Below, in pieces: positions 1-56,326 of a stretch of 56,326 nt of DNA (position 1 is its first letter; every line of letters begins with the position of its first letter). This DNA comes from a virus: the IMG/VR virus record IMGVR_UViG_3300018424_000027, positions 1 to 56,326 of that record. One strand, given 5' to 3'. The notes under the pieces are model-generated. The model did no database searches. It was given only the letters and a program-made list of their open reading frames with translations, and was not told where the DNA came from. The translations under genes were made by a program, and so were the position numbers.

Positions 1-15
1 CACTGGAGGATTTCT

Positions 16-417
16 TTGGATAACCTAATAAAGATGTCCTTCACTAAGGATGAGATCGAAGTCTACAAAAGGATTAGGTCTTTGCAACAGAATGTGGGTA
101 GGTTCTTGGAGGATTATATAAATCTTAATCTACCCGATACCGTCATTTTTGTTGGTCGTGATAAAAACAGACCGGAGGGAGTTGACTACATTGTAGACGG
201 TGTTTACTGGTCGGTAAAGAATGCTTGGAATACTGATAACCACTCTATGAAAATGTATAGAGAAGATCGGAATATACATCATTGGTATCGTCTAAATAAG
301 GACGGTACAACTAATTGGGACTCCCTATTTGTTGGGGGGTTGTCAGAGAGTGGGTTTATAGAATATGTGACAGGGGAGAAACAATCTTCTCTAGAGGATT
401 TTTTGTATGCAGTTTGA
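16..417 (+). CDS. Putative PD-(D/E)XK restriction-nuclease-like protein
   Basis: The 133-residue protein has a conserved-looking core, D..V.G..W.VKNAWNTDN (residues about 55-75). It resembles the D-x(n)-(E/V)xK arrangement and the VKN..NT/SEN pattern of some type II restriction endonucleases. The start is TTG at 16 with GGAGGA five bases upstream; the ATG at 34 lacks a ribosome binding site. The 3' end overlaps the next gene by 11 bases, so the two are probably co-translated. The family assignment is an inference from one short motif. Function and substrate are unknown; a homing or host-DNA nuclease is possible. Confidence 0.6.
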   Translation: MDNLIKMSFTKDEIEVYKRIRSLQQNVGRFLEDYINLNLPDTVIFVGRDKNRPEGVDYIVDGVYWSVKNAWNTDNHSMKMYREDRNIHHWYRLNKDGTTNWDSLFVGGLSESGFIEYVTGEKQSSLEDFLYAV

Positions 418-961
418 ACACTTGATGTGGAAAGAAGATGGGTGGGGTTATCTACCCGCAAACAAACACATCTTCGGTGCACTAAATCATATACGTGAAG
501 TGGTAAACCCCATGAGTGTATTAGAGATTGGATTTTATGCAGGACACTCTACCAGTTACATGGCAGAGCATTTCCATCCGGACTGCAAAATTATATCCTG
601 TTGTCCTGACCATCCACGAGGACGTGAGTATGGTGAGGTAGTGATGGAGAAGTACCCTAACGTGACAGTGCATCTTGTACCGTCACCTAAAATTTTAGAT
701 AGGGTGAGAGGTGAAGAGTTTGACCTAGTGTTTGTCGATGGTAATCATGATAAACAAAATGTGATCGATGATACTATCGTTGCGTTTCGACTAGGTGCGA
801 AGTATGTCTTGTATGACAATACGGAGTTACCACAAGTTGATATGGTGGTCAGAATTTTTGAAGATGAAGAACGTTTGAGATTTATAAAAAACTACCCATA
901 CCGCACAGACTTCAAAGGCGGTGGAGTTGGGGAGATGAGACTATATGAGTGCATTTACTAA
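407..961 (+). CDS. Class I SAM-dependent methyltransferase (Methyltransf_24-like)
   Basis: A 184-residue Rossmann methyltransferase. Motif I is VLEIGFYAGHS (residues 38-48) and the post-strand-4 acidic motif is FDLVFVDGNHD (about 105-115). The second motif is typical of small O-methyltransferase-like families acting on sugars or small molecules rather than DNA. There is no DPPY/NPPY motif, so it is unlikely to be a DNA adenine or N4-cytosine methylase. It overlaps both neighbours. A paralogue sharing EIGF.AGHST lies at 35087-35704. The substrate is unknown; nearby sugar-nucleotide genes make a glycan substrate plausible. Confidence 0.8.
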   Translation: MQFEHLMWKEDGWGYLPANKHIFGALNHIREVVNPMSVLEIGFYAGHSTSYMAEHFHPDCKIISCCPDHPRGREYGEVVMEKYPNVTVHLVPSPKILDRVRGEEFDLVFVDGNHDKQNVIDDTIVAFRLGAKYVLYDNTELPQVDMVVRIFEDEERLRFIKNYPYRTDFKGGGVGEMRLYECIY

Positions 962-1742
962 ATTTAATGAAGACCTGTTATCCTTATCCAAATATAAGAA
1001 AAAAGAACTAACCGATACCCTGAGTAATATCTTTACCATGCGGGTCATTGGTAACAAGACCCATGGTGACCTTGCAGAAGTTGCGATCACTGAGTTCATC
1101 AACGAACACATGAAAGGATACAACTGTGTCCATGTGGGTAAAGAGTTGTTCCGTTCTAAGGGACACGAAGAGGACGTGATAGTAACGAATACTGATAACT
1201 ACGATGAGTTCCCTATCAGTCTGAAGGCATACGGAGACGGGCCACTGCAATTGTCTACTGACAAAGAATGTCTCATGTTTCCATTACTAGAATCCTACGG
1301 ATCAGAGATTACTGATCCAGAAGAAATTCAGGATGTCTTTGATCACGAAGCGTTCAGTCACTTCGGTAAGATGAATGTCCTACCCTTGATCTACAAGGAG
1401 AATAAACTGGAGTGCAACATTCTTGTTTTCAATGCAAGAAAGGCAGAGTTGAATACCAGATACATACGACTACTTGAGTCTGGGTCTGGAAGAAAGCATC
1501 CGGTCTATAGATTCTATGATAGGTACGGTGACTATATCATGGAGGTCAGATACGGAGGTAGAACTGCTAATGCATTGCAACGTGGACTCTGGACTCACAC
1601 CAAGAACGCTAACCAGTACTTTAAGAGTGCGACAGATGGGTGGATCAAGTACAGAATCAATAACACTCTAGTCCAGTTGTTTGCACGTGCCCTGATATCA
1701 AATCCTGATCAGCTTGACAAAGTACTATGTGATCTGTTATAA
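945..1742 (+). CDS. Putative type II restriction endonuclease-like protein
   Basis: A 265-residue protein. The N-terminal half contains GDLAEVAITEFIN (about 43-55), EEDVIV (about 75) and PISLKAYGDGPLQLSTDK (about 90-107). An acidic residue followed by ISLKAY matches the active-site pattern of PD-(D/E)XK nucleases, and the downstream GPLQL.TD is seen in several type II restriction enzymes. The start overlaps the methyltransferase by 17 bases. The last codons contain the -35 and -10 of a promoter for the next gene. No partner DNA methylase is evident, so self-protection would have to come from DNA modification elsewhere. This is a family-level inference. Confidence 0.55.
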   Translation: MSAFTKFNEDLLSLSKYKKKELTDTLSNIFTMRVIGNKTHGDLAEVAITEFINEHMKGYNCVHVGKELFRSKGHEEDVIVTNTDNYDEFPISLKAYGDGPLQLSTDKECLMFPLLESYGSEITDPEEIQDVFDHEAFSHFGKMNVLPLIYKENKLECNILVFNARKAELNTRYIRLLESGSGRKHPVYRFYDRYGDYIMEVRYGGRTANALQRGLWTHTKNANQYFKSATDGWIKYRINNTLVQLFARALISNPDQLDKVLCDLL

Positions 1743-1743
1743 T
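1714..1743 (+). promoter_or_regulatory. Sigma70-type promoter for the primase-like gene, possibly leaderless
   Basis: TTGACA (1714-1719) and TATAAT (1738-1743), both perfect consensus, are separated by 18 bases. They sit in the last codons of the upstream gene. The expected start site, about 7 bases after the -10, falls on or beside the ATG at 1750, and no Shine-Dalgarno precedes that ATG. The transcript may therefore be leaderless. Confidence 0.7.
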
Positions 1744-1749
1744 GAATAC

Positions 1750-2691
1750 ATGCGATACGAATTAACGATATTCAAAAATCAATTTGACAACAAAACGCAC
1801 CGGCGAGTGTCACTCTCAGACTGGGATGAACTCGTTGGGTTGTTGCGTGGGTTGTCTGAACAACAAGGAGAGAAGGGTGGAAATAATTCTAGTCCTCTTA
1901 TTACTCCTGCTATTTTTCAAACCGATAGCACACGTAGTAATAAATCTACTGTATGTTGGGCTGGTTGGTGTGCTGTTGATGTGGACGATCATGTTTTTCC
2001 TCATGATGTACTATCTCTAGAAGAATCATTGCAGGAGAAGTTTGGTCACTTGGACTATGTGGTATACAACACTGCGAGTTCCCGTGAGGATATGCCGAAG
2101 TTCCGCATTGTCTTTAGACTGAACGAACACATTGAGAACGAACGCATCAAACCATTCTGGTATGCACTGAACACAGAACTGGGTGAGATAGGAGATCCGC
2201 AAACTAAGGATCTTGCACGTATGTATTATGTACCTGCAATATATCCTGACGCATTCAGTTTCTTTTTTACTAACTCAGGTGACGCACTAAACGTCTCTGA
2301 GTTAATTGCTAAGTATCCGTATGTAGAGAAGACAGGCAACTCATTCCTAGATCGACTACCACCAGAGATGCAGAAAGAGATAATTGAGTATCGTAAGAAT
2401 CAACTAAATAACACCGACATCAATTGGATATCCTATAGAGACTGTCCGTTCTGGCCACGTAAACTGGGTGCAGAGTATCAGTCGATTACTGGTACAGGTT
2501 GGTATCACAAGATGTATCAAATAATGATTGCGATTGCCGGACGTGCATTCGAGAAGGGTTACCCTATCACCGCAAATCAAATTGCAGATATGTGTAAGGA
2601 GTTTGATCGTGAGACAGGTAACTGGTATGAGAATCGTCCACTGATCGTAGAGGCAGACAGAGCACTGGAGTACATATACAGAAATGGATAG
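1750..2691 (+). CDS. Primase-like (AEP / replication-initiator type) protein
   Basis: A 313-residue protein. It has an acidic motif CAVDVDDH, then a YNTASSREDMPKFRIVFRL segment about 50 residues later, and D..ARMYYVP further on. The order DxD, T.S......RFR.v..L and aRmyy resembles archaeo-eukaryotic primase-type domains and related replication proteins of phages and plasmids. In T4 the primase gp61 works with helicase gp41; here a gp41 homologue lies 3 kb downstream, so this could be its primase partner. ATG 1750 is preferred over the TTG at 1714 because that TTG is part of the promoter -35. The role is inferred. Confidence 0.6.
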   Translation: MRYELTIFKNQFDNKTHRRVSLSDWDELVGLLRGLSEQQGEKGGNNSSPLITPAIFQTDSTRSNKSTVCWAGWCAVDVDDHVFPHDVLSLEESLQEKFGHLDYVVYNTASSREDMPKFRIVFRLNEHIENERIKPFWYALNTELGEIGDPQTKDLARMYYVPAIYPDAFSFFFTNSGDALNVSELIAKYPYVEKTGNSFLDRLPPEMQKEIIEYRKNQLNNTDINWISYRDCPFWPRKLGAEYQSITGTGWYHKMYQIMIAIAGRAFEKGYPITANQIADMCKEFDRETGNWYENRPLIVEADRALEYIYRNG

Positions 2692-3625
2692 AAAGTTTTT
2701 AATTACAGGGGCAGCGGGATTTATCGGATCTCAGTTGATGAACACACTGTACAATGCAGGAGAGAAGGTGATTGGGTTAGACAACTTTAATGATCACCTG
2801 TATTCACCCACACTAAAAAAGGATAGGGTCAATCACTTTGACATCGATGTCAGATATGTTGATATTCGTAACTCGTATCACCTAGAAGAGTTTCTGGTTA
2901 AACATCAACCCACAGATATCATTCACCTTGCCGCACATGCGGGTGTACGTGACTCGTTTGGTAAAGAGAAACAATACCATGAGAACAATATCGACGGAAC
3001 TCAAAACCTGATTGATCTATGTAAGAAGCATTTACCTAATGTACGCATCGTGTATGCATCAACCTCTTGTGTCTTTGCGGGATCTGAGTTACCGTGGACT
3101 GAGGGTAAAGAAACAGGTAAGCAGTTGAACCCATACGGTTGGTCTAAGTGGACTAATGAATGTCAGTTCCAAGCATCCGGTTTGAATAATGTGGGTCTAC
3201 GTTTCTTTACTGTATATGGCCCTTGGGGAAGACCTGACATGGCACTGTTTAGTTTCACCAAGAACATTATTGCAGGTGAACCGATTACTGTGTTCAACTA
3301 CGGAGACATGAAACGTGACTTTACCTACGTTGATGACATCATAGATGGTATTCTGTGTGTATTGTTTGAGGACGCACCTTCTGGAGAGATCTACAATATC
3401 GGTAGAGGTAGTCCGGTTCAGTTGATGGACTTCATTAAAGAGATTGAGAAGAATGTTGGTAAGTCTGCAATATATGACATGCAACCTAAACATCCTGCAG
3501 ACACACTAGAAACATATTCAAACACTTCTAAACTAGAAGCACTGGGTTATCACCCTCACACTGACGTGAGTGTGGGTATTAAGAATTTTTACGATTGGTA
3601 TGTGGAGTATCATAATGGCAGATAA
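2684..3625 (+). CDS. NAD-dependent UDP-sugar epimerase (UDP-glucuronate 4-epimerase-like)
   Basis: A 313-residue extended short-chain dehydrogenase. It has the N-terminal NAD motif GAAGFIGS (residues 8-15), YASTSCVF with the catalytic-region serine, YGWSK carrying the YxxxK pair (about 151-155), RFFTVYGPWGRPDM and KRDFTYVDDI. The latter two are characteristic of GalE and uronate 4-epimerases. It probably interconverts UDP-glucuronate and UDP-galacturonate in the host cytoplasm. The next gene is a UDP-sugar 6-dehydrogenase, so the pair would make UDP-uronates for phage- or host-surface glycans. It overlaps the upstream gene by 8 bases. Confidence 0.9.
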   Translation: MDRKFLITGAAGFIGSQLMNTLYNAGEKVIGLDNFNDHLYSPTLKKDRVNHFDIDVRYVDIRNSYHLEEFLVKHQPTDIIHLAAHAGVRDSFGKEKQYHENNIDGTQNLIDLCKKHLPNVRIVYASTSCVFAGSELPWTEGKETGKQLNPYGWSKWTNECQFQASGLNNVGLRFFTVYGPWGRPDMALFSFTKNIIAGEPITVFNYGDMKRDFTYVDDIIDGILCVLFEDAPSGEIYNIGRGSPVQLMDFIKEIEKNVGKSAIYDMQPKHPADTLETYSNTSKLEALGYHPHTDVSVGIKNFYDWYVEYHNGR

Positions 3626-4616
3626 TTTTGATGAGTTCGTTCCTGAGAAACCTACCGAAGGAACACCAGAACCTATCAACCCCAACAACCCGTTGAAAAT
3701 GGGTATCGTGGGTCATGGTTTCGTAGGTAAAGCAGTAGAGTATGCATTCTATCATCCTATGATTGAACACTTCTTGGTAGATCCTATTTACAATACAAGT
3801 GTAGACGATCTCATCGATTGGAAACCTCAGCTTGTATTTGTATGTGCACCGACACCTCAGAACCCTGACAGCGGATTCGTAGATGCGTCTATTGTAGAAG
3901 ATGCAGTACTGAAGTTGATCTACCACACTAACGCATTTGTTGTTGTGAAATCAACAATCACACCAGACATTGTAGACCGACTGTACAACTCTATCGAACC
4001 ACAAGACTATGATCGGTTCTGTTATAACCCTGAGTTCCTGACAGAGAAATCCGCATGTGAGGATTTTGTAAATGCGGAACATCATGTGTTTGGTGGTACA
4101 CAGAAAGCATGTGATGAAATTTCACAGATCTATGATATTTTTTCTAACTGTAAATCAGATAAGTATTACCGCATGTCCGGTTGTGAAGCGTCATTTGTCA
4201 AGTATGCAACCAATGCATATCTTGCAACCAAACTGACCTTCTTCAATCAACTGAAGGATGTGGTGGATTCATTTGACTGCAGTTACAATATGATTACTCG
4301 TGCAATGGGTGCAGATGATCGTATTGGAGTAAAACATACACGAGTGCCCGGCCCCGATAAGAAACGTGGGTTCGGTGGTGCGTGTCTACCAAAGGACACA
4401 ATGGCGTTTTTAAAGTTTTCCGAAACTCGTGGTAAGGAAAATAATTTCGATTTGTTGCAGAAAGTGCTTGACATTAATAGTGCTTATCGTGTACAATATG
4501 ATCTAGATGAACGTGAAAAAGTAAACAACATTACATTTGGAGATGATGATGTCAATAATGGACAAACTGAAGAAGAACTCAAAACTCAAGGCAACGGAAG
4601 TACTGTCGGAGAGTAA
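3615..4616 (+). CDS. UDP-glucose/GDP-mannose 6-dehydrogenase family protein
   Basis: A 333-residue protein. The NAD-binding GIVGHGFVGKA follows a short Pro/Asn-rich N terminus. Other family motifs are CAPTPQNP, VVKSTITPD, CYNPEFLTEKSA, EASFVKYATNAYLA and FGGACLPKD, the last holding the catalytic cysteine. Such enzymes oxidise the C6 alcohol of a nucleotide sugar to a uronate in two NAD-dependent steps. It is short for the family (usually about 390-450), mainly at the C terminus. ATG 3615 is chosen for its GGAG at 3604. It overlaps the epimerase by 11 bases and uvsX by 68 bases. UDP-glucose is the likely, but unproven, substrate. Confidence 0.88.
   Translation: MADNFDEFVPEKPTEGTPEPINPNNPLKMGIVGHGFVGKAVEYAFYHPMIEHFLVDPIYNTSVDDLIDWKPQLVFVCAPTPQNPDSGFVDASIVEDAVLKLIYHTNAFVVVKSTITPDIVDRLYNSIEPQDYDRFCYNPEFLTEKSACEDFVNAEHHVFGGTQKACDEISQIYDIFSNCKSDKYYRMSGCEASFVKYATNAYLATKLTFFNQLKDVVDSFDCSYNMITRAMGADDRIGVKHTRVPGPDKKRGFGGACLPKDTMAFLKFSETRGKENNFDLLQKVLDINSAYRVQYDLDEREKVNNITFGDDDVNNGQTEEELKTQGNGSTVGE
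4468..4497 (+). promoter_or_regulatory. Candidate sigma70-type promoter for uvsX
   Basis: TTGACA (4468-4473) and TACAAT (4492-4497), 18 bases apart, lie inside the end of the 6-dehydrogenase gene. The expected start is about 45 bases before the uvsX ATG. The match is good, but it lies in coding DNA and lacks the conserved spacer of the repeated early promoters. Confidence 0.45.
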
Positions 4617-5610
4617 GTTCTTCACTGAAAAAGATATGGTTCCCACCAATGTTCCTATGGTGAACGTTGCGTTATCGGGATCCTTTGATGGTGGTGTTAC
4701 GCCGGGACTTACAGTCCTAGCAGGGCCATCTAAACACTTTAAAACATCGTTCGCCCTATTGATGGCGGGTGCGTATCTGGAGGCAAAGAAAGATGCGGTA
4801 TTACTATTCTATGATAGTGAGTTCGGTTCCCCCCAATCATATTTCGAACAGTTTGGAATTGATACTAGTCGGGTGCTTCATACTCCTATCACAAATGTAG
4901 AGGAACTGAAGTTCGATCTGACTGCTCAACTCGAAGCAATGGATCGTGATGATGATGTCATTATCGTGATTGATTCGATTGGTAACCTTGCATCCAAGAA
5001 AGAACTTGAGGATGCACTGAACGAAAAGTCTGTCGCAGATATGTCTCGTGCGAAAGCACTGAAGGGACTGTTCCGTATGGCAACTCCCTATCTTGCAATG
5101 AAGAGTATTCCCTTACTCGCAGTTAACCACACCTACAAAGAAATCGGTCTTTTCCCCAAAGACATCGTAGGTGGTGGTACTGGTATCTACTACTCTGCAG
5201 ATAACATCTGGATTCTTGGCAGACAACAAGACAAAGTAGGTACAGAGATTAAAGGATACCACTTTGTAATCAATGTGGAGAAAAGTCGTTATGTTAAAGA
5301 AAAGTCTAAGATCCCTATCTCAGTTTCTTGGGATGGTGGTGTCCAACGTTTCAGCGGTCTTCTGGATGTTGCTCTCGCTGGCGGTTATGTTGCTAAGCCT
5401 AGTAACGGTTGGTACTGTAGGGTTGATACTTCTACTGGTGAGTTGGTTGATCCAAAGGTTCGACTCGCTCAAACATTGGATGAAGAATTCTGGACTCCTA
5501 TCCTAGAATTCACTGACTTCAAAGAGTTTGTAGAAAAACAATTCAAAATTGGCTTGCCAACTCAAGTAGATCCTGATACAATAGTAGATTCAGATGACGA
5601 AAACGATTAA
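4549..5610 (+). CDS. uvsX: UvsX-type RecA-family recombinase
   Basis: A 353-residue RecA-like recombinase of the T4 UvsX branch (T4 UvsX is about 390 residues). The Walker A motif is GPSKHFKT (59-66); the GPSK.FKT/S form is diagnostic of UvsX. Walker B is VIIVIDSIGNL (about 137-147). It forms ATP-dependent filaments on single-stranded DNA for recombination-dependent replication and repair. ATG 4549 is chosen among clustered ATGs because GGAG at 4539-4542 is six bases upstream. It heads a tight run with an unknown gene and the gp41-type helicase, as in other T4-like phages. The C terminus is acidic (DDEND). Confidence 0.95.
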   Translation: MSIMDKLKKNSKLKATEVLSESKFFTEKDMVPTNVPMVNVALSGSFDGGVTPGLTVLAGPSKHFKTSFALLMAGAYLEAKKDAVLLFYDSEFGSPQSYFEQFGIDTSRVLHTPITNVEELKFDLTAQLEAMDRDDDVIIVIDSIGNLASKKELEDALNEKSVADMSRAKALKGLFRMATPYLAMKSIPLLAVNHTYKEIGLFPKDIVGGGTGIYYSADNIWILGRQQDKVGTEIKGYHFVINVEKSRYVKEKSKIPISVSWDGGVQRFSGLLDVALAGGYVAKPSNGWYCRVDTSTGELVDPKVRLAQTLDEEFWTPILEFTDFKEFVEKQFKIGLPTQVDPDTIVDSDDEND

Positions 5611-5974
5611 TGTAAATAAAGCTTCTGAAGGGGTCGATTATGAAATGATCCCTGTTGATTATGTTGATAATGATGCCGCATGGGATGTACGTATCTTACG
5701 TGGCGATTTTGTGGAAACCGTTATACGGTATGGGACAATCAAGTTTGATGGAACTCGTGACTGCCTCACTTTCAACTTTCGGGTTGTACAGTCACCTGTT
5801 CCATTCCTTGAACCTAGTAACGTAGAACTTCAGGAACGTGCCGCAGATATCTTAGAGGATATTATCGAACGTGGATGTCATGATGGTTGGATCTATACTA
5901 AAGAACGGTTAAATAAGGATGATGATGGAAATACAATTGGAACAAACGATTCTACGGAATCTATTGACGAATGA
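5594..5974 (+). CDS. Conserved hypothetical protein between uvsX and helicase
   Basis: A 126-residue protein with no motif I can assign. It has mixed alpha/beta character, the core GTIKFDGTRDCLTFNFRVV, and an acidic, Asn/Thr-rich C terminus. The ATG overlaps the end of uvsX by 17 bases, and the gene overlaps the helicase start by about 50 bases, so it is translationally coupled to both. Its position suggests a replication or recombination accessory role. Confidence 0.75.
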   Translation: MTKTINVNKASEGVDYEMIPVDYVDNDAAWDVRILRGDFVETVIRYGTIKFDGTRDCLTFNFRVVQSPVPFLEPSNVELQERAADILEDIIERGCHDGWIYTKERLNKDDDGNTIGTNDSTESIDE

Positions 5975-7316
5975 CCAGTATGCGAGGAAGGTAGCAGCGT
6001 TTCTGACACCTGACTACTTCGAGGGTGTCTACAAAGGACTCTTCAAAGAGTTCACACAATTTATTGCGAAGTACAATAAACTTCCTACTATGGAAGCATT
6101 CAAAATTGAGATCGATGAGAATAATCGACTCAACGATGAGCAGTACCGACATGCTATCGAACTGCTCCCTAATATCTTTACACCAGAACCAGAGAACCTT
6201 GAATGGTTGATTGATCGTACTGAGAAGTGGTGTCAAGACCGTGCGGTATTCAATGCGGTAATGGAATCTATAAGTATTATTGATGGGAAGCACCAGACGC
6301 TATCTAAGAATGCAATACCGGATGTATTGAGTAAGGCACTGGGTGTGACCTTCGATACAAATATCGGACACGACTACTTAGAGAACGTAGAAGAGCGTTT
6401 TGACTTCTACCATACTCAAGAGGAGAAACTGCCTTTTGACTTGGACTACTTCAACCGTATCACTAAAGGTGGACTACCTAACAAAACTCTCAACATCGCA
6501 CTTGCAGGTACGGGTGTTGGTAAGAGTCTTTTCATGTGTCATTGTGCTGGCAGTGCCTTGTCACAAGGGAAGAATGTCCTGTACATCACTATGGAGATGG
6601 CTGAAGAACGTATTGCGGAACGGATCGATGCAAATCTACTTAACGTCCCGATAGATCAACTAGAGAACCTATCTAAGGATATGTTCACCGACAAGGTACA
6701 TGCGATTGCGAAGAAGACGCAGGGTAAACTGGTTGTTAAGGAATACCCGACAGGACAGGCGAATGCGTCACACTTCCGTGCGTTGTTGAACGAACTAAAA
6801 CTAAAGAAGAATTTTGTACCCGATATCATCTATATCGATTACCTAAATATATGTGCATCATCCCGTATGAAATCTATGGGTGGTGCGATTAATTCTTATA
6901 CATATATTAAGTCGATAGCAGAAGAGTTACGTGGACTCGCAGTGGAATTCGATGTTCCTATTGTATCCGCAACACAAACGACTCGATCTGGTTATTCAAA
7001 TGATGACGTGGGTCTTGAAGATACATCTGAATCATTCGGTCTACCTGCAACTGCAGACTTCATGTTTGCCTTGATTTCAAATGAAGAGTTATCGAACAAC
7101 GGTCAAATACTTGTCAAGCAGTTGAAGAACAGGTATAACGATCCTACCACGTATCAGAGATTCGTTGTGGGTATTGACCGTAGTAAAATGAGGTTGTTCG
7201 ACGTTGATCAAAACACATCACCGTTGAATCAGGAAGAGGACACTGGCCCCGCATTCGATAATAGTTCAAGTGGTCAGCGACTCAGGTCAGAAAGATTCGA
7301 GGACTTTAGGGTATGA
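5925..7316 (+). CDS. 41: DnaB-family replicative helicase (T4 gp41-like)
   Basis: A 463-residue protein. The N-terminal domain resembles DnaB (LEQTILRNLLTNDQYARKV), followed by a linker and a RecA-like ATPase domain. Walker A is AGTGVGKS (194-201) and Walker B is IIYIDYLNIC (about 300). The length matches T4 gp41 (475). Family members form hexamers that unwind DNA ahead of the fork and load primase. ATG 5925 is chosen because AAGG at 5915-5918 is correctly spaced for it. The C terminus is acidic and disordered-looking. Neighbouring uvsX and the primase-like gene complete a T4-type replication module. Confidence 0.93.
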   Translation: MEIQLEQTILRNLLTNDQYARKVAAFLTPDYFEGVYKGLFKEFTQFIAKYNKLPTMEAFKIEIDENNRLNDEQYRHAIELLPNIFTPEPENLEWLIDRTEKWCQDRAVFNAVMESISIIDGKHQTLSKNAIPDVLSKALGVTFDTNIGHDYLENVEERFDFYHTQEEKLPFDLDYFNRITKGGLPNKTLNIALAGTGVGKSLFMCHCAGSALSQGKNVLYITMEMAEERIAERIDANLLNVPIDQLENLSKDMFTDKVHAIAKKTQGKLVVKEYPTGQANASHFRALLNELKLKKNFVPDIIYIDYLNICASSRMKSMGGAINSYTYIKSIAEELRGLAVEFDVPIVSATQTTRSGYSNDDVGLEDTSESFGLPATADFMFALISNEELSNNGQILVKQLKNRYNDPTTYQRFVVGIDRSKMRLFDVDQNTSPLNQEEDTGPAFDNSSSGQRLRSERFEDFRV

Positions 7317-7501
7317 CACCATACGAAACAGTAGCAATAATTATGACGTTGGTCACCTTGTCATTTTGGCACGGTCACCGACAAGGAAAGGAATCAGGAA
7401 GACTAGATGGTATTGAATACTGTCTGGAGTTCATGATAAAGAAAGGTTGGATGACCGAAGAAGGTCACAAAGAGATGGAAAGTTTAGGTGAGCGAACATA
7501 G
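7313..7501 (+). CDS. Small membrane-anchored hypothetical protein
   Basis: A 62-residue protein whose ATG overlaps the helicase stop as ATGA. Residues about 5-20 (TVAIIMTLVTLSFWHG) form one short hydrophobic segment, followed by a charged soluble tail. No family is recognised. Translational coupling supports it as real. Confidence 0.7.
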   Translation: MTPYETVAIIMTLVTLSFWHGHRQGKESGRLDGIEYCLEFMIKKGWMTEEGHKEMESLGERT

Positions 7502-7715
7502 TATACCGCCCGTATCGTCGGTAACTGCTCTACCCGTTTCAGGAACATATCCAACAACTCAACAGACAGAACCAGTGGAGAGACCGTTGGTGAAGTCAAC
7601 CGTTAAAATTCTAGCTGCAACGTCTCAACAACAAGAGACAGTTTACACCTACAATAGAAACGGACACTTGGAAAGTACAGTGGTAAGATCCCACTATATA
7701 AATTTGTTAATTTAA
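7488..7715 (+). CDS. Hypothetical small protein (GTG start)
   Basis: A 75-residue ORF starting at GTG 7488, overlapping the previous gene by 14 bases. It is rich in Ser, Thr, Val and Pro, with no recognised motif. It fills the space before thyX and has no competing ORF, which favours it being real. The start is uncertain. Confidence 0.5.
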   Translation: MSEHSIPPVSSVTALPVSGTYPTTQQTEPVERPLVKSTVKILAATSQQQETVYTYNRNGHLESTVVRSHYINLLI

Positions 7716-7729
7716 TGTAAGGAAGAATG

Positions 7730-8434
7730 ATGAGTGAAGTGAACTTGGTTGCGATTAGTAAACCGAACGTTGGTGTGACTGGTGATGTATTTGATGCAAA
7801 CGAGTTGATTGCATATGTTGCACGGGTGAGTAATCCGAGCAATCAGAGTAATAGTTCAACTGCACCAAAACTCTTACGGTATCTGATCAAGAATGATCAC
7901 TGGTCTCCGTTTGAGATGGTGCATATGACACTAGAGATTAAGACAACCCGTGATATCTCACGTCAGATTGTCCGACATCGCTCGTTCTCATTTCAAGAGT
8001 TTAGTCAACGATACGCAGAGTCAGAAGATTTTCTGCTTCGTGAAGCACGTCTGCAGGATCCTAAGAATCGACAGAACTCTGTTGAACTAGAGGATATCGA
8101 AGATTTTGGTAAGGGTGGTAACAAGACCCAACACGAGAGACTCTATGAAGACTGGAACATGCGACAATCCTTTATCATTAACGAGGCGAAGAAAGCATAT
8201 AACTGGGCACTAAATCAAGGTATTGCAAAGGAACAGGCACGTTCAGTGTTACCCGAAGGTAATACTCAAACCACAGTGTATATGGCAGGATCGTTGCGTT
8301 CATGGATTCACTATTGTCAATTGCGTCGAGGTAATGGTACACAGAAAGAACACCGTATCGTCGCTGATCAATGTTGGGAACATATCGTGACGCACTTCCC
8401 AGATGTTGCGGAGGCAGTAAATGAAATCAGTTAA
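7730..8434 (+). CDS. thyX: Flavin-dependent thymidylate synthase ThyX
   Basis: A 234-residue ThyX. The signature RHRxxSFQExSxR is complete at residues 82-94, and the C-terminal AR.VLPEG.....Y.aGslRsW segment (about 183-205) matches the substrate-binding region. It makes dTMP from dUMP using methylene-tetrahydrofolate, FAD and NADPH, supplying thymidine for phage replication together with the NrdAB genes at 36-39 kb. ATG 7730 is preferred to 7727 because AGGAAG at 7720-7725 leaves better spacing. The final bases overlap the next gene. Confidence 0.96.
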   Translation: MSEVNLVAISKPNVGVTGDVFDANELIAYVARVSNPSNQSNSSTAPKLLRYLIKNDHWSPFEMVHMTLEIKTTRDISRQIVRHRSFSFQEFSQRYAESEDFLLREARLQDPKNRQNSVELEDIEDFGKGGNKTQHERLYEDWNMRQSFIINEAKKAYNWALNQGIAKEQARSVLPEGNTQTTVYMAGSLRSWIHYCQLRRGNGTQKEHRIVADQCWEHIVTHFPDVAEAVNEIS

Positions 8435-8609
8435 TCGATTTATTTGTCCAGTTATAGAAGTGGACGGAGAACTTTGTCTGGAATTTCCAGATAATTTAAT
8501 GGATGCACTTGACTTATCAGTAGGTGATGTGTTATCATGGGAACCACAACCTATGGGAACGTGGGTACTTAAAAAATTTGTTGAGGAGAAAGAAAATGGA
8601 GAAGGGTGA
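8421..8609 (+). CDS. Small AbrB/SpoVT-like protein
   Basis: A 62-residue protein with the pattern ICPVIEVDGELCLEFPDNLMD..DLSVGDVLSW, ending in GTWVLKK. The layout (short strands, an LxFPxxL helix, then LxxGDxLxW) resembles AbrB/MazE swapped-hairpin DNA-binding domains. It overlaps thyX by 14 bases and the next gene by 14 bases. DNA binding is an inference. Confidence 0.65.
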   Translation: MKSVNRFICPVIEVDGELCLEFPDNLMDALDLSVGDVLSWEPQPMGTWVLKKFVEEKENGEG

Positions 8610-8865
8610 CGTTATTACTATCATGACACCTATTGGTGAATACGTTGGTAGATTTGAAAACCTAAACAAGGGCGAGTTGTATGTGACAGACCCTAAATTG
8701 ATTGTGAACAGTCCAGACAACAAGGTTGGATTTGGACGTGGTGTTTGCATGTCAGCAGTAGAGAACATTGAAGAGGTTACTTTCTGTAACTATCTTTTCA
8801 TTGCACCTACTAACGAAGTGTTTGAGAAAGCATGGCGTGAGGCGACTTCCGGTCTGATTCTATGA
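8596..8865 (+). CDS. Small beta-barrel (Sm-like?) hypothetical protein
   Basis: An 89-residue protein. MEKGDVITIMTPIGEYVGRF suggests an SH3/Sm-type barrel: alternating strands with a G-E-x-V-G-R turn, then VTDPKLIV. ATG 8596 is preferred because AGGAG at 8584-8588 precedes it; an upstream in-frame extension has no such site. The gene sits between an AbrB-like gene and an oxygenase-like gene with overlapping ends. RNA or protein binding is possible but unproven. Confidence 0.7.
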   Translation: MEKGDVITIMTPIGEYVGRFENLNKGELYVTDPKLIVNSPDNKVGFGRGVCMSAVENIEEVTFCNYLFIAPTNEVFEKAWREATSGLIL

Positions 8866-9536
8866 CAGAAGTCGTAATCCGTAACAAGGATCTCCTAGAG
8901 ACTCTTAACGGGTTTAAGGATGAACTGTTTGCTGTCGAGGGTTATAATGACTCTAAGTACAGCATGTACAGTCATGAAGAAGATACGAAGAACGGACGTG
9001 GTGAATACTGGTGTTCCGATGAGTATCTTAAAGAGTGTATGTCCCGTGATCAATTAGTCGGAGTACCTGATCGGCATTACGCAAATCCCATTGCAAAGAT
9101 GGTACGTGCGGAACCTGAGAAGTGGGGTGACTATATGAAGAAGGTGAAGTATGACTTTGCCGCAGAGATCGGTGCACACACGTCTGCACTATTGTCCTAC
9201 TATCCGCCTGGCGGATTTGTAGGATGGCATACTAACTATGATGCAAGTGCATATCAAGTACTGTTTACTTGGTCTAAGGGAGACGGGTATTTCCGTTACC
9301 TAGATAAAAATACAGGTGAGATTGTGACTATCCAAGATGTCGAGGGATGGCAGTGTAGACACTACTATTTCGGGCCAGAGGATGAACCCCACAATCATTG
9401 TTGGCATTCTGCATATGCAGGAGATGAGAGAATAACACTTGCGTACAAGTTTTGTGGTTATGGAGAGAACTCTCCGGAAGACCAACAAGCAAGACTACTA
9501 CGTGATTTATTGATTGAGGAAATTGAGAATGAGTAA
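8862..9536 (+). CDS. 2-oxoglutarate/Fe(II)-dependent oxygenase-like protein
   Basis: A 224-residue protein with a double-stranded beta-helix signature. GWHTNYDA supplies H and D metal ligands near residue 125, and HNHCWHSAYAGDERITLAYKF (about 175-200) supplies the distal His and the Arg-containing 2OG-binding strand. The YYPPGGFVGWHTN lead-in is typical of Fe/2OG hydroxylases. It starts at an ATGA overlap with the preceding gene. The target could be a nucleic acid, sugar or protein. Two other oxygenases of a different subfamily lie at 43601 and 50920. Confidence 0.75.
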   Translation: MTEVVIRNKDLLETLNGFKDELFAVEGYNDSKYSMYSHEEDTKNGRGEYWCSDEYLKECMSRDQLVGVPDRHYANPIAKMVRAEPEKWGDYMKKVKYDFAAEIGAHTSALLSYYPPGGFVGWHTNYDASAYQVLFTWSKGDGYFRYLDKNTGEIVTIQDVEGWQCRHYYFGPEDEPHNHCWHSAYAGDERITLAYKFCGYGENSPEDQQARLLRDLLIEEIENE

Positions 9537-9948
9537 AGAAATTAAAGCACACATGCCACCATTTGATACAGTAGATGGTGGTCAATACACGGGCAGCGTC
9601 AGTAATACTGGCACTATCACCGTAGACACGATCCCCTTGGATCCTGATATTACCCTAACCCTCACAGACACCCCTGAATACAAATTCAGAGAGGATGAAT
9701 TGATTGCTGAGTTTAAGGATTATATCGATTCTACTTACGGTGGTCACTATGGTCAAGGTGGACTTCAGTCTTCTGAAGTAATCATTGACCGTGGTCATGG
9801 TATGGGTTTCTTTCTAGGTAACGTGGACAAATACAATGCACGTTATGGTAAGAAGGGTACACCCGAAGATCAACGTAAAGACATTGTAAAAATTATCCAC
9901 TACGGATTTCTTGCATTGTTCGAACATGACAGGTTGCATGGAAAGTAA
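9529..9948 (+). CDS. DUF3310-like protein (T7 gp1.7-like nucleotide kinase domain)
   Basis: A 139-residue protein. The C-terminal 75 residues contain GGHYGQGGLQ, FFLGNVDKYNARYGKKG and EDQRKDIVKIIHY, the signature of DUF3310. That family includes T7 gp1.7, a nucleotide kinase. The N-terminal 65 residues are Thr-rich and unassigned. ATG 9529 is chosen with GAGGA at 9515-9519. Its place after thyX fits a deoxynucleotide metabolism role, but kinase activity is inferred. Confidence 0.75.
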   Translation: MSKEIKAHMPPFDTVDGGQYTGSVSNTGTITVDTIPLDPDITLTLTDTPEYKFREDELIAEFKDYIDSTYGGHYGQGGLQSSEVIIDRGHGMGFFLGNVDKYNARYGKKGTPEDQRKDIVKIIHYGFLALFEHDRLHGK

Positions 9949-10712
9949 TGCTCTTAACTAGTGGTTGTTCATTTGTCTGGGGAGATGAGTTAGAGGGGTT
10001 TGATCAAAGTCCACCTACTCACTGGGACAAAACATTCACTCATCACCTTGCAAAGAAACTGGGTCTTGAGTATGTAAACATTGCTCAGTGCGGTAATGGT
10101 AATCGCAAAATTTTTCGAGATACCATGAAGTACTTACGTGACTATTCCGACGAGATCACACACTGTGTAGTGCTTTGGTCTGCATGGGAAAGAGAAGAGG
10201 TTGCAGAGAGTTATGGCCCCAGTGAAGAAGCATTGATGAAGATCAAACGGAATCAGTGTATGACTCAGTTCTCTCCTGCTAGAATCAACATGATTCGTAA
10301 CATGCAGTTCGCTCAAGCACTAGAATATCTGTACGATCATTATGATGTCAAACGAACCAAGATACTGGAGACCATGACATATATGACCCATATGCAATGG
10401 TTGTGTGATATGATGGGTATCAAACTGGTACAAGGTGTGTTCCACTATAGATGTTGGGAAGAACTTGTGGACGTTATGAAACCAGAGAACTACAGTGGTG
10501 ATGCCCCCGACAAATGGTGGGGTGAGTGGATGGAGCACATCCAAGACGAATTAAATTATCTGAGAGACGAATCCAGAGTTGGATTAAATCGTTATACAGA
10601 TCTCGCCACTATCGCTGAGGAGAACGATGATATGAAACCTTCTTATCATGCGGGTGAAAAGTCACAGCTAGTATTTGCAGACACACTATACGAAGCATTC
10701 CAGAAAGTATGA
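9948..10712 (+). CDS. SGNH/GDSL-like hydrolase family protein
   Basis: A 254-residue protein. It opens with LLTSGCSFVWGDELEG, matching block I of SGNH-type proteins (G-x-S-F-x-x-G). It also has QCGNGNRKI with a Gly-Asn block and ends with KPSYHAGEKSQLVFADTL, which could carry the catalytic-type His. Family members are esterases, acetyl-transferases or lipases. A sugar-deacetylating role would fit the glycosyltransferase immediately downstream. Start and stop overlap neighbours (TAATG, ATGA). The serine position is degenerate, so catalysis is not certain. Confidence 0.65.
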   Translation: MLLTSGCSFVWGDELEGFDQSPPTHWDKTFTHHLAKKLGLEYVNIAQCGNGNRKIFRDTMKYLRDYSDEITHCVVLWSAWEREEVAESYGPSEEALMKIKRNQCMTQFSPARINMIRNMQFAQALEYLYDHYDVKRTKILETMTYMTHMQWLCDMMGIKLVQGVFHYRCWEELVDVMKPENYSGDAPDKWWGEWMEHIQDELNYLRDESRVGLNRYTDLATIAEENDDMKPSYHAGEKSQLVFADTLYEAFQKV

Positions 10713-11392
10713 AGAACATAATTTTACAACATTGGGCAGGGCCGATGAATGAACTGGTAGAGAAGTCTACTGAGTCAGTCAAAGGTTATGCAGATAAAAT
10801 TGGTGTGGACTACGAGTTTATTCGTGGTGTTGTATTCATGAAAAAAATTGCTCACAAACTAGACTACCCGTGCCAGAAACTTATCTACCTTGATGAGAAG
10901 TATGATGAGTATGACTATGTGGTTATGGTGGATGCAGACATGTTTGTCGCAAAGTCTTGTAATCAAAACATCTTCACAGACGATGTGGGTATTGGTAGAC
11001 ATACCGGAGTCCAGACATCGTTGCGACAGAGACTTGTCGAGATTTATCCAGACCTTGGATCCTTGGACGCACCTTACTGGGGTGGGTCAGTATTTCGATT
11101 ATCACGTGAGATCCGACAGAAGTTTCGTGAGGCATTGACCGAAGATATTGTTATGGCATTTGCTCGACGCTACCATGATGAAGGTGTGATGCACTGCTTA
11201 GCGAACAAGTTAGGTATGAAACACACCGACAAAGACATATACCTGAATGGTCAGATGTGGAACTACTCTTCGTTTGAACCCGATGTAGAACGTGCAAACT
11301 TCATTCACATTCGCACCAAGGTCACACCCCAAGGCCCAAAGAGAGAGAAGATTAAAAATTACCGTGAATTGGTACAGAGAAATCTTATCTAG
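10709..11392 (+). CDS. GT-A fold glycosyltransferase-like protein
   Basis: A 227-residue protein. The DxD-type metal and nucleotide-sugar motif is VVMVDADMFV (about 71-80), followed by YWGGSVFRLSREI and DEGVMHCLANKL, as in family 8/A-type phage glycosyltransferases. The ATG overlaps the SGNH gene stop (ATGA). A terminator follows directly after its stop, ending this operon. Related DxD proteins occur at 47016 and 54696. Confidence 0.72.
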   Translation: MKNIILQHWAGPMNELVEKSTESVKGYADKIGVDYEFIRGVVFMKKIAHKLDYPCQKLIYLDEKYDEYDYVVMVDADMFVAKSCNQNIFTDDVGIGRHTGVQTSLRQRLVEIYPDLGSLDAPYWGGSVFRLSREIRQKFREALTEDIVMAFARRYHDEGVMHCLANKLGMKHTDKDIYLNGQMWNYSSFEPDVERANFIHIRTKVTPQGPKREKIKNYRELVQRNLI

Positions 11393-11394
11393 GG

Positions 11395-11424
11395 TGTCAT
11401 TTAAATGACAGTTTTTGTCTTTTA
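11395..11424 (+). terminator. Rho-independent terminator
   Basis: TGTCAT-TTAA-ATGACA (11395-11410) forms a six-base-pair hairpin with a four-base loop, followed by GTTTTTGTCTTTT. It ends the operon that finishes with the glycosyltransferase. Confidence 0.75.
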
Positions 11425-11437
11425 GAGAAAAGCAAAG

Positions 11438-11445
11438 TATAAATA
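11438..11445 (+). promoter_or_regulatory. T4-type late promoter
   Basis: TATAAATA exactly matches the T4 late promoter -10 element used by sigma gp55. It lies between the terminator and the first gene of the exported-protein cassette, leaving a leader of roughly 10-15 bases before ATG 11465. Confidence 0.75.
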
Positions 11446-11464
11446 CCCTTGTATAATAACATAC

Positions 11465-12040
11465 ATGGGATATTTTATGCGTTACATCATTTCATTTTGG
11501 ATGCTTATATTATTGGCATCTCACTCATATGCACAGGACGCTCCTGCCGAAGGAGAAAATAGTGTAGTACCTATTGTTACTGAATCAACAGTAACCACTA
11601 ATGGTAGCACAGAGACGACTCTGAAGTCGCCCCCTGCTTCTGCCATTTCACCTACAATCAACACTTCCAATTCTGATCTCTGTACTTTCGGAGTTGCGGG
11701 TGCGATTCAAACCCAAATACTTGGTATCTCTACGGGTACTCAAGTAGTGGATGAAAATTGTGAAAGATTAAAGAATGCTAAGACTTTGTTCGATATGGGC
11801 ATGAAAGTTGCAGCAGTATCAGTTATGTGTCAAGACAAACGAGTTTTTGACGCTATGATGAACGCAGGAACCCCCTGTCCGTTTGACGGTCTAATCGGAC
11901 AGGAAGCAAAGGCAGCTTGGGAAGTTAACTCTGAACTTGCTCCGGATGCACAAAAAGAGAAGGAAGGAATGGATGATTCTACTAAGACATTGTTGGGCGG
12001 TGCTGGCGTTGCTAGTCTGCTCGTCTTACTCTTACTCTGA
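11465..12040 (+). CDS. Exported protein with signal peptide and C-terminal membrane segment
   Basis: A 191-residue protein. The signal peptide RYIISFWMLILLASHSYAQ is probably cleaved after SYA. A Thr/Ser-rich stretch is followed by a compact domain with four cysteines (LCTFGV, ENCERL, VMCQD, PCPFDG). It ends in the hydrophobic GGAGVASLLVLLLL, a possible tail anchor. First gene after the late promoter at 11438. ATG 11477 is an alternative start. The C terminus is encoded in the same DNA as the next protein's signal peptide. Family not recognised. Confidence 0.8.
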   Translation: MGYFMRYIISFWMLILLASHSYAQDAPAEGENSVVPIVTESTVTTNGSTETTLKSPPASAISPTINTSNSDLCTFGVAGAIQTQILGISTGTQVVDENCERLKNAKTLFDMGMKVAAVSVMCQDKRVFDAMMNAGTPCPFDGLIGQEAKAAWEVNSELAPDAQKEKEGMDDSTKTLLGGAGVASLLVLLLL

Positions 12041-12839
12041 GGAAGTCTATGGGACTTCACCGAATGCGGCAGCGTTTGGTTTAAATTGGGTTATGACTAA
12101 CGTTCTGCCCCAACAGGCAGGACTTACCGTGAATGGAGTTGTATACAGATATACTGCAGTCAAAGATCCGAACAGTGACATGATTGTCTACGTTCAGAAC
12201 GAGAACGCAATTGACGGTGGTTATATCTTTAGGGAAGCAGATGATTGGTCTGGGTTGCCTGGCAACACGATCAATAAACAAGTTTCTGTAGGTGGAATTC
12301 CTATAGAGTATTGGGGTGACGGATCGATCCAAGTTGATGGAGAAGGATCCGTAGAAGATCCTTTGGTGGTTTACAATTATCGATATGATAGTTGTTATCA
12401 AGTTACGACTGATCCGGCATGTCCGGATTATATTCCACCAGTAGATCCTATTGACGTTGCTACCAGTGATCCTTTAGATGAGGATTACGTAAAAGAACAG
12501 CTTGAACGTAGAGCAGTTCTTGATGAAGAAGACGAAGAAGACCGTAAAAGAAGACAGAAGATGTCTGAGGAAGAACCAGAGGATAGAAGACTAGAGTCTA
12601 TACTGGGTGCAGTGAACAGTTCTTTATTGGCAGTAGAGTCACTAAAGAAACATACAGAGATGCTGGCACTCAACTTTATTCCGGTCAACTACTTCGACGC
12701 TTTACCAGATCCTCAAAAGATCGAGGACACTGTTGTTCTGAAGGATTCTAATCTCCCTGAGAATCGAAAGGCAAGGAGACAGAGTGTTTCACAACAACTG
12801 TTACATCAAGAGTTGGTAAATCTACAGTATGAAAATTAA
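11973..12839 (+). CDS. Exported protein with charged C-terminal half
   Basis: A 288-residue protein. The signal peptide ILLRHCWAVLALLVCSSYSYS is followed by a beta-rich domain (about 25-150) with two Cys (SCYQ, PACPDY). A strongly acidic/basic helix (LDEEDEEDRKRRQKMSEEE) and a predicted amphipathic C terminus follow. ATG 11973 is used because AAGGAA precedes it and it begins a good signal peptide. It overlaps the preceding gene by 68 bases in another frame. Likely periplasmic; the function is unknown. Confidence 0.75.
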   Translation: MILLRHCWAVLALLVCSSYSYSEEVYGTSPNAAAFGLNWVMTNVLPQQAGLTVNGVVYRYTAVKDPNSDMIVYVQNENAIDGGYIFREADDWSGLPGNTINKQVSVGGIPIEYWGDGSIQVDGEGSVEDPLVVYNYRYDSCYQVTTDPACPDYIPPVDPIDVATSDPLDEDYVKEQLERRAVLDEEDEEDRKRRQKMSEEEPEDRRLESILGAVNSSLLAVESLKKHTEMLALNFIPVNYFDALPDPQKIEDTVVLKDSNLPENRKARRQSVSQQLLHQELVNLQYEN

Positions 12840-12862
12840 CTATAACAATTAGGAGCAATTCA

Positions 12863-13363
12863 ATGTTCAGAAAAACCCTTCCCATTCTTTTAATGGGTAC
12901 TATGATGTCTGCGGCAGTTGCAGCAGAGATTCCAATCGTAGGTTCTGTAGAATCCAAGTGTGTCATCACTACTGACACTCAAGGTGTCTATGGTAACCCT
13001 ACTCCAAGTACGTTGACTACTGACATGTCAAATGGTGGTGTACCACCTATCGTTCGTTACGATGTCATTCAAGCAGACTACTACAAGGCGTTAATCTCAC
13101 ACCCTACTACATTCACTGAGAGTCCTGCACTTTCAGACGTTGTTAACTGGGTTGGTGAAGTAACTGTCGCTGAAGTATCAGATGTCAACATGTCTGCATA
13201 TGACAATGAGAAAAGACTATATAATAACGTGACTGAGATCGATCTAACAATCGCAGGTTCAACGTGGTTCAAAGTTGCCTCGACTGCAGAGTATGGTTAT
13301 GACAAGGCATTCCCTGCCGGTCAATACCGTGCAACTGTTCAAGCAGAGTGTATAGCGATCTAA
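12863..13363 (+). CDS. Exported beta-rich protein (pilin/spore-coat-U-like?)
   Basis: A 166-residue protein. The signal peptide FRKTLPILLMGTMMSAAVAA ends in an AxA site. The mature part begins EIPIVGSVESKCVI and ends RATVQAECIAI, placing one Cys near each end. That arrangement, with alternating polar/hydrophobic strands between, resembles fimbrial-adhesin or coat-U type domains with a bridging disulphide. There is a strong ribosome binding site (TAGGAGC). The next gene looks like a pilus-chaperone-type domain, which would fit. This is structural inference only. Confidence 0.75.
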   Translation: MFRKTLPILLMGTMMSAAVAAEIPIVGSVESKCVITTDTQGVYGNPTPSTLTTDMSNGGVPPIVRYDVIQADYYKALISHPTTFTESPALSDVVNWVGEVTVAEVSDVNMSAYDNEKRLYNNVTEIDLTIAGSTWFKVASTAEYGYDKAFPAGQYRATVQAECIAI

Positions 13364-13366
13364 CTT

Positions 13367-13744
13367 ATGAAACGGTTTGTTATGACATTGTTTATGTTCC
13401 TCACGAGTGGGTACGCAAGTGCCCACGAGTGGTTACCAACCTATCCAACATTGGTTCAATCTTATGTGGAAGGTATTTTACAAACTGAGATGACTTTGTA
13501 TAACGCTCGACAGGATGTTGAGTACTATGAGATCGGGGTGTTCGATGAAGAAATGAATCCTGTCTCATTTGCTACGGCTGAGAAGATCGTTAACGTCAAA
13601 TTTCAAAGACGTAAAAAGATCACCGTATTTGTTAGAGGAGTGGATAGAGATAGAGCGGTCTATGTCTGTACGAAATCAAAACTATTGAGGGATACCGGAA
13701 CGAAAGCACTGATTACCTCAAAAATATGTTCTAAATTCAAATGA
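13367..13744 (+). CDS. Exported Ig-fold protein, pilus-chaperone N-domain-like
   Basis: A 125-residue protein. The signal peptide KRFVMTLFMFLTSGYASA (cleavage before HEW) precedes a single domain with P-x-x-V near the start, MTLYNARQDVEYYEIGV in the middle and KKITVFVRGVDRDRAVYVC later. The strand order resembles the N-terminal Ig-like domain of PapD-type chaperones, but only one domain is present. It is three bases after a pilin-like gene and overlaps the next gene. It could be a chaperone, an inhibitor of host pilus assembly, or unrelated. Confidence 0.7.
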   Translation: MKRFVMTLFMFLTSGYASAHEWLPTYPTLVQSYVEGILQTEMTLYNARQDVEYYEIGVFDEEMNPVSFATAEKIVNVKFQRRKKITVFVRGVDRDRAVYVCTKSKLLRDTGTKALITSKICSKFK

Positions 13745-14196
13745 GAAAAATTTTATTATTACTGACGTTTTTTATAGTAGGGATGTGGACTGGTGCCGCT
13801 TATGGTCAATCTTCGTCTCTTAATCTAGCGATACCTCAGTCATCACCACAGTTTCAGTCTGATAGAGTCAGAGCAGGAGACGTAGAATGTTCTGCCGCAA
13901 TTGGATCATCCACAAACGTGGAGTTTGGTGTGGTGGGGATATTGAATCAGAATGATCCATGGGATCAGTACAGAATGGGTATGGGTATGGATCAAGGATT
14001 GATGCCCAGTTACAACGACAACTTCATGCGGGATGTTGGTGTGTATGCGAAGATAACCATACCACTGGGTGCACCTAAAGAGAGACTCAACTGTAACGCA
14101 CTATACAAATTAGAACTAGAAAAGAAAAGACTAGAAGTCATGAAGTTAAAACAAGAAATCGCAAATCTTCGTGCACTTAAATTCGAAGAGGAGTAA
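13741..14196 (+). CDS. Exported protein with C-terminal coiled coil
   Basis: A 151-residue protein. The signal peptide RKILLLLTFFIVGMWTGAAYG is followed by a Gln/Ser-rich region and a compact domain containing VECSAAIGSS and AKITIPLGAPKERLNCNALY, with two Cys. The C-terminal 40 residues (LELEKKRLEVMKLKQEI...) form a coiled coil. The IPLG.PK.R..C..LY motif recurs in phage hypotheticals of unknown role, to my knowledge. The start overlaps the previous stop as ATGA. Confidence 0.78.
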   Translation: MRKILLLLTFFIVGMWTGAAYGQSSSLNLAIPQSSPQFQSDRVRAGDVECSAAIGSSTNVEFGVVGILNQNDPWDQYRMGMGMDQGLMPSYNDNFMRDVGVYAKITIPLGAPKERLNCNALYKLELEKKRLEVMKLKQEIANLRALKFEEE

Positions 14197-14198
14197 AA

Positions 14199-14660
14199 AT
14201 GGCAGAGATTGAATTTGCTGGGGTCAAATTCGCAGGGGGAAGAATCGCAATCATCTTGACTGCATTGTCATCACTAGGTGGTGCGTCATGGGCAGGTTTC
14301 GAGTTCTACAAAGACTACATGGACATGAAAGAGATTGTCCAGAACATTGACGTGAACGAAATTGAATCCCGTAACAAACAAATAGAAATAAAACTTAACG
14401 AAGCCATCGATTACTCACGTAGTATCAAGAACGATCTACGTGATGACTTTAATCGTATGGAACGAAACGTTGACAGAATTGAGGATGCAGGACGTGATCT
14501 AGAGACCAAAGTCGAGGATATGATCGACAGGGCAGATGAACGTTTTGACAACAAGAGGGACGCTTTGTCTACTGATACAGACAAAAAAATGGAAGCCCTT
14601 GAGAAGAGACTCAATGACAAAATTCAAGCATTTTTGGATAATCCTCTGGCTGATCAGTAG
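14199..14660 (+). CDS. Membrane-anchored coiled-coil protein
   Basis: A 153-residue protein. The hydrophobic segment IAIILTALSSLGGASWAGF (about 16-34) precedes a long charged coiled coil to the C terminus. There is a strong GAGGAG ribosome site. The topology, one N-terminal membrane helix plus a coiled coil, resembles inner-membrane spanins, and the next gene encodes an exported protein overlapping its 3' end, as in nested spanin pairs. The next protein lacks a lipobox, however, so a spanin role is only a possibility. Confidence 0.75.
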   Translation: MAEIEFAGVKFAGGRIAIILTALSSLGGASWAGFEFYKDYMDMKEIVQNIDVNEIESRNKQIEIKLNEAIDYSRSIKNDLRDDFNRMERNVDRIEDAGRDLETKVEDMIDRADERFDNKRDALSTDTDKKMEALEKRLNDKIQAFLDNPLADQ

Positions 14661-15003
14661 TCCAGTACATGCAGAGTTCAGACACTTCGGTGACTGGACT
14701 AACAAAGAAAAGGGTCTGTTTACGACATACAACATACTGGCGTACACAGACTACAAACAAACATCTCTCGCACTGAAACATCCGTGTCAGTGCTACCGTG
14801 AGGCGAATCCCCTGTTTGGGGATTATCCCTCATCTCAAAGACTGGCCTTGACACAGGTCGCATTTTCAGGTATACTATATTATTGGGTTGGAAGTGGTTC
14901 TCCGAACTACCATAATGACGTAATGTGGGGTGCGGTTGCGGTCAGATCCTACGTAGTCCACCAGAACAGTGAATTGGGGATATCTTGGAGAGTAGCTTTT
15001 TAG
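14614..15003 (+). CDS. Exported or membrane protein with D..QT...EANPL motif
   Basis: A 129-residue protein. The signal peptide TKFKHFWIILWLISSPVHA begins at ATG 14614; the in-frame upstream ATG would give no export signal. The mature part has YTDYKQTSLALKHP, YREANPLFGDYPS and hydrophobic helices (LALTQVAFSGILYYWV). The D..QT...EaNPl..p pattern occurs in small membrane proteins of unknown function. It overlaps the coiled-coil gene by 47 bases. Last gene of the late exported cassette. Confidence 0.72.
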   Translation: MTKFKHFWIILWLISSPVHAEFRHFGDWTNKEKGLFTTYNILAYTDYKQTSLALKHPCQCYREANPLFGDYPSSQRLALTQVAFSGILYYWVGSGSPNYHNDVMWGAVAVRSYVVHQNSELGISWRVAF

Positions 15004-15012
15004 TTATAAGAA

Positions 15013-15057
15013 AGCGCAAAAAAGTGTGAAAAAAGTCTAAAAAAAGTGCAAAAAAGT
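15013..15057. repeat. Phased A-tracts upstream of promoter
   Basis: Four runs of six or seven A, each ending AAGTGT/AAGTCT/AAGTGC, recur about every 11 bases immediately before the TTGACT at 15059. This helical phasing would bend DNA or act as an UP element. A shorter version is at 41010-41027 before another early promoter. Confidence 0.65.
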
Positions 15058-15058
15058 G

Positions 15059-15087
15059 TTGACTCCTTGTTTTAATTATGAGACAAT
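15059..15087 (+). promoter_or_regulatory. Early-type sigma70 promoter
   Basis: TTGACT (15059-15064), a 17-base spacer and GACAAT (15082-15087). The spacer closely matches the TCTTGTTTTGATTATGA of the repeated promoter family. It drives the cluster of small genes from 15117. Confidence 0.8.
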
Positions 15088-15116
15088 ATGTATGTTGAGT
15101 TGATAGAGGTATTGTT

Positions 15117-15293
15117 ATGAAAGTTATTGAGAACATTAATGAGTTTTTGGGTCGGGTTCCTGTTGGTCATGATCTGGTTGTGATGGAAAAAGGTGATCTC
15201 GATTCTGCCCTTGTCCTGATGGGTTTTGATGAGATTGGTCTGTTTGACAACATGTTCAAAAAACCTGTTTACGCTTTCTTGGAGAGTAATTAA
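15117..15293 (+). CDS. Hypothetical 58-residue protein
   Basis: First gene after the promoter at 15059, with GAGG about 10 bases upstream. The protein begins MKVIENINEFLGRVPVG and is mostly alpha/beta with acidic character. No family is recognised. It belongs to an early-type run of small proteins, which in phages often modify host functions. Confidence 0.7.
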   Translation: MKVIENINEFLGRVPVGHDLVVMEKGDLDSALVLMGFDEIGLFDNMFKKPVYAFLESN

Positions 15294-15294
15294 T

Positions 15295-15447
15295 ATGTCG
15301 TTGTCTTGGGATTGTGTTTTTCAAAATTATCCGCAGTGTCGTAACCTATGCGTAGGTGCCTCTGCCTATGTCCGTGAGGGCAGCAAGCTTCTTTCTATCA
15401 AGCGCATGTCTGATGATGTCTGTAAAGTAAAGGTGATATGGTCATGA
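15295..15447 (+). CDS. Hypothetical 50-residue protein
   Basis: Starts at ATG 15295, two bases after the previous stop, and overlaps the next gene. It contains three or four Cys (WDCVFQ, PQCRNLCVG, DVCKVK), possibly binding metal. No family is recognised. Confidence 0.65.
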   Translation: MSLSWDCVFQNYPQCRNLCVGASAYVREGSKLLSIKRMSDDVCKVKVIWS

Positions 15448-15620
15448 GTAAACCAATTCATATGGTCGATTCTATTTCTGAGAAGGAACTTGCTGTTCTG
15501 CAACAGATCTGGATTCAGAACGAGAAGAAGATCAACGAACTTCTTAACCATCAACAAGAGATCGATAAGTTGTTTGACAAGATCGATCAAGGTAAAGTTT
15601 TAATTTCAGGAGTAGTATAA
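15438..15620 (+). CDS. Hypothetical coiled-coil protein
   Basis: A 60-residue protein, start at 15438 or 15444, with AAGG upstream. Residues 15-50 (EKELAVLQQIWIQNEKKINELL...) form a heptad-rich helix. It overlaps both neighbours. No family is recognised. Confidence 0.7.
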   Translation: MVMSKPIHMVDSISEKELAVLQQIWIQNEKKINELLNHQQEIDKLFDKIDQGKVLISGVV

Positions 15621-16048
15621 TGAAATATGTTATTCACACGCAGTTTATGGAAAACTATGGTGCCCATGATTGGGACGGTAAGGGTGTATGCCCTCAGTAC
15701 TGGAAGTACAAGGGTGGTGACACCTACATCGTTGATGTAACCCTGCAGGAAGCGCAGGACAAGTCGTTCTATGCGTCTGTGGAAAAGTGCATCGAATATA
15801 AAAATGATTACTCTGAGGAGTACATCATTGGTTCTGAACTAATCGATGATATCGACTTCGTGGAGTCAGACCACGTTGCGGAGTGGGAGTCTCCCATCTG
15901 CTGTTTCCTCGAAGGTGACAAACTTATGTGCACGTCTGTCGCACGTAAGTACGATATGTCTGCAACTCCGTTCGGAGAGCGCACGTGGGTTCAGGATGCT
16001 GATGGTCGTTCTGAGATGCAACTAACTACATTTGAGGAGGTGGCGTAA
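15620..16048 (+). CDS. Conserved hypothetical phage protein
   Basis: A 142-residue protein starting at a TAATG overlap with AGGAG upstream. Its N terminus (QFMENYGAHDWDGKG, YWKYKGGDTYIV) looks strongly structured, with many aromatic residues. I do not recognise a characterised family. It is the largest protein of the small-gene cluster under the promoter at 15059. Confidence 0.8.
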   Translation: MKYVIHTQFMENYGAHDWDGKGVCPQYWKYKGGDTYIVDVTLQEAQDKSFYASVEKCIEYKNDYSEEYIIGSELIDDIDFVESDHVAEWESPICCFLEGDKLMCTSVARKYDMSATPFGERTWVQDADGRSEMQLTTFEEVA

Positions 16049-16242
16049 TGGCAAAACGTTTGAATGATGCGACTCCCGAAGAATGGGATCAGGCATATAG
16101 ACACACTCAACACACCAAGTTGTTGAAAGCGAAAGTCGAAGAGTTTCGGAAAAAGGCGATTGAGTCTAAAGAACCAAATGATCTGTATGTGAGTACAATG
16201 GTGGTCGGTGAACTGCAGAAAATACTGGACGAGTTGAAATGA
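16048..16242 (+). CDS. Hypothetical helical protein
   Basis: A 64-residue, mostly helical, highly charged protein. It starts at a TAATG overlap with a strong GAGGAGG ribosome site. No family is recognised. Confidence 0.75.
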   Translation: MAKRLNDATPEEWDQAYRHTQHTKLLKAKVEEFRKKAIESKEPNDLYVSTMVVGELQKILDELK

Positions 16243-16529
16243 TCCACGGTAGTATGAGACACTACCCTAGTGGTAAGAAAAAGAAGACCAACTACTGGAC
16301 TACCAAGAAACGCAAGGTAGAGTTCGAGGAGTACACCCCACCTGAGACATACCGGAGAGAGACTCCGGTTTACAAATCTCACGATTCGGGTACTCACAAT
16401 ACTCAAATCAAAGAAAAGGTAAACTATACCGGAACCCTGATCAAGGGTATCAGTACCATGCACAAGTCGAATGCAGTACCGATCATTGATGAGAAAGAAG
16501 CTGTTGAACATGCGAGGATGCGACGATGA
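16239..16529 (+). CDS. Hypothetical basic protein
   Basis: A 96-residue protein with a very basic N terminus (SGKKKKTNYWTTKKRK), suggesting nucleic-acid binding. It is joined to both neighbours by ATGA overlaps. No family is recognised. Confidence 0.75.
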   Translation: MIHGSMRHYPSGKKKKTNYWTTKKRKVEFEEYTPPETYRRETPVYKSHDSGTHNTQIKEKVNYTGTLIKGISTMHKSNAVPIIDEKEAVEHARMRR

Positions 16530-16747
16530 ATCTTGAGAAGTGCCTATGGCGTGAGGAAACTACTGACTGGGGAGATAACACCCCCAATCACATCTATGTG
16601 ACCAAGGGTACTGAGTTGGTCGGATTTGTCCCCAAGGGTGGGGTACTGAAGATCTTCAAGAATCCCATGAAACGGTGGTCACCATCCCGTCGAAAGTTCC
16701 GTAAATTGGGTCTGAAGGAGATCCGTTCTTATTCCAAAATGCTATAA
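16526..16747 (+). CDS. Hypothetical basic protein
   Basis: A 73-residue protein with an ATGA overlap at its start. It contains VTKGTELVGFVPKGGVLKIF and a basic C terminus (KRWSPSRRKFRKLG). No family is recognised. Last gene of the cluster; a weak AT-rich terminator follows. Confidence 0.75.
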   Translation: MNLEKCLWREETTDWGDNTPNHIYVTKGTELVGFVPKGGVLKIFKNPMKRWSPSRRKFRKLGLKEIRSYSKML

Positions 16748-16760
16748 CCTTATGAAAAAT

Positions 16761-16786
16761 AAGTATAAAAAATATATACTTTTTTT
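16761..16786 (+). terminator. AT-rich terminator-like hairpin
   Basis: AAGTATA (16761-16767) pairs with TATACTT (16775-16781), followed by a T run. The stem is only A/T-rich, so termination may be weak. A similar sequence lies at 48150-48176, again directly upstream of an early promoter. Confidence 0.5.
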
Positions 16787-16797
16787 CGATTTAGGGG

Positions 16798-16838
16798 TTG
16801 ACATCTTGTTTTGATTATGAGATAATTACCTTGTAATT
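16798..16838 (+). promoter_or_regulatory. Early-type promoter with start-site palindrome
   Basis: TTGACA (16798-16803), a 17-base spacer and GATAAT (16821-16826). An AATTAC-CTT-GTAATT palindrome (16824-16838) overlaps the expected start site. The same block of more than 40 bases recurs at 18153 and 40335 with almost no change, so it is probably bound by a specific regulator as well as by sigma70 polymerase. Confidence 0.85.
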
Positions 16839-16854
16839 GAGAGTGAGGTTAATT

Positions 16855-17106
16855 ATGAAAACAAATTATATCGCAATGAGATCTAATCCTGCACTGGTCG
16901 AGTTCAGGAACTACATTCTTTCTTTCTACGCATACGATGGTCTTTACCCGACTCCTTGGGTGAACGTTGCTATGGTCGAGAGAGGGATCATGAGGTACTT
17001 GATGCAGTGTTCTGATATTGCCCATCCTGCAGAGTGGGGTGACGGTGACTCTATCGATAGGGAGAGGGTCTTTTACATCATGGAAGAACTTGCGGAGAAC
17101 AAGTGA
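16855..17106 (+). CDS. Hypothetical early protein
   Basis: An 83-residue protein, first gene after the promoter at 16798. ATG 16855 has GTGAGG six bases upstream and the leader matches that of the gene at 40395. The protein has aromatic-rich helices and a DGDSIDRERVFYIM segment. No family is recognised. It directly precedes a protease-like gene with no gap. Confidence 0.8.
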   Translation: MKTNYIAMRSNPALVEFRNYILSFYAYDGLYPTPWVNVAMVERGIMRYLMQCSDIAHPAEWGDGDSIDRERVFYIMEELAENK

Positions 17107-17541
17107 ATGATTGACTTCTATATTGAAGGTCAAGTAAAAAATCAAGAGGTCGTTCGAACCTACATCGCAAACATGATCAAGACTCTGGGTCTTGGTCGGT
17201 TGCGTAAACCGTACATCAATGTGCGGTTCACTAACAAGTGTGATGCCTACGGTCTGTGCGAAGGTGATCGTGAATATGCAGAGATCACCATTGCACGTAA
17301 GTGTCCTATCACTGGTGAGAAGATGACGTTCATGGAACAGATGGGAACTCTCGCACACGAGATGGTTCACGCACGTCAGTTCCTTCGAGGTCAGTTGAGT
17401 GCAGAAGGTGCGTGGAAGTGGAAAGGTCGTAACGCAGAAAACTTCAAGTATGAGAATCAACCTTGGGAAAAGGAAGCATACAAACAAGAGAAGGTGTTGT
17501 TTCAGTGTTGTTTCCCTTGGGATCAACCGTTCACAAATTGA
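17107..17541 (+). CDS. SprT-like zinc metallopeptidase
   Basis: A 144-residue protein. The HEMVHARQF motif (HExxH at 84-88) sits after a helix, with a downstream WEKEAY, as in SprT/zincin-like proteins. SprT-type proteases act on DNA-bound or host proteins. Several Cys (CDAYGLC, KCPITG) could bind a structural metal. The start immediately follows the previous stop under an early promoter, suggesting a role in host takeover or DNA-protein crosslink repair. The target is unknown. Confidence 0.8.
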   Translation: MIDFYIEGQVKNQEVVRTYIANMIKTLGLGRLRKPYINVRFTNKCDAYGLCEGDREYAEITIARKCPITGEKMTFMEQMGTLAHEMVHARQFLRGQLSAEGAWKWKGRNAENFKYENQPWEKEAYKQEKVLFQCCFPWDQPFTN

Positions 17542-17547
17542 TAAATA
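17540..17547 (+). promoter_or_regulatory. T4-type late promoter variant
   Basis: GATAAATA, one base from TATAAATA, overlaps the end of the protease gene and lies 26 bases before the lipoprotein ATG at 17573. T4-like marine phages tolerate any base at the first position. Confidence 0.55.
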
Positions 17548-17572
17548 CCATGGTATCCAACGGAGATATCAT

Positions 17573-17947
17573 ATGAACAAACTATCAACTATTTTAATGG
17601 CCACCCTGATTGTTGCAGGGTGTTCTTCTATTCCTTCCTTCTATGATCCAAATGAGTCCAAAGCGATCATCGACATTACTACACGTGTCGAACTGTTGAA
17701 CTGTGATCTAGAACCGTCACCCCTGAAGAAACAGGTTCGGTCAATCGACTTCTATGTCGAGTGGTTGAATCAGTACTCCCTTGCAAAGGGATCTCAGGAT
17801 GTCACGAAAATTACCGGAATCATGGATAAGACTTTACAGGGTTTGGTGGACGCAGATCCATTGACTCCGACATACTGTCGAATCAAAAAGAAGAACCTAC
17901 AAACGCAATCTAAGATGGCGGCAGAAGCAATCATGGGGAGATACTAA
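17573..17947 (+). CDS. Phage lipoprotein
   Basis: A 124-residue protein with a lipoprotein signal: KLSTILMATLIVAGCSS, the lipobox being IVAGC with the lipidated Cys at 17. The mature part is helical, with two further Cys (LNCDLE, TYCRIK). ATG 17573 is chosen for the signal and the CGGAG upstream; longer in-frame starts lack both. Small phage lipoproteins can act in superinfection exclusion or as outer spanins. No spanin partner is adjacent, so the role is open. Confidence 0.8.
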   Translation: MNKLSTILMATLIVAGCSSIPSFYDPNESKAIIDITTRVELLNCDLEPSPLKKQVRSIDFYVEWLNQYSLAKGSQDVTKITGIMDKTLQGLVDADPLTPTYCRIKKKNLQTQSKMAAEAIMGRY

Positions 17948-18144
17948 TGGCAGATACATTACCGCAAGAACAACAAGGAAGAGAATACAAGGAACTACTG
18001 GATGGTGGTTACCTTAGTCAACAAGAATACACGGATCTGATCGAAGATCTGAAACGTGAGGTCGAGATGATGGATGAGACCAATGCAATGGAAATGAAGG
18101 CAAATTGCATCAAGGCATTGGATCTTTTATTGAAATTAATTTAA
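17947..18144 (+). CDS. Hypothetical small helical protein
   Basis: A 65-residue acidic helical protein starting at a TAATG overlap with the lipoprotein. The segment DGGYLSQQEYTDLIEDLKREVEMM looks like a short coiled coil. No family is recognised. Confidence 0.75.
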   Translation: MADTLPQEQQGREYKELLDGGYLSQQEYTDLIEDLKREVEMMDETNAMEMKANCIKALDLLLKLI

Positions 18145-18152
18145 AAAAAAGC

Positions 18153-18193
18153 TTGACATCTTGTTTTGATTATGAGATAATTACCTTGTAATT
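18153..18193 (+). promoter_or_regulatory. Early-type promoter with start-site palindrome
   Basis: TTGACA (18153-18158), a 17-base spacer, GATAAT (18176-18181) and the AATTAC-CTT-GTAATT palindrome at 18179-18193. It is identical to the promoter at 16798 through the palindrome and beyond. It drives the MESH1-like hydrolase gene. Confidence 0.85.
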
Positions 18194-18206
18194 GAGAGAT
18201 ATTGTT

Positions 18207-18707
18207 ATGAATCAAGAAATTTTAAAAGTTGCCCATTTTGCGTCTGAACTGCACAAGGATCAGAAACGTAAGTATACTGGTGAGAACTACTTCTTCCACC
18301 CTATGGCAGTTGCAGAAATGTGTGAAGAGTACATGGAAGAGAAAGGGTTTCCTCACGAAGATATCGTGTATGCGGTCAAGGTCGCACTACTTCATGATAC
18401 TGTCGAGGACACTATTGCGACTCATGAAGACATTGAAGAGAATTTTGGAAAGGACGTTGCGAAGGGAGTTTGGTTTTTGACTAAAGTTCCTGAGTTCGTT
18501 GGTAACCGTGCGACTCGAAAGAAGATGTGTGAAGCACGTCTTGCGACTGCACCTGAAATCGTCAAGATCATTAAGACTTTTGATATGATGCATAACGGGT
18601 ACAGTATCGAAGAACACGATCCAAAATTTTTCAAATTATTCAAGAAGGAAACCAAGAGTCTTTTGAAGGCAATGGGGACTGAGAAAATTTGGAAAGAAAA
18701 AGCTTGA
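18207..18707 (+). CDS. MESH1-like HD-domain (p)ppGpp hydrolase
   Basis: A 166-residue HD-domain protein. It has the order A..H...Q.RKYTGE.YF.HP...A (H31), VALLHDTVEDT (HD at 63-64, ED at 67-68) and a helical C terminus. These are the metal and substrate residues of the SpoT/MESH1 hydrolase domain, and the synthetase and regulatory domains are absent. Such enzymes remove the 3'-pyrophosphate of (p)ppGpp and end the stringent response. An early promoter in front suggests the phage blunts host starvation signalling. Another substrate, such as NADPH, is possible. Confidence 0.82.
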   Translation: MNQEILKVAHFASELHKDQKRKYTGENYFFHPMAVAEMCEEYMEEKGFPHEDIVYAVKVALLHDTVEDTIATHEDIEENFGKDVAKGVWFLTKVPEFVGNRATRKKMCEARLATAPEIVKIIKTFDMMHNGYSIEEHDPKFFKLFKKETKSLLKAMGTEKIWKEKA

Positions 18708-18732
18708 CATTGTTCTCTTGTTTTGATAACAT
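18704..18732 (+). promoter_or_regulatory. Early-type sigma70 promoter
   Basis: TTGACA (18704-18709), a 17-base spacer and TAACAT (18727-18732). The stop codon of the hydrolase gene lies within the -35. The spacer retains CTCTTGTTTTGA from the family consensus. It drives the DUF932 gene. Confidence 0.75.
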
Positions 18733-18768
18733 GTTAGTGTAAGTTAAATTTTTAGTGAGGAAATTATT

Positions 18769-19734
18769 ATGAGTATGAATGACATTTTACAAATCGAGAC
18801 TACTGCATCTGTAGGATCGTCCCCTTGGGGTATCGGAGAGATCGTATCCAATGATCTATCTCCACAACAGATGATGGAAAAGGCAGGTGTTGACTGGAAA
18901 GTCGAGAAGGTTCCTACCTACGCAGACTTCAACGGTGAGAAAATCCCTACAGGGATGGAAGCACTTGTTAGGGATTCTGATAACAAGATCCTAACCCAAG
19001 TCGGTAAGAACTGGGAACCCTGTCAGAACGAAACTGCGTTTGAGTTCTTCAATGAGTATTGCCTTGAGGGTGATATGGAAATGAGTACCGCAGGTTCACT
19101 GAAAGGTGGTAAGATGGTATGGGCACTTGCGAAGGTCAAAGAGTCTTTTGATGTTCTAAAGGGTGACCAGATTGATTCTTACCTTTTGTTCTCTAACCCG
19201 CATGAGTACGGTAAGTCTATTGACATTAGGTTTACTCCGATCAGGGTTTCATGCATGAACACTCTTGCAATGGCATTGAAGGGTACTGCAATTACTGGTG
19301 CAAAGTTGAACCACAGAAAAGTGTTTGATGCGAACCACGTAAAGACTACTCTGGGTCTTGCACACGAGAAGTTCGAACAGTACAAAGAACTATCACAGTT
19401 CCTTGCATCTAAGAAGTTCTCTGCAGAGTCACTGATCGAATACTACAACGAAGTCTTCCCAAGAACTTATCAAGGTAAGAACCCTCCTGTAGTAAAAGAG
19501 TTCAAGGATCTTACTGCAAACGGTCAGAAAGCGTTTGAGGTTCTGGATTCACAACCCGGCGCTCAGTTTGCGAAAGGTTCATGGTGGCAAGCACTTAACA
19601 GTGTGACCTACTTGACTGACCACGTAATGGGTAGGGAAGCAGATTCCAGAATGACATCTGCATGGTTCGGTGCAAACCAGAACAGAAAGCAAACCGCAGT
19701 CTCGAAAGCAATCGAATTCGCAGAAGCTGCTTAA
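18769..19734 (+). CDS. DUF932 / phage-plasmid-like protein
   Basis: A 321-residue protein resembling the DUF932 (TIGR03299) phage/plasmid family. It has SPWGIGEIVSND near the N terminus, TQVGKNWEPCQNETAFEFF, FTPIRVSCMNTLAMAL and TYLTDHVMGRE. The molecular function of the family is not established. It is monocistronic: its own early promoter at 18704 and a strong terminator at 19750. Isolated, high-level transcription suggests an abundant early protein. Confidence 0.8.
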   Translation: MSMNDILQIETTASVGSSPWGIGEIVSNDLSPQQMMEKAGVDWKVEKVPTYADFNGEKIPTGMEALVRDSDNKILTQVGKNWEPCQNETAFEFFNEYCLEGDMEMSTAGSLKGGKMVWALAKVKESFDVLKGDQIDSYLLFSNPHEYGKSIDIRFTPIRVSCMNTLAMALKGTAITGAKLNHRKVFDANHVKTTLGLAHEKFEQYKELSQFLASKKFSAESLIEYYNEVFPRTYQGKNPPVVKEFKDLTANGQKAFEVLDSQPGAQFAKGSWWQALNSVTYLTDHVMGREADSRMTSAWFGANQNRKQTAVSKAIEFAEAA

Positions 19735-19749
19735 CCTAACTAACGGAGG

Positions 19750-19775
19750 CCACCCTGTTCGCAGGGTGGGTTTTT
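19750..19775 (+). terminator. Strong rho-independent terminator abutting the next start codon
   Basis: CCACCCTG-TTCG-CAGGGTGG (19750-19769), a perfect eight-base-pair GC-rich stem with a stable UUCG loop, followed by GTTTTT. The next gene's ATG is at 19778, only two bases past the T run, and its best ribosome-binding purines lie in the 3' arm of the hairpin. Confidence 0.92.
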
Positions 19776-19777
19776 AT

Positions 19778-20032
19778 ATGAGTAAAGATCGATTTGACTT
19801 AGAACAATCTATCATGGAATGTTGGAATGTAACCGACGATATTAATGTGGTGACTGAACATTTTATGGACAGTCCTAAGTGGAAACATATACCACCTGAT
19901 GTTGCGGATGCTCTCTGTAACAAGTATCTTGGTATCAAAGAACTGTACGACATTCGTTTCCAACGATTGTGGGATACCTTTACAGAATGTTTCGATTTAG
20001 ATAGGGATTCTAGAGGAGAAGATCCTCGGTGA
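19778..20032 (+). CDS. Conserved hypothetical T4-like phage protein
   Basis: An 84-residue protein: MSKDRFDLEQSIMECWNVTDDI at the N terminus, then helices with many aromatic residues. I believe similar small proteins are widespread in T4-like marine phages, without known function. The start follows a terminator hairpin directly, so expression needs read-through, and translation may be limited by the hairpin. The end overlaps the next gene's GTG. Confidence 0.78.
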   Translation: MSKDRFDLEQSIMECWNVTDDINVVTEHFMDSPKWKHIPPDVADALCNKYLGIKELYDIRFQRLWDTFTECFDLDRDSRGEDPR

Positions 20033-21213
20033 GTAAAATTCTTATCATCGATTATGGTTGGTGCAACTTCCATAATATCCTTGAACTAGTAAAATCAGGT
20101 CACGATGTAAAAGTCGTGACTTCTTCATATGAACACTTTGAAGATGTTCCTCACAAGTTCTGGGATCAATATGGTGTTGAGATCATCGATGTTGAGAATA
20201 GAGATTCGGTATTGATGAAGTGGTTGAACAGTTCTGACAGAGAAATAGTGATCAACACTCACCCCATACTAGGACATCTGAGTGATCCCAACATCATTGA
20301 TCAGGATCGTTTTGAGTACCTTGGACTTTACAGACCTACTGCAATGTTAGAGACTGGTAAGTGGGCAGTGCGAGAGTCCATGTTGCGTCGAAACATATTG
20401 TGTCCTAAAGTCAGAAAACCTATTGCACCTTGTGTGGCAAAACCAATACGAATTCCTAAACCAACTGACCACGTAAGTATCTGCATGACTCAAAGTCAAG
20501 CAGATCGTTTTAGTAGAGATGAATATGCAGAAGGTATGTTCTATGAAGAGTACATACCCAAACCCACAATAGAAACTAATGTAGATTTTGTTGTTGCGAA
20601 GGGTAAGTGGTCTATTCGACACACTCAAGAAATCATTGGTGAAGATACCGCAAAACTTGCAGGTAAGTTTCAACACTGGACTAAGACCTCTAGTTTTAAA
20701 CCATTACCAGAATGGGTAGAAGAGATCACTGTAGAAAATGCGGTGGTGATCTTGGATTGGATTACTCAAGATGTATGTGACAGGTCATCTTTCGTTGGTC
20801 AGATTACTGGACTATGTACACCAAATGGTGACTGGTATTTCTGTGAGATCAACGTGAGACCAGAACAAACCTGCAGTCTACCTTACTTTGTAACTGGAGA
20901 TGAGTACCTTGAATCATTGAGAGGGAAACCAGAGATCCTTGGAGATGCATTCCCAAATGACGTTGACAAGTTGATTGTGATGCCAAAGGAACCGGATTCG
21001 ATCTACCCCTACCATCTGCATGAGTCCTATGGGGTTGCAATTCCTTGTGGACTTGATATAATTGATGGTGAGTACAGAGTATCTAGGCATATGCGAAAGA
21101 GAACTCCGGATGGGAGAATCGGACTGGTGATCTGTGATAAGGTCATTCCAGAGGGGTTTATTCACGAGATGAATAATGGAAATTTCGAAATTAGTGCAAA
21201 AATGACAAAATAA
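20029..21213 (+). CDS. ATP-grasp-like protein
   Basis: A 394-residue protein. It starts SKILIIDYGWCNF, like the N-terminal Rossmann part of ATP-grasp ligases such as PurD. Further on are YEEYIPKPTIETNVDFVV and FVGQITGLCTPNGDWYFCEINVRPEQT (about 265-290), where the E-x-N-x-R-P resembles the metal-binding strand. Such enzymes ligate a carboxylate to an amine through acyl-phosphate. A GTG start overlaps the previous stop (GTGA) with GGAG about 11 bases upstream. The substrate is unknown. Confidence 0.65.
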   Translation: MSKILIIDYGWCNFHNILELVKSGHDVKVVTSSYEHFEDVPHKFWDQYGVEIIDVENRDSVLMKWLNSSDREIVINTHPILGHLSDPNIIDQDRFEYLGLYRPTAMLETGKWAVRESMLRRNILCPKVRKPIAPCVAKPIRIPKPTDHVSICMTQSQADRFSRDEYAEGMFYEEYIPKPTIETNVDFVVAKGKWSIRHTQEIIGEDTAKLAGKFQHWTKTSSFKPLPEWVEEITVENAVVILDWITQDVCDRSSFVGQITGLCTPNGDWYFCEINVRPEQTCSLPYFVTGDEYLESLRGKPEILGDAFPNDVDKLIVMPKEPDSIYPYHLHESYGVAIPCGLDIIDGEYRVSRHMRKRTPDGRIGLVICDKVIPEGFIHEMNNGNFEISAKMTK

Positions 21214-21216
21214 AGC

Positions 21217-21245
21217 TTGACTTCTTGTTTCCAATATGAGATAAT
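21217..21245 (+). promoter_or_regulatory. Early-type sigma70 promoter
   Basis: TTGACT (21217-21222), a 17-base spacer and GATAAT (21240-21245). The spacer is TTCTTGTTT...ATGA-like, and the leader contains ATGTAAGTGAGAG. The AATTAC palindrome is not conserved here. It drives the metalloprotease-like gene at 21278. Confidence 0.82.
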
Positions 21246-21277
21246 GTGCATGTAAGTGAGAGAAATAAGGATTTGTT

Positions 21278-21919
21278 ATGACCAATATCTATGAATCATA
21301 TCGTATTGACCGTCCCTACTACGGTACTCCGGAATACTACTACAATGAGTATCTCCGGAAACATGCCAAGAAACAGAACAAGGGTGCACGTGGTCAAGAC
21401 TCTGAACGTGGTAAGTGTTACAGTGCAGAGTGGGCATTCCAGTCCAAGTGTTCTGGTCAGATCCCTAAGTTCAAGGATATCAAAGAGGCACAGAAGTACG
21501 CCAAGAAGATCTACAAGTCAAAGACTTGGCAGAAGATCTGGTCTGAGTCTATCAACGGTGATGTGACTCGTATCTTCAATGCGTCTCCTGAAGTCAACGC
21601 AAAGTTGAAGTCGAGTGGTCGTGGTACTGCGGGTTGGTCGAATGGTCGTAGTGTGACCCTAGATACTAAGATTGGTTTGGATGCGTATACTCTAATCCAT
21701 GAACTGACTCACTGTCTGGGTAATATGCACCATGGTCGATCCTTCCGTAAGGATCTGTTATCACTGGTGTCACGATTCCTTGGACGTGATTGTGCGAAAG
21801 CACTCAAGGAAGAATTTAAGAAACGAAAGCTTGCCTGTGGTGAGGCACGTAAACCGCAAACGTTTGACCAATGGAATGCGGCACGTGTTCGCATGGCAGC
21901 GATGCGGGAGAAATTATGA
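21278..21919 (+). CDS. HExxH zinc-metallopeptidase-like protein
   Basis: A 213-residue protein. A basic N-terminal region (about 1-85) is followed by a domain with SVTLDTKIGLDAYTLIHELTHCLGNMHHG. HELTH is at 141-145 and H151/H152 is the likely third ligand. This resembles a family of actinobacterial/phage putative metallohydrolases (TIGR04338-like). It is the second HExxH protein in the early region, with its own early promoter. The substrate is unknown; degradation of a host protein is plausible. Confidence 0.75.
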   Translation: MTNIYESYRIDRPYYGTPEYYYNEYLRKHAKKQNKGARGQDSERGKCYSAEWAFQSKCSGQIPKFKDIKEAQKYAKKIYKSKTWQKIWSESINGDVTRIFNASPEVNAKLKSSGRGTAGWSNGRSVTLDTKIGLDAYTLIHELTHCLGNMHHGRSFRKDLLSLVSRFLGRDCAKALKEEFKKRKLACGEARKPQTFDQWNAARVRMAAMREKL

Positions 21920-22275
21920 CAACAATGAAGAATGAAAAACTGAGGAAACTTATGGCACAGAAAAGAGTTCAAGAAGAACAACAGTTCAGCGAAGAAGAAC
22001 TTGCGAACTCAAAGAGAATTTATAAATCTGCAACTCCAAAGGGTGGACTTGACTGGTACATAAAGTGGGCATCTACTGTCTGCGTTTTGTCTGCAGTGAC
22101 AATCCGATCCAGTGGGATTCCGGAACTGCAAGTTTATGATTTGATGTTCTCTTGGTTAGGTGCAATTGGTTGGTTTATAGTTTCCTATATATGGAAGGAT
22201 AGAGCACTTATTCTTTTGAACGGTGTAATGGGAGTCCTGTTGTTTTCGGGACTGATACGATATTTTTTTGGATAA
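21916..22275 (+). CDS. Small integral membrane protein
   Basis: A 119-residue protein. A charged N-terminal 45 residues are followed by three predicted membrane segments (YIKWASTVCVLSAVTI, LMFSWLGAIGWFIVSYIW and ILLNGVMGVLLFSGLI). ATG 21916 overlaps the protease stop (ATGA). The SWLGaIGW...WkdRAL...N pattern occurs in small phage/bacterial membrane proteins of unknown function. Confidence 0.78.
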   Translation: MTTMKNEKLRKLMAQKRVQEEQQFSEEELANSKRIYKSATPKGGLDWYIKWASTVCVLSAVTIRSSGIPELQVYDLMFSWLGAIGWFIVSYIWKDRALILLNGVMGVLLFSGLIRYFFG

Positions 22276-22281
22276 TTAAAA

Positions 22282-22557
22282 ATGACAACAACTAACTTGA
22301 TGGTTGAAGTGACACCTTGGTTTGAGTCTAAGGGTGTTCTTACTAGTCTCTATATTGGAGAATCATGTCAACCTGCCTATGAGGGACACACTTCATACAA
22401 AGATCTTGTCAAACAGAATCTATTCTGTTATACTGCACCTGTGACAGGAAAGATTCCCCCTGAACATTTTGATGAGGTCGAAGAGTTCGTGCGGGAACTA
22501 GAGAAGGCGGCAAAGTACGCACGTAAACAAATGGAAAAGATGAAAGAAAATGTTTGA
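22282..22557 (+). CDS. Hypothetical protein
   Basis: A 91-residue protein with a compact beta-rich N-terminal part and a C-terminal charged helix (EFVRELEKAAKYARKQMEKM). It overlaps the exonuclease gene by 8 bases. No family is recognised. Confidence 0.72.
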   Translation: MTTTNLMVEVTPWFESKGVLTSLYIGESCQPAYEGHTSYKDLVKQNLFCYTAPVTGKIPPEHFDEVEEFVRELEKAAKYARKQMEKMKENV

Positions 22558-23224
22558 ACATGTTCCAACAGAACTAAAAGAGATGGAGTCGGTCACTACC
22601 GACTCTGGTCGTAAATACAAAACACCGGAAGGCGTAAACCTTCCTTCTATAACCACAGTACTTTCAATACTGTCTCGTGACTCCATTGCTGCATGGCGTA
22701 AACGTGTGGGTGAGGCAGAAGCAAATAAAATTTCTCATCGTGCATCATCCCGTGGTACAAGGGTACATGAGATCATTGAAAAGTACATCAACAACGATGA
22801 GGATTATCGTAATGGATATACTCCAGATATTATTGACAGTTTTATTGCTATCCGTCCCATTTTGGATGATCGTATTGGCAGAGTATTCGCACAGGAAGCA
22901 CCACTCTATAGTAACCACTTGGGGGTTGCAGGTAGGGTTGATTGTGTCGCTGAGTTTGATGGGAAGCCTTCTATCATCGATTTCAAAACATCCCTCAAAC
23001 CCAAACGACTCGACTGGATCACCAATTACTTCATGCAAGAATCCGCATATGCAATTATGTGGGAAGAGAGAACCGGGCAGCCCATCACACAACTTGTAAC
23101 GATAATCTCAGTGGATAATCATGAACCACAGATCTTTATCGAACACCGTGATAACTGGGTACGTCCATTAAAAGAAACAATTGCACAGTATAATGAGGAA
23201 AATTCGGGTTCTCTTTTCTTATAA
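22550..23224 (+). CDS. PD-(D/E)XK exonuclease (MGME1/RecB-nuclease-like)
   Basis: A 224-residue nuclease. It has a SITTVLS lead-in, RGTRVHEIIEKYI (about 68-80), GVAGRVDCVAEFDGKPSIIDFKTS (D of VD, then D-x-K) and QESAYA with the conserved Gln and Tyr. This is the full RecB/Cas4/MGME1 motif set (H, D, D/ExK, QxxxY). Related enzymes degrade single-stranded DNA ends, fitting recombination with UvsX. It ends where the late promoter of the next block begins. Confidence 0.85.
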   Translation: MFEHVPTELKEMESVTTDSGRKYKTPEGVNLPSITTVLSILSRDSIAAWRKRVGEAEANKISHRASSRGTRVHEIIEKYINNDEDYRNGYTPDIIDSFIAIRPILDDRIGRVFAQEAPLYSNHLGVAGRVDCVAEFDGKPSIIDFKTSLKPKRLDWITNYFMQESAYAIMWEERTGQPITQLVTIISVDNHEPQIFIEHRDNWVRPLKETIAQYNEENSGSLFL

Positions 23225-23227
23225 ATA
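23220..23227 (+). promoter_or_regulatory. T4-type late promoter
   Basis: TATAAATA, an exact T4 late element, overlaps the exonuclease stop and lies 42 bases before ATG 23270. It begins the block of capsid-targeting-like genes. Confidence 0.78.
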
Positions 23228-23269
23228 GTGGTATACTGTGGGCAACAGTAAAGAAACGGAGACCGATTA

Positions 23270-24577
23270 ATGTTAAAATTTTCTAGCTTCCTATCAGAGG
23301 GGAATCTCACATTCGGTGAGATCACTCGTGATGACAGGGCGTTCCGACTAGAATTGTTCTTGAGAAAGTACAAGGGTAACGAACCGTTTGAGTTATCAGC
23401 CGGTGGTACGGTTGTCCTGAAGTATAACGCAGAGATTGAAAAAGCACTCAAGGCAAAAGACAGTAGAACTGCAAACAGCATTGGTCTAGAAGACAATGCA
23501 GGGAACAAAATTTCATTTGGTAAACTAGCAAAGACCAAAGAGTTTGGTGGTGGTCGTGGATCCGGTGGTGGATCTGACAACACTAAAGCAACTGAGTCTG
23601 CACAGTGTGTTTACCTTCAAGCCGTGTGGGACGATCCCACAACTCAGTTCACACCCGAAGCAATCCAGAACGCATACGCTAAAGTTCACGTCGATGCAAC
23701 TGCAGATGAAGTGATGTTAAGAGATGAAAAATGGATTGCATCATCTATTGATGTCGCACGTACTCTACACAAGGTTCTAAAGAAACAGGGAACATATAGT
23801 TTCCATCGTGGATCACCTTGGGTCACTGCTTTGGAAAACAAGTTCAAAGAGTTGAACCGTGCAGAGAAATTATTCCAAGACGTTAATAAGTGGACACCTG
23901 CAGACATCTGGATGGTCAAATCTGGTAAAGAGGGTGCGTATGATATTAAGGGTGCAGGATCCATCAAAGCACTCAATCAAGAATTACTCAAGGCATATGC
24001 AGCACGTGACATTCTTGGTATCTCACTGAAGAAAGCTGCTAGTGGTAAACCTAGAATGACTCAGGTCAACTACAAGAAACCATTTAAACCACCTGTCTTC
24101 CGTACCGTGTCCTACAACAAACGGGGAGACTTCTTTAAGTCAAAGGATGGATACTTAATGGGTAACGGTGGAGTTGAGATCCAGTTCCGTACCTTCCCTA
24201 CATTCCAGTGCGAGATTATCGGTAAGAAGGCAAAGCATGGTAAGGTATCTCAGGGTGGTATTGATGCCGCATTGTATGCGACTACTCGTAATCGTCTTGA
24301 GGTTCGTAAAACAATTGAAGCAGAGATCCGTAGTGACAGGGAAGCGTTCCTTGATAAGTTCTATGGATTCTACACTGGTGCGATTGACAACCCTGTTGAT
24401 CGTCAAACATTTGGCACTAAACTAAAGAACAAAGATTCTAACTGGTTAGTCTCTAAGTACTACGTGACAACTATGTTCACTATGGTCAAAGGTAAAGAGC
24501 AACAACTAATGACCATGTTGTACAGGGTTGCAAAATCACAATCAGCAGACTCAGCAGTTCATCTAAAGGTAATGTAA
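23270..24577 (+). CDS. Putative packaged nuclease-fold protein with capsid-targeting-like N terminus
   Basis: A 435-residue protein. It begins MLKFSSFLSE|G, a short aromatic peptide ending in L-S-E, as in T4 head-targeting peptides cut by protease gp21 after (L/I)xE. The body has ISFGKLAKTKEFGGGRGSGG (81-100), KWTPADIWMV (D212) and DILGISLKKAA (247-257). The last two could be the acidic and (x)xK parts of a PD-(D/E)XK nuclease. It follows a late promoter and a strong CGGAG site. Function is inferred; a virion structural role is the alternative. Confidence 0.7.
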   Translation: MLKFSSFLSEGNLTFGEITRDDRAFRLELFLRKYKGNEPFELSAGGTVVLKYNAEIEKALKAKDSRTANSIGLEDNAGNKISFGKLAKTKEFGGGRGSGGGSDNTKATESAQCVYLQAVWDDPTTQFTPEAIQNAYAKVHVDATADEVMLRDEKWIASSIDVARTLHKVLKKQGTYSFHRGSPWVTALENKFKELNRAEKLFQDVNKWTPADIWMVKSGKEGAYDIKGAGSIKALNQELLKAYAARDILGISLKKAASGKPRMTQVNYKKPFKPPVFRTVSYNKRGDFFKSKDGYLMGNGGVEIQFRTFPTFQCEIIGKKAKHGKVSQGGIDAALYATTRNRLEVRKTIEAEIRSDREAFLDKFYGFYTGAIDNPVDRQTFGTKLKNKDSNWLVSKYYVTTMFTMVKGKEQQLMTMLYRVAKSQSADSAVHLKVM

Positions 24578-24578
24578 C

Positions 24579-25295
24579 ATGGCAAAGTCAAGATATCTAG
24601 AAGACGAAGGGATTCACCTTGCACGAGGTGCAATCTTTGACGTATCCCACATCAATAAGTTTGGTTACAACTCTGCGGTAGGTACGTCCTACGAGACTAT
24701 CACTGATCTGGGAACCAACAACCTACCTACCAGTGCGGCAGTGGTATCGATGGTCTCTGCATCTTCGGCAGACGACGAAGGATCGACAGGTGCGGAGAAG
24801 GTAGAGATTCAAGGTCTGGATGCGAACTATAATCTGCAGACCGAAGAAGTCACTATGAACGGTACGTCTGCAGTGACCACTACCGGAACCTTTCTTCGTG
24901 TGTTTCGAATGAGAGTGACACAGGCAGGAACAGGTGAGGTCAATGCGGGTAATATCACTGCTTCGATTAGTGGTTCGGATGTCGCACTTATTCTAGCAGA
25001 TCAAGGACAGACACTCATGGCAGTGTATACTGTACCGAAGGGTAAGCGAGCATACCTAATCAAGTTTCAGGGATCACTCAGTAAGAACCAAGAGGCAAAC
25101 TTTCAGTTACGTGCTAAGGTCAATGGTGGTGCGTGGAACGTCAAAGGTTTGTGGGGCACGTTTGCTGAATCGGTGAACTATGAATATCCTGTACCTCTAG
25201 AGTTCGACGAAGAGACTGACATTCAGATTCGAGGCAAGGCAGGTGCAACTTCAGAGATGGGTGCAATCTTTGACTTGGTGTTGATGGACGTATAA
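24579..25295 (+). CDS. Virion structural protein (marine T4-like type)
   Basis: A 238-residue beta-rich protein with Ala/Gly/Thr-rich strands: TGAEKVEIQGLDANYNLQTEEVTMNG, FLRVFRMRVTQAGTGEVNAGNI and QTLMAVYTVPKGKRAYL. This pattern is familiar from structural proteins of marine T4-like phages (capsid decoration or fibre-type). It begins MAKSRYLEDEG, not a clear capsid-targeting peptide. It follows the previous gene by one base and overlaps the next by one (TAATG). A late virion gene. Confidence 0.8.
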   Translation: MAKSRYLEDEGIHLARGAIFDVSHINKFGYNSAVGTSYETITDLGTNNLPTSAAVVSMVSASSADDEGSTGAEKVEIQGLDANYNLQTEEVTMNGTSAVTTTGTFLRVFRMRVTQAGTGEVNAGNITASISGSDVALILADQGQTLMAVYTVPKGKRAYLIKFQGSLSKNQEANFQLRAKVNGGAWNVKGLWGTFAESVNYEYPVPLEFDEETDIQIRGKAGATSEMGAIFDLVLMDV

Positions 25296-26515
25296 TGGAA
25301 TTTAGAGAGTTCATCACAGAACAGAAGAACACCCACATGACCCATATTGAGGACAAGGTTCTCTATGGTGGTGTGAACGGTACACGTCAAGCAATCAATG
25401 CACTACGTGAACTGCGTGATATGTTATCTGGTAAAAAGGACGGAAGAGTTTCTGTTAAGTGGGATGGAGCACCCGCAATCTTCTGTGGGCAAGACCCACG
25501 TGATGGTGAGTTCTTTGTAGCAAAGAAAGGTATCTTTGCAAAGAACCCAAAGGTCTATAAGACTAATGCAGAGATCGATGCAGATATGTCTGGTGATCTT
25601 GCATCTAAGATGAAAGCTGCTTTGCAGTATCTACCAGATCTAGGTATCAAGGGTGTGATACAGGGAGACTTCCTGTTCAGTTCAGATGACCTTGAAACCA
25701 AAACAATAGACAAAGAGAAGTACACAGTATTTCACCCCAACACAATCGCATATGCAGTACCCTATGATGCCGCTGCAGAGATACGATCTGCAAAAATCGG
25801 TATAGTGTGGCATACTACATATAACGGTACTACATTCGAAAACATGAAAGCATCGTATGGTGTAAACGTAAAAGGATTCAAAAAATCAAGTAATGTTTGG
25901 TCTCAGGATGCCATGTTGACGGATGCGACTAAAGCAACCATGACGCAAGAGGAGACAGAAGAAGTCAATGGGTATCTATCGCAAGCCGGTAAGTTGTTTA
26001 ACCAAATTTCGGGAACGACTCTTAGGACGCTCGAAGCGAACGAAGATCTCGCAAAACTTATCGAACAATACTACAACACGTATGTACGTGCGGGAACAGT
26101 TATCCCCGATTCAAGAAGACATGTTGCGGGACTTATCCGTTGGATTAAGCAGAAGTATCAGAAGCAAATCGATGCACGAAGCACCGCAAGAGGAAAGAAA
26201 ACACAACAGGACAAATTAGATGCAATCATGGTATTCTTCTCACCTAAGAACAAGGCGAGTCTAATAAAAATGATTGAATTGCAAAAAGTCATCATACTTG
26301 CGAAACTAAAACTTATAAATAAACTTAACAGTTTGAAGAAGATTGATACTTTTGTCAAAACAACGCAAGGGTATAAGGTAACCGGAGAAGAGGGTTACGT
26401 TGCAATCGATATACTTGGTGGTGATGCAGTGAAACTTGTTGATCGTATGGAATTTTCATACAACAACTTTTCACCAGATATACTTAAAGGATGGGATAAA
26501 CCTACGAGGAATTAA
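25295..26515 (+). CDS. KxDG nucleotidyltransferase/ligase-like protein (DUF6267-like), capsid-targeting-like N terminus
   Basis: A 406-residue protein. MEFREFITE|Q matches a capsid-targeting peptide ending I-T-E. The core resembles covalent nucleotidyltransferases (DNA/RNA ligases): SVKWDGAPAIF (K55, motif I KxDG), DGEFFVAKKG (about 70-79) and KGVIQGDFLFS (about 119-129, motif IV-like). The C terminus is helical and basic. It could seal nucleic-acid ends in the infected cell if it travels in the virion. Motif IV has Q in place of the usual E, so activity is uncertain. Confidence 0.7.
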   Translation: MEFREFITEQKNTHMTHIEDKVLYGGVNGTRQAINALRELRDMLSGKKDGRVSVKWDGAPAIFCGQDPRDGEFFVAKKGIFAKNPKVYKTNAEIDADMSGDLASKMKAALQYLPDLGIKGVIQGDFLFSSDDLETKTIDKEKYTVFHPNTIAYAVPYDAAAEIRSAKIGIVWHTTYNGTTFENMKASYGVNVKGFKKSSNVWSQDAMLTDATKATMTQEETEEVNGYLSQAGKLFNQISGTTLRTLEANEDLAKLIEQYYNTYVRAGTVIPDSRRHVAGLIRWIKQKYQKQIDARSTARGKKTQQDKLDAIMVFFSPKNKASLIKMIELQKVIILAKLKLINKLNSLKKIDTFVKTTQGYKVTGEEGYVAIDILGGDAVKLVDRMEFSYNNFSPDILKGWDKPTRN

Positions 26516-26517
26516 AA

Positions 26518-26895
26518 ATGGCGGATAGTCCGTTACGATTCAAACAATTTAGCGAGTCTCCCGACGAGGCATTGTCCATGCAACAACGCATGGCTCGCTC
26601 ACGTGCATTCAAAAAGAACAAAGCAAAGATCGCTATCGGTAGAAAGAGAGCGGCAAAGAAAATTGCTAGTTTGGATGTACTCAAAAAACGTGCACGTAAA
26701 GCTGCACGTGAAGTATTACTCAAGAAGATAACCAAGGACATTCCTAAGTCAGAACTCTCGTTGTCAAAAAGACAGAGTATTGAGAAACAACTAGACAAGA
26801 AGAAAGCGGTTATCGACAAGTTGGCACGTAAGATGATTCCACAAGTTCGCAAGAAAGAACTTGAACGTAAGAAGGGAAATCAAAGTGCCGATTAA
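26518..26895 (+). CDS. Highly basic conserved phage protein
   Basis: A 125-residue protein with about one third Lys/Arg: SMQQRMARSRAFKKNKAKIA, RKRAAKKIASLDVLKKRARK and LARKMIPQVRKKELERKK. The composition suggests binding to packaged DNA. I recall similar proteins next to the KxDG gene in other T4-like marine phages. The N terminus (PLRFKQFSESP) is only a weak capsid-targeting match, with no L/I before xE. It lies between two candidate packaged enzymes. Confidence 0.75.
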   Translation: MADSPLRFKQFSESPDEALSMQQRMARSRAFKKNKAKIAIGRKRAAKKIASLDVLKKRARKAAREVLLKKITKDIPKSELSLSKRQSIEKQLDKKKAVIDKLARKMIPQVRKKELERKKGNQSAD

Positions 26896-28312
26896 AAATT
26901 TCTCGCAGTACCTACTAGAAGAAGAGAGAGAAGTCTACTTTACCTTCGGACGTATGAACCCACCTACCATAGGACATGGTAAGGTGATGGATACTCTTGC
27001 GTCTAAGTCTGGTAAGTCAGATTACAAGGTGTACCTATCTCAGGTATCCAACCCTAAGAAAGATCCGTTGTCCTACTCAGATAAGATCAAACACGTGCGT
27101 AAGATGTTTCCAAAACATGCACGTCAAGTCATCATGGACAAGGACTGTCGCAATGTATTCGACGTTGCAAACAAACTTTACAATGCAGGTTACACCAAGG
27201 TCAACATGGTTGTGGGTGAAGATCGCATCCGTGAGTTTGAAGTTCTCCTGAACAAGTACAACGGTAAGAAGGCACGTCACGGATTCTACAACTTCAAGAG
27301 TATCAATGTGATCTCTGCAGGTGCACGTGATCCAGATGCGGCGGGTGTAGAAGGTATGTCTGCATCTAAGCAACGTGAGAACGCCTCTAAGAATGACTTC
27401 GTTACATTCTCTCAGGGTGTACCAAAAACAATGTCCAACAAGGACGCACGTAAACTATTCAATGATGTGCGTACTGGTATGGGTCTCAAAGAGACTACTG
27501 AATTCAAGAACCACATCTCACTAAAACCTGTTTCTGAAACAAGAGAACAGTACGTACAGGGGGAACTGTATGAGGTCGGTGACACAGTGGTTGTCAAAGA
27601 AAATGACGAACTGGTTACAGTCGCAGTGCTCGGAGCAAATTACGTTATCGTCGAACGCACAGATGGCACTCGACTACGCAAATGGTTGGATGCAGTCGAA
27701 CTCGTTGAAAAGGGAACAGGAAAAAAACAAGACCCAGATATCAAAGATAGAGAGGGAACTCAACCTGCCCGATATCATGCAGGACTAAAGAAGTCCACCA
27801 AGGCAAAGAGAGACGCACACTTCAAGAAGCACGGTAAGAAAGACGATGACGATTCGTCTGCGTACAAACCTGCGCCTGGCGATAAGAGTACAGAGACCAA
27901 ACCTTCGAAGTACACGAAGGCGTTCAAGGATATGTACAACGAGGGTGTAGAGATCTCGTTTGAGATGTGTCTCAATGCAGAGACTACCCCTCAGATGTTA
28001 AAGAGATGGATGTCTAAAACTATACAGAAAAAACAGTATAGTCAAGTTGCAGACTACATCAAGAAACAGATGGAGAAGGACAACAACAGACACTCCCCTG
28101 AGTACTATGCTTCAGAGTTGGTTCGTAAACACGGACTCAAGTTAGATGTCAGAGCACTGGGTAAGATGGTTAAAAACGAAGAGACCGATCCAGTTAAGAA
28201 TGCACGTGCAGACATCGAACGTGAGAAAGAAGCAGATAAGATCAAACACGACAAGTTATTAGATCGTGCACGACTCGCTCGTGCTAAACAAAAAAATAGG
28301 GCAACCAAATGA
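26885..28312 (+). CDS. TxGH nucleotidylyltransferase-like protein with DUF5872-like domain
   Basis: A 475-residue multidomain protein. The N terminus IKNFSQYLLE|E fits a capsid-targeting peptide. Residues 17-170 form a nucleotidylyltransferase fold: FGRMNPPTIGH (21-31, T/HxGH), NMVVGEDR (107-114) and GMSASKQREN (157-166, the ISxTxxR-like motif). Residues about 225-275 look SH3/KOW-like. Residues 296-352 match a small DUF5872-like module (RDAHFKKHGKKDDDDSSAYK...PGD...PSKYTKAFKDMY). A GTG start at 26885 with AGGG upstream overlaps the previous gene. NMN/NaMN or CTP-type substrates are possible. Confidence 0.78.
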   Translation: MPIKNFSQYLLEEEREVYFTFGRMNPPTIGHGKVMDTLASKSGKSDYKVYLSQVSNPKKDPLSYSDKIKHVRKMFPKHARQVIMDKDCRNVFDVANKLYNAGYTKVNMVVGEDRIREFEVLLNKYNGKKARHGFYNFKSINVISAGARDPDAAGVEGMSASKQRENASKNDFVTFSQGVPKTMSNKDARKLFNDVRTGMGLKETTEFKNHISLKPVSETREQYVQGELYEVGDTVVVKENDELVTVAVLGANYVIVERTDGTRLRKWLDAVELVEKGTGKKQDPDIKDREGTQPARYHAGLKKSTKAKRDAHFKKHGKKDDDDSSAYKPAPGDKSTETKPSKYTKAFKDMYNEGVEISFEMCLNAETTPQMLKRWMSKTIQKKQYSQVADYIKKQMEKDNNRHSPEYYASELVRKHGLKLDVRALGKMVKNEETDPVKNARADIEREKEADKIKHDKLLDRARLARAKQKNRATK

Positions 28313-28581
28313 TAGGTTTTAGTAAGTATTTGGAAGAGGGTCGTTATTCTCTATACGATACTCTTGATGTCAAAGAAGCCCCAGATGGCATTGCGGCAAA
28401 AGCAAAGAAGTCTGGTATCTCTCCGGAGACATTGAAGAAGGTATACAATCGTGGAGTCGCTGCATGGAAAACAGGGCATAGACCCGGCACTACACCACAG
28501 CAGTGGGGAATGGCACGAGTCAATGCATTTATAGTTAAAAAGAAGAAGGGTAACCTTAATCACGACAAGGATCTGGCATGA
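28309..28581 (+). CDS. DUF5824-like small protein, capsid-targeting-like N terminus
   Basis: A 90-residue protein. MIGFSKYLEE|G matches an aromatic peptide ending L-E-E. The rest has KSGISPETLKKVYNRGVAAW, KTGHRPGTTPQQWGMARVNAF and DKDL, a small DUF5824-type domain found in phage proteins and usually attached to other enzymes. The ATGA overlap couples it to the nucleotidylyltransferase. The function of the domain is unknown. Confidence 0.78.
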   Translation: MIGFSKYLEEGRYSLYDTLDVKEAPDGIAAKAKKSGISPETLKKVYNRGVAAWKTGHRPGTTPQQWGMARVNAFIVKKKKGNLNHDKDLA

Positions 28582-28856
28582 AGACGTTTAAAGAGTTAAG
28601 AGAGAATTACCGTGTTCTCGCAACTAAAGGTATGGGTGCTGAAACCAAGAACTCTATCAGTGTAGGTAGAGAGGTTGATTTCTACAAGAGTGAGAACGGT
28701 GATAAGAGAGAAGGTAAGATCATTAAGATGGGGCCGAAGAGTTACATCGTTAAGGATTTAAAGAATGGTAAGCAGTATCAGTTCATGTACCATGATCGTG
28801 TAAAAGCAAAAGACCTTTTAAAGAAAGCAGGATACCAACCACCGAGGCCACGATGA
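28578..28856 (+). CDS. Small SH3/KOW-like protein, capsid-targeting-like N terminus
   Basis: A 92-residue protein. MKTFKELRE|N matches the peptide pattern, ending L-R-E. A compact strand-rich domain follows: SVGREVDFYKSENGDKREGKI, IKMGPKSYIVKDLKNGKQYQF, typical of a KOW/SH3 barrel. ATGA overlaps at both ends. Role unknown. Confidence 0.78.
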   Translation: MKTFKELRENYRVLATKGMGAETKNSISVGREVDFYKSENGDKREGKIIKMGPKSYIVKDLKNGKQYQFMYHDRVKAKDLLKKAGYQPPRPR

Positions 28857-30022
28857 GAAGTTTTGATTCCCTAAGAGAAAAGACCCTTACTCCCGCTGAG
28901 AAAAAGAAGCGTGAGGAGATTGCAAAAGCGATTGAGAAAGACAATCCAGACATGCCAATGGATAAGAAAATGGCAATCGCTACTGCACAGGCTAAGAAGG
29001 TTGCGGAGGGTTTCACCCCCAAAGAAATCAAGATGGCAATCGGTGTTGCATCTGACAAACGATATGCGGGTGGTAACTACACTGGTGCGGTCAAGGCAAT
29101 CGAAAAGATCAAGAAAGGTTTGTCTAAGCACAAACAGGTAGCTGCAGTACTTAGAAGTAAGAACGAAGCAGTATCCCCTGCACAACAGGCGGCAATCGCA
29201 ATCTCTAAGAAAGAACGTGGTGAGAAACCTAAGAATGAATGTGCATCTGAGGTTGACTTCAAACCTCATATGATGTATAATCCTAAGACAGGTGAAAGCG
29301 TTATGGCAAAGACCTACGCTGATCATATCAGATTAGACAAGAAAGGTTACACTCACGAGAAACCTAAAGAGACGGTGAAAGAATCTATGTTGAATGAATT
29401 GGCTATGCCTCGTAAAGATTTCGATAAGTTGAAGAAGGGTGATGAAGTCACTATCACTTATGACTCATCTATTCGTAAAGGGACTACTACTACCTTTGTT
29501 GTAAAAGGTAAGTCACGTAGTGCTAAGTACAACGTGGATAAGATCCAGATGTATCCCAAGGGTAAGCCAGGCGGCATGAAGTACTTCCTGTACAGTCGTG
29601 GTGGTAAAGACGCAACACTTGCATTGGGTGACATGGCAGCGGTCATGACCAAAATTGTAAAAGAGGAAGTCGGTAAACCTTTCTCACAGATTCGTGAAGC
29701 ATACTACCGTGGTCAACGTAGGGCAACACCAAAGAAGCAAGAACCACCTAAGATGGGTTCTAAGTCTTCGTCTGGGTATGACCTATATCACAAGTCTTAC
29801 TCTGCGGCAATGCAACACGCATATGCATGGGCGAAGAAGAAGGGACATGAAGTTGATATGGATGATGTAGACCGTCAAGTCGCTATGGGGCCGAAGAAAC
29901 CCTCTGACGGTAAGACCAACAGTTTCACACTGAAACTCAAGGACAATCCTAAAAAGAAACTTGCAGTCCAAGTCTATGGCATGGGTGGTGGCAAGTACGA
30001 ACTGAATACGTATATCACATGA
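28853..30022 (+). CDS. Modular polyprotein-like protein with internal (L/I)xE sites
   Basis: A 389-residue protein of small modules. The head peptide is MRSFDSLRE|K (1-9). A helical region to about 108 contains TPAEKKKREEIAKAIEKDNP and TPKEIKMAIGVASDKRYAGG. KPHMMYNPKTGE...YADHIRLDKKGYTH is at 137-168, a beta module at 184-270, and a C-terminal module (about 305-389) begins SGYDLYHKSYSAAM. Candidate prohead-protease sites sit in the linkers: MLNE|L (182) and FSQIRE|A (282), the latter resembling another head peptide. It may be cut into separate proteins. ATGA overlaps at both ends. Confidence 0.72.
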   Translation: MRSFDSLREKTLTPAEKKKREEIAKAIEKDNPDMPMDKKMAIATAQAKKVAEGFTPKEIKMAIGVASDKRYAGGNYTGAVKAIEKIKKGLSKHKQVAAVLRSKNEAVSPAQQAAIAISKKERGEKPKNECASEVDFKPHMMYNPKTGESVMAKTYADHIRLDKKGYTHEKPKETVKESMLNELAMPRKDFDKLKKGDEVTITYDSSIRKGTTTTFVVKGKSRSAKYNVDKIQMYPKGKPGGMKYFLYSRGGKDATLALGDMAAVMTKIVKEEVGKPFSQIREAYYRGQRRATPKKQEPPKMGSKSSSGYDLYHKSYSAAMQHAYAWAKKKGHEVDMDDVDRQVAMGPKKPSDGKTNSFTLKLKDNPKKKLAVQVYGMGGGKYELNTYIT

Positions 30023-30531
30023 AGACGTTTAACGAACACTGCGAATGTGGATCTGAGTCCAAACTAGTTGAGGACAATCCATATCGTGTAGGATCTCAGA
30101 AATACTTCGAGTACTGGCGTGAGAAACGTGAACAGTATCAAAACGGTGATATTGAGATTCAACCAAACGAAGTAGACATCATGGAATCAAATCTTGGTGA
30201 GTTCGCAGACTTCAACGGTGAACACGTTGCACTGGACTGTATCTTCGAAGAAGAGAAGCAACCAGAACTGAACAAACCAAAGGCAGGTGGCCCGAAGAAG
30301 TACTACGTGTACGTCAAGGATCCATCTACTGGTAACATTAAGAAAGTGTCATGGGGTGATACGACTGGACTCAAGGTCAAGTTGAATGATCCCGAAGCAC
30401 GTAAGTCATTCGCTGCACGTCACAAGTGTGCACAACAGAATGACAAAACTTCTGCGGCATACTGGGCATGTAGATTGCCTAGATACGCAAAGCAACTAGG
30501 ATTAAGTGGTGGTGGAAACTTCTTCTGGTAG
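30019..30531 (+). CDS. Phage protein with conserved GDTTGL...SFAARHKC domain
   Basis: A 170-residue protein. The N terminus MKTFNEHCE resembles the head peptides of its neighbours, but with H where L/I is expected; LVE (16-18) and LGE (59-61) are possible cut sites. The C-terminal domain (94-170) has KYYVYVKDPSTGNIKKVSWGD, TTGLKVKLNDPEARKSFAARHKC and YWACRLPRYAKQLGL, a small module known from marine phages and giant viruses. Two Cys and a His could bind zinc. Function unknown. Confidence 0.75.
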   Translation: MKTFNEHCECGSESKLVEDNPYRVGSQKYFEYWREKREQYQNGDIEIQPNEVDIMESNLGEFADFNGEHVALDCIFEEEKQPELNKPKAGGPKKYYVYVKDPSTGNIKKVSWGDTTGLKVKLNDPEARKSFAARHKCAQQNDKTSAAYWACRLPRYAKQLGLSGGGNFFW

Positions 30532-30796
30532 ACCATATACTCAATATGAGTTGATGAACGGAGATGTTCTAAGATCATTTGATATACACAGTAATCCATT
30601 GGATTACGTTTGGCATATGGATAGTGAGGACAGGTATGTCTATATTGAAAAGACTGGACAAGGTTGGAAATTCCAGTTTGACAACGAACTCCCTAGATTA
30701 TTAAACAAGGGTGACAAGTTGTTTATACCAAAAATGACCTTTCATAGAGTCATAAAAGGTGAAGATCAACTAGTCGTAAGAATTAAAACTGTATAA
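30506..30796 (+). CDS. Cupin-like protein
   Basis: A 96-residue protein with WHMDSEDRYVYIEKTGQGWKF, then PRLLNKGDKLFIPKMTFHRVIKG. This is the two-motif layout of a single cupin barrel with candidate metal ligands H and D/E in motif 1 and H in motif 2. It starts at one of three tandem GTG codons (30506, 30509, 30512), overlapping the previous gene. A late promoter lies at its stop codon. Function unknown. Confidence 0.7.
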   Translation: MVVETSSGRPYTQYELMNGDVLRSFDIHSNPLDYVWHMDSEDRYVYIEKTGQGWKFQFDNELPRLLNKGDKLFIPKMTFHRVIKGEDQLVVRIKTV

Positions 30797-30799
30797 ATA
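30792..30799 (+). promoter_or_regulatory. T4-type late promoter
   Basis: TATAAATA overlaps the stop of the cupin-like gene, 40 bases before ATG 30839. Confidence 0.75.
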
Positions 30800-30838
30800 G
30801 AAGTATATTTGTACTTTATTAAATGGGAAAGTCCTCAC

Positions 30839-31120
30839 ATGGCAGCAGAAACACAAGCTAAACGTCTCGATAGGATCGAGGGTAAAATAGATAAACTTTC
30901 AGACGCAATGATCAGTCTGGCGAGAGCGGAAGAGAAGTTGATAGCGATTGAAAAAAACAATCACGCTAACTTCGATAGGATGAACCGCTTCTCTCAAAAG
31001 TTAGATCAGATAGAGACGAAGGTAAACGAGAATGCTCACACAGTGGGGATTATAAATAAAGTTGCATGGGTCACCACATCAATACTGATTGGTGGTCTTA
31101 TAAAAATGTTTTGGTTCTAA
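30839..31120 (+). CDS. Coiled-coil protein with C-terminal membrane helix (XhlA-like)
   Basis: A 93-residue protein. The coiled coil (AKRLDRIEGKIDKLSDAMISL ... RFSQKLDQIETKVNEN) is followed by VAWVTTSILIGGLIKMFWF as a C-terminal membrane segment. This layout is that of XhlA-type haemolysin/holin-accessory proteins. ATG 30839 follows the late promoter. It may take part in lysis with the lysozyme at 46425, or be a virion protein. Confidence 0.75.
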   Translation: MAAETQAKRLDRIEGKIDKLSDAMISLARAEEKLIAIEKNNHANFDRMNRFSQKLDQIETKVNENAHTVGIINKVAWVTTSILIGGLIKMFWF

Positions 31121-31132
31121 CGGAGACTAACA

Positions 31133-31900
31133 ATGTCAATTAAAAAAACTATGGAGGCATATTTGGAAATGGTCTCCGAAAAAAACAAACTTGATCCTGT
31201 AGACGATAAAGCGAACGACAAGAAGTTCAAAGATCGTAAGGACAAGGATATCGATAACGATGGAGACGTAGATTCTTCAGATGAGTATCTTCATAAGAGA
31301 CGTGCCGCAACGGACGATGCAATCGATGGTGGTAAGAAACCTGCCAAGAATGCAGTGAAGAAAGAATCAGAAGACGAAGAGGAAGGCGAAGAGAAGAAGA
31401 AGAAGCCTTTCCCTCCAAAGAAAAATGGTGATGAGGAAGAGTCAGAAGCAGACAAGGATGAGAAAGAAGAAGATCCTGTAGACGCTGATGGTGAAGACGA
31501 AAAACCTGAAGATCCTAAGAAGAAGGATAAGAACCCTCGCACTGCCGACAAGACTGCCGAGATCTCTAAAATTGGTGAGAAGAAGCACGGTAAAACCAAG
31601 AAAGAGAGTTACATGGGTGTAGACCTATCTGACGCAACTGCAGAGTTACTTCGTGCCGTTGACCAGATGTTTGAAGCAAAAGCTGCTCAAGCAAAAGGTG
31701 CAACAGAACCAGAGAAAATGGATGACAAAGAATCCAAGTCTGGTAAGGACTTCATTGCAAAGCACAAGGTTGACAAGAAAGAATTGAAGGATGTCTCTGA
31801 CGCAGAGATCCAAGAACCTAAAGAGCGAACAGTAAAGAAGGAAAACATGTCTGAGTTTGAAGTCATTCGTGCGATCCTTTCTGGTAAAACCCCTGAGTAA
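31133..31900 (+). CDS. Highly charged protein with EF-hand-like repeat
   Basis: A 255-residue protein, extremely rich in Asp, Glu and Lys and probably largely disordered. DKDIDNDGDVDSSDEYLHKRR (about 38-58) is a Ca-binding DxDxDG loop of EF-hand/dockerin type. Later segments (GVDLSDATAELLRAVDQMFEAKA; FEVIRAILSG) are helical. The composition resembles T4-like prohead core or scaffold proteins. The N terminus KKTMEAYLEMVSE is a partial head-peptide match. There is an ACGGAG site upstream. A scaffold or packaged-protein role is inferred. Confidence 0.72.
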   Translation: MSIKKTMEAYLEMVSEKNKLDPVDDKANDKKFKDRKDKDIDNDGDVDSSDEYLHKRRAATDDAIDGGKKPAKNAVKKESEDEEEGEEKKKKPFPPKKNGDEEESEADKDEKEEDPVDADGEDEKPEDPKKKDKNPRTADKTAEISKIGEKKHGKTKKESYMGVDLSDATAELLRAVDQMFEAKAAQAKGATEPEKMDDKESKSGKDFIAKHKVDKKELKDVSDAEIQEPKERTVKKENMSEFEVIRAILSGKTPE

Positions 31901-31916
31901 TGATAAGGAGTAAATT

Positions 31917-32231
31917 ATGTTACAACCCCCAAGATGGTGTACAGACGCAGTGCCCACTCCACGTGGATGGGCAGATCCAAACACAGGAGAACTTTTGATC
32001 TCCACTAGATTGAGTGCAGATGACATTGCTGCATATATCAATCCTGCGTCTGGTCAAGTTGTAGTCGAAGAAGTAGTACACGAAGCACCTGCAATGTTGC
32101 ATGAAGCACCTGTAGGTAACAAGTCTCTCGAAGATATGACCAAAGCAGAACTAGTTGCACTCGCAGAGTCAACTGGTGTTGAAGTTTCCAAGTACGCAAC
32201 GAAGGCAGTATTGATCGAAGCACTCTCTTAA
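31917..32231 (+). CDS. Small structural-type protein with SAP/HeH-like C terminus
   Basis: A 104-residue protein. The N-terminal part has QPPRWCTDAVPTPRGWADPNTGELLIS. The C-terminal helix-extended-helix SLEDMTKAELVALAESTGVEV...ATKAVLIEAL resembles SAP/HeH domains that bind nucleic acids. A strong AAGGAG site is upstream. The late context suggests a virion protein. Confidence 0.75.
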   Translation: MLQPPRWCTDAVPTPRGWADPNTGELLISTRLSADDIAAYINPASGQVVVEEVVHEAPAMLHEAPVGNKSLEDMTKAELVALAESTGVEVSKYATKAVLIEALS

Positions 32232-32249
32232 TTTACAACTAGATATATT

Positions 32250-32612
32250 ATGAAATTAGAACTGACCCCCAAAACCTTCACGCTCTATGCAGCGCAGAAT
32301 TATTATAATCCTACCTGCATAGACAGTGAAGAATTCTTCGATGACATCAAACGATTCAAGTATGTCAAGCGATTACTCAATCGTTATAGAGACACACAAG
32401 AACTCTCCGAAAGACTCATCCTTAATCACCTGATCGTGATCTTCAATTGTTGGGGATTCGAATCTGGTGTTGAGATGTTAGCACTCAAGATAGAACCAGA
32501 ACACTGGTCTACTCTCAAACCGTTTCTTATCTTTTTGAAAGCACTTGAAGGTAATGATCTGGTCGGTATCGAGCAAGATATGTTCGTGGTGGATAGGTTA
32601 CGAAATCTATGA
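32250..32612 (+). CDS. Conserved hypothetical phage protein
   Basis: A 120-residue, mostly helical protein: LTPKTFTLYAAQNYYNPTCID, RFKYVKRLLNRYRDT, LILNHLIVIFNCWG. Proteins like this occur in T4-like phage structural regions; I cannot name a function. The end overlaps the next gene as ATGA. Confidence 0.75.
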   Translation: MKLELTPKTFTLYAAQNYYNPTCIDSEEFFDDIKRFKYVKRLLNRYRDTQELSERLILNHLIVIFNCWGFESGVEMLALKIEPEHWSTLKPFLIFLKALEGNDLVGIEQDMFVVDRLRNL

Positions 32613-33082
32613 ACCCATGTGGAGATTGCACGGCTTGTTGCGACTCACTAGGATTCACTCACGACAACTGGTACACCAGACAAGATCCTGATATCATCCT
32701 ATCGCAGAAAGTCGCCCTGAAAGAGGGTATCAAATACGACTGGGGATCCGGTTGTAATAAACTGTGCTCGAAATCCGGTGACTGTAAAATCTACGAAAAG
32801 AGACCACACGTCTGCCGATCCTTTGATTGTGGATACCTGAAGTATGGTCTTGATTTAGAAACAAGACCGGATCAATGTGGATTCATTACCGAAGTCAATG
32901 ATGGGTGGATAATGGTCACTCCGTGGTTGCACGGTCAGAGAGGAATAGATATAGATAAGTGGAGAGTAGAGAATCACGAATCAGTAAAAGACGTACTGGG
33001 TGACATATCGCAAGAGACAGGTGTCATGTATAAAGAGTATATGTTACAGAGTTACGAAAAATCCTATTGGGTAAAAATATGA
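32609..33082 (+). CDS. YkgJ-like cysteine-cluster protein
   Basis: A 157-residue protein. CGDCTACC near the N terminus, then CNKLCSKSGDCKIYEKRPHVCRSFDCG, gives nine or more cysteines in the pattern of YkgJ/CxxCxxCC cluster proteins, proposed to bind iron-sulphur or zinc. The C-terminal half has no Cys and is unassigned. ATGA overlap upstream. The role is unknown; a redox or metal-transfer function would fit the adjacent synthetase-like and radical enzymes. Confidence 0.78.
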   Translation: MNPCGDCTACCDSLGFTHDNWYTRQDPDIILSQKVALKEGIKYDWGSGCNKLCSKSGDCKIYEKRPHVCRSFDCGYLKYGLDLETRPDQCGFITEVNDGWIMVTPWLHGQRGIDIDKWRVENHESVKDVLGDISQETGVMYKEYMLQSYEKSYWVKI

Positions 33083-33092
33083 GGAAATTTAG

Positions 33093-34499
33093 GTGAAGTT
33101 TTTCGTCTGTACGAATCCCAAAAAAATAAAAAATCATGAAGTAAAAAATTTCGGTAAGTACTACTACTGTCATGATGATGAAGTCAACGTACATAGTGGT
33201 ACGGGATATGTTCTACTCTGGCAGGGATATACTATCGAACAACCCATAGAAACCCTACTGGATGACTGGTGGTCACTACAAAATGCAAACGGTAATTTCT
33301 TTGCGGTACGTATTCTACCTCATAAAATTGACTATGCACTAGACTACTTCAACAACCACAAGATCTTTACTTCTCAGATATATGGGTTCGAGTTATCCAA
33401 TCACCTTCCATGGATGACGATACAAGAATCAGACATTGTACAGAAGTCTTTGCAATATGAACCATTTGTTCGTAGAGAGTTTTCTGGTAAAGAACGTCAG
33501 ACCTTCTTTGGTCACATCAATTCTTTACTACCCTCATATCGATACACACAAGATTCTCGTGATGCATACGAATCTGAAGTAAGGAATGATCCCGAAGAAC
33601 TGGTCGATTTCATTCACGAGTGTATGAGTGGTCATGCACAAGTTATCAAGGACAGGTATCCTAATAGATTCATTGCTCTATCAGAGGGTATAGACTCTGC
33701 ACTGCAGTCTCACTACTTTTATGAAGATCCACAATACATGTACACAGTTGTACCATGTTTAGCTGGCGAAAATGGTCACAAGTATAAACGTGAGATTGCG
33801 ACACACTATCCAAACGTACTGTTCGAAGAATTTGACATGAACCGTGCAAAGGAGTATACTGAAAAGTATTTGAATGATTCCAGTACAAGATGGGCAACTA
33901 TCTTACCTACGATGAAACAAATTGCAGACTGTGAAGTCAAACCAGATATAGTGATGTACGGAGTCAACGGTGATGAGATGTTCTTTCGAGATCTCATTCC
34001 CCACATGCAGATGTTGGCGTATGAGTTTTGGAACGAGGATCAAGAGTCTGTTGTTTCCAAACTAAGAAAGGATATTGCGTCCAAGGGTAGTCAGTACGGT
34101 GCAACATATACCTTGGGTGATGATGAAACGTTCGAGGAGATCTTAGAACAGTTTGTAGGGGGGTGGTTTAATAAAGATAGATCACGTGAGGACTCCTTGA
34201 ATGCTATGGTAAAGTGGACAACACCTAAGTTCTATACTCGTGCCATATCACAGAATAATGACGTGATGTGTGGATCACTATATAATGACAGGAGAATTTT
34301 CCATGAGGTGTTGAAGTGTCCAAAGGACTGGTTACAGGAATTCGGTATGGACTCACCGATACAGAGAAAGATCCTCAAGGACAAGTTTGATTACGAATTT
34401 ATTACTCCTCACAAAGATGCTCTGTACGCTATGTACCAAGGGATCTTTGATAACATTTTTAATTCAACAGTACCAAAAGCACTGGTAGAAACGGTATAA
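33093..34499 (+). CDS. Asparagine-synthetase-like amidotransferase-domain protein
   Basis: A 468-residue protein. An N-terminal region (1-150) is placed where asparagine synthetases have the glutaminase domain, but without the N-terminal catalytic Cys. A C-terminal ATP-pyrophosphatase domain has IALSEGIDSALQS (PP-loop, 197-202; the usual SGGxDS has Glu instead of Gly) and MYGVNGDEMFFR, matching SGxGxDExFgG. It may activate a carboxylate with ATP and use another amine or ammonia. UDP-uronates made by this phage are a possible class of substrate. GTG start with AGGA upstream. Confidence 0.75.
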   Translation: MKFFVCTNPKKIKNHEVKNFGKYYYCHDDEVNVHSGTGYVLLWQGYTIEQPIETLLDDWWSLQNANGNFFAVRILPHKIDYALDYFNNHKIFTSQIYGFELSNHLPWMTIQESDIVQKSLQYEPFVRREFSGKERQTFFGHINSLLPSYRYTQDSRDAYESEVRNDPEELVDFIHECMSGHAQVIKDRYPNRFIALSEGIDSALQSHYFYEDPQYMYTVVPCLAGENGHKYKREIATHYPNVLFEEFDMNRAKEYTEKYLNDSSTRWATILPTMKQIADCEVKPDIVMYGVNGDEMFFRDLIPHMQMLAYEFWNEDQESVVSKLRKDIASKGSQYGATYTLGDDETFEEILEQFVGGWFNKDRSREDSLNAMVKWTTPKFYTRAISQNNDVMCGSLYNDRRIFHEVLKCPKDWLQEFGMDSPIQRKILKDKFDYEFITPHKDALYAMYQGIFDNIFNSTVPKALVETV

Positions 34500-34502
34500 A
34501 TA
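34495..34502 (+). promoter_or_regulatory. T4-type late promoter
   Basis: TATAAATA spans the stop codon of the synthetase-like gene, 7 bases before ATG 34509. The leader would be very short or start near the ATG. Confidence 0.65.
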
Positions 34503-34508
34503 AGCACT

Positions 34509-35090
34509 ATGGGACTATTAAAATCAGCAGCAGATCTTGTCTATACTATCCGGTTCTTGAAACTTCTGGTAACGAAGTTCGAGGATACCGAAGCGTTCAA
34601 AGCGGGAATCATAGACAAAGACGGAAATAAGAACAAAGACTTCTCACAGAATTCTATGGATGATCGTGAAGCATATAGAGCACACTACACGACATTCCAT
34701 CGTCTTGTTTTCAATTTAAAACGAATCATGGCAAAAGCGCCAGGCGGTTCATCTGTGGTCGCACGATACGGTGCCGCTCTTGCACTGATCAAAGAACACG
34801 GTGGAGACATAGATAAGATCCACAAAGAAACAGGTATAGACATTCTTGACTGTCTCGCAGAAGAGACTCAGTGGTTTATGTTAGAAGGTAATGAGTTATC
34901 GCCAGGCATATACCGAATCAAGAATGACAGCATCACTACTAAGTGCGAAGAGGTTGTCAAGAAAGGTGACCAACTTAGAGTAGAAATGACTATGCCTATA
35001 GATGAGATACTTGGTCTATCCATTTACGAAGCGACTCATCTGAAATCCAATCAACAAGTTTACATAACCACGGCGGAGTTATCGAAATGA
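34509..35090 (+). CDS. Conserved virion-type protein
   Basis: A 193-residue protein. The N terminus MGLLKSAADLVYTIRFLKLLV and KFEDTEAFKAGIIDKDGNKNK are, to my recollection, highly conserved among T4-like phages as a structural protein, commonly annotated hypothetical. It starts 7 bases after a late promoter. The C-terminal half is beta-rich (ELSPGIYRIKNDSIT). Not identified with a T4 gene. Confidence 0.75.
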   Translation: MGLLKSAADLVYTIRFLKLLVTKFEDTEAFKAGIIDKDGNKNKDFSQNSMDDREAYRAHYTTFHRLVFNLKRIMAKAPGGSSVVARYGAALALIKEHGGDIDKIHKETGIDILDCLAEETQWFMLEGNELSPGIYRIKNDSITTKCEEVVKKGDQLRVEMTMPIDEILGLSIYEATHLKSNQQVYITTAELSK

Positions 35091-35704
35091 TGCAAGATAG
35101 GTATGACCATCATTTTTCTGGTATGGAAAGACATATCAACGAAGGTCATGCATATCTATCAGATAAGACCGTTCGCAATTTTAAATCCATGTTGGCAACA
35201 ACTGGTGCAAAGAAGATTTTAGAAATCGGATTCAACGCAGGACATTCTACGTACTGTTTCCTCTCGACAGCACGTGACATAGTAGTTCATTCCATCGATA
35301 TTGGAAGACATCGTTATACCAGACCAGCCGCCAATAAGATGGAAAAGATCTTTGGAGACAGGTTCAAATTTGGTATCAAAGATTCTCGTGAGATCACACC
35401 CGAAGAATTATCAGAAGGATACGATTTGGCGTATATCGACGGGGATCATAGACCTGAAGCAATGCGAAGAGATTACATCAACTGTAGTCTAGCAAAAATT
35501 CCATATATCCTAATAGATGACATAAACCTGTTTTCGGAAATAAAAAGATTTGTAAACCATATAGACCAGAGTGACAATCATCCCTATAAGATACATGAAG
35601 TGTATGAAATCGAAAACTCTAAGAGACGTTGGAACAAGGGTGATGGAGTAGAAGCTTCGGTTATGGTTTTACTTAAAAGAGAGGACACCAATGAAGAAAT
35701 TTAA
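35087..35704 (+). CDS. Class I SAM-dependent methyltransferase
   Basis: A 205-residue protein. Motif I is KKILEIGFNAGHSTY (about 43-57), with HSIDIGRH and YDLAYIDGDHR (about 118-128), the Methyltransf_24 layout. It shares EIGF.AGHST with the protein at 407-961. ATGA overlap with the virion-type gene. The substrate is unknown. Confidence 0.82.
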   Translation: MMQDRYDHHFSGMERHINEGHAYLSDKTVRNFKSMLATTGAKKILEIGFNAGHSTYCFLSTARDIVVHSIDIGRHRYTRPAANKMEKIFGDRFKFGIKDSREITPEELSEGYDLAYIDGDHRPEAMRRDYINCSLAKIPYILIDDINLFSEIKRFVNHIDQSDNHPYKIHEVYEIENSKRRWNKGDGVEASVMVLLKREDTNEEI

Positions 35705-35843
35705 AACACATGCTGAGGACACAACGACAGCATCCGTAGTTGGTACGGGTGATGATGCCTCTACAGTGGTAGTGAAAAAGAAAAAGAAACGTAAGCGTGA
35801 TGAACTGCTTGCGAAGGTTCTTAAACGAAAATCTCCCTTATAG
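35691..35843 (+). CDS. Small basic late protein with head-peptide-like N terminus
   Basis: A 50-residue protein beginning MKKFKTHAED, then a Thr/Ser/Val-rich stretch, then VVVKKKKKRKRDELLAKVLKRK. It overlaps the methyltransferase by 14 bases. The aromatic/basic start and basic tail recall small T4 prohead core proteins. The targeting match is weak (AED instead of (L/I)xE). Confidence 0.65.
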   Translation: MKKFKTHAEDTTTASVVGTGDDASTVVVKKKKKRKRDELLAKVLKRKSPL

Positions 35844-35845
35844 GC

Positions 35846-35874
35846 TTGACATTTCTCGTTGAGTCTGTTATGAT
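35846..35874 (+). promoter_or_regulatory. Sigma70-type promoter for the nrd operon
   Basis: TTGACA (35846-35851), a 17-base spacer and TATGAT (35869-35874). It is three bases after the previous stop and drives 35902 and then nrdA and nrdB. The spacer lacks most of the family consensus except a TTGAGT-like stretch, and there is no AATTAC palindrome. Confidence 0.82.
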
Positions 35875-35901
35875 GTTCAAACCAAACTAGGAACTAACGC
35901 T

Positions 35902-36270
35902 ATGAAGACTATAGATCATAGGGGATTTACTGTCTGCGTTTTTCATGGTAAGGATCAAGATGAAGTAGAAGAGGTAGTAGCCCTGCAGAATAATCTGGGT
36001 ATGGCAGGCGGAGCGGTAGACAAATTGATCTTTGTACCTATGGAAGGATGCGACAGTGAAGAACTCCGACAAGACAGATTTCTAATTTCCAATCCTGAGT
36101 CGTCTCTTGTAAATCACTTTATGTGGGAAGAGATTTGGTCTCAGAAGGAACAAGACCAGAAAGTGTTAACCATGGTTGACAAGTTCATAGATACAAAGAA
36201 ACAAGCGGTAATTGAGAACTATGAATATGTTCCCGATGAACCATTTTACGATTACAGTGGTGGAAGATAA
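35902..36270 (+). CDS. Hypothetical protein preceding nrdA
   Basis: A 122-residue protein: RGFTVCVFHGKDQDEVEEVV, DKLIFVPMEGCDSEELRQDRF, then an acidic C terminus. It has alpha/beta character and no recognised family. First gene of the nrd operon and adjacent to nrdA, so it may serve nucleotide metabolism. Confidence 0.75.
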   Translation: MKTIDHRGFTVCVFHGKDQDEVEEVVALQNNLGMAGGAVDKLIFVPMEGCDSEELRQDRFLISNPESSLVNHFMWEEIWSQKEQDQKVLTMVDKFIDTKKQAVIENYEYVPDEPFYDYSGGR

Positions 36271-38250
36271 ATGAAAATTGATAAGAAAAAGGATAAGTTG
36301 TTAGAGGACTATGCAGTAGGGATGCTGAAAGACTTCTACCTGAATGATTATGAAGACTCCCCTCAAGAGGGATACGCACGTGCCGCAAAGGCATGGTCAA
36401 CATATAAGGGAGAGATGGATGAAGATCTTGCTCAACGGTTATATGATTATGTTAGTAATAAGTGGTTTATGTACGCTTCTCCTGTACTTTCTAACGCACC
36501 TAATGGACACGGTAAAGGGAAAGGAATGCCTATCTCGTGTTTCCTCACTTATGTGCCAGATACTCTGGAGGGTCTCATTGGTCACAGTTCTGAGTTACGT
36601 TGGCTTAGTGTTTATGGTGGCGGTGTTGGGGGTCACTGGAGTGACGTGCGAACCGTGTCAGACATTGCACCAGGCCCTATCCCGTTCCTACACACTGTAG
36701 ATGCAGACATGATTGCTTACCGTCAAGGTAAGACTCGTAAGGGTTCTTATGCCGCTTACATGAACGTGTCGCATCCAGACATTATCGAATTTTTAAACAT
36801 CCGTATTCCTACGGGTGACGTGCAACGTAAAGCGTTAAACCTACACAACGCAATCAATGTCAGTAATGAGTTCATGGAAGCAGTCATGACTAACTCTGAC
36901 TTTGATCTGCGTGATCCAAAAGATGGAACTGTGAAGGAGACGATCAAGGCACGTAAACTATGGGAACGTATTTTGGAAGTGAGGTTCCGTACAGGTGAAC
37001 CCTATCTGAACTTCATCGACACTGCAAATGAAATGCTACCCCAACCACTAAAGGATCTTGGTCTACAAATTCATGGATCCAATTTATGTAATGAGATACA
37101 CTTACCGACAAGTGAAGACCGGACTGCGGTATGTTGTTTATCTAGTTTGAATCTGGAGTATTATGATGAATGGAAAAACACTACTATTGTGCGGGATATT
37201 GTGCGTATGCTTGATAATGTTCTCGAATACTTTATCGAAAACGCACCAGACACTATCAGCCGTGCAAAGTACTCTGCAGAACGTGAACGATCAATTGGAC
37301 TCGGAGCAATGGGATTCCACAGTCTCCTCCAAAAAAATGGAGTCGCATGGGAATCAAGAAAGGCAAGAGAAATCAACGATGTTGTGTTTGCCCATATTAA
37401 CGGAGAAGCTGTCGCAGAAACTCAACGACTTGCAGAAGAGAGGGGGGAATATCCTGACGGTATCGGATCCGGACGGAGAAACGCACATCTCATTGCAATT
37501 GCACCAAACGCCTCAAGCGGAGTCATTCTGTCTACAAGTCCAAGCATCGAACCCCTGAAGGCATGTGCGTACACACACCGTACACGATCAGGATCGTTCC
37601 TTGTAAAGAACAAATACTTGGAAGAGTTACTGGAGAGTAAGGGTGAGAACAACGAGTCCAACTGGACTAGTATTATCACAAATAAAGGTAGTGTTCAGCA
37701 CTTACCTTTCCTAACAGAGGGTGAAAAAAGTATATATAAGACTGCACAGGAATTAGATCAGAACTGGGTTATCCAACATGCAGCAGATCGTCAGAAGTAC
37801 ATCTGTCAAGGACAGTCAGTCAATATCTTTTTCCCATCTGGTGCAGAGAAATCTTATGTTAACAAGGTGCATTTGAAGGCATGGAAAGAAGGACTGAAAG
37901 GTCTATACTATCTCCGTACCGAAGCAAAGTCACGTGCAGAAAACGTATCTGAGAAAGTAGAACGTGTTGCACTGCAGGATGATACTCGTAGCATTGTCTA
38001 TAGTAAAAAGAACTGCCCTTGGTGTGCTCTTGCAATGGAAGAACTCAAGTTACGAGGTATTCTATTTGACAAGATAGATCTCGAAGAGATCGGTAAGACC
38101 GCTGCAGAAGTAACGGGACGTAAGGTCAAAACTGTACCCCAAATCTATATTCAGGGGAACTACATAGGTGGATACCAAGAACTAATGGAATGGTTAGATA
38201 CACCGGCAGAAAATGACGAAGAAGACGAATGCAAAGCTTGCGAGGGATAA
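36271..38250 (+). CDS. nrdA: Class I ribonucleotide reductase alpha subunit fused to glutaredoxin
   Basis: A 659-residue protein. The catalytic barrel has MPISCFLTYVPD, HGSNLCNEIHLPTS, AVCCLSSLNLEYY, GAMGFHSLLQ and the radical-path GLKGLYYLRTEAKSRAENV (about 547-565). There is no N-terminal ATP cone, so allosteric control by dATP is probably absent. Residues about 572-645 are a glutaredoxin domain (YSKKNCPWC, TVPQIYI, GGYQEL). The chain ends ECKACEG (C654, C657), like the cysteine tail that reduces the active site. It makes dNDPs with NrdB directly downstream. The fused reductant is notable. Confidence 0.95.
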   Translation: MKIDKKKDKLLEDYAVGMLKDFYLNDYEDSPQEGYARAAKAWSTYKGEMDEDLAQRLYDYVSNKWFMYASPVLSNAPNGHGKGKGMPISCFLTYVPDTLEGLIGHSSELRWLSVYGGGVGGHWSDVRTVSDIAPGPIPFLHTVDADMIAYRQGKTRKGSYAAYMNVSHPDIIEFLNIRIPTGDVQRKALNLHNAINVSNEFMEAVMTNSDFDLRDPKDGTVKETIKARKLWERILEVRFRTGEPYLNFIDTANEMLPQPLKDLGLQIHGSNLCNEIHLPTSEDRTAVCCLSSLNLEYYDEWKNTTIVRDIVRMLDNVLEYFIENAPDTISRAKYSAERERSIGLGAMGFHSLLQKNGVAWESRKAREINDVVFAHINGEAVAETQRLAEERGEYPDGIGSGRRNAHLIAIAPNASSGVILSTSPSIEPLKACAYTHRTRSGSFLVKNKYLEELLESKGENNESNWTSIITNKGSVQHLPFLTEGEKSIYKTAQELDQNWVIQHAADRQKYICQGQSVNIFFPSGAEKSYVNKVHLKAWKEGLKGLYYLRTEAKSRAENVSEKVERVALQDDTRSIVYSKKNCPWCALAMEELKLRGILFDKIDLEEIGKTAAEVTGRKVKTVPQIYIQGNYIGGYQELMEWLDTPAENDEEDECKACEG

Positions 38251-39258
38251 ATGGCATTATTAGAATTTAGTACAACTTACAAACCGTTCAAGTATCCATG
38301 GGCGGTAGAACTATCCAAGAAGCACGAAGAGGTGCACTGGATTGAAGACGAAGCAGAACTGTCCGAAGACGTACAGGACTGGAAAACCAAACTAACTGAA
38401 TCAGAGAAAGAGTTCATTACTCATATCTTGAGACTGTTTACTCAGTCAGACGTACAGGTGGGTGAGAACTATCACGAACTCTTGATTCCAAAATTCAAGA
38501 ACAATGAAGTCCGTAACATGTTGTCATCGTTTGCGGGTCGAGAAGCAGTACACCAACGTGCGTATGCACTGTTGAATGATACTCTGGGTCTACCCGACGA
38601 AGAGTACCACAAGTTTCTTGAGTTTAAAGAGATGGCAGACAAGGTTGACTTCATGAAAGAAGGTGACTCAAACACTCACACCGGACTTGCACTTGCACTC
38701 GCACAATCAGTATTCAACGAGGGTATGAGTCTGTTCAGTTCTTTTGTGATGTTACTCAACTTCCAACGCTTCGGTAAGATGAAGGGTATGGGTACAATCG
38801 TTGAGTGGTCGATACGTGATGAGTCTCTACACGTGCAGGGTAACGCAAAACTGTTCCGTGAGTTCTGTGATGAACATCCACGTATCGTAAACGATGAACT
38901 CAAGTCTAAGATCTATGAGATGGCAAAGACTGCTGTTGCACTAGAAGACAAGTTCATTCAACTTGCATTTAGAGGTAATGATGTCGAGGGTCTAACGAAG
39001 GAAGAAGTGAAACAATACATCCGTCACATTGCGGATAGACGTTTACTTCAACTAGGATTGAAACCGAAGTTTCGACAAAAGGACAATCCACTACCTTGGT
39101 TAGACTGGGTATTGAATGGTGCGTCTCATGACAACTTCTTTGAAAAACGAGTCACTGAGTATTCTGTAAACGGAATGGAAGGTGACTGGGGATGGGAAGA
39201 AGAAGGTGCTCCCGCACCAGTCATGTGTGAGTTAGACGGAACGGGTTGTGCAGCGTGA
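38251..39258 (+). CDS. nrdB: Class Ia ribonucleotide reductase beta subunit
   Basis: A 335-residue protein with the diiron ligand set: D in FTQSDVQVGENY, E and H in REAVHQRAY, E in FNEGMSLF, E and H in RDESLHVQG. A Tyr sits four residues after the first His (EAVHQRAY), the position of the E. coli radical tyrosine Y122, so it is a tyrosyl-radical class Ia type. It starts at the nrdA stop, ensuring equal synthesis. The C-terminal tail (ACELDGTGCAA-like) should contact NrdA. Confidence 0.95.
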   Translation: MALLEFSTTYKPFKYPWAVELSKKHEEVHWIEDEAELSEDVQDWKTKLTESEKEFITHILRLFTQSDVQVGENYHELLIPKFKNNEVRNMLSSFAGREAVHQRAYALLNDTLGLPDEEYHKFLEFKEMADKVDFMKEGDSNTHTGLALALAQSVFNEGMSLFSSFVMLLNFQRFGKMKGMGTIVEWSIRDESLHVQGNAKLFREFCDEHPRIVNDELKSKIYEMAKTAVALEDKFIQLAFRGNDVEGLTKEEVKQYIRHIADRRLLQLGLKPKFRQKDNPLPWLDWVLNGASHDNFFEKRVTEYSVNGMEGDWGWEEEGAPAPVMCELDGTGCAA

Positions 39259-39404
39259 CAGATGCTTTCAAGTATGTTAACGACTGTCCGATCTGTGACA
39301 TAGAGACTACTATTATTGTTCATGAAGATGACGATCCGCCAGCGCATTGTCCGATGTGCGGATCTGATTCAGACCTTGTTCAGTTGAAAGATTCCGATGA
39401 ATGA
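39255..39404 (+). CDS. Small C4 zinc-ribbon protein
   Basis: A 49-residue protein from GTG 39255, overlapping the nrdB stop by 4 bases. CPIC (11-14) and CPMCG (32-36) form a C-x2-C...C-x2-C zinc ribbon with acidic loops between. Tight coupling to nrdB suggests co-expression. No specific family is recognised. Confidence 0.68.
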   Translation: MTDAFKYVNDCPICDIETTIIVHEDDDPPAHCPMCGSDSDLVQLKDSDE

Positions 39405-39531
39405 CAAAGAAATAGAAGAGTGGGTAAACAAGAACCCTATGTTGGCAAACTGTGTTTACCCTGTAATTGCAATCGCAAGTATTCTGTTGTTACAGTACAC
39501 CTGTATCCAAATAATTAACTACCTAACATAA
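39397..39531 (+). CDS. Small single-pass membrane protein
   Basis: A 44-residue protein, MNDKEIEEWVNKNPML then ANCVYPVIAIASILLLQY as a membrane helix. It overlaps the zinc-ribbon gene by 8 bases and ends 2 bases before panD. Too short for family assignment. Confidence 0.6.
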   Translation: MNDKEIEEWVNKNPMLANCVYPVIAIASILLLQYTCIQIINYLT

Positions 39532-39533
39532 TT

Positions 39534-39875
39534 ATGCACTTATCTACATATTTAAAATCCAAAATACACCGTGCCACTGTCACCGATACACAGTTAGACT
39601 ACGAAGGATCTGTTGCGATAGATCCTGATCTCATGTCAGCAGCAAATATCAAACTATGGGAACAGATCGATATCTACAATGAGACTAACGGACAGAGGTG
39701 GACTACCTACGTTATCGAAGGTGGTAGGGGTTCCCGTGAAATCTCCGTAAGGGGGCCAGGCGCTCGACTGTGTATGCCAGGCGACATAGTTCACATGTGC
39801 ACGTATCTTACGACACGATTCAGGTGTCCCAAACCTACTCAAATTAAGGTTGACGAAAACAACGAGGTAATCTAA
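39534..39875 (+). CDS. panD: Aspartate 1-decarboxylase (pyruvoyl-dependent)
   Basis: A 113-residue protein aligning along its length with PanD: KSKIHRATVTDTQLDYEGSVAID, where G25-S26 is the self-cleavage site that makes the pyruvoyl group. K10 and H12 are at the E. coli Lys9 and His11 positions, and TNGQRWTTYVI, RGSREISV and GDIV follow. It converts aspartate to beta-alanine for pantothenate and coenzyme A. It is slightly shorter than E. coli PanD (126). No other pantothenate gene is visible. It follows the nrd operon, so it may boost host CoA supply during infection. An unusual phage metabolic gene. Confidence 0.92.
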   Translation: MHLSTYLKSKIHRATVTDTQLDYEGSVAIDPDLMSAANIKLWEQIDIYNETNGQRWTTYVIEGGRGSREISVRGPGARLCMPGDIVHMCTYLTTRFRCPKPTQIKVDENNEVI

Positions 39876-39889
39876 AGCTACATAGTAAT

Positions 39890-40300
39890 ATGTGGCATTA
39901 TCAGAACGTACCATTCGAACCTACAGAAGAAGAACTGTCTCAGTGGCAGGGGTTCGTCTACATGATTACCGAAAGGTCATCTAACAAGAAGTATATCGGT
40001 AAAAAATTCTTCTGGAGTCGCAGGAGACTCCCGCCATTGAAAGGAAAGACCCGTAAGCGTATTAAAATATCAGAAAGTGATTGGAAGACCTACTACGGAT
40101 CCTCAGAGGATCTGAAGACCCTTGTAGAGGAAAGAGGTGTTGACAACTACTACCGTGAGATCCTGAGACTATGCAAGACCAAGGGAGAGTGTTCTTACTA
40201 TGAGGCAAAGGAACAGTTTGAACGGGATGTCCTATTAAAAGATGATTACTATAACGAGTTCATTGGGTGCAAAATCCACTCGAAACATATAGCAAAATGA
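39890..40300 (+). CDS. GIY-YIG-type endonuclease (SegE-like)
   Basis: A 136-residue protein. GFVYMITERSSNKKYIGKKFF provides the GIY-YIG pair (VYM ... YIG), with Arg-rich RRRLPPLKGKTRKRIK, WKTYYGSS and a downstream Glu (EAKEQFE). This resembles phage putative homing-type nucleases such as the SegE group. It could be mobile, but no intron or intein is seen beside it. It is followed by the early promoter at 40335. Confidence 0.78.
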   Translation: MWHYQNVPFEPTEEELSQWQGFVYMITERSSNKKYIGKKFFWSRRRLPPLKGKTRKRIKISESDWKTYYGSSEDLKTLVEERGVDNYYREILRLCKTKGECSYYEAKEQFERDVLLKDDYYNEFIGCKIHSKHIAK

Positions 40301-40334
40301 TCTAAAAAAAGTTTAATTTTTTTTCAAAAAACCC

Positions 40335-40375
40335 TTGACATCTTGTTTTGATTATGAGATAATTACCTTGTAATT
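40335..40375 (+). promoter_or_regulatory. Early-type promoter with start-site palindrome
   Basis: TTGACA (40335-40340), a 17-base spacer, GATAAT (40358-40363) and the AATTAC-CTT-GTAATT palindrome (40361-40375). It is nearly identical to those at 16798 and 18153. A T-rich stretch and CAAAAAACCC precede the -35, as at 48186. Confidence 0.85.
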
Positions 40376-40394
40376 AAGAAAAGTGAGGTAAATT

Positions 40395-40745
40395 ATGGGA
40401 ATTCATGTAAACATATACAAGCAGGACAGGACTGATTCGTTCCTTGGTAACGTGGACTGTACTGCAGGTGGTGAGTCATCTTACGCAAAGGGTTTCACTG
40501 TGGTGAACGCAGAAGGGCCTTTTGAACCGTGTGAAGACTATCCTGCCGCAGAACTTGTGATGGCAGAACCAATCGGTGGAAGAAAGATCCTCAGACTGAT
40601 TCCAGTGTCCAAGAAGGACAAGTGGACTATGTTTGGTGGGAACTATGCGGGTACGAGTGACTCAAGGTTCTCAAGACTTTGTGATGAACTACTTGGTGGT
40701 TCGTTCTACGGTGCGGTTGCAATTCACGACAGAGTGGAGGCATAA
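40395..40745 (+). CDS. Hypothetical early protein
   Basis: A 116-residue protein, first gene after the promoter at 40335. ATG 40395 has GTGAGG upstream. MGIHVNIYKQDRTDSFLGNVDCTAGGESSY is followed by a beta-rich region. No characterised family is recognised. Confidence 0.78.
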   Translation: MGIHVNIYKQDRTDSFLGNVDCTAGGESSYAKGFTVVNAEGPFEPCEDYPAAELVMAEPIGGRKILRLIPVSKKDKWTMFGGNYAGTSDSRFSRLCDELLGGSFYGAVAIHDRVEA

Positions 40746-40996
40746 TGAATCCTATAAGAAAAGATAAACACCAAATGGAGGTTAACGAGATGTGGTTCTC
40801 GTTGATCTTCGTCGTTGTAGTGGGGACTATTTACCTCACTGCGGTGGGACAGGGGTTATTGAGTGTGATCGATATGCCTGATGTTCATATGTCTAATTCT
40901 ACAGGGGAATGTGTCGAGGTGATCAATTATCATCCAGATGACGCATATACCTGTGACAACCTACCTGAGAGATATAACCATGTGTGGGTCAAATAG
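40745..40996 (+). CDS. Small membrane protein with periplasmic tail
   Basis: An 83-residue protein starting at a TAATG overlap. One membrane segment (WFSLIFVVVVGTIYLTAV, about 17-34) is followed by a probable periplasmic tail, VHMSNSTGECVEVINYHPDDAYTCDNLP, with two Cys. No characterised family. Confidence 0.75.
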   Translation: MNPIRKDKHQMEVNEMWFSLIFVVVVGTIYLTAVGQGLLSVIDMPDVHMSNSTGECVEVINYHPDDAYTCDNLPERYNHVWVK

Positions 40997-41029
40997 TGAT
41001 TAATATAGCAAAAAAGTCTAAAAAAAGTG

Positions 41030-41058
41030 TTGACACCATGACATAACTATGAGATAAT
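41030..41058 (+). promoter_or_regulatory. Early-type sigma70 promoter
   Basis: TTGACA (41030-41035), a 17-base spacer and GATAAT (41053-41058), with two A-tracts upstream (41010-41027). It drives a structured leader and the gene at 41151. Confidence 0.85.
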
Positions 41059-41065
41059 GTCTTTG

Positions 41066-41135
41066 TTGATTGGGGAGATCTGGTGTCACAATCGACTAGG
41101 AACCTTCGGGGTTCACTGCTTCTCCCCCCCTTTTT
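41066..41135 (+). promoter_or_regulatory. Structured leader / attenuator or small RNA
   Basis: The leader between the promoter at 41030 and ATG 41151 holds an intrinsic terminator: GGGGAGA (41072-41078) pairs with TCTCCCC (41121-41127), then CCC and TTTTTG. An inner hairpin is GAACC-TTCGG-GGTTC (41100-41114). A crossing pairing, TTGATTG (41066-41072) with CAATCGA (89-95 of 41000s), shares G41072 and would form a pseudoknot or an anti-terminator alternative. The RNA could be an attenuator, a riboswitch, or an independent RNA of about 70 bases. Confidence 0.6.
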
Positions 41136-41150
41136 GTTTTGGAGATGATT

Positions 41151-41696
41151 ATGGAATTTATTGAGAAGTTTGCTGCGGAAGGTTTTGAGTTGACTGTTGA
41201 TGCGGAACGTCCTGTTGCGATGTGTGTGCGTCCTTCACCTCGTGCCCGTCTGGGTTACAAGATTGAGTTCAACTATGTGTTCGGTAGTTTCGAACGAATG
41301 AACCAGTATCTTGAAGAGTTTCTTGCGGGTATTGAACGTGCGAAGAAAGTCAAAGAGGAACGCAAAATTGCTCGTGCTGCTGCCCGTGTCAAGGCACAGG
41401 AGAGTGTGAAAGAGGGTGATATCTTTGTTGCTTCTTGGGGTTGGGAACAGACTAATGTCGATGCCTACCAAGTAGTTGAGAAGAAGGGTGCGAGTGTTGT
41501 CCTTCGTGAGATTGCTCTTCAAAGTATTGATGGTAGTGAGGGATTCATGTGTGACCGTGTTGTCCCTGTCAAAGATGCGTTCATTGGACAAGAGTTCAAG
41601 AAGCGAATCACTGGTCGTGGGATCAACATCGATGATGTTCGATATGCGAGTCCTGCGGAAGAAGGAAAGGATTTTTACCGAAGTTGGTATGCGTGA
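41151..41696 (+). CDS. Hypothetical protein behind attenuator-like leader
   Basis: A 181-residue protein. ATG 41151 is chosen because GGAG at 41140-41143 is seven bases upstream. An N-terminal domain (1-60) is followed by a charged helix (ERAKKVKEERKIARAAARVKA) and a beta-rich domain, GDIFVASWGWEQTNVDAYQVVEKK, like a small SH3/KOW-type module. No characterised family is recognised. Expression may be controlled by the leader hairpins. Confidence 0.78.
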   Translation: MEFIEKFAAEGFELTVDAERPVAMCVRPSPRARLGYKIEFNYVFGSFERMNQYLEEFLAGIERAKKVKEERKIARAAARVKAQESVKEGDIFVASWGWEQTNVDAYQVVEKKGASVVLREIALQSIDGSEGFMCDRVVPVKDAFIGQEFKKRITGRGINIDDVRYASPAEEGKDFYRSWYA

Positions 41697-41713
41697 GTTT
41701 TTAGAGGTGTGTT

Positions 41714-41854
41714 GTGGATGATTGTGTTTATTACTTAGAGGAGAACGGAGAGTTCCTACCTGAGTTGTGTTTCGAGAGTGAGGAAGCTGCGATAGAGTAT
41801 GCAGAAGCGAACGGAATGAATAACTATCAAGTGATAGAATGGGAAGTTGACTAG
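41714..41854 (+). CDS. Small acidic hypothetical protein
   Basis: A 46-residue protein from GTG 41714 with GAGG about seven bases upstream: MDDCVYYLEENGEFLPELCF, ESEEAAIEYAEANG, YQVIEWEVD. Compact and very acidic, of the kind that can mimic DNA or inhibit host proteins. A terminator follows. Confidence 0.6.
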   Translation: MDDCVYYLEENGEFLPELCFESEEAAIEYAEANGMNNYQVIEWEVD

Positions 41855-41900
41855 ACGAAAATTGGTGATGATTCCTATGGATAGTTGATGAACCCCCCTT

Positions 41901-41932
41901 CCCATCATCTTTCGAGGTGGTGGGTTTTTTTT
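41901..41932 (+). terminator. Rho-independent terminator
   Basis: CCCATCATCT (41901-41910), loop TTCG, then AGGTGGTGGG (41915-41924), a ten-pair stem with G-T wobbles, followed by eight T. It ends the operon from 41030. Confidence 0.88.
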
Positions 41933-41948
41933 AATTTTATTTGAGGAA

Positions 41949-41986
41949 TATATACATTAGACAACCTCAAAACCCTATATACATTA
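41949..41986. repeat. Direct repeat in intergenic region
   Basis: TATATACATTA occurs at 41949-41959 and again at 41976-41986, 27 bases apart, in the space before ATG 42000. It may be a regulator site or a duplicated promoter element; no clear -35/-10 pair is seen. Confidence 0.45.
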
Positions 41987-41999
41987 AAGGTGAAAGAAT

Positions 42000-42434
42000 A
42001 TGGTACACTATACTGTGAAACAGGTCTTCGAGATCTTTGACGAATTTGAACAGCAAACAAGTAAAGCGAAAAGGAAGGAAGTACTATTGAAGTACGCAGA
42101 CGTTCCTGCATTTAAAGACATACTGAGAGGCACATTTGATGACTCTCTACAATTCCTTCTCCCCGAAGGAAAACCCCCATTCACTCCTAATCGGGAGGAA
42201 TCTGTTCCCTCTACCCTACTGAAAAAACACAAAGAGTTTGGATACTTTGTGAAAGGCGGGCCCGGCGATAACCTGCCAGCGTACAAAAGGGAGAACATGT
42301 TCATCCGATTGTTGGAAGCAATCCATCCCGCAGATGCGGAACTCGTTTTGTCAATGGTGAATAAGCAACCACCAGTGAAATACTTAACTAAAAAACTAAC
42401 GGAGGAGACCTTTCCAAACCTAATAAAAACCTAA
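42000..42434 (+). CDS. Conserved T4-like phage protein (DUF6433-like)
   Basis: A 144-residue protein: VKQVFEIFDEFEQQTSKAKR, VLLKYADVPAFKDILRGTFDD, FLLPEGKPPFTPNREESVPST and MFIRLLEAIHPADAELVLSM. This matches my memory of a family (DUF6433) common in T4-like marine phages, with no known function. AAGGTG lies upstream of ATG 42000. Often near phoH in related phages, as here. Confidence 0.78.
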   Translation: MVHYTVKQVFEIFDEFEQQTSKAKRKEVLLKYADVPAFKDILRGTFDDSLQFLLPEGKPPFTPNREESVPSTLLKKHKEFGYFVKGGPGDNLPAYKRENMFIRLLEAIHPADAELVLSMVNKQPPVKYLTKKLTEETFPNLIKT

Positions 42435-42465
42435 CCATTCCGATTAACAAGCATATGAGGTGTTG

Positions 42466-42633
42466 ATGTCAGAAAAACAATTAGAAAGACTTAAAAGGGA
42501 TAGTCATGAGTTGGATCACTATATCCAACGGTTGAAGAAAAAAGGCCGGGACGATCTTGTTTACAAATTAACGAAAAAACAAGCGTTTCTCAATCAAACA
42601 ATTGTTGACCAAACAGTGACTCAACTAAGGTAG
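42466..42633 (+). CDS. Small DUF465-like helical protein
   Basis: A 55-residue protein, LERLKRDSHELDHYIQRLKKKGRD...LTKKQAFLNQTIVDQ. The two-helix pattern with an E/K-rich first helix and KK..L...I resembles short coiled-coil YdcH/DUF465 proteins. ATG 42466 with GAGG upstream. Function unknown. Confidence 0.62.
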   Translation: MSEKQLERLKRDSHELDHYIQRLKKKGRDDLVYKLTKKQAFLNQTIVDQTVTQLR

Positions 42634-42649
42634 GTGATCCATATCTCTT

Positions 42650-42668
42650 CACCCCGCTCAGCGGGGTG
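42650..42668 (+). other. GC-rich stem-loop without T run
   Basis: CACCCCGC-TCA-GCGGGGTG is a perfect eight-base-pair hairpin between two genes. There is no T tract, so it may stabilise the upstream mRNA end or be processed rather than terminate transcription. Confidence 0.6.
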
Positions 42669-42688
42669 TCGTATGGAAAGGACATATT

Positions 42689-42925
42689 ATGCCGATTTAT
42701 GATTTTAAAAACAAAGAGACCGATGAAGTTATAGAAGTGAATGTAAAGATCGCAGACTACGATAACTTCTTAAAGGATAACCCACATTTAACCCGACACT
42801 TTACGAGCACCCCTGCTCTTGTGTCTGCCGGTAAATCCACATTGAGTACGGCAGGTGACGGATGGAAAGACCACCTTAACCGAATCAAAAAAGGATCCGG
42901 TAGAGGGAATACGATTAAGACCTAA
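42689..42925 (+). CDS. Small FmdB-like protein lacking zinc cysteines
   Basis: A 78-residue protein, MPIYDFKNKETDEVIEVNVKI then DNFLKDNPHLTRHFTSTPALVSAG. The layout follows the FmdB zinc-ribbon family (MPxYDF...), but the CxxC pairs are missing, so zinc binding has been lost. Similar proteins occur in T4-like marine phages. Function unknown. There is a weak AAGGA site. Confidence 0.7.
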   Translation: MPIYDFKNKETDEVIEVNVKIADYDNFLKDNPHLTRHFTSTPALVSAGKSTLSTAGDGWKDHLNRIKKGSGRGNTIKT

Positions 42926-42929
42926 TCAA

Positions 42930-43604
42930 ATGACCAAACCACAGATTTTAAAGATCGATCATCTCCGGACGATTGAACCTCTTACTATGTCTCAGGAAGT
43001 TGTTTTCAAAGCATGGGACGAAGGTAACCATATAGTTATGTCTGGTACTGCAGGATCAGGTAAGACCTTTCTTGCAATGTACCTTGCACTAGAAGATGCC
43101 CTTGACAAGGGCAATACTTTCGAGAACGTTACCATTGTCAGATCCATCGTACCTACACGAGAGATCGGTTTTCTGCCAGGCACACTCGAAGAAAAGATAG
43201 ATGCATACACGGGGCCATATCGACAGATATGTACTGAGTTGTTTGAAGACCGTGGTGCATACGAGAAACTATCGAAGTGCGGAGTGATTGATTTCATATC
43301 CACATCACACATTCGAGGAACGACGATCAGTGACTCAATCATCATCGTAGATGAGATGCAGAACTTGACATTCCACGAACTAGATAGTATAATTACTCGT
43401 GTTGGACATAATTGTAGAATCATCTTCTGTGGTGATTACTACCAGTCTGACTTTACTAAGACGCAGGATAAAGCAGGAGTAAATCAGTTTACTGCGATAT
43501 TAGAATTGATGAAAAAATTTACGATGGTAGAATTCACTTGGGCAGACATTGTGAGGTCTGACTTTGTACGTGACTATATCATGACCAAAGAAATGATGAG
43601 ATGA
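42930..43604 (+). CDS. phoH: PhoH-like ATPase
   Basis: A 224-residue P-loop protein: MSGTAGSGKTFLA (Walker A 39-46), PTREIGFLPGTLEEKIDAY, STSHIRGTTI and SIIIVDEMQN (Walker B 136-145). These are the PhoH/RhlB-type motifs very common in marine phages. ATG 42930 is preferred over longer in-frame starts. The role is uncertain, probably an RNA-associated ATPase or helicase, often linked to phosphate stress. The stop overlaps the next start as ATGA. Confidence 0.92.
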   Translation: MTKPQILKIDHLRTIEPLTMSQEVVFKAWDEGNHIVMSGTAGSGKTFLAMYLALEDALDKGNTFENVTIVRSIVPTREIGFLPGTLEEKIDAYTGPYRQICTELFEDRGAYEKLSKCGVIDFISTSHIRGTTISDSIIIVDEMQNLTFHELDSIITRVGHNCRIIFCGDYYQSDFTKTQDKAGVNQFTAILELMKKFTMVEFTWADIVRSDFVRDYIMTKEMMR

Positions 43605-44716
43605 ATTATATACAGGTATTCCACTTAAAGAACTTCGATGAGTTTAGAGAAGAGTTTTTAGATACGGTTACTATTAGTAGTAACTGGCCTGCACAATCTG
43701 ATTACGATATCAGCGACTCTCCGTCTCAGTTTCGTCCAGAAAGAAAACCTTACTATAAGCTTGTTAAGAAAAGGATCCACCCTATACTGAAAGACTACTG
43801 TAGGACTTGGGGATGCGAGAATTACAATATCGAATCTATGTGGTTCCATGCATATAATGAGGGTGGTGACTATCCATCACATACTCACACAGGTGCAAAT
43901 TTAACTGGAGTGATTACGGTTGATCTGAATAGACCCGAAGAAGCGACTCAGATATTTGGTAGTGGTCTTCAGTTGCCAGTAGGTAGTGTGGTACTGTTCC
44001 CTTCTATGTTACCCCACAGATCACCTGTTGTTACGGGTAGAAAAATTATCATAGGATTTAATTGGAATATGCACGGAGAAAATTCTAATCACATTCCAAT
44101 TCAATCCTTACCAAAAGAAACCTACATGGAGAAAAAGGCGAAGGCGAACATCCATCCTCAGATGGAGAAGATTCAATCTCTCTATGATAACTGGGGATCC
44201 TACGAACAGAACGTCAAACAATTCTACAGTGCCAGTCATGTAAAGATGGCAGAGTTGGTTAACAGGTTGGATCTCAACCTTGACGAACTTGATGTTGCTG
44301 AGATAGGACAGGGTAGTGGTCTACTTGCAAAAGAACTTTATCCGGATGGTGTTGCACCTTGGGATGCGTATGACATCTCCGAAACCATGTGTAATCAATC
44401 ACGTCCGTTCTATAAGAGTGTGACTCAACACGACATATGTTATAGTGAACTACCTAAGACCTATGATGTAATTTTCATGTGTGGTGTATTTGCATTTGGT
44501 TTGTTGACCGCTGAATGTGTACCTGCAATTGTAAAGAGTCTGAAACCTAATGGATATCTTATTGCATCGTTTCCTGCTATGGAAAATTTCTGGGCAAAAA
44601 CTGGATGGGACAAAGTAGATTGTTTTAAAGAAGTAGAGTGCATAGAACCCTACCCTTCTTGGAAGACTGTGGGTAGAACCAAGTACAACGAAATAAAGAT
44701 GTTTCAACTAAAATGA
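43601..44716 (+). CDS. Fusion of 2OG-Fe(II) oxygenase and SAM methyltransferase
   Basis: A 371-residue two-domain protein. The N-terminal half (1-160) is a TIGR02466-like oxygenase: MWFHAYNEGGDYPSHTHTGAN (H94, H96), FPSMLPHRSPV (H139) and RKIIIGFN (R147). The C-terminal half (about 225-371) is a methyltransferase: DVAEIGQGSGLLAKEL (motif I), YDISETMC, YDVIFMCGVF and LKPNGYLIASFP. A stand-alone oxygenase paralogue is at 50920. Hydroxylation and methylation of one substrate, perhaps a sugar or peptide, is inferred. It is tied to phoH and to the radical SAM gene by ATGA overlaps. Confidence 0.82.
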   Translation: MNYIQVFHLKNFDEFREEFLDTVTISSNWPAQSDYDISDSPSQFRPERKPYYKLVKKRIHPILKDYCRTWGCENYNIESMWFHAYNEGGDYPSHTHTGANLTGVITVDLNRPEEATQIFGSGLQLPVGSVVLFPSMLPHRSPVVTGRKIIIGFNWNMHGENSNHIPIQSLPKETYMEKKAKANIHPQMEKIQSLYDNWGSYEQNVKQFYSASHVKMAELVNRLDLNLDELDVAEIGQGSGLLAKELYPDGVAPWDAYDISETMCNQSRPFYKSVTQHDICYSELPKTYDVIFMCGVFAFGLLTAECVPAIVKSLKPNGYLIASFPAMENFWAKTGWDKVDCFKEVECIEPYPSWKTVGRTKYNEIKMFQLK

Positions 44717-46422
44717 ATCATGCTCTTATCCTAACTGGAGCAGATGTGATGTATCCAGTAGGATACACTGGAATAGAAGTTGCGGTTCGTGGTCATGGTG
44801 CTCACAGAATTGCATCTCATATAAGGAAGACAAGAGACTGGGACGTAGAAGTCTTAGACTTCTTCAGTGCATGGGGTGTGCAAGAACTCAAAGACTTTGT
44901 AGACAGTCGAGTGAGTAGTCACACCAAATGGATCGGGTTTAGCACTTTCTTTACGTACTCAATACATGGTGAAGGTGAAATCGTTCAGAAACAAAACGAG
45001 ATCCTGTCTTATATTAAGAACAAGTATCCCCACATCAAGACCGTGGTGGGTGCTAACAAACTGGTCAATGTGATACGACACAAAAACGTTGACTACTATT
45101 GTATCGGTAATGGTGAACATGGGATTGTTGCACTGTGCGATTATCTTGCAGGTGATGCACCTGAACCTAAAGTAAAAAGGGTGTTCAATCCTTTTCAATC
45201 AATAGATGGATCACTGCATCGTGAGTATACAATCATTGACTGTTTTAGAGACTATCCTGCCTATCCGCATAGGAAGGCAAAGACTTCATACGAAGAGAGG
45301 GACTTTATAAGATCGAATGAAGTGTTGACCACAGAACTGTCAAGAGGGTGTATGTTTAAATGTTCGTTCTGCGACTACGCTCCACTGGGAGTCAAGGGTG
45401 ATCACACAAGAGATGCGGAAGACTTCGAAGAAGAACTCAGGGAGAACTATGACAAGTGGGGAGTAACTCGTTACCTATTGGCGGATGAGACATGCAACGA
45501 TAGATCAGAAAAAATTGAGAAGTTTGCAAACGCAACTAAACGACTAGACTTTCAACCACAGTTTCATGGATTCATTCGAGGAGACTTGTTTGTAAAACGA
45601 TCCAGAGAAGACTGGGACAACATGATCACCATGGGATTCACAAGTCATTCAATGGGTCTTGAGTCTTTCAATCACGCTTCTGCTAAATCAATACGGAAAG
45701 GTATGTCGCCTCTGATCATACAAGAAGGTCTTCTACAAGGAGAGGAATACTTCCGTAAGAACAAGTTGCCAGGCAACCACTATAACGGAACCCTGTCAAT
45801 GATAGCAGGATTACCTCACGAGACGTTTGAGACTTTGGATAACACTGCAGATTGGTTGAATAGATATTGGAAGAATCAGGTAACTATACATTCGTTATAC
45901 ATATCACAGCATGTAGGTCACGATGGGATTGACGCTGTATCAGAGATAGAATCGAATCCTAAAAAGTGGGGATATAGTTTCAGATCAAAAAATATAATTG
46001 ATCGGGCAACCATAGGATTCTATGATTTCGTGTGGAGAAAACATGGAGTCTTACCAGACAATGTTGACATACAATCACTGGTAGACAACATAAGTGATAA
46101 AGCTAAGAAAAAACTATTCGAAGAGGACTCAAAAAATCGTCAAGACAAGACTTTCCAACAAGTATGGGTTCATCCTAGTAAAGACTATGACGAAGTTGAC
46201 ATGATTACTTGGTGTGCAGAGTTTACTTCTGACAGGATCAAACTAAGAAAGAAACCAGAGAGTCAGAGTGGTTGGCATATGGGTTGGTACAGTCAACTAG
46301 GATACGATTTGAATCGTGTATACTCAGGCGACCCACCTGTACTAAATCATTCGGACGTATCTACTTACGGTAGCATAATTGCTAAATATAAGAAACAAAA
46401 ACTCAATTATAGGAACATATAA
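44713..46422 (+). CDS. B12-binding-type radical SAM protein
   Basis: A 569-residue protein. The N-terminal 1-150 resembles a cobalamin-binding Rossmann domain (AVRGHGAHRIASHIRKTRDW, IGFSTFF, TVVGANKL), without the DxHxxG base-off motif. The radical SAM cluster is ELSRGCMFKCSFCDYAP (C213, C217, C220). Later segments include FHGFIRGDLF and GLESFNHASAKSIRKGM, typical of this class. It may methylate or rearrange an unactivated carbon in the same pathway as the oxygenase-methyltransferase before it. The C-terminal 150 residues are unassigned. Confidence 0.82.
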   Translation: MNHALILTGADVMYPVGYTGIEVAVRGHGAHRIASHIRKTRDWDVEVLDFFSAWGVQELKDFVDSRVSSHTKWIGFSTFFTYSIHGEGEIVQKQNEILSYIKNKYPHIKTVVGANKLVNVIRHKNVDYYCIGNGEHGIVALCDYLAGDAPEPKVKRVFNPFQSIDGSLHREYTIIDCFRDYPAYPHRKAKTSYEERDFIRSNEVLTTELSRGCMFKCSFCDYAPLGVKGDHTRDAEDFEEELRENYDKWGVTRYLLADETCNDRSEKIEKFANATKRLDFQPQFHGFIRGDLFVKRSREDWDNMITMGFTSHSMGLESFNHASAKSIRKGMSPLIIQEGLLQGEEYFRKNKLPGNHYNGTLSMIAGLPHETFETLDNTADWLNRYWKNQVTIHSLYISQHVGHDGIDAVSEIESNPKKWGYSFRSKNIIDRATIGFYDFVWRKHGVLPDNVDIQSLVDNISDKAKKKLFEEDSKNRQDKTFQQVWVHPSKDYDEVDMITWCAEFTSDRIKLRKKPESQSGWHMGWYSQLGYDLNRVYSGDPPVLNHSDVSTYGSIIAKYKKQKLNYRNI

Positions 46423-46424
46423 AA

Positions 46425-46874
46425 ATGAACAGAGAAGCAGTATTTGAACAGCTCAAGATAGATGAGGGGGTTGTATATGAAGTATACAAAGATCATCTTG
46501 GATATGAAACTTTCGGAGTCGGGCACTTGGTGCTTGAATCGGATCCTGAACACGGAGAACCAGTTGGAACGCCCGTATCAGAAGATAGAGTCAGAGAGTG
46601 TTTCGAACTCGACCTTGACCTTGCAATATCAGAGTGCAATGCTTTATTCGGAGATTCAACGTTTGAAGGATGGCCCGATGAAGTCCAGCAGGTATTGGTC
46701 AACATGATGTTTAACATGGGACGCACCCGTCTGGGTGGTTTCAAGAATTTCCGTGCCGCTCTCGAAGAGGGTGACTGGAAAAGGGCTGCCGTGGAAGGAC
46801 GTGATTCACGCTGGCACAGGCAGGTAACTAACCGTGCAGAACGGTTAATGGTTAGATTGGAGAACGTTAGTTAA
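46425..46874 (+). CDS. T4-type lysozyme (glycoside hydrolase 24)
   Basis: A 149-residue protein. LKIDEGVVYEVYKDHLGYETFGVGHLV carries the E14-D23-T29 catalytic triad of T4 lysozyme; VQQVLVNMMFNMGRTRLGGFKNF and the WH.Q..NRA.RL C terminus also match. It cleaves peptidoglycan for lysis. There is no signal peptide, so it would need a holin; the XhlA-like (30839) or EF-hand membrane protein (51471) are candidates. It is embedded in the modification cluster, three bases after the radical SAM gene. Confidence 0.92.
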   Translation: MNREAVFEQLKIDEGVVYEVYKDHLGYETFGVGHLVLESDPEHGEPVGTPVSEDRVRECFELDLDLAISECNALFGDSTFEGWPDEVQQVLVNMMFNMGRTRLGGFKNFRAALEEGDWKRAAVEGRDSRWHRQVTNRAERLMVRLENVS

Positions 46875-46885
46875 CGTCTAAATAT

Positions 46886-47056
46886 ATGGCGAAATACACC
46901 CGTCACGATTCAAGAAACAAGAAACGTAACAGTCATAAGAATCGAACCAAGTTTGATTCTGGGTATAAAATGAGAGGATCTGATTACAATAGATCCCGTG
47001 ATAAAAGGATTGTCAATGAGAAATGCGATATTTCAATACATGGTACTCAACCCTAA
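46886..47056 (+). CDS. Small basic hypothetical protein
   Basis: A 56-residue protein, MAKYTRHDSRNKKRNSHKNR then TKFDSGYKMRGSDYNRSRDK, with a high Lys/Arg/Asn content. It overlaps the next gene by 41 bases. No strong ribosome site. Similar short basic proteins occur in T4-like phages, so it is plausible. Confidence 0.55.
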   Translation: MAKYTRHDSRNKKRNSHKNRTKFDSGYKMRGSDYNRSRDKRIVNEKCDISIHGTQP

Positions 47057-47840
47057 TGTAGACGAAAGGGGAGAGATTGAAGGAAGACAGAGAAGTCAAG
47101 TCTATCGTGAGGTAGCAGATTTATCTCGACGTTCCTTTCTAGAGTATGCCGATATCATTGATGCAGAGTACTTCTACTCAGATGAGCAAGTGTACACTGC
47201 AGGACATGACCATGCAAACGCTCTTTTGTTTGAGTGTTTGAGGGTTATCTATGATCCTATGTTTGACCAGTATGACAAGGTGTTATTTGCCGATACCGAC
47301 ATTGTAGTAAACACCGAAGAGAACATCTTTGATCTGTGTGAAGACGGAGATGTCTTTGGTGTACTTGAGAGTGATATCGTCACATCGAATGGTGGTGGGT
47401 ATAACTCTTGGGACTACAAGGAAAAGACATACCAAGACTTTGTTGCAAAGTTCTCTATGCACGACATTCCTATTGTCCCATCACTACCACCTAGTAGACC
47501 ATCTAAGTTAACTGTCCTGAATACAGGTATTGTCGTATGGACACGTGAGGCACGTCTACGTGCACGTGAGGTATTCATGGATTGGACAGAATGGTTCTAC
47601 GCAAAACCAGAGTTCCATATGTCGGTAATGAATGACCAACCGTACATCTCTGGACAGTTGGTCAAACATGACTTCGATTTAAACACCGAAGCACTGGATC
47701 AGACATGGAACGACTCTCCCCATTATGCCACTGAAGATGAGTTCTTTGAGAAGGCAAAGATGTGTCACTACACTGGTGGTGGTTGGAAAATCGATATGTT
47801 ACGCCATGCCGAAGAAGGTAGGTTTAAGATACTTGCTTAG
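47016..47840 (+). CDS. GT-A fold glycosyltransferase-like protein
   Basis: A 274-residue protein: HANALLFECLRVIYDPMFDQYDKVLFADTDIVV, with DTD at 93-95, then TVLNTGIVVWTREA, MNDQPYISGQ and YTGGGWK. This is the GT8-like order of a metal-dependent nucleotide-sugar transferase. ATG 47016 is chosen with AAGGA upstream. The end overlaps the convergent minus-strand gene by 17 bases. The acceptor is unknown. Confidence 0.78.
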   Translation: MRNAIFQYMVLNPNVDERGEIEGRQRSQVYREVADLSRRSFLEYADIIDAEYFYSDEQVYTAGHDHANALLFECLRVIYDPMFDQYDKVLFADTDIVVNTEENIFDLCEDGDVFGVLESDIVTSNGGGYNSWDYKEKTYQDFVAKFSMHDIPIVPSLPPSRPSKLTVLNTGIVVWTREARLRAREVFMDWTEWFYAKPEFHMSVMNDQPYISGQLVKHDFDLNTEALDQTWNDSPHYATEDEFFEKAKMCHYTGGGWKIDMLRHAEEGRFKILA

Positions 47841-48072
47841 TCACCTGTTTTATCCTACACACCATTCTCTCACCATCAATAACGAGAACCACCTTTCCGT
47901 TCACACGAAGTTTTCCAAGAGGACGCATTGACATCTTGGTGTCTTTTGTGATAGAATGGAAACAGTTAGTTACGATTTTTAATCGTTTATCGTCCGAGGT
48001 CTTTGCTTTGATCTCGACTGCATGGGAGGGTACTGCTATAAGTAATGCCAGTATGGCTACTATTTTTTTCAT
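47824..48072 (-). CDS. Exported small protein, the only supported minus-strand gene
   Basis: An 82-residue protein. The signal peptide KKIVAILALLIAVPSHA (cleavage before VEIK) is followed by a compact mature part with two Cys (TNCFHS, MVCRIK) and strands RLKIVTN, GKVVLVIDGERMV. AAGGAGAG is eight bases before the ATG on the minus strand. A minus-strand TATAAT (48153-48148) and a TGTGACAC direct repeat (48125-48143) lie upstream. It converges on the glycosyltransferase. Possible superinfection-exclusion or inhibitor protein; family unknown. Confidence 0.75.
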   Translation of the reverse strand: MKKIVAILALLIAVPSHAVEIKAKTSDDKRLKIVTNCFHSITKDTKMSMRPLGKLRVNGKVVLVIDGERMVCRIKQVTKQVS

Positions 48073-48124
48073 GGGATCTCTCCTTGGCGTTTCACAACGC
48101 TACTATCGTCATCTCGACGGGGAA

Positions 48125-48143
48125 TGTGACACTTTTGTGACAC
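48125..48143. repeat. TGTGACAC direct repeat, operator candidate
   Basis: TGTGACAC at 48125-48132 and again at 48136-48143, one helical turn apart, lies between the divergent minus-strand exported gene and the plus-strand early promoter at 48186. It sits just downstream of the minus-strand -10, where a repressor could bind. Confidence 0.55.
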
Positions 48144-48185
48144 ATAATTATATATAAAAAATGTATACTTTTTTTCAAAAAACCC

Positions 48186-48226
48186 TTGACACTTGTTTCA
48201 AAAACATGTATAATTAACATGTAATT
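48186..48226 (+). promoter_or_regulatory. Early-type promoter with partial start-site palindrome
   Basis: TTGACA (48186-48191), a 17-base spacer and consensus TATAAT (48209-48214). AATTAACATGTAATT (48212-48226) keeps the GTAATT arm and has a central CATG. Upstream CTTTTTTTCAAAAAACCC matches the region before 40335. The leader TGTAATTGAGAAAAGTGAGG is shared with 40335. Confidence 0.85.
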
Positions 48227-48245
48227 GAGAAAAGTGAGGTTAATT

Positions 48246-48632
48246 ATGAAAAATTTGATATTAGAAGATTATAGATGTCCCGACTATGAGTCAGGTCTCT
48301 ACAAGGGTATTCCAATGGAATACAGAAACCACCCTAAAGTCCAAGAACTAATGAGGACTAGATTGTTCACTGTCAGGTACAGAGGAAACAGTAAGGTTGG
48401 TTACGACAGACCTAAAGACTTTGTTCACAAGGATAAGGCAGATACCTTTGCCATCTACCCGTATTCAAACTATGAAGAGTTTGAGACTAGTAACGATGTT
48501 ACTGGAATAACCCCTCCTGCAAAATACCCGATTGGTCAGTACCATGAATGGGTTGCTTACAGAGAGGAACACACCAAAGCAATCATAGAGATTGCAGAGA
48601 AACTTGATGCAGGATTGACGTTATGTGCTTAG
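48246..48632 (+). CDS. Hypothetical early protein
   Basis: A 128-residue protein behind the promoter at 48186, ATG 48246 with GTGAGG upstream. It has MKNLILEDYRCPDYESGLYKG, VQELMRTRLFTVRYRG and a helical C terminus. No characterised family is recognised. It overlaps the next gene by 10 bases. Confidence 0.78.
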   Translation: MKNLILEDYRCPDYESGLYKGIPMEYRNHPKVQELMRTRLFTVRYRGNSKVGYDRPKDFVHKDKADTFAIYPYSNYEEFETSNDVTGITPPAKYPIGQYHEWVAYREEHTKAIIEIAEKLDAGLTLCA

Positions 48633-48835
48633 ATCAGTATTTTGAAATAATCGAAGAAGAGTCAAAGACTCATTCACTGGAAGGTAACGGTACGAAGAAC
48701 TATGCGTACTGTTATGGAATTTTGAAGACCCATCTAGAGTGGGCACTTGCAGGGGATGCACAGAAAGAGATTGTTCTGAAGAACATCTCTGACACCATTG
48801 CAGGTCATACTAAACAAATGGAGTTACCTATATGA
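48623..48835 (+). CDS. Hypothetical early protein
   Basis: A 70-residue helical protein: MCLDQYFEIIEEESKTHSLEGNG, YCYGILKTHLEWALAGDAQKE. It overlaps both neighbours. No family is recognised. Confidence 0.72.
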   Translation: MCLDQYFEIIEEESKTHSLEGNGTKNYAYCYGILKTHLEWALAGDAQKEIVLKNISDTIAGHTKQMELPI

Positions 48836-49407
48836 TGAAAGAAAAAGTAATACTTACGGACTGCGATGGTGTAGTCCTAGACTGGCAACACTCTTGGAGA
48901 GGGTGGATGCACAGACAAGGTTACAAGATCGTGGACGATAGTGTCTATGATGTTGCGGATCAATATGGGTTGGAAAGACCCTACGCAAAAAGACTTGTAA
49001 GGTTGTTCAACGAGAGTGCATGGATCAGAAAGATACCACCTCTCAGAGACTCAATGAAGTATATTAAGAAACTTCATGAAGAACATGGTTACGTGTTTCA
49101 CGCAATCACCAGTCTTAGTAATGACCAGTATGCACAATATCTAAGATGTAAGAACCTTGGAGAGTTATTCGGTAAGACTGCGTTCGAGAGATATGTGTAC
49201 CTAGATACTGGTGCAGACAAGGATGAGATCCTCAAAGAGTACGAAGGTACGGGTTGTTACTGGATCGAAGATAAAATTGAGAACGCAACAGTTGGTAAGA
49301 ACTTGGGTCTCAATTCACACTTGATTGCACACGACTTCAATACAGGAGATCACGGTATCCCTAGAGTCAAGAACTGGAAAGAACTCTACGAGATAATTAC
49401 TGGATAA
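48832..49407 (+). CDS. HAD-family phosphatase (5'(3')-deoxyribonucleotidase-like)
   Basis: A 191-residue protein. VILTDCDGVVLDW carries the DxDG nucleophile motif of the HAD superfamily. ITSLSNDQYAQYLRCKNLGEL is the motif II region, and YWIEDKIENA has the acidic motif IV (IEDK). The size and order resemble 5'-nucleotidases/NagD-like phosphatases. It could dephosphorylate a nucleotide or sugar phosphate. ATG 48832 or 48835. A late-promoter-like element overlaps its stop. Confidence 0.78.
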   Translation: MMKEKVILTDCDGVVLDWQHSWRGWMHRQGYKIVDDSVYDVADQYGLERPYAKRLVRLFNESAWIRKIPPLRDSMKYIKKLHEEHGYVFHAITSLSNDQYAQYLRCKNLGELFGKTAFERYVYLDTGADKDEILKEYEGTGCYWIEDKIENATVGKNLGLNSHLIAHDFNTGDHGIPRVKNWKELYEIITG

Positions 49408-49410
49408 ATA
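49403..49410 (+). promoter_or_regulatory. T4-type late promoter variant
   Basis: GATAAATA overlaps the HAD gene stop and is 25 bases before ATG 49436. It suggests late expression of the carbamoyltransferase and the genes after it. Confidence 0.55.
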
Positions 49411-49435
49411 ACTTCACTAACTAAGTGGAGTTTTT

Positions 49436-50923
49436 ATGAGGTACGTTGGGTTTAGTGAATACTATCACGATGCAGCTTTATCTATTGTCAATTCGGACGG
49501 TACGATAGAGTTTGCCTCTCATGCAGAGAGATTTACTAAGAAGAAAAATGATCCGTTGATTCCAGAAGATCTCTGGGATTATACTACTAATGATGATCAC
49601 TTCTCATTCTACGAAAACGTAGAGTGGAAGAAGACCTATAGAAAGGATCAAACTAAGAATACCCTACACACAGGCAATTCTATTGCCGCACACGAACAGA
49701 TCCCTGTCTATGATAGTATCTATTATGATGCCAGTTATGAACATCATAAGAGTCATTGTGCATCCGCATTCTTTACCCGTCCATGGAAAGACCGTGATAC
49801 CACTGTCATGGTGTCTATTGATGGTGTAGGTGAGTTTCAGACTGCAACCATCTATGACCACAACTTCAATCTAATCAAAGAATGGCACTACCCTAAATCA
49901 GTAGGGTTGGTGTACACTACCGCAACACGTCTATTAGGTTTACGTCCACTTGAAGATGAATATGTTGTTATGGGACTATCCTCTTATGGAGAACCGCCTG
50001 AAGAGATATGGGGTAAATTAGTCAACTGGTGGGAACACACAGGTGACATTAATCCTCGTATTGAAAAGAAGCAGAAGATTGACTTTCCCGATAAAGGTAA
50101 TCCGGAGTATGAGAACCTTCGTTCCATGTTAAAAGTCTTCGTTACGAAATACAGTAAAGAAGACTTTGCGGCAGGGGTACAAAAGTTCGCAGAATATGCA
50201 ATTATGCAGATCATGAAAACTGCATCACTGCACGGTAAGAAACTGGTCTACTCTGGTGGATGTGCACAAAATGTTGTTATCAATTCAAGACTCTTCGAAT
50301 TGTTCGAAGACGTTCACATTGCAATCTCACCTACAGACGCAGGATCTTCTCTGGGTGCTGCCGCACTGTCTTGGTCGGAGTATACTCCTCAAGATCAATT
50401 GATCTGGACACCTTATCTTGGTTACAACATAGAAAGAGAAGTAAACCCACGTCATGTAGTAGATCATCTCTTAGAACACAAAGTATGCGGTCTGGCGAAC
50501 GGTAGGGCAGAGTTCGGGCCACGTGCACTGGGTAATAGATCTCTGATCGCAGATGTACGTTATGATGTACAGGACACTGTGAATGAGATCAAACGCAGAC
50601 AAAAATATCGTCCCTTTGCACCTGCAGTTCTAGAAGAATATGCGTATAAATACTTCGAGGGGCCAATGAACGAGTACATGCAGTACACGTCAAAGGCACT
50701 TCATGACTATGATTCGGTTACTCACGTAGATGGAACTGCACGAGTACAAATAGTCCGTCAGGACTGTGAATCGGTCTTTAGGAAGGTAATTGAGGAATAC
50801 TACGAACGTACAGGGGTTCCGATGTTACTAAATACCAGTTTGAACATTCGTGGAAGACCTATGGTCAACGACGAACATGATGCTGAATTGTTTGAAAATA
50901 AATACGGTGTTAAAGTATTTTGA
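49436..50923 (+). CDS. Carbamoyltransferase (NodU/CmcH family)
   Basis: A 495-residue protein with the ASKHA-type N-terminal domain (VGFSEYYHDAALSIVNSDG, HAERFTKKKND, HHKSHCASAF, VSIDGVGE) and the family C terminus (LVYSGGCAQNVVINSRL, SPTDAGSSLGAAALSW, GRAEFGPRALGNRSLIAD, YRPFAPAVLEE, LNTSLNIRGRPMV). It transfers a carbamoyl group from carbamoyl phosphate onto a hydroxyl, usually of a sugar. It is somewhat short (about 570 is common). Together with glycosyltransferases and oxygenases it suggests a decorated glycan. Confidence 0.9.
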   Translation: MRYVGFSEYYHDAALSIVNSDGTIEFASHAERFTKKKNDPLIPEDLWDYTTNDDHFSFYENVEWKKTYRKDQTKNTLHTGNSIAAHEQIPVYDSIYYDASYEHHKSHCASAFFTRPWKDRDTTVMVSIDGVGEFQTATIYDHNFNLIKEWHYPKSVGLVYTTATRLLGLRPLEDEYVVMGLSSYGEPPEEIWGKLVNWWEHTGDINPRIEKKQKIDFPDKGNPEYENLRSMLKVFVTKYSKEDFAAGVQKFAEYAIMQIMKTASLHGKKLVYSGGCAQNVVINSRLFELFEDVHIAISPTDAGSSLGAAALSWSEYTPQDQLIWTPYLGYNIEREVNPRHVVDHLLEHKVCGLANGRAEFGPRALGNRSLIADVRYDVQDTVNEIKRRQKYRPFAPAVLEEYAYKYFEGPMNEYMQYTSKALHDYDSVTHVDGTARVQIVRQDCESVFRKVIEEYYERTGVPMLLNTSLNIRGRPMVNDEHDAELFENKYGVKVF

Positions 50924-51441
50924 ATCAGTTTATTAAACGTTATACATTTCCACCAAGAGAGTTCTTTGCATTCAAGGAACATCTGATAGAGGAAATGATG
51001 AAGGTGAAGTCAGAGCATGATTGTTCATTTGCGAACATGCAATTCTCTGATTACAAACTTCCATGGAAGGAAGGTATTAATTATAGACCACCGTATTGGG
51101 ATGAGGCTATTAAATTAATACAACCTGCCCTTACGAACTATGCTAACCAATGGCAATGTTCTAGGATTAAGGTTGAAAGTATGTGGTTTGCCGAGTACAA
51201 CGAGGGGAACAACTTTGAGTGGCATACACATGAGGGAACGAATTTGTCTGCAGTGTTGCATGTTCATGGGTTACCAGAGAACTCAACACAGTTGATGGGG
51301 TTTGCAGACATGGTTTTGCACATAGGTGACTTGGTGGTTTTTCCATCAATGTTACCACACAGAGGGCCAAACTGCCAAGGACACAAAATTGTTATAGGAT
51401 TCAATTTGAATATGTCAGGCAGTCTTTTACATAATGAATAG
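50920..51441 (+). CDS. 2OG-Fe(II) oxygenase (TIGR02466-like)
   Basis: A 173-residue protein: MWFAEYNEGNNFEWHTHEGTN (H102, H104), LVVFPSMLPHRGPN (H147) and HKIVIGFNLN, where the usual Arg of the 2OG-binding strand is Lys (K156). It is a close paralogue of the N-terminal domain of 43601-44716. A TTG start overlaps the carbamoyltransferase stop (TTGA). Probably hydroxylates the same kind of substrate. Confidence 0.8.
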   Translation: MNQFIKRYTFPPREFFAFKEHLIEEMMKVKSEHDCSFANMQFSDYKLPWKEGINYRPPYWDEAIKLIQPALTNYANQWQCSRIKVESMWFAEYNEGNNFEWHTHEGTNLSAVLHVHGLPENSTQLMGFADMVLHIGDLVVFPSMLPHRGPNCQGHKIVIGFNLNMSGSLLHNE

Positions 51442-51470
51442 TATAATCAAAACTACAAAGGATATTCAAT

Positions 51471-51800
51471 ATGTCAGAAGAAGAGATCAAGGCAGCGGGA
51501 CACCACCCTGCTGACACAAACGGAGACGGTAAAGTCTCTAAAGAAGAAGAGGCGATGTACTTGGAGTTTAAACGTAAAGAACTCGAAGACGCAGATGCAA
51601 TGCGTGACGCACAGCGTTCCATGGCATGGTTCTCGCTGTGGGGTATGTTATTGTATCCCGTACTCGTGGTGGGTGCAAATTTAACAGGTCTAGAGAAAGC
51701 GGCAGACATACTGGGTGACATGGCAGGAGTTTACTTCATTGCAGTTGCAGGTATCGTAGCAGCGTTCTTTGGTGCTCAAGCATGGTCAGGTAAAAAGTAG
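51471..51800 (+). CDS. EF-hand membrane protein
   Basis: A 109-residue protein. DTNGDGKVSKEEE (15-27) is a full Ca-binding EF-hand loop. Two membrane segments follow (SLWGMLLYPVLVVGANL; VYFIAVAGIVAAFFGAQAW). AAGGA-type purines lie upstream. Similar EF-hand/two-helix proteins occur in marine T4-like phages and have been proposed as holins, but this is not shown. Calcium control of a membrane protein would be unusual. Confidence 0.78.
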   Translation: MSEEEIKAAGHHPADTNGDGKVSKEEEAMYLEFKRKELEDADAMRDAQRSMAWFSLWGMLLYPVLVVGANLTGLEKAADILGDMAGVYFIAVAGIVAAFFGAQAWSGKK

Positions 51801-51810
51801 GTAAATAATC

Positions 51811-52281
51811 ATGGTAGAGATCGGAGCGGCATTGTCGCTTGCCGGATCTGCATTTAACATGATTAAAAAGGCGGTAGAGTCAGGTCGAGAAGCAGAAGAC
51901 CTATATAACTATTTCGCCCGATTCTTTGACGCAAAAGAGCAGATATCTGAGGAAGCGATAAAAGGTGGAACACACTCAAGAGTAAAGAAGTTGTTTGCCG
52001 GTAACAGTGTCGAAGCAGAAGCACTACAAGTGACTGCTGCTCGACGTAAAATTGTACAAATGGAACAGGAACTCAAGGAGTTCTTAATCTATTCCGGACA
52101 ATCAGACTTCTACGATGAGATGATGAAAGAGAGACGTGTGATACGTCAACGGAGGATCCAAGCGGCAAAAGAAGCTGCGGATCGTAAAGCGGCATTTGAA
52201 GATGGTATTGCAATACTGGCGGCGTTGATAGTTTCTGCGTTTATTATCGGAGGAACCGTAGTGTTGATAACCAGTGTATAA
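51811..52281 (+). CDS. Helical protein with C-terminal membrane segment
   Basis: A 156-residue protein. An amphipathic N terminus (EIGAALSLAGSAFNMIKKAV) is followed by a long charged helical region and IAILAALIVSAFIIGGTVVLI near the C terminus as a membrane anchor. It follows the EF-hand protein by 10 bases. Seen in marine T4-like phages to my recollection; function unknown. Confidence 0.75.
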   Translation: MVEIGAALSLAGSAFNMIKKAVESGREAEDLYNYFARFFDAKEQISEEAIKGGTHSRVKKLFAGNSVEAEALQVTAARRKIVQMEQELKEFLIYSGQSDFYDEMMKERRVIRQRRIQAAKEAADRKAAFEDGIAILAALIVSAFIIGGTVVLITSV

Positions 52282-52289
52282 GGTGATGA

Positions 52290-53153
52290 ATGGAATATGT
52301 AACTTGGAGAGGTACGCCTGGTGTAGGTGACTTCATGTGGGCACTTAACTGTGTCCATAACTATTGTTATGAATACAAGAAGAAAGTAGTACTGGAGTTT
52401 CACTGGGAACACGACGAGCATCACCTACACCACTTCGAAGATCCGGAAACAATCATAGAACGATTGGAGTACATGCACAATTTCTATCATAGAAAAGATG
52501 ATGTTCAAGTGAAGCATGTATATGGACAAACTACACGATACAGTGATTGGAAATTTGAAGATGACTTCGTAAGAGAGGAGGATGGAACCTTACGTATAGC
52601 AGCAATCAATCGTGGTCATAAAAACAGATATTTTTTTCAGTCAGGGGTATACGACGATAGAGAGGGTGGTAACGCACCATTCCCCGACTGGATCTTTCGA
52701 GATGTCCCTAGAGTAATAGACAAAAGAAAGGTAGTAGTCTGGAGACCTACCTTCAATGCAGAACAACCAAGAACTTGGAAAAGGGTCTTGACACATGAGC
52801 AATGGGATGATATAATAAGCTTAATGCGTCAGGCAGGATTATATACCGTTGAACTGACATATAGAACACCTATATCAGAAGCGTTCTATCACATATCAAC
52901 GTGTAGACAAGTAGTGTGTTATGATGGTATGTGGCATTACATTGCCCGTAACTTTCAAACACCGATGGTAATTTTGAGTACAGAAGGTATTACTAATTAC
53001 CATACACCACACTGCGTTAAGACTGACGCAGATGAGGATAACCCACGTAATATATATTACTGGATGAACAACCTATCTGAGATGTTAGGTTCAAGTAAAA
53101 AACGAGCAATAGAATATGAGCAAAGGTGTAGACAATTCTATCAAGATAGATAG
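52290..53153 (+). CDS. GT-B/heptosyltransferase-like glycosyltransferase
   Basis: A 287-residue protein: WRGTPGVGDFMWALNCVHNY at the start (as GT9: GDF/GDv...n), KVVVWRPTFNAEQPRTWKRVL and CYDGMWHYIARNFQTPMVIL in the C-terminal nucleotide-binding half. The layout matches family 9-type GT-B enzymes. AAGGTG upstream of ATG 52290. It overlaps the radical SAM gene by 38 bases, so the two are coupled. The acceptor is unknown. Confidence 0.72.
   Translation: MEYVTWRGTPGVGDFMWALNCVHNYCYEYKKKVVLEFHWEHDEHHLHHFEDPETIIERLEYMHNFYHRKDDVQVKHVYGQTTRYSDWKFEDDFVREEDGTLRIAAINRGHKNRYFFQSGVYDDREGGNAPFPDWIFRDVPRVIDKRKVVVWRPTFNAEQPRTWKRVLTHEQWDDIISLMRQAGLYTVELTYRTPISEAFYHISTCRQVVCYDGMWHYIARNFQTPMVILSTEGITNYHTPHCVKTDADEDNPRNIYYWMNNLSEMLGSSKKRAIEYEQRCRQFYQDR
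52788..52816 (+). promoter_or_regulatory. Candidate internal sigma70 promoter
   Basis: TTGACA (52788-52793) and TATAAT (52811-52816), both perfect and 17 bases apart, lie inside the glycosyltransferase gene, about 300 bases before the radical SAM gene. It may add transcription of the downstream genes or be chance. Confidence 0.4.
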
Positions 53154-54117
53154 AGCAGTTATCGAAATACAAGGGGGATGTAATTTCGATTGTACAATGT
53201 GTCCACAGGACAAACGAACTGGAGGAAGACACAAGAACTTTATAGGTAAGATGAACCTATTGGACTTCGAGGATAACGTTGCAGACTGTGCACAACACGG
53301 ACTGCGAGTAGTTAACCTAGATGGTTCTGGTGAGGCAACGATCAATCGTAACCTACCCGAATACATCAAGATCGTAAAGAAGTACAATGCACAGGCGGTC
53401 ATCTTCTCGAACGGATTCAAGATGCAGGGTCAGTTCATGAGAGATTGTGTTGATGCAGGACTAGACTTTTTTAGATTCTCTTTCATTGGCCCCACCCCAG
53501 AACTCTATGACAAATGGATGCACAACACAAGAGGTAGTAACTATCATTTGATCAAGAAGAACATCGAAGAGATGGTTGCGTATGTCAAGGAGTCTGGATC
53601 TGATTGTGTTGTAGAGACGTATCATCTCATAACTGATAACGATAATATAGAAGAAGAATTAGAACAATACAAAGCGTTGGTCGAGGAACTAGGTGTTAAG
53701 ACTGAGATATGGAAAATGCATAACTGGTCTGGTGCATGGGATATCGGCAAGAACGCCAGAAAGGGAGAGGTAAAAACTTGTGGAAGACCTTTTAGTCCAG
53801 ACGTTGTTATACGTGCTGGCGGAATGGACGGTCACCGTGGTGCTGTTCATCCTTGTTGTCAAGTCTTGGGGCGTGATGAAGAAGCTGTACTTGGTCATAC
53901 GTCAGTCAATACCATAGAAGAAATCATTCGTGGCCCTGAATACTCTGCACTAAGAGAGGGACACAGAACTAAGAATTATCCAGACTATTGTAAAAGTTGT
54001 GACTTTTTGCTTGACGATCCCGAAGTTTTAGTGTATACTAATCATAATAGAGATCTCCATAAGATGATCGGCACTGCGTTCGATCTCAATGATTATAGAG
54101 ATATTAATGCACTTTAA
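53116..54117 (+). CDS. Radical SAM/SPASM-like protein
   Basis: A 333-residue protein. The cluster motif is EIQGGCNFDCTMCPQDK (C22, C26, C29), with LDGSGEATIN and FSFIGPTPELYDKWM. The C-terminal Cys set is HPCCQVLG and YPDYCKSCDFLL, resembling SPASM/twitch auxiliary-cluster regions. SPASM proteins often modify peptides or sugars. It overlaps the GT-B-like gene and is followed by the bS21 gene. The substrate is unknown. Confidence 0.85.
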   Translation: MSKGVDNSIKIDRAVIEIQGGCNFDCTMCPQDKRTGGRHKNFIGKMNLLDFEDNVADCAQHGLRVVNLDGSGEATINRNLPEYIKIVKKYNAQAVIFSNGFKMQGQFMRDCVDAGLDFFRFSFIGPTPELYDKWMHNTRGSNYHLIKKNIEEMVAYVKESGSDCVVETYHLITDNDNIEEELEQYKALVEELGVKTEIWKMHNWSGAWDIGKNARKGEVKTCGRPFSPDVVIRAGGMDGHRGAVHPCCQVLGRDEEAVLGHTSVNTIEEIIRGPEYSALREGHRTKNYPDYCKSCDFLLDDPEVLVYTNHNRDLHKMIGTAFDLNDYRDINAL

Positions 54118-54128
54118 CTAGGAGGAAC

Positions 54129-54374
54129 ATGCCAAGAGTAGAACCAAAAAGAGTTGGATATAAAGGGAAGTACGAGGAATCGTTTGACAAGATGTTAAGA
54201 AGATGGTCTCGTGCAGTAAATAGAGCGGGAATCGTGACAGAGTGTAGGAAGAGACAGTTCCATGTCAAACCGAACGAAATCAGGAATTCAGAAAACTCTA
54301 AATTAAAGAGGAAGAAGAAACTATCCAAGTTCAAACTACTGAACGAGGGTAGAAGTAAATATAGTAGGAGATAA
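54129..54374 (+). CDS. rpsU: Phage-encoded ribosomal protein bS21
   Basis: An 81-residue protein aligning with bS21: YEESFDKMLRRWSRAVNRAGI, VTECRKRQFHVKPNEIRNSEN, then LKRKKKLSKFK. bS21 sits on the 30S platform near the anti-Shine-Dalgarno and helps start translation. A phage copy could replace the host protein and bias initiation to phage mRNAs. It has the strongest ribosome site in the window (AGGAGG, three bases from ATG). Phage bS21 is known in marine and huge phages. Confidence 0.92.
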   Translation: MPRVEPKRVGYKGKYEESFDKMLRRWSRAVNRAGIVTECRKRQFHVKPNEIRNSENSKLKRKKKLSKFKLLNEGRSKYSRR

Positions 54375-54375
54375 C

Positions 54376-54462
54376 ATGGAAACTGTTTTAGCTGGTATTT
54401 TAGTGGTATCTGTATGTGCATCAATTACAATGATGTATGTTGCATTAACTTCAAAGGACTGA
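54376..54462 (+). CDS. Membrane microprotein
   Basis: A 28-residue protein, ETVLAGILVVSVCASITMMYVAL then TSKD, a single membrane helix. A good AGGAG site is eight bases upstream, one base after the bS21 stop region. Real by spacing and signal, though very short. Confidence 0.6.
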   Translation: METVLAGILVVSVCASITMMYVALTSKD

Positions 54463-54465
54463 ATC

Positions 54466-54696
54466 ATGGGTTGGTTACGCAAGTTATGGTTGGACTGGTT
54501 CACTGAAGAGTTTGTGGTAACCGTTTGGTACAAGGGTGGAACGCAGTTTGATCCTAAGACAACCAAGCGTGTCTATCATCTGAAGAAGATCACCACGAAG
54601 AAACCCACTCACTTAGTTGGAGTGAAGACGGACGGTAATAGTTTTGAAATCAAGACTGTTTCCCCATTTGACTATCAGATAGAAAAGATTCACTAA
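54466..54696 (+). CDS. Hypothetical protein
   Basis: A 76-residue basic, aromatic-rich protein: MGWLRKLWLDWFTEEFVVTV, then strands (RVYHLKKITTKKPTHLVGVK). It begins 4 bases after the microprotein and overlaps the next gene as TAATG. No characterised family. Confidence 0.72.
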   Translation: MGWLRKLWLDWFTEEFVVTVWYKGGTQFDPKTTKRVYHLKKITTKKPTHLVGVKTDGNSFEIKTVSPFDYQIEKIH

Positions 54697-55487
54697 TGCG
54701 GCGATTAATATATCAGGTCGCTCTGGGTAGACAGGGCGACAGTAAATTGTACAAGAAGTGCATCGATAGTGTGTGCGACTATTCTAAGAAGCACAACTTG
54801 AAGCAACATGTACAACGCAACGGGATTCTCAAGATCAAACCCGATCCTTTCACTAGCAATCGTTCAACGGATAGTTGGATGAAGCATGGTGGGTTTCTCC
54901 CTATCTACGAGAAAGAGAATGCGTTCAATTTACTAGATGAGTTTGATCAGATCGCAATCATCGATGCGGATATCTACATTCGTCCGGATGCACCTAACAT
55001 CTTTGATGCAATCGATCCAGACGTTGCGTTTGGGTGTGTGTACGAAAGGGAGATGCCCATTACTCCTGCGTACCAACAGAAGATAGTCACCTACTCTCGT
55101 ATGCAGTATGGACAACTTCACTCGAACCAGACAGACTTCAGTCCCACTAACCTTGGGTTTGAGTTTGCGAACATGGGAATGATGGTGATCAACTGTCAAA
55201 ACTTCAAACCGTATCTGAAAGACAATACTGCAAAAGAATTTATTAACCGCATGGAGTTCAAGGACTTTGTGGATGGTATTGGTGCATGGAAGTGGTCTAC
55301 TGATCAGACTTTATTGAACTACTTCCTCAAGAAGTATGACGTACCTGTACAACATATGGACTGGAAATGGAATGGTCTGTACGGTGCGAATACTAAAATT
55401 GAAGAGTGTCACTTCGTGCACTTCTTTTTGAAAGACTTGTTACCAGAACAAGGCGAGAACGTAGAGGAACTATTCAAGTCTATATGA
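54696..55487 (+). CDS. GT-A fold glycosyltransferase-like protein
   Basis: A 263-residue protein: LLDEFDQIAIIDADIYIRPDAPNIFDAI with a DAD metal motif, FANMGMMVINCQNF, WSTDQTLLNYFLKK and ECHFVHFFLKDL, the GT8-like order. It starts at a TAATG overlap. A related GT-A protein is at 47016. It precedes a GT25-like gene by an ATGA overlap. Confidence 0.78.
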   Translation: MRRLIYQVALGRQGDSKLYKKCIDSVCDYSKKHNLKQHVQRNGILKIKPDPFTSNRSTDSWMKHGGFLPIYEKENAFNLLDEFDQIAIIDADIYIRPDAPNIFDAIDPDVAFGCVYEREMPITPAYQQKIVTYSRMQYGQLHSNQTDFSPTNLGFEFANMGMMVINCQNFKPYLKDNTAKEFINRMEFKDFVDGIGAWKWSTDQTLLNYFLKKYDVPVQHMDWKWNGLYGANTKIEECHFVHFFLKDLLPEQGENVEELFKSI

Positions 55488-56191
55488 ATGTCTACATCAT
55501 AAGGATCCCTAAGATCCAAACTGAAAAATTTCTAATCAATAGTCTGTTCGCCGTTAAGAGTGGACTGACACCTGTTGTAGTTGATGCGGTTGTACCAGAT
55601 ACCATTGACTCATCGATGATGGAATTCAAATACTTCAATCGGTCAAATTTCAGATGGAACTGGCCGGTGTCCGAAGATCAGAACGGTCTTGATTTACAAA
55701 CAGGACTATACAAGTTCGCATACAGGGCTGCAGACCAAAAGAAAAAGGTTGCATGTTCACTCAGTCACATGTTGCAGTGGGATGACTGTGTTACTAAGGA
55801 CGAACCTAGAATCGTATGTGAAGCAGATGCAAGGTTTATTCGTAGACCCGATGATGACCTAGAGACGTTCAAGGGACATAAAGTCATAGGACTGAATGAT
55901 CCACGTGGTGCGACTCGAAGACCATACCAATATCATAGTCAAATGTTGGGTGGTATTCAACCAGTACCAAGAGTAGTTGAAGCAGGAGAGGATCCTGTAC
56001 CACAAGGACTTGCGGGTAACTCTGCGTACTACATCGAACCGGCGGGTGCTAAAGAACTACTAGATAGAGTTAGAGATTATGGAATGTTTCCTAATGACGC
56101 ATACATGTGTCGGGAACTGTTCCCATGGATTAGGGTAATACACCCATACTACACGAGGGTTAGTGGAGACGAATCCACAACAACGACATAA
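55484..56191 (+). CDS. Family-25-like glycosyltransferase
   Basis: A 235-residue protein: KKVACSLSHMLQWDDCVTKD, then EPRIVCEADARFIRRPDDD. The CxLSHxxxW and acidic motif are those of GT25 (LPS/collagen-type galactosyltransferases), with EAD where EDD is usual. LAGNSAYYIEPAGAKELLDR and PNDAYMCREL follow. ATGA overlap at the start and TAATG at the end. The acceptor may be the host or phage surface glycan. Confidence 0.78.
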   Translation: MNVYIIRIPKIQTEKFLINSLFAVKSGLTPVVVDAVVPDTIDSSMMEFKYFNRSNFRWNWPVSEDQNGLDLQTGLYKFAYRAADQKKKVACSLSHMLQWDDCVTKDEPRIVCEADARFIRRPDDDLETFKGHKVIGLNDPRGATRRPYQYHSQMLGGIQPVPRVVEAGEDPVPQGLAGNSAYYIEPAGAKELLDRVRDYGMFPNDAYMCRELFPWIRVIHPYYTRVSGDESTTTT

Positions 56192-56326
56192 TGAAAAGTT
56201 TTGTAATTACTATTTTTGACAACGATCTTTCTCAACGTGCGGCAGACAGGTGTATCACTTCTGCGAAGAGGTACGGAATTCACGTAGATAAATGGAAAGC
56301 GACTACACCCAGAGATTCGGATTTCG
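56191..56326 (+). CDS. Partial glycosyltransferase-like gene, cut by window end
   Basis: At least 45 residues: MKSFVITIFDNDLSQRAADR, CITSAKRYGIHVDKWKATTP, open at the right end. The start overlaps the previous stop (TAATG). The N terminus resembles GT25-like proteins (VITI..n..S..aA..c..s....g), continuing the glycosyltransferase run. Confidence 0.6.
   Translation, partial: MKSFVITIFDNDLSQRAADRCITSAKRYGIHVDKWKATTPRDSDF

Follow-up and report, generated by a model that had tools for sequence, protein, structure and literature searches.

Marine T4-like phages encode a variant of the textbook aspartate decarboxylase PanD. The stretch analysed here in its full length of 56,326 nucleotides (the window) is an IMG/VR record of such a phage, and the PanD-family gene that it carries at 39534-39875 is confirmed. 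By its aligned residues, the window protein is a member of a phage-type, active-site-altered PanD group, which an earlier sequence-only reading of this DNA had missed. The preferred explanation, to which we assign a probability of about 0.4, is that this is a functional phage-type PanD whose beta-alanine more likely feeds phage acyl-transfer or DNA-modification enzymes than tops up host CoA.

Identity and predicted fold of the phage protein

The gene and its predicted processing site are as follows.

39534-39875, plus strand: panD, phage-type pyruvoyl-dependent aspartate decarboxylase (113 aa; PF02261, fold match, seven near-identical IMG/VR copies)
39606-39611, plus strand: codons of G25-S26, predicted self-cleavage site (aligns with E. 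coli G24-S25)

The frame begins with ATG and is open over 113 codons. Its product matches the Asp_decarbox family (PF02261) with an E-value of 2.4e-36 and 124.6 bits against a Pfam cut-off of 25 bits, residues 4-112 covering model positions 3-114 of 115, and it matches solved PanDs in phmmer searches (best E 2.7e-22). An AlphaFold model computed from an input of 30 homologues has a mean pLDDT of 96.3; the best 40 Foldseek matches of this model in the PDB (E ≤ 1.1e-4) are all aspartate decarboxylases, and its TM score to the E. coli PanD precursor is 0.95. The full-length family match and the predicted double-psi beta-barrel fold bear out the earlier claim that the protein resembles PanD along its whole length. 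A PHROG search with the protein returned no match, leaving it without a described phage family in that collection.

The window encodes proteins of the UvsX, DnaB, NrdA/B and PhoH families. A second contig (G001), 96-99% identical to it over 55 of 56 kb, adds T4 baseplate, tail tube and gp32 families. The same panD, at 99-100% protein identity, is present on seven further IMG/VR contigs and is therefore no accident of assembly.

Residues for activation and catalysis

Aligned to other PanDs, the window protein keeps K10, H12, Y23, G25-S26, R55, T58 and Y59. These include the Gly-Ser cleavage site and the activating threonine (E. coli G24-S25 and T57; here G25-S26 and T58) as well as the catalytic and substrate-contacting residues (E. 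coli K9, R54 and Y58; here K10, R55 and Y59), and the conservation of G25-S26, K10 and H12 proposed in the sequence-only reading holds. In the E. coli enzyme, R54 and K9 bind the substrate and the proton comes from Y58 (PMC3314653); among the residues probed around the active site, activation requires T57 and still occurs in N72A (PMC3975893). The set described as strictly conserved (E. coli H11, Y22, G73, A74, A75 and I86) is retained in part, as H12, Y23 and G74, with A74, A75 and I86 replaced by P, G and H. The same reading had let its case depend on key residues in a full alignment; there the core residues are intact, but the N72, A74-A75, I86 and F55 positions are replaced. Since fold, cleavage site and catalytic residues are all present, the replaced A74, A75 and I86 mark a variant inside the PanD family rather than a protein outside it.

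The protein is thus likely to be an active, self-cleaving decarboxylase. Its self-cleavage, activity, substrate and the destination of its product in the window phage are what we infer: the G25-S26 bond of the precursor would be cleaved autocatalytically to give the pyruvoyl cofactor from S26, and the mature enzyme would decarboxylate L-aspartate to beta-alanine, with R55 and K10 binding the carboxylates and Y59 giving the proton. R73 (for N72) and H87 (for I86) could change this activity. The near-identical panD copies examined differ by at most two synonymous changes and one non-synonymous change, a number too small for an estimate of within-species selection; between sister phage panD lineages dN/dS lies at 0.09-0.34, with the exception of one closely related group (L051-L055) in which non-synonymous differences exceed synonymous ones.

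A phage-type active-site variant

Two stretches of the window gene carry most of the altered positions.

39699-39701, plus strand: codon of W56 (E. coli F55), phage-type signature (W in 28 of 29 phage-type and 1 of 48 bacterial rows)
39750-39761, plus strand: codons of R73-G74-P75-G76 (E. coli N72-G73-A74-A75), altered active-site loop (alignment)

From E. coli to the window the changes are F55 to W56, N72 to R73, A74-A75 to P75-G76 and I86 to H87. In the comparison with 48 bacterial rows, mostly Proteobacteria with a few Actinomycetota, Bacillota and Bacteroidota, tryptophan occupies the F55 position in 28 of 29 phage-type rows and in a single bacterial one, and 26 of the 29 phage-type rows, but no bacterial row, have G or P at the A75 position. 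A75 has been described as strictly conserved in PanD (PMC3314653). Beyond this group signature the window lineage has N72 replaced by R, A74 by P and I86 by H, the first replacement being otherwise found only in the divergent locus L188; in the group of Achromobacter phage 2-1, R54 and N72 have both become H. The first viral panD scans used patterns that contained W55, a possible bias. Six PanDs found only through their ABC-GNAT neighbours (L196, L207, L210, L213, L221 and L256) nevertheless all have W55 and G75. Four IMG/VR loci with bacterial-type residues (L169, L174, L176 and L177) were treated as probable host DNA. One branch of the tree (bootstrap 85, SH-aLRT 78) has 22 of the 23 viral rows on one and the same side, and branches are long; a single phage PanD clade is plausible, with moderate support.

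The nrdAB-panD gene run

In the window, panD is the last gene of a tight run that begins with the genes for ribonucleotide reductase.

36271-38250, plus strand: nrdA, ribonucleotide reductase large subunit (phrog_84, E 2.3e-169)
38251-39258, plus strand: nrdB, ribonucleotide reductase small subunit (phrog_86, E 2.7e-95)
39246-39404, plus strand: small CxxC (zinc-ribbon-like) ORF (from its translation; 52 codons, overlaps nrdB)
39397-39531, plus strand: 44-aa ORF with one hydrophobic segment (from its translation)
39890-40300, plus strand: SegE-like GIY-YIG endonuclease gene, directly downstream of panD (PF19835, E 2.6e-37)

The position of panD behind the nrd genes, as proposed earlier, is upheld by the PHROG matches of nrdA and nrdB. 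The panD ATG lies two bases past the stop of the 44-aa ORF, and the run nrdA-nrdB-CxxC-TM-panD is likely to be co-transcribed. A homologue of the CxxC ORF occupies the same place at six panD loci, L036-L039 among them, and a SegE-like gene also lies 3' of panD in L036 and L039, marking a conserved gene order. The suggestion that panD be sought in related marine phages proved fruitful: besides other marine T4-like contigs, a second marine lineage (L034-L041), whose PanD is 54-55% identical to that of the window, retains the order nrdA-(GDSL gene)-nrdB-small gene-panD-segE, and in a third, distant lineage (L057, a 109-kb contig) panD likewise follows nrdA and nrdB.

Several other features of these records were noted in passing. 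The GDSL-lipase-like gene sits between nrdA and nrdB in L036 (4072-4860), and its window homologue lies far off at 9948-10712. The phrog_447 label 'NAD synthetase' for 39890-40300 looks wrong, the Pfam match being to the SegE GIY-YIG endonuclease. One stretch of the window (43601-54117) holds possible modification or glycan genes, namely a 2OG-Fe(II)/methyltransferase fusion (43601-44716), a B12-binding-type radical SAM protein (44713-46422), a Nol-like carbamoyltransferase (49436-50923) and a radical SAM/SPASM protein (53116-54117).

Linkage of panD to putative modification genes in other phages

The phage Jace encodes, in order, a ParB-like protein (gp85), an ABC-ATPase/GNAT fusion (gp86; phrog_11143), PanD (gp87) and a CoA-transferase-family-III-like protein (gp88). 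The 80 best viral ABC-GNAT loci include 79 with a ParB-like gene and 11 with panD, which always lies immediately downstream of the ABC-GNAT gene; the CoA-transferase-III-like gene accompanies all 11 of the loci with panD and none of the 69 without it. Against a background of about 60 panD loci recovered by three scans of IMG/VR (2.9 million contigs), the frequency of 11 in 80 far exceeds chance, also once near-duplicates are removed (L196, L198 and L199 counting as one). The four-gene module was seen at L195 (Jace gp85-88), L065, L196, L207, L210, L213, L221, L241 and L256, and also at L067, L180, L181 and L187. Its CoA-transferase-III-like protein, of about 220 aa, aligns only with the N-terminal part of PF02515. 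The domains of the ParB/ABC-GNAT module suggest that it modifies DNA.

A further association is found in marine T4-like phages (L042-L063), in which panD lies between gp45 and gp44, an ABC-GNAT gene follows just downstream in some, and several have a Mom-like gene between gp47 and gp46. The Mom-like gene occupies this interval in G005, L048, L049 and L060; the interval is missing from the window and from G001. G005 is the contig of the closest syntenic relative of the window and combines nrdAB-panD and the Mom-like gene in one genome. Searches of the window and G001 detect no gene of the Mom, ABC-GNAT, ParB or CoA-transferase-III kind, but gp44-47 and gp55 are missing from both records; because gp44-47 is the place of Mom in the relatives, its absence from the two is uninformative. 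It counts against a use of the product in modification that panD stands beside nrdAB or a DNA polymerase, away from the module, both in the window lineage and in the group of Achromobacter phage 2-1. The window gene is classed as a relative of the module PanDs and not as a module member.

Linkage of this kind in relatives suggests, for the phages concerned at least, a part in acyl transfer or nucleic-acid modification, and it is the reason for favoring such a use of the product: beta-alanine would pass to GNAT- or Mom-type phage acyl-transfer or DNA-modification enzymes, and in the clearest cases the CoA-transferase-III-like enzyme would make an acyl-CoA, for example beta-alanyl-CoA, for GNAT or Mom-like enzymes. 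A more specific scheme, in which beta-alanyl-CoA made by the CoA-transferase-III-like enzyme lets a ParB/ABC-guided GNAT or a Mom-like enzyme beta-alanylate a DNA base, and in which the window phage does likewise with a transferase encoded in the missing gp44-47 region, is doubtful as a whole. If use in modification is correct, phages have turned the textbook enzyme of vitamin-B5 synthesis to a new task, nucleic-acid modification, and a phage PanD should not automatically be counted as an auxiliary gene for CoA. Because PanD and the CoA-transferase-like protein are strictly paired behind ParB and ABC/GNAT, a DNA base carrying an acyl group of the beta-alanyl type is predicted, and Rhodococcus phage Jace is one sequenced isolate in which this prediction is testable now.

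Alternative roles for the product

The main and serious rival is that panD is an ordinary auxiliary metabolic gene, co-expressed with nrdAB, whose beta-alanine relieves a pantothenate/CoA limit of the host during infection; we regard it as possible, though short of probable. PanD is the source of beta-alanine for bacterial pantothenate (PMC3975893, PMC3314653), the window protein keeps the PanD core residues including the equivalents of R54 and K9, the tight run with nrdAB suits a metabolic role, and panD together with panC is carried by a conjugative plasmid. Against this, panB, sought in the same phages, had no match in 14 partial records, and panC had none over the cut-off in 16; the phage-type active-site changes are common to unrelated phages, and panD of the relatives is linked to ParB, ABC-GNAT, CoA-transferase-like or Mom genes. 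Of the sequence-only proposal that a phage PanD serves CoA or beta-alanine supply, the PanD part stands, and the supply of CoA or pantothenate gained no independent support.

Several candidates bearing on pantothenate genes were set aside. PanC-like neighbors gave weak PF02569 matches over short stretches below the cut-off, those in L060 and L055 being 140-aa cytidylyltransferase-like proteins by sequence motif; the window cytidyltransferase at 26861-28312 was not put forward as CoaD, its PF01467 match being marginal; and a human-gut scaffold with a panC-like ORF adjoining panD looks bacterial. Bacterial-type panD occurs on conjugative plasmids, namely E. coli pS103EC_A (L192, with panC) and Enterococcus faecium plasmids. 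Bacterial-looking panD records in phage collections (OR84xxxx, Acinetobacter phage MD-2021a and a Salmonella record) were excluded; OR844989, OR845373, OR846675, OR846810, OR848172 and similar unverified 'phage' records are likely bacterial host contamination.

Rather unlikely is a pyruvoyl decarboxylase with a shifted substrate, which would be a different small amino acid or an amino-acyl group that a nucleotide or DNA base already bears, in the manner of the decarboxylation steps known from some hypermodified phage DNAs. Near-invariant positions by the substrate are changed: A75 is G or P across the group, N72 and I86 are replaced in the window, and histidine stands for both R54 and N72 in the group of Achromobacter phage 2-1. 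DNA-metabolism genes adjoin panD in several lineages. The window protein, however, keeps R54, which contributes to aspartate specificity, and the active site of the enzyme is described as small (PMC3314653). The thymidylate synthase of the window is moreover ThyX (PF02511), giving no sign of hydroxymethyl-uracil chemistry; with ThyX present and no dNMP kinase among the window proteins scanned (part of the ORFs), thymidine hypermodification was rejected for this phage. A decayed or inactive PanD, retained for another role or by drift, is very improbable, for although more active-site positions are changed in the window lineage than in its sisters, the core residues are all intact, the frame is open, near-identical copies show at most one non-synonymous change, gene order is conserved in the 54-55% identical lineage, and E. 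coli N72A still activates (PMC3975893).

Comparison with known systems

Phage PanD is already known as an annotation, in Jace gp87 and in Achromobacter phage 2-1; no paper on its function was found in a literature search that was not complete, and neither the phage-type variation of the active site nor the pairing of this PanD with a CoA-transferase-like protein appears to be described there. Bacterial PanD (EC 4.1.1.11; E. coli 1ppy, M. tuberculosis 2c45) shares fold, length, cleavage motif and core residues with the window protein at about 44-48% identity, whereas the latter has W for F55, G for A75, R for N72 and H for I86, a shorter C-terminus and a phage-borne gene beside nrdAB. Rhodococcus/Gordonia phage Jace gp87 (NC_047974), annotated as aspartate decarboxylase, is 41% identical and shares W55 and G75; it differs in keeping N72 and in sitting within the ParB - ABC/GNAT - PanD - CoA-transferase-III-like module. 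The panD product of Achromobacter phage 2-1 (OQ974181) shares W55 and also has a changed 72-75 loop (HGPP, against RGPG in the window), but it has histidine in place of R54 and N72, and its gene adjoins a DNA polymerase in a genome that has a dNMP kinase. The uncharacterised marine T4-like L034-L041 loci of IMG/VR share the order nrdA-nrdB-small gene-panD-segE at 54-55% PanD identity and differ from the window in keeping N72, in the GDSL-family gene between nrdA and nrdB and, in G005, in the Mom-like gene between gp47 and gp46.
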